Of a DNA stretch of 22,170 nt, positions 1-22,170 are shown in pieces (within the stretch, counting starts at the first letter, position 1; each line of letters opens with the position of its first letter). The notes beneath the pieces were generated by a model. It saw only the letters and a list, made by a program, of their open reading frames with translations, was not told the origin of the DNA and searched no databases. The DNA lies in the IMG/VR virus record IMGVR_UViG_3300010885_012827, positions 1-22,170 of that record, one strand, 5' to 3'. The position numbers and the translations under genes are program-made. The DNA is from a virus.

Positions 1-50
1 AAATATATGTTCCAAAAAATTCAAAATTAAGAGAGGCGTTAGGTATATAA
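1..50 (+). CDS. C-terminal end of an upstream gene (partial)
   Basis: In the frame starting at base 3 the sequence reads IYVPKNSKLREALGI and stops at TAA 48-50. The final A of that stop is the first base of the next ATG, giving TAATG. The same junction joins gp6 to the giant gene further on, which supports this frame. The residue mix is ordinary for a soluble protein end. A second reading in frame 1 ends at TAA 28-30 after nine codons (KYMFQKIQN) and cannot be excluded. In T4-like phages a baseplate gene would be expected here, but the fragment is too short to name. Confidence 0.5.
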   Translation, partial: IYVPKNSKLREALGI

Positions 51-2275
51 TGGCAGGAGCAACTACAGCGTCATCAGTGGCAACTACTGTTTTAACAGGC
101 ATAGGTGCAGCAACAGGAGTTGCTGCAGCAATTGACAGCACTATTAGTGCAGTTACCTCTGCATTTAAAGAAATTGCACCGCAAAAATTTCCAATTGCTA
201 ATGCACTTCACGGTTATGCAACATATGACTACGTGCTCGGCATAGGATCGTTAACAGCAGAAGACTGTAACTATCCAGATTCGACGTATTTGTCAGGAAA
301 AAGAATTCCGCTAATTTGCAAATCGGCAAATGCTGATCCGACTAATCGTGTAAACACACCTTATGGCAAGTTTGACTTTTTTGTTGAAGATTTACAATTA
401 GATAGCCAAATAGGTTTGCAATTTGGCTTTAACACAAATGTTTCATCTATTTCTTTTAAAGTTAGAGAACCGTTTAGTATGGGATTGTTTATGATTTCTA
501 TCCAGCAAGCTGCTCAAGAGCAAGGATGGAACGCTTGGCGAGATGCCCCGTTTTTATTAACTATTGATTTTAGAGGTAATAAAGAAAATGGTTCGATGGT
601 ACCAATTCCTGGTTTAGAAAAACGCATACCGTTCATGTTTAATGAGATTAACATGTCAGTTGATGCAAGCGGAAGTTCATACACTGTAACTGCACAACCG
701 TATAATCAATTAGGGTTAAGCGATGAGCATGCAACATTAAAAACTGACGTTTCGATAAAAGGTACAACTGTGCAAGAAACATTGCAAACAGGTGAAAAAA
801 GTTTGCAATCAGTTATTAATAAACGATTAAAATCATTACAAGATAAAAAAATTGTAGCTGTCCCGGATGAGATTCTAATTTTATTTCCAATAGACACTTC
901 GTCTGAAGCTACTGGCGGCGGATCTGGTAACACTGAAAATAAAGATGGTGCAACTACTGATGCAACGCAACAAGCATTATTTGACAAAATTGGTGTGTCT
1001 CGAAACAAAGATACTCAATCATTAGAACAAGATCCTAAGAATTGTAATGATTTAGGTAAAGCAAAGTTAGGATTTGATGAAAAACGAAAAGGTGACGCTC
1101 CGGTTGGAAAAGATAATGTAGTGTACGATGACAAATTAAAAGTTAATGTGCGTGCAAACAACACTATCAATGCCGCAGAAAGTGATTTTAGATTTAGACA
1201 AGATACAGATATTCCAAATGCAATTAATCAAGTTATTTTACAAAGTAATTTTGTAACTGATGCATTTAACCCAGATAATTTAAGTCCAGAAGGGTACATA
1301 GGATGGTGGAGGATTGATATTCAAACTTATATTATTCCTAACACAGACAATATGAAATCAACTGGAACCTATCCCAAGTTAATAGTTTACCGGGTAGTAC
1401 CGTACGATGTACATTCTAGTAAAATGGCTCCGCCTAATGCACAAGTTCCCGGGTTTGATAATTTAGCACAACAGGCAGTTAAAGAATACAATTACATTTA
1501 CACTGGTAAAAATGTTGACATTTTAAATTTTGATATTAAGATTAACAACGGATTTCAGACAATTATGGCCGCCGACGGATTACAAGACGGTGGAGATGTT
1601 AAAGACTCAGAAATTGGAAATGTTAAACCAAAAGGTGGGTCGCCTCTTGCCGAAGGGTTTGAACCTGAACAAGAATTAGGTGTTGGCTCGACAGTTGTAA
1701 AGTATATTGGAACATTAACCGGTTCTGACAAGATGGGTGGTGGTGGCACAGAAACAAAAGGCACTCGCGCTGCTAGATTCTTTATGGATTCAGTTACGTC
1801 AGGACTTGACATGTACAATATAAAATTAAAAATAGTAGGTGATCCGTATTTTGTTGTACAAAGTGGCATGGGTAATTACACTGCAAGTTCTACGCAATAC
1901 AGTAATTTAACAACTGACGGGTCAGTAAATTATCAAAACGGCGAAGTTGTTATTAAAATATTTTTTAGAACTCCGATTGACATTAATCAAACAACTGGAA
2001 TGTATTCTTTTGGTGCTGCTACTGTGCCGTTGATGCAGTTTAACGGTCTTTACAATGTTACTACTGTCAAAAGTTCGTTTAACGGCGGGCAATTTACACA
2101 AGAACTTGATGCATACAGATTACCAATGCAAGAAGGAACAAACATTGCTCCGAGTGGCACGTTTAACGTGGCAAACCTAGCATCGGGAGTTGTTGATGCA
2201 GCAGCAAAACTAGCAAGCGATGCTGTAGGTGCAGTAACAGACGCAGTAACAAGCGTAGTTAGCAAAGTATTATAG
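50..2275 (+). CDS. Virion structural protein, probable tail/baseplate hub component
   Basis: A 741-residue protein just upstream of a gp5-like spike gene, so probably a partner of the central hub (the role of gp27 in T4; this is inference). Residues about 105-235 form a beta-rich domain with FFVEDLQLDSQIGLQFGF and APFLLTIDFRGN. Residues 238-280 run from GTTVQETLQTGEKSL to VPDEILILFP and may be a small helical adaptor. A Gly/Thr/Asn-rich linker follows (about 285-315). A second beta domain begins near residue 385 with AINQVILQSNF and includes VYRVVPYDV. Near the C-terminus GLYNVTTVKSSFNGGQFTQ (666-684), followed by ELDAYRLPMQ, resembles the closing strand motif of phage hub proteins. Both ends are Ala/Gly/Val-rich (1-40 and about 706-741). 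The ATG at 50 has GAGAGG at 31-36 and AGG at 41-43 upstream. No other ATG, GTG or TTG precedes it in frame within the window. It is a real gene; the hub role is moderately supported. Confidence 0.9.
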   Translation: MAGATTASSVATTVLTGIGAATGVAAAIDSTISAVTSAFKEIAPQKFPIANALHGYATYDYVLGIGSLTAEDCNYPDSTYLSGKRIPLICKSANADPTNRVNTPYGKFDFFVEDLQLDSQIGLQFGFNTNVSSISFKVREPFSMGLFMISIQQAAQEQGWNAWRDAPFLLTIDFRGNKENGSMVPIPGLEKRIPFMFNEINMSVDASGSSYTVTAQPYNQLGLSDEHATLKTDVSIKGTTVQETLQTGEKSLQSVINKRLKSLQDKKIVAVPDEILILFPIDTSSEATGGGSGNTENKDGATTDATQQALFDKIGVSRNKDTQSLEQDPKNCNDLGKAKLGFDEKRKGDAPVGKDNVVYDDKLKVNVRANNTINAAESDFRFRQDTDIPNAINQVILQSNFVTDAFNPDNLSPEGYIGWWRIDIQTYIIPNTDNMKSTGTYPKLIVYRVVPYDVHSSKMAPPNAQVPGFDNLAQQAVKEYNYIYTGKNVDILNFDIKINNGFQTIMAADGLQDGGDVKDSEIGNVKPKGGSPLAEGFEPEQELGVGSTVVKYIGTLTGSDKMGGGGTETKGTRAARFFMDSVTSGLDMYNIKLKIVGDPYFVVQSGMGNYTASSTQYSNLTTDGSVNYQNGEVVIKIFFRTPIDINQTTGMYSFGAATVPLMQFNGLYNVTTVKSSFNGGQFTQELDAYRLPMQEGTNIAPSGTFNVANLASGVVDAAAKLASDAVGAVTDAVTSVVSKVL

Positions 2276-2283
2276 GTAAGATA

Positions 2284-3795
2284 ATGAGTGACAGAAATTT
2301 AAACCAGGGTGGAGTTATTTCATCATCGGGATCAAAACCAGAACCAGGCCCGTTCTTAGCAACAGTAGTAAGCCATCAAGACGGAACATACATGGGCATA
2401 CTTGAAGTCGAACTTGATCGACCAACAGGTGGAACAAGTAAAGAGGGAGAATTGCATCGTGTTAATTATATGAGTCCATTTGGCGGAATAACAAGTAAAG
2501 AATTTGTTGCCGAAGATCCGAATGATTATAATAATACCCAAAAGAGCTACGGTTTTTGGATGGTTCCACCCGATGTCGGGTCAAAAGTAATTGTATTTTT
2601 TATTAACGGTGATCCAAAATACGGTTACTGGATAGGTTGTGTGTTTGAAGAAAATAAAAATTTTATGATTCCTGGACTTGCTGCAACAGAATATGTGCTT
2701 GACAGTAAACAACGAAGACCAGTTGCTGAATTTAATGCTAAAGTTAATACCGCAACATCTGATCCTTCAAAATTTAAAAAACCTGCGCATCCATTTGCTG
2801 CAGTTTTAGAGAATCAGGGTAATCTTGGCTTAAATGATGGCGGCTTATTGTACGATGACACTCGCGGTATTACTACTAGCAGCGCAAGACGTGAAACGCC
2901 TAGTATGGTATTTGGAATATCGACTCCCGGGCCACTTGATAAAAGATCAGGTGCAAAAACAGGTCCAATTGGTAAGGAAGAACATAAAATTCCAAATGCG
3001 TTTGTGAGTAGATTAGGTGGTAGTACTTTTGTCATGGATGACGGTGATGACAAGTTCCTTCGTAAGAAAAAACCAAGTGAAGCCGGGCCGGAATACATGG
3101 CGATCGAACAAGGTGAAACCGGCGGAGATGTAACAATACCACATAACGAGCTTGTTAGAATTCGCACACGTACTGGCCATCAAATTTTGTTACACAACAG
3201 TGAAGATTTAATTTACATTACTAATTCTAGAGGTACTGCGTGGATTGAAATGACCAGTAACGGAAAAATTGATGTGTATGCATCTGATAGTATTAGTTTT
3301 AGGTCGGATGTAGATATTAATTTTAGTGCTGCTCGAGATATAAATTTACATGCAGGTTCAGATACTAAGGATAAAACAGTAGGAAAATTTACTGCAGACA
3401 CTGACGGATGGGTCAATATTACAGCTAGGCGAAATGTGAAAATTACTGCAACTTTTGGTGATTTAGAAGTTCTTGCAGATGCAGGTAGCGGAAAAATCAC
3501 AGTTAAAAATGATTTAAATTTAAAAAGTAGTCATCATATAGAAACTGCTGGAAAAATTGATATGAATGGCCCGGCTGCAGCAGTTGCAACAAAAGCATAC
3601 ATTCCTATTAGAGTACCGACGCAAGAACCATATAGCGGCCATGAAAATTTAGATCCTACTAAAGTTATTCCTGTGCAAACAAAAGCCAGTGATCCCAGTG
3701 CCAGTCGATCAAATGCTATTCCAGACTTCTTTAAAAAATACACAACAAAAACAGATACTTTTGCTAAAGTCAAAGGTGAGGAGAAAAAGAAATGA
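2284..3795 (+). CDS. gp5: gp5-like baseplate hub / tail spike protein without lysozyme domain
   Basis: A 503-residue homologue of the T4 gp5 / VgrG spike. Residues 22-125 are the N-terminal OB-fold: GPFLATVVSHQDG, then WMVPPDVGSKVIVFFINGD and YGYWIGCV, which is the gp5/VgrG signature. A middle segment has SSARRETPSMVFGISTPGP (from about 198) and RLGGSTFVMDDGDD (243-256), a pattern I associate with marine T4-like gp5. From about 287, RIRTRTGHQILLHN and NGKIDVYASDSISFRSDVD (327 on) start short repeated strands typical of a trimeric beta-helix needle, continuing to about 425. The tail contains PTQEPYSGHENLDP and a Lys-rich end. T4 gp5 (575 residues) carries a lysozyme domain between OB-fold and needle; none is visible here. 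The gene starts 8 bases after the hub gene, with AGGTAAG at 2274-2280 as ribosome site. Its stop overlaps the gp25 start (ATGA). The product should sit at the tip of the tail tube and help pierce the outer membrane. Confidence 0.88.
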   Translation: MSDRNLNQGGVISSSGSKPEPGPFLATVVSHQDGTYMGILEVELDRPTGGTSKEGELHRVNYMSPFGGITSKEFVAEDPNDYNNTQKSYGFWMVPPDVGSKVIVFFINGDPKYGYWIGCVFEENKNFMIPGLAATEYVLDSKQRRPVAEFNAKVNTATSDPSKFKKPAHPFAAVLENQGNLGLNDGGLLYDDTRGITTSSARRETPSMVFGISTPGPLDKRSGAKTGPIGKEEHKIPNAFVSRLGGSTFVMDDGDDKFLRKKKPSEAGPEYMAIEQGETGGDVTIPHNELVRIRTRTGHQILLHNSEDLIYITNSRGTAWIEMTSNGKIDVYASDSISFRSDVDINFSAARDINLHAGSDTKDKTVGKFTADTDGWVNITARRNVKITATFGDLEVLADAGSGKITVKNDLNLKSSHHIETAGKIDMNGPAAAVATKAYIPIRVPTQEPYSGHENLDPTKVIPVQTKASDPSASRSNAIPDFFKKYTTKTDTFAKVKGEEKKK

Positions 3796-4238
3796 GCGCA
3801 AACTCAAACCTTTATCATAGAATTTCATTGCCGGCAGTTGCGATTAAAACAGGTGATATTACACCAAAAATGTATAAAGGATTTAGTACAGTTAACACTA
3901 CATCAGAAAATTTTAGTTTGTTTGATATTGAATTAGTCAAACAGGATTTACTTAATCATTTTTACATTAGACAAGGTGAACGATTAATGCAGCCTAGCTT
4001 CGGTACAATAATTTGGGACGTGCTATTTGAGCCAATGACAGAGCAGGTTAAAGAATTAATTTTGCAAGATGTTAATAAAATTATTAATTATGATCCTCGA
4101 ATTTATGCATCTGAAGTAGTGGTTACTGCATACGAAACTGGAATACAAATTGAATGTTCGTTGCAATTTAATCCGTATAATATTTCCCAATCAATGAAAT
4201 TACGATTTGATCAAACTAGTGGCTTGCTAATACAATAA
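3792..4238 (+). CDS. gp25: gp25-like baseplate wedge subunit
   Basis: A 148-residue protein of the GPW/gp25 family, close to the 132 residues of T4 gp25. The family core is clear: FDIELVKQDLLNHFYIRQGE with the Gly-Glu-Arg triplet at residues 62-64, then LMQPSFGTIIWDVLFEP. This is followed by a helix (EQVKELILQDVNKII) and closing strands (VVVTAYETGIQIECSLQF). In T4, gp25 joins gp6 and gp53 in the wedge core and nucleates sheath assembly; the same role is inferred here. The start codon overlaps the stop of gp5 as ATGA. The Shine-Dalgarno stretch GAGGAG (3778-3783) lies inside the end of gp5, so translation is probably coupled. It is the last gene before the promoter-like gap at 4239-4285, which suits the end of one transcription unit. 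Confidence 0.93.
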   Translation: MSANSNLYHRISLPAVAIKTGDITPKMYKGFSTVNTTSENFSLFDIELVKQDLLNHFYIRQGERLMQPSFGTIIWDVLFEPMTEQVKELILQDVNKIINYDPRIYASEVVVTAYETGIQIECSLQFNPYNISQSMKLRFDQTSGLLIQ

Positions 4239-4285
4239 AGTACACACATAATTTTATTCAATAAATACACTTATTAGGATAAACC
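4239..4285 (+). promoter_or_regulatory. Intergenic late-promoter region upstream of gp6
   Basis: AATAAATA at 4260-4267 fits the T4 late promoter consensus TATAAATA in 7 of 8 positions and the NATAAATA form reported in cyanophages fully. It stands 18 bases before the gp6 ATG, so the transcript would have a very short leader. AGGA at 4276-4279, six bases before the ATG, is a good ribosome site. No -35 element is expected for this promoter class. No strong terminator hairpin for gp25 is visible. Confidence 0.65.
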
Positions 4286-7200
4286 ATGAGTGCAATAGAT
4301 AGACAAAATAGATTATTAGTAGCGGAAGATTGGAAGAAAATTTATCAATCTTTTAGAAACGCAGACTTCCAAAGTTACGATTTTGAAAACCTTCGAAGAA
4401 CAATGATTGACTATATTCGTCAAAACTACCCAGAAGATTTTAACGATTATATTGAAAGTTCAGAGTACTTGGCACTTATCGATCTAATTGCATTTTTAGG
4501 ACAAAGTGTAGCGTTTAGAATTGATTTAAATGCTCGTGAAAATTTTTTAGAGTTAGCCGAACGACGTGACAGTGTGTTAAGATTGGCACGCCTTATTAGT
4601 TATAATGCAAAACGAAATGTTGCTGCACAAGGGTTGCTAAAATTTACAACTGTGCAAACTAGCCAAAGTGTAATTGATAGTACCGGACGAAACTTAGCCG
4701 GACAGGTCATTACATGGAATGATGCATCAAATTCAAATTGGTACGATCAGTTTATTAAAGTAATTAACGCTGCATTGCCTACATCACAACAATTTGGAAA
4801 TCCTGCAGACAAAGCATCTGTATACGGAATTCCGACAGAGCAATATCGATTTGACAGTGCAAATGCCGGGGTACCTGTTTATTCATTTTCAAAAACAATA
4901 TCAGGTAGAAGCACAACATTTGAAATAACAAGTTCATCGTTTAACGGCCAAGACTATATCTACGAAGAACCACCAAAAGCAGGAAATAAACTTGCCTGCA
5001 TTTTTAGAAATGACGGCCGTGGCTACAGTAGTGCAGCTACTGGTTTCTTTTTAAACTTTACTCAAGGAAATCTTAATACTGGGTCGTTTTCAATTTCACA
5101 ACCTAGCACTAATGAATCAGTTGACATTCAATCGCAAGGCATTAACAATAACGATGTTTGGTTATATCGATTAGACAAGAACAGTAGTGAAAGTGAATTG
5201 TGGACAAAAGTTCCTAGTTTTGAAGGTAACAACATTATCTACAATAGCTTAAACAAAAACATTAGAAATATATACGGTGTTACAACTCGTGCAGGTGATG
5301 CAGTTAGTTTAACATTCAGTGACGGCACATTTGGTAATTTACCGTTAGGTACTTTTAGAGTTTATTATAGAATTAGTAACGGATTAAATTATAAAATTAC
5401 ACCACAGGATATTCGCAATGTTTCAATTTCTATACCGTATAACTCGGCAACTAACCAACTTGAAACATTAACGGTTACTTTAGCATTGGCTACATCAGTA
5501 AGTAATGCTGATACTACAGAATCGAACACAAGTATTAAAGCAAATGCACCTGCAACATACTACACACAAAATAGAATGATTACAGGTGAAGATTATAATA
5601 TTAGTCCATTGGGCGTTAACCAGCAGATATTAAAAGTTAAAGCTGTAAACAGATCGTCAAGTGGCATTAGTCGATATTTCGATTTAGTTGATCCGACTGG
5701 CAAATATAGTTCTACAAATTTATTTGCAGATGACGGTGTCTTGTACACTGAAAGTTATCAAACATTTGTTAAATTTTCTTTTGCTAATAAGACTGACATT
5801 GAAGGTGTAATTTATAATACTGTAATTGATATTTTGAAAAAAACAGAATTAAGAAACTATTATTATTCAAAATTTATTAATTTAATAACTTTAAGTTTAA
5901 GTGTGTTTTGGACTGCAGTTACAACAGATACCTCGTCATCGTCTGGGTACATCAGCAATCTTTCTGATCTTCAAATTACTAAAGTTAGCTCATACACTTC
6001 TACTGATCTTAAATATTTTGCATCAGGTGCATTGATTAGATTTTCTGCACCTGATGGTAAATTTTTTAACACTGCTAGCAATAATGTACTTGTCGAAGGG
6101 ACAGGATCGGAACTTGGGTATGTGTCGTATCTATGGGCAGAAGTGGTTACGGTTGCTGCTGATGGCACTGCGTCAAATACTGGGATATTACCAACTGGCA
6201 TAGGTGCTATAACATTAAGTACTCCGATTCCGACTGGTGCAATAGCTAGCCAAATTATTCCAAAGTTTTCAACTTCGATTTCTCAACCTGTTATAGCAAC
6301 AATGATTGATTTGATATTTTTAAATAAACCGTTTGGATTACGATACAATGCAGTTGTTCAAGAATGGCAACTTATCTTTGAAGTTAATTTAAACAGCAAA
6401 GGCGTGTTTAATTTAGGAAAACAGGGCGACACTTCAAATACACAACAAGATTCAAGTTGGCTATTATTGTTTACAACTGACAACGAATTTTATAAAATAA
6501 CTAGTCGCGAAACACGTTTTATTTTTGAAAGTGATAAACAGATTAGATTTTATTTTGATAGCAGTAAAAAAATATACGATACTCGATCAAACTCGTTAAT
6601 TAAAGACGCTATTAAAATTTTAAATATTAACCCAGTTGCAGGCAGTACATTGCCGTTTACTGTAGATTATAAATGGGAAATCCAATCTGAATATGTTGGA
6701 TTAGATGGATATGTTGATAATAAAAAAATTATTGTGTCATATGCTGATAGCGACGACGACGGCATTGTTGATAATCCTGAATTATTTCTAACTATTGTAG
6801 ATCCTAACAATTCGACAATTCCTCTTAAAAATCGATATATTGTTGAAGAAAAGTATTCGATTTCGTTAGGACAAGATGATTTTAGATATATTGACAATTT
6901 CTATGAACTTGTTAAAATATATAATTCCGAATCTGAGTTAGATACATTGTTAGATTTTACAATTGGCCAGTATTTTTATTTTATAGAAACGGCAGTTGTG
7001 AAACAATTAACTGCTGCAAGAAAATTAGTACCATCGCTTGCGTACAAAGTATATCAAGGCAGGGGTAATCTTAAATTCCAATATATTCACAGTGCTGACT
7101 ATGAGTCTCGAATTGACCCTGGTACAAGTAATATAATCGATGTGTTTGTATTAACAAGAAATTATGACACTACGTTTAGGCAATGGCTTGCAGGTGCAGA

Positions 7201-7747
7201 CATTACTAAACCACTTGCTCCTGGAACTGATGAGTTATATAACACGTTAGCACCGTCTCTTAATTTAATTAAAGCAGTGTCTGATGAAGTTATATATCAT
7301 CCTGTGCAATACAAAGTCTTATTTGGCGCAACTGCTCCTTTAGAATTACAAGCGGTATTTAAAATTACAAAAACCTCTGGACAAGTTATATCAGATAATG
7401 ACATTAAATCTCAAGTTATAACTTCAATTAACGAATTTTTTGCCTTAGAAAATTGGGATTTTGGTGATACTTTTTATTTTACAGAACTGGCAACTTATGT
7501 TATGAATAAAACATCACCTAATATTTCAAATTTTTTAATTGTGCCACGTCAACCTAGTTTATCGTTTGGTAGTCTATTTGAAATTAAATCGACTAGCAAT
7601 CAAATTTTTATTAATGGAGCAACAGTAAGTGACATTGAAATTATTTCTGGCATTACTGCAAATCAAATTAAATCGGCAAATATTATTACTGCTGAAAATT
7701 CAGCAGAACAACAACTTATTACTAGTTCATCATATGGGAGTATCTAA
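4286..7747 (+). CDS. gp6: gp6-like baseplate wedge protein
   Basis: A 1153-residue relative of T4 gp6 (660 residues), the wedge protein that forms the inner ring of the baseplate. The N-terminus is characteristic: a helical stretch with DWKKIYQSFRNADFQSYDFE, then ENFLELAERRDSVLRLARLI and SYNAKRNVAAQGLLKF. The J-like core shows YYTQNRMITGEDYNISPLGV (residues 425-444), then KAVNRSSSGISRYFDLVDPT. A later segment has DSSWLLLFTTDNEFY and IRFYFDSSKKIYDTRSN, which I recognise as a marine T4-like version and which accounts for much of the added length. Residues 821-832 (DSDDDGIVDNPE) match a canonical EF-hand calcium loop. The C-terminal part (about 1010-1100) has the mixed alpha/beta look of the gp6/J dimerisation region. 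It has its own late promoter motif. Its stop codon shares one base with the start of the giant gene (TAATG), and a GGGAG ribosome site for that gene lies inside its last codons. Confidence 0.93.
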   Translation: MSAIDRQNRLLVAEDWKKIYQSFRNADFQSYDFENLRRTMIDYIRQNYPEDFNDYIESSEYLALIDLIAFLGQSVAFRIDLNARENFLELAERRDSVLRLARLISYNAKRNVAAQGLLKFTTVQTSQSVIDSTGRNLAGQVITWNDASNSNWYDQFIKVINAALPTSQQFGNPADKASVYGIPTEQYRFDSANAGVPVYSFSKTISGRSTTFEITSSSFNGQDYIYEEPPKAGNKLACIFRNDGRGYSSAATGFFLNFTQGNLNTGSFSISQPSTNESVDIQSQGINNNDVWLYRLDKNSSESELWTKVPSFEGNNIIYNSLNKNIRNIYGVTTRAGDAVSLTFSDGTFGNLPLGTFRVYYRISNGLNYKITPQDIRNVSISIPYNSATNQLETLTVTLALATSVSNADTTESNTSIKANAPATYYTQNRMITGEDYNISPLGVNQQILKVKAVNRSSSGISRYFDLVDPTGKYSSTNLFADDGVLYTESYQTFVKFSFANKTDIEGVIYNTVIDILKKTELRNYYYSKFINLITLSLSVFWTAVTTDTSSSSGYISNLSDLQITKVSSYTSTDLKYFASGALIRFSAPDGKFFNTASNNVLVEGTGSELGYVSYLWAEVVTVAADGTASNTGILPTGIGAITLSTPIPTGAIASQIIPKFSTSISQPVIATMIDLIFLNKPFGLRYNAVVQEWQLIFEVNLNSKGVFNLGKQGDTSNTQQDSSWLLLFTTDNEFYKITSRETRFIFESDKQIRFYFDSSKKIYDTRSNSLIKDAIKILNINPVAGSTLPFTVDYKWEIQSEYVGLDGYVDNKKIIVSYADSDDDGIVDNPELFLTIVDPNNSTIPLKNRYIVEEKYSISLGQDDFRYIDNFYELVKIYNSESELDTLLDFTIGQYFYFIETAVVKQLTAARKLVPSLAYKVYQGRGNLKFQYIHSADYESRIDPGTSNIIDVFVLTRNYDTTFRQWLAGADITKPLAPGTDELYNTLAPSLNLIKAVSDEVIYHPVQYKVLFGATAPLELQAVFKITKTSGQVISDNDIKSQVITSINEFFALENWDFGDTFYFTELATYVMNKTSPNISNFLIVPRQPSLSFGSLFEIKSTSNQIFINGATVSDIEIISGITANQIKSANIITAENSAEQQLITSSSYGSI
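6746..6781 (+). other. EF-hand-type calcium loop in gp6
   Basis: Residues 821-832 of gp6 read DSDDDGIVDNPE. Positions 1, 3, 5, 9 and 12 of the loop are Asp, Asp, Asp, Asp and Glu, position 6 is Gly and position 8 is Val. That is the full canonical pattern for calcium binding by EF-hand, dockerin or thrombospondin-type loops. The flanks are beta-strand-like (KKIIVSY before, LFLTIVD after) rather than helical, so a single loop in a beta domain is more likely than a true EF-hand pair. Confidence 0.6.
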
Positions 7748-7749
7748 TG
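7736..7749 (+). promoter_or_regulatory. Ribosome site and TAATG junction of gp6 and the giant gene
   Basis: GGGAG at 7736-7740 lies six bases before the ATG at 7747. The gp6 stop TAA (7745-7747) shares its last A with this ATG. The arrangement fixes the start of the giant gene and points to translational coupling. No promoter-like NATAAATA motif is seen just upstream, so the giant gene most likely depends on the gp6 promoter. Confidence 0.8.
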
Positions 7750-8211
7750 GCTGATAACACAAATCCAATCGCAAGTGACAACCTTTCTGCATCATTTCTA
7801 CCAAGATTTTATAGAACAGATGCAAATAAAAAGTTTTTACAAGCTACTGTTAATCAATTAGTACAACCAGGAACTGTACAAAAAGTTAGCGGATATGTTG
7901 GTCGCCAAAATGCTAAAGCAACAACTGCTGATGATGTTTTTGTTGCTGCAGCTGATTCTACTAGGCAGCACTATCAATTAGAACCGGGGTTCGCTGTTAA
8001 AGATTCGCTTAATAATACAACATTTTTTAAAGATTATCAAGATTATATTAATCAAATTAATGTGTTTGGCGGTAATGTTAGCAACCATGCCCGGTTGAAT
8101 AAACAAGAATTTTATAGTTGGGATCCTCATATTAATTGGGACAAGTTTGTAAATTTTCAAAATTACTATTGGTTACCAAACGGTCCTGCAGTTGTTAACG
8201 TGTATGGTAAT
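7747..8211 (+). other. Conserved N-terminal segment of the giant protein
   Basis: Residues 1-155. The stretch FLPRFYRTDANKKFLQA is followed by TVQKVSGYVGRQNAK, a mixed segment, and the aromatic-rich run FYSWDPHINWDKFVNFQNYY (122-141) ending in WLPNGP. I associate this start with large baseplate-linked proteins of marine T4-like phages. It probably anchors the protein in the baseplate, since the tail-proximal end is normally the conserved one (inference). Confidence 0.6.
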
Positions 8212-11200
8212 ATCCAAAAAGTTGAAAGTACATATACTGTAATTGTAGAAAGTGAAGGCGATAACAACGAATATTTGTTTACGCCGAACGGACTCTCAAG
8301 AAATCCAACATTGACATTGTATCGTGGCCAAACTTACAAGTTTGACATTACTAGTCCTGGTAATCCATTTAGTTTTAAAACCAAACGATCTACTGGATTT
8401 GCTGATAGATATCGTACTACTGCATTAGATTGGGCTGTTGAATTAGGTACTATTACGTTTACTGTTCCAAATACCTGCCCAGATGTATTATATTATGTTA
8501 GTGAAAATGATATACTTCTTGGTGGTGTTGTGCAAGTTTTAGATCTTAATGAAAATTCTTCGTTAGATATCAAAACAGAACTACTAGGTAAAAAAACTTA
8601 TAAATTAGCAGATGGCACATTATTAAGTAATGGTATGAAAGTTGCATTTGTTGGAAATGTTTCTCCTGCAACTTACGCAATTGGCAAATATTACGTTGAG
8701 GGAGTAGGTACTGCAATTTCATTAGTTAGTGAATCAGATTTAGAAATCTTAACTAATTATACTACACCTGAAACTATTTTATTTGATGCTAGCCCGTTTG
8801 ATGCAAAACCGTTTAGTGATGCAATTTCTTATGCAAGCATTTCTGATTATATTGTTATTAACCGTGCAAGCAAAGATAGGAATGCATGGTCGAGATATAA
8901 TCGATGGTTTCATAAAGATGTTATTGAAACTAGCGCATTGATTAACGAAATAACACCGACTATCGATCAGTCGGCACGGGCAGTTCGACCAATTATTGAA
9001 TTTGATAATGATCTTAAATTATTTAATTTCGGAACGCATGCAGTTACTGATATTGATTTAATTGATGATTTTACAACTGATGTGTTTTCAATCATCGAAG
9101 GATCGGCTGGATACAATGTCGACGGCATTAATCTTGCAGATGGCCACCGAATACTGTTTACTGCTGACACTGATAATCTTGTTAAGAATAATATATATCG
9201 TGTTGAAATTGTTAATTTATATACTAATAAAACTGACATTAACGGTGTACCGACAAGCAGTCAGATTCATCTAGTGTTAGATGAAATTGTTTCTAAAAAT
9301 CAAACAGCACTGATTCATTCAGGAATAAAAAATCAAGGGATATCGTATTGGTTTAACGGTGCAGACTGGAAAATAGGACAACAAAAGACAAAGTTAAATC
9401 AGCAGCCGTTGTTTGATATAGTTGATAACACCGGTATTAGTTTTGGTGATATTAGTAAATATGCAGGTTCGACGTTTTTAGGTACATCACTTTTTTCGTA
9501 TAAAACCGGTAGCGGATCAGTAGATAAGAATTTAGGTTTTGCATTATCATATAAAAATATCAACAATGTTGGCGATATTGTTTTTAATTTCTCATTGATG
9601 ACTGATAACTTTCAATACGAAGAAAATTCAAAAATTAATACTAAATTAACAAACGTAGGTTTTTTAGTTAAGACAAAATACAACAATTTACCGTCGTATG
9701 TTAACGGCTGGCAGATTTGCAATGTAACAAATACACAAGCTGCAGTGCGTGTTTACAAAAACGTAACAAATTTAAACAATTTTAAAATTGATCTATACGA
9801 CGATATTTCAATCCTTAGCGATTTAGTAGTGCGTGTATATGTTAACGGAATTCGATTAAACAACTCGGAATGGGCAATTAACACTGAATTAACTGATAAT
9901 ATTCCATATAGAAAAACAATTGTGCTAGATAATGATTTAGCAGCATCAGATGTATTATCTATTAAAACATTTTCTGCACAGCCGATTAACGAGAATGGAT
10001 ATTATGAAATTCCAGTCAACCTTCAAAGTAATCCGTTTAATAAATTAATTTCTGAATTTACGTTGGGCGAAGTAATTGACCATGTAACATCAATAGTTGA
10101 TAATTTAGATGGATTTAGTGGAACTTTTCCGGGAGCAAGTAATATTCGCGATCTTGGAAACATTTCTCAATATGGCACAAAGTTTGTTCAGCACAGTGGC
10201 CCGCTTGGTATATCGCTTTACCATATTACATCTAACACTAAAAATGTTATTAAAGCATTAGAACATGCTCGTGATCGATATAACGAATTTAAAAGAAATT
10301 TTGTTATTACTGCAACATCATTAGGAATCCACACTGATCCTATTTCGTTTGTTAATCAAATAATGAGAGAAATTAATAAGGATAAACCGAAAAATTCTTC
10401 GTTTTATTTTAGTGATATGGTTCCGTACAGTGCAAGTTTAAAAACATCATTTACAGTGTTAGATTATAGAATCCAAAGTTACTCGTTAGCAGAAGTGTTT
10501 AGTTTAACAGCGTTATCTAACAAAGCAGTCGGTGTGTACTTAAACGACGAACAACTGTTACACGGGAAAGACTACACCTTTGATAATCAAGGTTTTGTTA
10601 TTATTACTGCAACTAAACATAATGATGATATTATTACCATTTATGAATACGAAAGTACCGATGGTAATTTTGTTCCTGAAACACCGACTAAACTAGGTAT
10701 TTGGCCAAAGTACGAACCGAGTGTTTATTTAGATACAACATTAATAACACCTCGGTTAATGATTCAAGGACATGACGGTAGTCAGATACTTGCATATAAC
10801 GATTATCGAGATGGTTTAATATTAGAATTAGAAAAACGTATTTACAACAACATTAAAGTTACATACAATCCTGCAATTTTTGATATTGACGATGTAATTC
10901 CAAGTTATAATAGATCTAATGATTACAGTTTAACTGAATTTAATGATGTATTAGCACCAAATTTTTATAAATGGTTGTCGTATGTTGATCAAGATTTTAC
11001 AATGCCTCTGAATTTTGATAACCTTAATCCATTAACCTACAATTACCTTGGACAGTATACTTTAGATAATAGACTAGTACCTGGGTATTGGCGAGGAATT
11101 TATCGTTGGATGTTTGGCACTGATCGCCCAAATTTGTGTCCTTGGGAAATGTTAGGATTATCTGAAGAACCTTTATGGTGGGTAAATTTGTACGGCCCGG

Positions 11201-14200
11201 CACCTTATACTGCTGACAATCTAGTAATGTGGAATGATATCAGTAACGGTTTGTTAAAAGAGCCAGGTAAACCGGCAGTTAAACTTAAAAAATATGTAAG
11301 ACCATTTTTAATTGATCACATTCCGGTTGATAGTGATGGAAACATTGCTAGTCCGCAAATTTCAGGATTAACATTTGGTACAAATATGTATCAACAGGCA
11401 ACTAATTTTAAATTTGGAGATGTTAGTCCAGTTGAAAGTGCATGGCGTCGAAGCTCACATTTTCCGTTCAGTGTGCTTATTACTTCAATGCTGTTAACAC
11501 CTGCACATACAATCGGGGTACTACTTGATAGATCACGAATCGTTCGAGATTTGTCAGGTCAACTAATTTATAAAGAATCAGGCCTTAGAATTTCACCTGC
11601 AGATATTGTCTTACCGAGCAATGTGTTTGATACTTCTAGAGTGCAAACTGCAGGTATTATTAATTACATTGTTAACTATATTTTAAGTGATACATTAAGA
11701 TCTTTCACAGAATACCAATATGATCTTACAAACATATCTAGTCAAATTTGTTATAGAGTAGGCGCATTTACTAGTAAAGAAAAATTTAATTTATTACTTG
11801 ATTCGAAAAATCCAATATCTGCAGGAAGCGTGTTTGTCCCTCAAGAAGATTATGAAATAATTTTAAATACATCGTCTCCGATTAAAAAAATTAGTTATAG
11901 TGGTGTAATTATTACTAAAAATAATAACGGGTTTTCAATTAAAGGTTATAGTAAAACACAACCGTATTTTAAAGTATTTTCACCAATGGCCTCGGGCCAT
12001 TCTGTTACTGTTGGCGGAATTTCGGAAAGTTTCGTAGCATGGTCTGAATTTCATACATTTGCTAAAGACAAGATAGTGCAATTTAATAATAATTTTTATA
12101 GAGTTAAAGAAACTCATGATACAACCGATGTATTTGAAATAAAATATTATGCAAGACTTTCGGCACTTCCTGTAATCGGTGGTAAAACTGCGATATTTAG
12201 AACATTGTGGAATAAGAGAGACATTATTACCTACACATACGGTTCTATATTTTCTGATATTCAAGGAGTTGTTGATTTTTTAATTGGCCACGGTGAATAT
12301 TTAAAATCTCAGGGTTTTATATTTGATGAGTTTAATTCTGAATTAAATCGTGTAGCAAACTGGGAAACAAGTGCAAGGGAATTTTTGTTTTGGACAACAC
12401 AAAATTGGTCATCTAGCCAAACCAACTGGACTGAATGGGATCCGGGTCTACTAATAAAATTTAATTCAATTGTTCGATGGCACGGGGATTATTATAGAGC
12501 AATACGAATTGTTCAACCGTCGTCTGTATTTGATCCTGCATTTTTTGAAAAATTAGATGGGTTAAGTTTTGTAGGAAGTGCAGTATTGTCATTGAGCCCT
12601 GCTGCTGAAAAAATTACATTTAGCACGCAATTAAGTGTTGTTGACGATATAACAAATACATTTAATGATTATGAAATATGTGGAGTTGACGGCCGCCCGG
12701 TTCTGTTTAATTTCTTAAACTCATTTAGGGCCGATCAGTCGGTAACTTACACTCTTAAAGACGACTCTACGTTATACGGTGCAGCATTTTATCTTGTTCA
12801 AAAAGAACATGTGATTCTTATTAATAATACAACTATGTTTAACGATACTATTTTTAATCCTGAAAGTGGTTATAAACAAGATAGGTTAAAAGTTTCAGGG
12901 TATATTAGTACTAATTGGAACGGATCGTTAAACGTTCCGGGTTTTATTGTAGATCAAGCAGTTGTTCAACAATGGAATGCATGGACTGATTATGCACTCG
13001 GCGATGTTGTTAAGTACAAAGAATACTATTATAGTGCAGATTTGTCAATAGTAGGCGCTGAAAAATTTGATACTACCCAGTGGATTAAATTAGATGAAAA
13101 ACCAAAATCTGCATTAATTGCAAATTGGACATATAAAGCAAGCCAATTTGAAGATTTTTATAGTTTAGATGATGACACATTTGATTCAGCACAGCAAAAA
13201 ATGGCGCAACATTTAATCGGTTACCAAAAACGCCAATATCTAAATAATATTATTCAAGATGATGTTAGCGAATATAAATTTTACCAAGGTATGATTATTG
13301 AAAAAGGAACTCAAAATGTCTTTAATAAATTATTTGATGTTCTTAGTGCAGATAATCAAGAAAGTTTGGCATTTTTTGAAGAATGGGCAATTAGATTAGG
13401 CCAATATGGTGCAAATGCAGCATTTGAAAATATTGAAATCATACTTGACGAAAATAAGTTTATTATTAATCCACAAGGTTTTGAATTAGTTAATACTATT
13501 AATCCGGATGCTACTGATTTTATTGTTCGACAAACACCTTCGGATTTATATATTAAACCTGTAGGATATTCGTCATCGCCGTGGCCGGTTGTAAATTCTA
13601 CTCAATTTTTAAGATCGGCCGGCCATGTTAGGGCAGATGAAGTCCGATTAACGGTTAAAACTATTGCCGATATTGCTACTGCAGATATTAGTTCTTTTAT
13701 TGAAGGTGATTATATTTGGTGTACGTTTGAAGGGATAAGTTGGAATGTCTATAGATACACTAATCCAAAAATTAAAGTTAAAACCATTATGCAAACTGAT
13801 TCTACTATTGTACTTACAATTAATCGATCAATTAAGTTACTTGCGGGATCATATATTGGGATTAAACATTCATCAACATTAAACGGATTTTTTAAAGTAA
13901 TTTCGTCAACATTAAATACTATAACATTTAAAGTACCTGATACAGTTGTTGTCGAAGATCCAATTGATAGCCAGGCAGTTACTGTTCTATACACGTTTGT
14001 AAGTCGTAAAGCTAGCTCAATTAACACAGCAGATGCTATTTTACCTCGGCACCTTAAAAATGGTGAATTATTGTGGACTGATAACTCAGAGAATGAAAAA
14101 TGGGCAACTTGGAAATATAATACAGTTTATCAACAAGGGCAACTATTTAATCCAGACTCTTCATTTAATTTAGAATACGGTCGAAACATTGCAACAAATA

Positions 14201-17200
14201 AAGCCGGTGATATTATTGCAGTCTCAACTGCTACAGGATTTACATATATCTATGATAGAACTCATGCAACATTTGAATGGGTTTATAGACAACAGATTTT
14301 TAAACCGTTTATCTATCCTGACGATATTGATGGAAATAATATTAATTCTCAGATTGCAAATAACGTAGCAATGTCTACTGACGGTCGGTGGTTAGTAACT
14401 GGCTCACCGTTTGCATCTGCAGCATTTTCAAATTATGTAGGGGTGTTTAGTGAATTTACAATATACGCATTAGGTAACATTGTGTTGTACGATAACGAAC
14501 ATTATCAAGCAATTGCAACAACAGTTTCTGCTAAACAATATCCTGATTTGCATATTGATAAATGGAAAAAAGTTCCGTATATTCCGGTTGATTTGACAGC
14601 AACGACATCGTCGCTTTTAGAACAAGGTGTTATTTCGTTGTATGAAAAAGATTCAAATAACATTTATCAACTAGTTGATTCTATCGTAAGTCCACAGCCT
14701 GTAAATTTTGAACATTTTGGATCTAACATTGCGTTTGCAGGAAGTACATTATTAATACGAGCAACCGGGCAGGACGATAAAACAAAATTGTACAATCTTA
14801 CATATGGCACGTCGGTAATTGCATCTTCGTCATTTGATCCACAAGGTTCGGCTGATACTAAGATAGTATTAACTTCGATTGATAACATTAAAGTGGGCAT
14901 GGCAATTGTTGGTACAGGATTTGTTAACGGGCAAACTGTTGTTGAAATATTAGCTAATAATACAATTGAATTAAGTGCAGCACCGACTTTGGAGTTATCA
15001 GGGACTTACCGATTTACTAAAACAGAGTGGAAGTTTAATTTACAAAACACACTAACTGACGATACAAGTCAAAGCCAGTTCGGTGAAACTATTGTTTCAA
15101 CTGATAGCGGTAGTATGTTAGTGGTATCAGCACCAGATCCTGCAGGATCTGCAGGTAACGTTTACATATATGCAGCTAGTAATTTGGGATTTACATTGGT
15201 ACAAACACTAGGAACAACTGAAAATATAAGCCAATTCGGTACAGGTGTTTCGATTTCAAATACAGGAAATTATCTTGCAGTATCGGCAATGTACAATCAA
15301 GAGACAGAAATATTACCATCTGCTGGTACAGTTTTAATTTATAAAAGTAATGTTAATAGTGAGTTTGAATACTATCAAACATTAACTAACATTGCTCCTG
15401 AGGCCTTTCAGTCGTTTGGCAGTAAACTATATTTTACAAACGATGTTGACACATTGGTAGTGTACAGTGCAAATTCTGATAGTTATGACAATTTAACATT
15501 TGATTCTGATACAACTACATTTGATTTACAATCGACGTTAGTTAGAGATCTTAATGTTGATTGTGGCAGGGTTGATATCTATGATCGATACAACACTAGT
15601 TGGGTGTTTAGCGAAAGCATAACTACTCCTGCACAGATTAATGACGGATATGGGCAAGCAATTGCAGTTAACAACACTAGTGTATTAGTCGGAGCACCAT
15701 ACTCGACAAACATATACGAAAGAAGCGGAAAAGTGTATGAGTTTATAAATTTTTCAAAATTAAAAAGTTGGATTAAAATTCACGAAGAAAGTAAAAAACC
15801 GGATGTTTTTAAAATTAAACAAGCATTCTTATATAATAAACGAAATTTAGAATTGTTAACTTATTTAGATATACTTGATCCGATACAAGGTAAAAATCCT
15901 GGATCTGCAGATCAAGAAATCAAATATAAATTATTTTATGATCCTGCAATTTATTCAAATGGGACAGCAAGTAACGTAAACATTGACGAAAGCATTGCGT
16001 GGACAACTGCACAAGTTGATCAGCTGTGGTGGGATTTAACGACTGCAAAATTTATCGATAGTTATGATACTGATATTGTTTATAGAAATAATACTTGGTG
16101 TACGTTAGCAACCGGTGCATCTATTGACGTGTATGAATGGGTAGAATCAAAATATAAACCGTCCGATTGGGACTCGTTAACTGACACTGAAGAAGGACTT
16201 GCATTAGATATTAGCGGTACTACTCTGTACAGTGATTCTGCATATAGTGTTAAAACTCGTTTTGATACAATTAGTAAAACTAAAAAATATACTTATTATT
16301 ATTGGGTTAAAAACAAAAAAACAGTACCAGACAATAATAGCCGCCGCATTTCTGCATATGAAGTTGCGTCGTTGATTAGTAACCCACGAGGTAACGGTTA
16401 CAAATTTCTTGCGCTTACTGGCACGAATTCATTTAGTTTAATAAATGTTAAAGATTTATTAGATAATGATAATGTTGTGTTGTCTATTGAATATTGGACA
16501 GTTGATAAAATTGATCAAAATATTCACACAGAGTGGAAATTAATTAATTCAGGTTCGTCAACTTCTATTCCGGAAAAGATAGAACAAAAATGGATTGATA
16601 GTTTATGCGGTAAGGATTTAAATAATCGAGATGTGCCCGACACATTACTTCCGATTAAACTTCGATACGGTATAGAATCTAGACCTCGCCAGAGCATGTT
16701 TGTTAATCGGTTTGAGGCATTAAAACAATATATTGAACAAGTTAACCTTACACTAGGAAAAAATTTAATAGTCGACTCGTGTGATTTATCACCGCTTTAT
16801 TCATATGATGAAGCGCCTAATTTCATACATGGCAGATATGATGAAATTTTAAATACCTATGAAGAATTGCGATTTATATTGGTTAAATCGTTTAGACTAC
16901 CGTTAATTACACCAGTAATTACAGATGGGAAAATTACAGGTGTTACTATAGTTAACACCGGACGTGGCTATTTAGTTGCGCCAACTGTTGAAGTAGTAGG
17001 GTCAGGTATTAATGCAGTTGTTAGCACGACTATTAATGCAGCAGGTAGAATTATTAGTTGTGAGATTGTAAACAGCGGCGAAGGGTACAGCGACAACACT
17101 GCATTAATAGTCAGAAACTATTCAGTGTTACTGCTTAGTGATTCACAATCAAATAATGTGTGGAGTATATATTCATATCAACCTGAAACACTTAGTTGGT

Positions 17201-20200
17201 TAAAAGTTATTTCTCAAGCTTACGATGTTAGGAAATATTGGAATACAATTGATTGGTATGCAGCGGGGTATAATCAATTTAATCAGATAACTCACGTGGT
17301 CGATACCTATGCTGATTTAAATTCAGTTGTAGTATCAGTAGGCGAAACTGTTAAAATTCGTACAACAATTTCGGGTAATTGGGTATTATTAGAAAAATTT
17401 GCAAATGTTGATTCTATTAATTGGACACAGTCATATAAAGTTATCGGAAGTCAGAATGGCACTATACAGTTAAGTTCAATTCTGTATGAATATGTAAGCA
17501 CTGATATAGGATTCGATGGGATACGATTTGACGGCGGTATTTACGATAATAGTGCCGCAGTTGAACTTAGAATTATTTTAGATACAATTAAGAAAAATAT
17601 TCTAATCAATGAACTTACATCAGAATATTTAAATCTTTTCTTTGCAACGGTTCGATATGTATTAAGCGAACAGGCGTATGTTGATTGGATTTTTAAAACA
17701 AGTTTTGTAAAAGCAAATCACAACATTGGTAGTCTTCGCCAGTTAGTTACATATAAAAATGATAATCTTCAAAATTTTGAAGATTTTGTTTCAGAAGTTA
17801 AACCGTACAGAACTCAGATACGCGAATATGTAAGTGTATTTTCAAAAGTTGAAAATACCCAATCTGCAATTTCTGATTTTGATTTACCAGTAGTATACGA
17901 TCCGATATCAAAACAACTATCACCTATTGATACAAAAATGTTAGCAACTGGTGAAGTAGTTGCTGGCAACGACACTATAAACAAGTATCCTTGGAAATTT
18001 TGGTTAGATAATCTTGGGTTTTCGATTACATCGTTAGAAATAGTTGACTCAGGATCTGGGTATATTTTGCCACCGATTGTTTCTATTACGAGCCAGGTCG
18101 GTACAGGTGCAACTGCTCGAGCATTTATTACAAATGGAAAAGTTAGTCGTGTGGTGTTGTTAACTAAAGGCAAAGGATATCGATCTGCGCCAGTTGTTAC
18201 TCTAGATGGCGGTTTGAATATAGGTGGATTACCTGCTCGAGCAGTTGCAATCATAGGTGATAGTGTTATACGATCAAATCTAATTAAAATGAAGTTTGAT
18301 CGATTAACACCTACTTATTTTATTACACATCTTCAAGAAACTGAAACATTTGTTGGATCGGGATCACGTGCGCAATTTTCGTTGATTTGGGCACCTGATA
18401 TCCAGGTCGGAACATCGACGGTAACTGTTAATGGTTTATCGGTGTTAAAAGATTCTTATGTTTTAAAAATTATAAAGTCAACATCGCGTGGATTTACAAG
18501 TTATCAAGGTTCGTTGATATTTGATACAGCACCTGCAATTAGTTCGACAATTTCTATAACCTATTTAAAAAATTGGAATTTGTTAAATGCAGCAGATCGC
18601 GCTCATTTTTATTACAATCCGACAAGTGGCCAGTTAGGTAACGAGCCCACTCAACTTATGGCCGGAATTGATTATGGCGGTGTTATTATAAATGGTTTAG
18701 GGTTTGAGTTTAATCAAGGTTGGGACGGAACTCCATATTTTTCAGATAACTGGGACAGTGCTGATCAATTATCTGAAAACTATTCAGTTACTGTTGCTGC
18801 TGACACTTATGATGTAATACTTCCATATATTCCTGCACAAGGGACAAATTTAAATGTATATCACGTGCAATCAACAACAGAAACGTTTAATTCAAATGGG
18901 ACTGATTTAATTTATTACTTTAGTAACGCTGTAGAAACACCGACAGTGACAGTGGTTAAATCAACAGTATCACTTCCGAAAGTAGCAGCTACATCAAACG
19001 TTATAGGTGTAACTGCGCTATCTGTTAATACTACTGTTGGTATTGAAATAGGTGATATTGTTTCTAACGATAGTCAGTCATTTTGGACTACTAAGGTTAC
19101 ATTAACACAAACAAATAGTACTACTAACATTGTTGTTGTTACTAGTACTGAAAATATGTTACCTAATATGCCGTTATTATTTTCAGGAAAAGGTTTAGGC
19201 GGTATAGTTAGTGGTGTATATTATGTTAAGACTGTTGTTAGTTCGACTACTATAACAATTAGTTCAACTATCGGCGGTGCAATTTTTGATATTCAACCTG
19301 CTGATGATAATGCTAGTGTATCAATTGGTGTTATGGGAATTATATTTGGAACATTTAATTCAAATACAACAGTTGTGTCGATTGATAGTAACACTAGCAT
19401 AACATTGAGCCAAATGATTTATGCGGACATTGCAACCGACACTCCGATTAAATTTACACGAGTGTTAACTACATCAAACAACATCTTTATGATCAATGAT
19501 GGCCAAATTGAGTTAAATGTTCCGATAGCAGTAACAAGTGACATTATTATTTCTGGATATCGTCCTGCGGTTAGATTAGACGATCCTAATTATAATACTC
19601 CGTTACAAACAAATACCGATGCAATAATGCAAACCATAGTTTCATCTGGGACAACTGATATAGTTACTATACCAAATTCATTAACGGTTGTTAACGGTGA
19701 CAAATTTATTATACGCACAAGCACAAGTGACGGTTCTACTGATATTAAATTTGATGACTACGACACTGCGCTAAGTGGCGGAAATTTAACCTATACTACT
19801 GCATCTGGTCTTGCTGCTGAAGATATTGTAGTCGACGGTGACGGATTTGTTACTCCGATGACAAGTTTTGCGCCGGACGAAGTAGTACCTGGGCAGATAG
19901 TCGATTCAGTTGCAATTAAAGTGTTCGATAAAGCTAGAAACAGTTCTGCAAATATTAATATCGATACGTATATTGCAGATGGCACAACTACACAGTTTGA
20001 AATATCTCAGTTTGCTAATAGTACTGACGCTATTATTGTTAAACAATCAAATACAATAACTTCATCTGTAAAAACAGCTACAGCAGATTACATAGTTGAT
20101 TATAAAAATAAAATTATAGAATTTGTTGCACCGCCTACGGCAACTGATATTATTACGATAATAAGTTTTGGGTTTAGTGGTGAACACATTTTGGATATTA

Positions 20201-22110
20201 ATTATAAAGTTAGTGATGGCACCTCGCATGAATTTAATACAAATGCAACGTGGGAAACCCGTGTTTCTTCACTAGTGTATGTCAACGGTGAAGTAGTAAA
20301 TGCTGAATTGTTTAAGATACCAACATCGGGTATGATAGGTTTTAGATTAATAGATATTCCTGCAGCAGGTGATGTTATTAATTATGTAATAGTCGAAGGT
20401 ACTGAACAAACATTTTCAACAGTTAAAACTCAACGTATTCCTGCAACAGGTGTGGCAGAATACCCGTTGTCGAATACTGTTGGTAATTCACTTCCGGCTG
20501 AATCAAATATGATTGTTAAAATTGGTCAAAATATTTTAACTTCACCTAATAATTTATATTTTGAAATTAAAAATAATAAATTAACTTATTCGTTAGATAA
20601 GATTAAGATTCCGCCGTATTCGGTAAACATTGAATACTTATCGGTATTTGCAAACAGCATATTACTTGAAATAGGAAATGACTACACTGTTGATCTTAGT
20701 GGAGTTACTATTAAAATTAACAAAAATACATATTCTAAATTTGCAGGACAGACTTTAACTGTTTCGGTTACAGAGGATACTGGGTATGTTTATATTCCAG
20801 CAACGAGTGCAACAGTTGCAACAATTAGATTATCACAACTTTATAGTGCACCGTCAGTAATCGAAGTAACGACTTTTTATAAACATGATATACTAGATAT
20901 TCATCGATCAAATTTGACAGTTATTCCGCCTGCAACATTTACAGCCGATACGCTTGAATATTATATGTGTACTGATGTTACAACTGGTATAATTAGTTTA
21001 GACCGTGCAGTTATTGATGATCGATATGTTTGGGTTATTCATAACGGGCAACTATTAATTCCAAGCATCGATTTTAAACTCAACGACGATAGAGCCAGTG
21101 TTAGACTATTTAAATTACCGGAATTAACTGATAAAATATCGTTAATTACATTTAGCAGTAATGTTGACAGACCTGCAATTTCTTATATGCAGTTTAAAGA
21201 TATGTTAAACAGAACACATTTTAAACGTTTGAATCTTAATAAACAAACATGGCTTGTTAAAGAGTTATCATATAGAGATTTAACAATTACCGTTAGCGAT
21301 GCAAGTAAATTTGATCATCCTACAATTGCATTAAATAAACCTGGAATTATTGAAATTAACGGTGAAAGGATTGAATTTTTTACAATTACTGGCAATGTTT
21401 TAGGCCAGTTGCGCAGAGGGACATTAGGGACAGGCACTCCTAAAATTCATCCTGTTGGCGAAGTTGTTCAAGAAATTGGTGCAAGCGAGACTATTCCTTA
21501 TTCTGATAACATACTTGTTGAGCAACATATCTCGGACGGGTCTCACATTGTTAATTTGTCGTTTACTCCGGCAAAAGCTTTAGACACTTGGACCTACGAC
21601 TCAAATTTTGTTTCTTCAATTCCATTTAGTTACGGCCAAGCAAATGACATAGAAGTATTTGTAGGCGGCTATAGCAATTCTAAATGGGTTTCGGGTGTTA
21701 GCTATTCGATTGACGATGTAGTTATATTTGGAAGTTATTCGTATCGTTGCAGTGTTGCACATACTAGCGGACTGTTATTTAATGCTGATAAATTAAACTG
21801 GGCATTTTTTATCGGTAATATTCGGTTAAAGAAAGTTCCGTATTCTGTGCATAATGTTAATAACCATCCGGAAAGCCCAGAAGGCGATATCCAATTTGAT
21901 GCAGATTTTGCAGTTGATGGCAATCTAAAACAACTTAGATTAACAAATAAACTAGAAGTAGGTACAAGAATTACAGTAGTTAAACGGGTTGGAAAATCAT
22001 GGGACAGTACGATATCAGTATCGGATGACGAAAGCAGAATTGCTAACTTTATAAAAGCAGTTCCTGGATCGTGGTACACACATGGCGCTGTTAACACAAA
22101 TGTTAATTAA
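7747..22110 (+). CDS. Giant multidomain virion structural protein, in the gene 7 position
   Basis: A single frame of 4787 residues that follows gp6, where T4 has gp7 (1032 residues, the outer wedge protein). Stretches that I associate with large structural proteins of marine T4-like phages recur along it: FLPRFYRTDANKKFLQA (17-33) and FQNYYWLPNGP (137-147); NAWSRYNRWFHKDVI (379-393); PWEMLGL...WWVNLYGPAPYT (1132-1155); HLIGYQKRQYLNNIIQDDV (1822-1840) and KFYQGMIIEKGTQNV; YVDWIFKTSF (3311-3320) and EVKPYRTQIREY (3350-3361); LLNAADRAHFYYNP (3612-3625) and QLMAGIDYGG; NRTHFKRLNLN (4488-4498). Between these lie accessory modules listed separately. No signal peptide, membrane helix, long coiled coil or enzyme active site was recognised. 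The last 700-900 residues are almost all beta-strand. The likely role is a wedge or peripheral baseplate component with host- or surface-binding decorations (inference). A direct tie to T4 gp7 by sequence was not seen; position is the main argument. The frame is unbroken and composition is even throughout. Confidence 0.95.
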   Translation: MADNTNPIASDNLSASFLPRFYRTDANKKFLQATVNQLVQPGTVQKVSGYVGRQNAKATTADDVFVAAADSTRQHYQLEPGFAVKDSLNNTTFFKDYQDYINQINVFGGNVSNHARLNKQEFYSWDPHINWDKFVNFQNYYWLPNGPAVVNVYGNIQKVESTYTVIVESEGDNNEYLFTPNGLSRNPTLTLYRGQTYKFDITSPGNPFSFKTKRSTGFADRYRTTALDWAVELGTITFTVPNTCPDVLYYVSENDILLGGVVQVLDLNENSSLDIKTELLGKKTYKLADGTLLSNGMKVAFVGNVSPATYAIGKYYVEGVGTAISLVSESDLEILTNYTTPETILFDASPFDAKPFSDAISYASISDYIVINRASKDRNAWSRYNRWFHKDVIETSALINEITPTIDQSARAVRPIIEFDNDLKLFNFGTHAVTDIDLIDDFTTDVFSIIEGSAGYNVDGINLADGHRILFTADTDNLVKNNIYRVEIVNLYTNKTDINGVPTSSQIHLVLDEIVSKNQTALIHSGIKNQGISYWFNGADWKIGQQKTKLNQQPLFDIVDNTGISFGDISKYAGSTFLGTSLFSYKTGSGSVDKNLGFALSYKNINNVGDIVFNFSLMTDNFQYEENSKINTKLTNVGFLVKTKYNNLPSYVNGWQICNVTNTQAAVRVYKNVTNLNNFKIDLYDDISILSDLVVRVYVNGIRLNNSEWAINTELTDNIPYRKTIVLDNDLAASDVLSIKTFSAQPINENGYYEIPVNLQSNPFNKLISEFTLGEVIDHVTSIVDNLDGFSGTFPGASNIRDLGNISQYGTKFVQHSGPLGISLYHITSNTKNVIKALEHARDRYNEFKRNFVITATSLGIHTDPISFVNQIMREINKDKPKNSSFYFSDMVPYSASLKTSFTVLDYRIQSYSLAEVFSLTALSNKAVGVYLNDEQLLHGKDYTFDNQGFVIITATKHNDDIITIYEYESTDGNFVPETPTKLGIWPKYEPSVYLDTTLITPRLMIQGHDGSQILAYNDYRDGLILELEKRIYNNIKVTYNPAIFDIDDVIPSYNRSNDYSLTEFNDVLAPNFYKWLSYVDQDFTMPLNFDNLNPLTYNYLGQYTLDNRLVPGYWRGIYRWMFGTDRPNLCPWEMLGLSEEPLWWVNLYGPAPYTADNLVMWNDISNGLLKEPGKPAVKLKKYVRPFLIDHIPVDSDGNIASPQISGLTFGTNMYQQATNFKFGDVSPVESAWRRSSHFPFSVLITSMLLTPAHTIGVLLDRSRIVRDLSGQLIYKESGLRISPADIVLPSNVFDTSRVQTAGIINYIVNYILSDTLRSFTEYQYDLTNISSQICYRVGAFTSKEKFNLLLDSKNPISAGSVFVPQEDYEIILNTSSPIKKISYSGVIITKNNNGFSIKGYSKTQPYFKVFSPMASGHSVTVGGISESFVAWSEFHTFAKDKIVQFNNNFYRVKETHDTTDVFEIKYYARLSALPVIGGKTAIFRTLWNKRDIITYTYGSIFSDIQGVVDFLIGHGEYLKSQGFIFDEFNSELNRVANWETSAREFLFWTTQNWSSSQTNWTEWDPGLLIKFNSIVRWHGDYYRAIRIVQPSSVFDPAFFEKLDGLSFVGSAVLSLSPAAEKITFSTQLSVVDDITNTFNDYEICGVDGRPVLFNFLNSFRADQSVTYTLKDDSTLYGAAFYLVQKEHVILINNTTMFNDTIFNPESGYKQDRLKVSGYISTNWNGSLNVPGFIVDQAVVQQWNAWTDYALGDVVKYKEYYYSADLSIVGAEKFDTTQWIKLDEKPKSALIANWTYKASQFEDFYSLDDDTFDSAQQKMAQHLIGYQKRQYLNNIIQDDVSEYKFYQGMIIEKGTQNVFNKLFDVLSADNQESLAFFEEWAIRLGQYGANAAFENIEIILDENKFIINPQGFELVNTINPDATDFIVRQTPSDLYIKPVGYSSSPWPVVNSTQFLRSAGHVRADEVRLTVKTIADIATADISSFIEGDYIWCTFEGISWNVYRYTNPKIKVKTIMQTDSTIVLTINRSIKLLAGSYIGIKHSSTLNGFFKVISSTLNTITFKVPDTVVVEDPIDSQAVTVLYTFVSRKASSINTADAILPRHLKNGELLWTDNSENEKWATWKYNTVYQQGQLFNPDSSFNLEYGRNIATNKAGDIIAVSTATGFTYIYDRTHATFEWVYRQQIFKPFIYPDDIDGNNINSQIANNVAMSTDGRWLVTGSPFASAAFSNYVGVFSEFTIYALGNIVLYDNEHYQAIATTVSAKQYPDLHIDKWKKVPYIPVDLTATTSSLLEQGVISLYEKDSNNIYQLVDSIVSPQPVNFEHFGSNIAFAGSTLLIRATGQDDKTKLYNLTYGTSVIASSSFDPQGSADTKIVLTSIDNIKVGMAIVGTGFVNGQTVVEILANNTIELSAAPTLELSGTYRFTKTEWKFNLQNTLTDDTSQSQFGETIVSTDSGSMLVVSAPDPAGSAGNVYIYAASNLGFTLVQTLGTTENISQFGTGVSISNTGNYLAVSAMYNQETEILPSAGTVLIYKSNVNSEFEYYQTLTNIAPEAFQSFGSKLYFTNDVDTLVVYSANSDSYDNLTFDSDTTTFDLQSTLVRDLNVDCGRVDIYDRYNTSWVFSESITTPAQINDGYGQAIAVNNTSVLVGAPYSTNIYERSGKVYEFINFSKLKSWIKIHEESKKPDVFKIKQAFLYNKRNLELLTYLDILDPIQGKNPGSADQEIKYKLFYDPAIYSNGTASNVNIDESIAWTTAQVDQLWWDLTTAKFIDSYDTDIVYRNNTWCTLATGASIDVYEWVESKYKPSDWDSLTDTEEGLALDISGTTLYSDSAYSVKTRFDTISKTKKYTYYYWVKNKKTVPDNNSRRISAYEVASLISNPRGNGYKFLALTGTNSFSLINVKDLLDNDNVVLSIEYWTVDKIDQNIHTEWKLINSGSSTSIPEKIEQKWIDSLCGKDLNNRDVPDTLLPIKLRYGIESRPRQSMFVNRFEALKQYIEQVNLTLGKNLIVDSCDLSPLYSYDEAPNFIHGRYDEILNTYEELRFILVKSFRLPLITPVITDGKITGVTIVNTGRGYLVAPTVEVVGSGINAVVSTTINAAGRIISCEIVNSGEGYSDNTALIVRNYSVLLLSDSQSNNVWSIYSYQPETLSWLKVISQAYDVRKYWNTIDWYAAGYNQFNQITHVVDTYADLNSVVVSVGETVKIRTTISGNWVLLEKFANVDSINWTQSYKVIGSQNGTIQLSSILYEYVSTDIGFDGIRFDGGIYDNSAAVELRIILDTIKKNILINELTSEYLNLFFATVRYVLSEQAYVDWIFKTSFVKANHNIGSLRQLVTYKNDNLQNFEDFVSEVKPYRTQIREYVSVFSKVENTQSAISDFDLPVVYDPISKQLSPIDTKMLATGEVVAGNDTINKYPWKFWLDNLGFSITSLEIVDSGSGYILPPIVSITSQVGTGATARAFITNGKVSRVVLLTKGKGYRSAPVVTLDGGLNIGGLPARAVAIIGDSVIRSNLIKMKFDRLTPTYFITHLQETETFVGSGSRAQFSLIWAPDIQVGTSTVTVNGLSVLKDSYVLKIIKSTSRGFTSYQGSLIFDTAPAISSTISITYLKNWNLLNAADRAHFYYNPTSGQLGNEPTQLMAGIDYGGVIINGLGFEFNQGWDGTPYFSDNWDSADQLSENYSVTVAADTYDVILPYIPAQGTNLNVYHVQSTTETFNSNGTDLIYYFSNAVETPTVTVVKSTVSLPKVAATSNVIGVTALSVNTTVGIEIGDIVSNDSQSFWTTKVTLTQTNSTTNIVVVTSTENMLPNMPLLFSGKGLGGIVSGVYYVKTVVSSTTITISSTIGGAIFDIQPADDNASVSIGVMGIIFGTFNSNTTVVSIDSNTSITLSQMIYADIATDTPIKFTRVLTTSNNIFMINDGQIELNVPIAVTSDIIISGYRPAVRLDDPNYNTPLQTNTDAIMQTIVSSGTTDIVTIPNSLTVVNGDKFIIRTSTSDGSTDIKFDDYDTALSGGNLTYTTASGLAAEDIVVDGDGFVTPMTSFAPDEVVPGQIVDSVAIKVFDKARNSSANINIDTYIADGTTTQFEISQFANSTDAIIVKQSNTITSSVKTATADYIVDYKNKIIEFVAPPTATDIITIISFGFSGEHILDINYKVSDGTSHEFNTNATWETRVSSLVYVNGEVVNAELFKIPTSGMIGFRLIDIPAAGDVINYVIVEGTEQTFSTVKTQRIPATGVAEYPLSNTVGNSLPAESNMIVKIGQNILTSPNNLYFEIKNNKLTYSLDKIKIPPYSVNIEYLSVFANSILLEIGNDYTVDLSGVTIKINKNTYSKFAGQTLTVSVTEDTGYVYIPATSATVATIRLSQLYSAPSVIEVTTFYKHDILDIHRSNLTVIPPATFTADTLEYYMCTDVTTGIISLDRAVIDDRYVWVIHNGQLLIPSIDFKLNDDRASVRLFKLPELTDKISLITFSSNVDRPAISYMQFKDMLNRTHFKRLNLNKQTWLVKELSYRDLTITVSDASKFDHPTIALNKPGIIEINGERIEFFTITGNVLGQLRRGTLGTGTPKIHPVGEVVQEIGASETIPYSDNILVEQHISDGSHIVNLSFTPAKALDTWTYDSNFVSSIPFSYGQANDIEVFVGGYSNSKWVSGVSYSIDDVVIFGSYSYRCSVAHTSGLLFNADKLNWAFFIGNIRLKKVPYSVHNVNNHPESPEGDIQFDADFAVDGNLKQLRLTNKLEVGTRITVVKRVGKSWDSTISVSDDESRIANFIKAVPGSWYTHGAVNTNVN
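8302..8544 (+). other. Cupredoxin-like beta domain without copper ligands
   Basis: Residues 186-266. TLTLYRGQTYKFDI (188-201), NPFSFKT (206-212), ITFTVPN and VLYYVSENDILLGGVVQV (247-264) follow the strand plan of the cupredoxin/YHYH-like domain seen in other marine phage and bacterial proteins. The usual ligands are replaced: the first His (HPF) by Asn206, and Cys, His and Met of YYxCxxHxxMGG by Ser252, Asp255 and Leu258. A structural or binding role is therefore more likely than metal binding. Confidence 0.55.
12034..12162 (+). other. CBM5/12-like module 1 in the giant protein
   Basis: Residues about 1430-1472. WSEFHTFAKDKIVQFNNNFY has the chitin-binding type 3 (CBM5/12) plan: Trp, a strand, a Lys/Gly-Asp turn, V.F...FY, a variable loop, and a closing aromatic strand (IKYYARL). 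The closing Trp typical of the family is not clear, so this copy is a weaker match. Confidence 0.35.
12421..12558 (+). other. CBM5/12-like module 2 in the giant protein
   Basis: Residues about 1559-1604. TNWTEWDPGLLIKFNSIVRW (1559-1578) continues as HGDYYRAIRIV and FDPAFFEKLDG. The order Trp, strand, 'IV.W.G.YY.A', loop with D-P, and final hydrophobic-Lys-Leu fits the CBM5/12 plan, with Phe in place of the last Trp. It directly follows the run EFLFWTTQNW. Confidence 0.4.
12973..13104 (+). other. CBM5/12-like module 3 in the giant protein
   Basis: Residues 1743-1786. WNAWTDYALGDVVKYKEYYY (1743-1762) is a textbook CBM5/12 start: W, xxY, xxGDVV.Y, then YY.a. The end TTQWIKLDE supplies the closing Trp. 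This is the clearest copy of the five. In known proteins this fold binds chitin or other polysaccharides through exposed aromatic residues; the ligand here is unknown. Confidence 0.6.
13141..13416 (+). other. Helical conserved core of the giant protein
   Basis: Residues 1799-1890, the most clearly helical part of an otherwise beta-rich protein. It contains QQKMAQHLIGYQKRQYLNNI (1816-1835), YKFYQGMIIEKGTQNVFNKL, and SLAFFEEWAIRLGQYGA. I recognise this block as a recurring landmark of the equivalent proteins in marine T4-like phages. Its position between CBM-like module 3 and the propeller suggests a structural hinge or contact site (inference). Confidence 0.55.
14446..14580 (+). other. CBM5/12-like module 4, inserted in propeller blade 2
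   Basis: Residues about 2234-2278. FTIYALGNIVLYDNEHYQAI (2237-2256) and a closing DKWKKVPY have the same plan as module 3 (Y-ALG-(D/N)-(I/V)-V-x-Y, then HY.A, then W-K). It sits between the first strand pair of blade 2 (GRWLVTGSPFAS) and the strand that completes the blade (GVISLYEKD), so it is an insertion in a propeller loop. Confidence 0.55.
14848..15024 (+). other. Small beta domain inserted in propeller blade 3
   Basis: Residues about 2368-2426. The segment reads KIVLTSIDNIKVGMAIVGTG (2372-2391), then VVEILANNTIELSAAPTLEL. The plan 'I.VGM.I.G.G...G..VV.I..N.TI.LS' is a common small module of phage tail proteins and recurs near residues 3748-3906. It separates the first half of blade 3 (GSNIAFAGSTLLI) from its last strands. 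Confidence 0.5.
16927..17106 (+). repeat. GxGY repeat pair 1 in the giant protein
   Basis: Residues about 3061-3120. Two units of about 35-40 residues: GKITGVTIVNTGRGYLVAPT (3061-3080) and GRIISCEIVNSGEGYSDN (3100-3117). Each unit is 'G.I....I.N.G.GY..(A/P)P', a short beta-repeat widespread in structural proteins of T4-like phages. Function is unknown; the repeats probably form exposed beta hairpins. Confidence 0.6.
17632..17835 (+). other. Conserved RYVL...DWIFKTSF...EVKPY block of the giant protein
   Basis: Residues 3296-3363. RYVLSEQAYVDWIFKTSFVK (3303-3322), then a Lys/Asn-rich stretch, then FEDFVSEVKPYRTQIREYVS (3344-3363). I recognise this as a strongly conserved landmark in the large structural proteins of marine T4-like phages. 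No enzymatic motif is visible; it marks the third scaffold section, between the two GxGY repeat pairs. Confidence 0.55.
18022..18258 (+). repeat. GxGY repeat pair 2 in the giant protein
   Basis: Residues about 3426-3504. The units are SITSLEIVDSGSGYILPPIV (3426-3445) and GKVSRVVLLTKGKGYRSAPV (3464-3483), joined by a GTGATARAFITN linker and followed by a second PARAVAI strand. The pattern is the same as in the first pair, about 360 residues upstream, but the copies are diverged in sequence. Confidence 0.6.
18988..19464 (+). other. Nested beta domains in the giant protein
   Basis: Residues about 3748-3906. The outer domain has VTALSVNTTVGIEIGDIVSN at the front and TTVVSIDSNTSITLSQMIYA (3874-3893) at the back, matching the module inserted in propeller blade 3. 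Between them (about 3787-3861) lies a second module with NMPLLFSGKGLGGIVSGVYY (3807-3826) and VKTVVSSTTITISS. That inner plan ('F.G...GGI..G.YYV......T.TIS') is another repeat type common in marine phage fibres. Confidence 0.5.
21673..21804 (+). other. CBM5/12-like module 5, near the C-terminus
   Basis: Residues about 4643-4686. SKWVSGVSYSIDDVVIFGSY (4645-4664) continues as SYRCSVAHTSG and closes with LNWAFF. The plan W...SYS.DDVV.....YRC...H matches CBM5/12. It falls within what looks like one strand-turn-strand unit (DIEVFVGGYS before, IRLKKVPYSV after), so it appears to be a loop insertion. Confidence 0.55.
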
Positions 22111-22158
22111 ACTAGCAGATAATAGAACATGATAAATATACGATAAAGAGAGATCACT
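22111..22158 (+). promoter_or_regulatory. Late-promoter region after the giant gene
   Basis: GATAAATA at 22131-22138 fits NATAAATA and matches T4 TATAAATA in 7 of 8 positions. It lies 20 bases before the ATG at 22159, nearly the same spacing as the motif before gp6. The purine run AAAGAGAGA (22145-22153) is the ribosome site. No terminator hairpin was found between the giant gene stop and this motif. Confidence 0.6.
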
Positions 22159-22170
22159 ATGCAAAGTAAA
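22159..22170 (+). CDS. Start of the next gene (partial)
   Basis: ATG at 22159 begins a frame reading MQSK before the window ends. It is supported only by the GAGAGA ribosome site about six bases upstream and by the late promoter motif before that. In T4 order further wedge, fibre or neck genes would follow, but four codons do not allow a name. Confidence 0.55.

Follow-up and report, generated by a model that had tools for sequence, protein, structure and literature searches.

Gene order and late-promoter motifs around the giant reading frame

The window analysed here is an entire virus contig of 22,170 bases, and its recognisable genes all lie on the plus strand (Table 1). Profile matches give the order hub, gp5, gp25, gp6 and then a single giant gene, which bears out the upstream order. 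No lysozyme domain was detected in the gp5-like protein, which in this respect differs from the gp5 proteins of RaK2 and CBB as described in the literature.

Table 1. Features of the 22,170-base window; aa ranges refer to the giant protein
Feature	Position	Strand	Remarks
Baseplate-hub-like virion protein	2..2275	+	757 aa, 5' end open, phrog_11190
gp5-like hub/spike protein	2284..3795	+	503 aa; OB fold PF04717 and DUF2345-type region; phrog_13211
gp25-like wedge/sheath initiator	3792..4238	+	148 aa, PF04965
T4-type late-promoter-like AATAAATA	4260..4267	+	gp25-gp6 gap
gp6-like baseplate wedge protein	4286..7747	+	1153 aa, phrog_10646, E=1e-292
Shine-Dalgarno-like GGGAG	7736..7740	+	6 nt 5' of giant ATG
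Giant protein gene	7747..22110	+	4787 aa, 534 kDa, phrog_10938; TAATG overlap with gp6 stop
Optional cupredoxin-fold module, no copper ligands	8209..8580	+	aa 155-278; not in RaK2, CBB, Vibrio 2.275.O
Conserved block, PWEMLG...P.WW...YG motif	10747..11346	+	aa 1001-1200; near-invariant among aligned jumbo relatives
CBM5/12-like (chitin-binding type) domain	12973..13086	+	aa 1743-1780; within conserved frame; structural match
Most conserved block	13144..13446	+	aa 1800-1900; 77% mean identity, helical, GYQ.R.YL...FYQG.I..KGT...EEWA motif in jumbo relatives
Variable insert, FG-GAP beta-propeller repeats	13744..15816	+	aa 2000-2690; 124 to 1478 aa in relatives
Second conserved block	15829..17706	+	aa 2695-3320; confident model, no PDB match
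GxGY..PP.V module, copy 1	16894..17118	+	aa 3050-3124; common to P-SSM2 gp7
GxGY..PP.V module, copy 2	18022..18219	+	aa 3426-3491; overlaps phrog_460 match
Variable C-terminal region	18847..21246	+	aa 3701-4500; missing or replaced in many relatives
C-terminal CBM5/12 domain, PF02839	21685..21768	+	aa 4647-4674; Pfam match
T4-type late-promoter-like GATAAATA	22131..22138	+	gap between giant and next gene
phrog_11259 gene	starts 22159	+	~202 aa; next after giant

The initial annotation had described an unbroken frame of 4787 residues with a good ribosome site, filling about two thirds of the window and more than four times as long as T4 gp7, and its coordinates, size and setting are correct on each count. 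The frame opens with ATG, contains zero internal stops in 4787 codons, takes up 64.8% of the window and encodes a product 4.6 times the length of T4 gp7 (1032 aa). Its start codon overlaps the stop of the gp6 frame (TAA, 7745-7747). At this composition, a stop-free run of 4787 codons has a probability of ∼1e-168, and the frame is therefore not a chance event. As judged from codon substitutions against an 84%-identical relative (L006), the whole chain is under purifying selection, with dN/dS at ∼0.11 overall and between 0.08 and 0.14 in each block. That the long frame is an assembly artefact, or several genes fused, can be dismissed as virtually impossible: the single relative split into three ORFs aside, no support for it was found, and dozens of independent contigs and isolates share the length class, start and order, while the low dN/dS holds throughout. 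The split relative, L060 (4926-18530), is the sole one with a broken giant frame, and its ORFs of 1346, 1675 and 1303 aa may reflect either sequencing error or decay.

T4 late promoters have the heptamer ATAAATA as their core. It occurs at only two sites in the window (4261 and 22132), both of them intergenic, where 16 are expected. The same placement recurs in relatives: the motif lies 5' of gp6, in the gp25-gp6 gap, in 43 of 48, and 5' of the next conserved gene after the giant at 46 of 49 loci. At the level of this motif, the co-directional gp6 and giant genes seem to belong to a single late transcription unit. For CBB and GAP32, a late motif resembling that of T4 has been proposed to lie 5' of structural genes (PMC5259590).

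Within the giant genes, the late-promoter core is purged from both strands. Across 41 giant genes of relatives, synonymous-codon shuffling predicts 125 copies of ATAAATA and 176 of its reverse complement; 2 and 8 are observed. TATAAATA is absent from the same genes (0 observed, 52 expected), and TAAATAA and TTAAATA, which bear a partial likeness to the late motif, are also depleted. Several control 7-mers fall near expectation in this test. Gene order among the relatives is fixed apart from an insertion point between the giant and the ∼202-aa gene, where L008, L017, L034, L036, L040 and others carry optional ORFs of ∼300-1400 aa.

A family of jumbo-phage virion proteins

The giant protein matches phrog_10938, a PHROG of virion structural proteins, in five stretches (E=0, 1031 bits), and by this match it belongs to PHROG 10938, a catalogued and uncharacterised family of giant-phage particle proteins. 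A tblastn search with its first 1600 aa finds matches in 96 phage records, and pieces of the protein reach the PA5oct group, Atu_ph07, Phosso, SCTP-2, Vibrio 2.275.O, RaK2, CBB, GAP32, 121Q-like coliphages and others. Viral-contig matches number 224 with the single giant protein as query and at least 598 when the query is an alignment of the family over its first 1200 residues, and environmental contigs carrying relatives extend up to 400 kb. Isolate relatives encode giants of ∼3,300-4,600 aa (Atu_ph07 4449, PA5oct 3857, SCTP-2 3807, RaK2 3326), and those at environmental loci range from 3883 to 5929 aa. UniProt-derived structure sets contain the family as uncharacterised proteins, among them an entry of 63% identity, A0A6J5L0K2.

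RaK2 gp465 (ORF070w), CBB_236, phAPEC6 gp245, PA5oct gp355 and Atu_ph07 gp180, all members of PHROG 10938, have the same blocks and slot as the protein described here and are likewise of giant length (3,323-4,449 aa). The present protein is longer, and carries an FG-GAP insert and a cupredoxin module that RaK2 and CBB lack. It is, then, a longer member of a known uncharacterised family that is already represented in PHROGs, in annotated jumbo phages and in UniProt-derived sets; the present analysis contributes a map of the blocks, a propeller site that varies among relatives, a cupredoxin devoid of copper ligands and the distribution of the late-promoter motif.

Comparison of adjacency across genomes bears out the proposed position after gp6. 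The giant lies directly 3' of gp6 in seven of eight isolate genomes (RaK2, CBB, phAPEC6, PA5oct, Atu_ph07, Phosso and Vibrio phage 2.275.O), and directly 3' of a gp6-sized ORF, usually overlapping it, at 58 of 59 testable environmental loci, the 59th being L060 with its broken frame. One relative has its homologue in an unrelated position: in SCTP-2 a distance of ∼90 kb separates the giant gene from gp6, which is on the opposite strand, and the giant is still beside a phrog_11259 gene.

Three relatives of the giant are virion proteins, according to published work and database records. CBB_236, which follows gp6 in CBB, was found in CBB virions by mass spectrometry with 21 peptides and 7.7% coverage (PMC5259590). 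phAPEC6 gp245 (381.9 kDa), encoded directly after the baseplate wedge protein gp244, was found in virions with 17 unique peptides (PMC7247149), and the record of PA5oct gp355 carries an ESI-MS/MS mark. The mass spectrometry of CBB, phAPEC6 and PA5oct places these relatives in the virion and not specifically in the baseplate.

Conserved frame and exchangeable modules

An alignment of 41 environmental giants with the isolate proteins yields a block map in which conserved blocks at ∼aa 1-2000, 2700-3000, 3200-3700 and 4500-4600 are separated by variable stretches; together they make up a conserved frame (∼aa 1-2000, 2700-3700 and 4500-4600). The core blocks are mostly 20-48% identical, with few gaps, across distant jumbo phages. 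Conserved blocks interspersed with optional modules had been noticed in the initial annotation, and the alignment now quantifies them; the marine T4-like setting in which they were placed does not hold in its narrow sense, as the true relatives are jumbo phages of the RaK2, PA5oct and Atu_ph07 groups, and what the giant has in common with marine T4-like cyanophages is limited to small modules.

Near the N-terminus, the model of aa 155-278 resembles cupredoxins such as rusticyanin and AcoP (Foldseek against the PDB, probability 1.00). None of the four expected copper-ligand positions is conserved among 96 sequences, and the module is therefore a copper-less member of the cupredoxin fold. Cyanophage tail fibres and gp9-type proteins contain this fold as well, and so do beta-sandwich proteins encoded on Pithovirus and Marseillevirus contigs. 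Fold matches to CueO and laccases are due to this single cupredoxin-like domain, and with the ligand positions not conserved no oxidase is claimed.

The insert at aa 2000-2690 varies in length, from CBB at the short extreme to L077 at the long one. Because FG-GAP repeats are present here and the FG-GAP Pfam family is matched at the same site in 8 of 20 relatives scanned, the repeats mark this stretch as most likely a beta-propeller site. A third CBM5/12-like stretch lies at aa 2234-2265, in addition to the two domains of Table 1. Beside its giant, SCTP-2 encodes a second one of 3096 aa (gene 141; L004 4615-13905) that matches phrog_8401, a beta-propeller repeat protein, hinting that propeller modules may also exist as separate adjoining genes. 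A match to the head-closure family phrog_460 at aa 3391-3545 is explained by the common GxGY..PP.V module and not by a neck function.

Relation to gp7 and a proposed place in the baseplate wedge

In the conserved wedge, a third chain sits with two gp6-type chains (PMC10457771). The giant shares with T4 gp7 the slot after gp6, and with gpI/TssG-type chains (for example XM1 gp17, 242 aa) the expected functional position. We consider it most probable, with a likelihood of about two in three, that the jumbo-phage protein of this slot is a late-made 534-kDa chain that serves as a baseplate strut beside gp6 and carries exchangeable binding modules. The initial annotation had proposed a wedge protein that absorbed fibre or adhesin functions. 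The gp6 slot, the presence of relatives in virions, and the CBM5/12, FG-GAP propeller and cupredoxin-fold modules agree with that proposal, but the wedge fold itself was not found: by profile and by Foldseek, no examined segment matches a baseplate wedge fold.

A stronger version of this reading, the two not being mutually exclusive, holds that the giant is a true T4 gp7 orthologue that grew by domain accretion and still packs with two gp6 chains into the core bundle, its sequence having drifted past detection. We regard orthology as possible, though the odds are somewhat against it. Besides the slot, it is favoured by the lack of another detectable gp7 in these genomes. The T4 gp7 model phrog_964 finds no match in the giant, in eight jumbo isolates or in two contigs, yet it does detect the gp7 proteins of T4 and K566 and the 5195-aa gp7 of P-SSM2, so that no other gp7 candidate is visible in the jumbo genomes. 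Two candidates for a separate gp7 were rejected. The ∼202-aa phrog_11259 protein has an all-beta look from its sequence and matches neither gp7 nor the other T4 wedge proteins, and the SCTP-2 gene after gp6 matches tail sheath and sheath stabiliser families instead. No gp8 homologue was recognised 3' of the giant in relatives.

The gp7 of the marine cyanophage P-SSM2 (PSSM2_111) offers a parallel that also speaks for orthology, being likewise a giant single chain directly after gp6 and annotated gp7. Towards its N-terminus a T4 gp7 core can still be detected (aa 199-298 align to T4 gp7 727-813 at Prob 91.5 with our profile method), whereas the giant family shows none, and the two frames cannot be aligned. 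What they share are the GxGY..PP.V modules only (Prob 96 over 74 columns); phrog_2885, the marine cyanophage giant gp7, does not match the giant. T4 gp7 has been reported absent from cyano- and pelagimyophages, where it is seemingly replaced by VrlC (PMC7029224), so the question of gp7 identity extends to further T4-like groups. Our literature search found no high-resolution baseplate paper for this jumbo-phage group.

Against orthology stand the direct comparisons. When a family of 48 giants was aligned by hhalign with a family of 22 T4-type gp7 proteins, the best score was Prob 0.2. The accepted gp6 homology, run as a control, was the top match in the right place and reached Prob 16 only, and the profile method is therefore too weak to exclude gp7. 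Over the whole giant, profile-profile comparison found no match to the T4 gp6, gp7 or gp8 families, nor to single T4 sequences of gp10, gp9, gp11, gp12 and gp53, and 450-aa windows of the giant aligned to T4 and P-SSM2 gp7 through the GxGY modules only. The gpI/TssG family PF09684 is matched neither by the giant nor elsewhere in 13 records; T4 and P-SSM2 are also blank, hence this is a weak test.

AlphaFold2 models were obtained for residues 12-640 (mean pLDDT 82) and for the counterpart of 1725-3320 in the short-insert relative L070 (mean pLDDT 74), together covering about half of the protein. For these two partial models, no gp7, gpI or TssG chain is among the 50 Foldseek matches listed for each against the PDB; the listed matches are cupredoxins and chitin-binding domains, together with a few baseplate or fibre entries of phages that match over a small domain. 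The lack of detectable wedge homology, by profile and by fold in the modelled parts, counts against the favoured strut reading as well as against orthology; the remote SCTP-2 gene also counts against the former. Residues 1-150 and 1800-1890 combine strong conservation and some helical content with low model confidence, which would be in keeping with chains that need a partner such as gp6 to fold. The block at 1800-1900, helical and of low confidence when modelled alone, as expected of a partner-dependent chain, has an FYQG...KGT stretch that by eye recalls gp7 and the P-SSM2 protein; the resemblance, at aa 1840-1870, was not confirmed by profile alignment.

The absence of a wedge-fold match and the many binding modules could instead mean that the slot was taken over by a giant protein of adhesin or fibre type, with the third wedge chain encoded elsewhere or dispensed with in favour of a gp6 of 1153 aa in place of 660. 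The SCTP-2 gene, away from gp6 but still adjoining the ∼200-aa phrog_11259 gene, fits such a history. However, outside SCTP-2 the giant almost always adjoins gp6, mostly with an overlap, and distant jumbo phages share its frame to a degree unusual for adhesins; we find this origin rather doubtful. It is also unlikely, and slightly more speculative, that the giant is a non-orthologous gp7 replacement, an unrelated strut of so far unseen fold in which the role of the third chain is fused with exchangeable host-binding modules, so that a single 0.5-MDa chain, repeated around the baseplate, is both wedge and adhesin.

For the baseplate strut with exchangeable modules that we favour, the course of events may be envisaged as follows. 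Late in infection the giant and gp6 would be made from one transcript, and translation of the giant is probably coupled to that of gp6. The single 534-kDa chain would be incorporated into the tail baseplate, where its conserved frame may assemble next to gp6 in each wedge, giving six copies, one per wedge. There the frame would act as a strut, taking the part played in T4 by gp7 together with the peripheral wedge proteins. The variable sites would display their modules outward, namely the cupredoxin fold, CBM5/12, the FG-GAP propeller and the variable C-terminal region, and these probably contact the cell surface, such as envelope carbohydrate, or fibres.

The family is widespread, and its members, among the largest of jumbo-phage proteins, are annotated merely as virion structural or hypothetical proteins. 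The block map indicates which parts of the giant merit structure determination and which inserts merit comparison. If the frame is the gp7 equivalent, the widely conserved gp25-(gp6)2-gp7 wedge would, in a major group of phages, have a third chain of a very different kind, and modules of host range would plug directly into the wedge.
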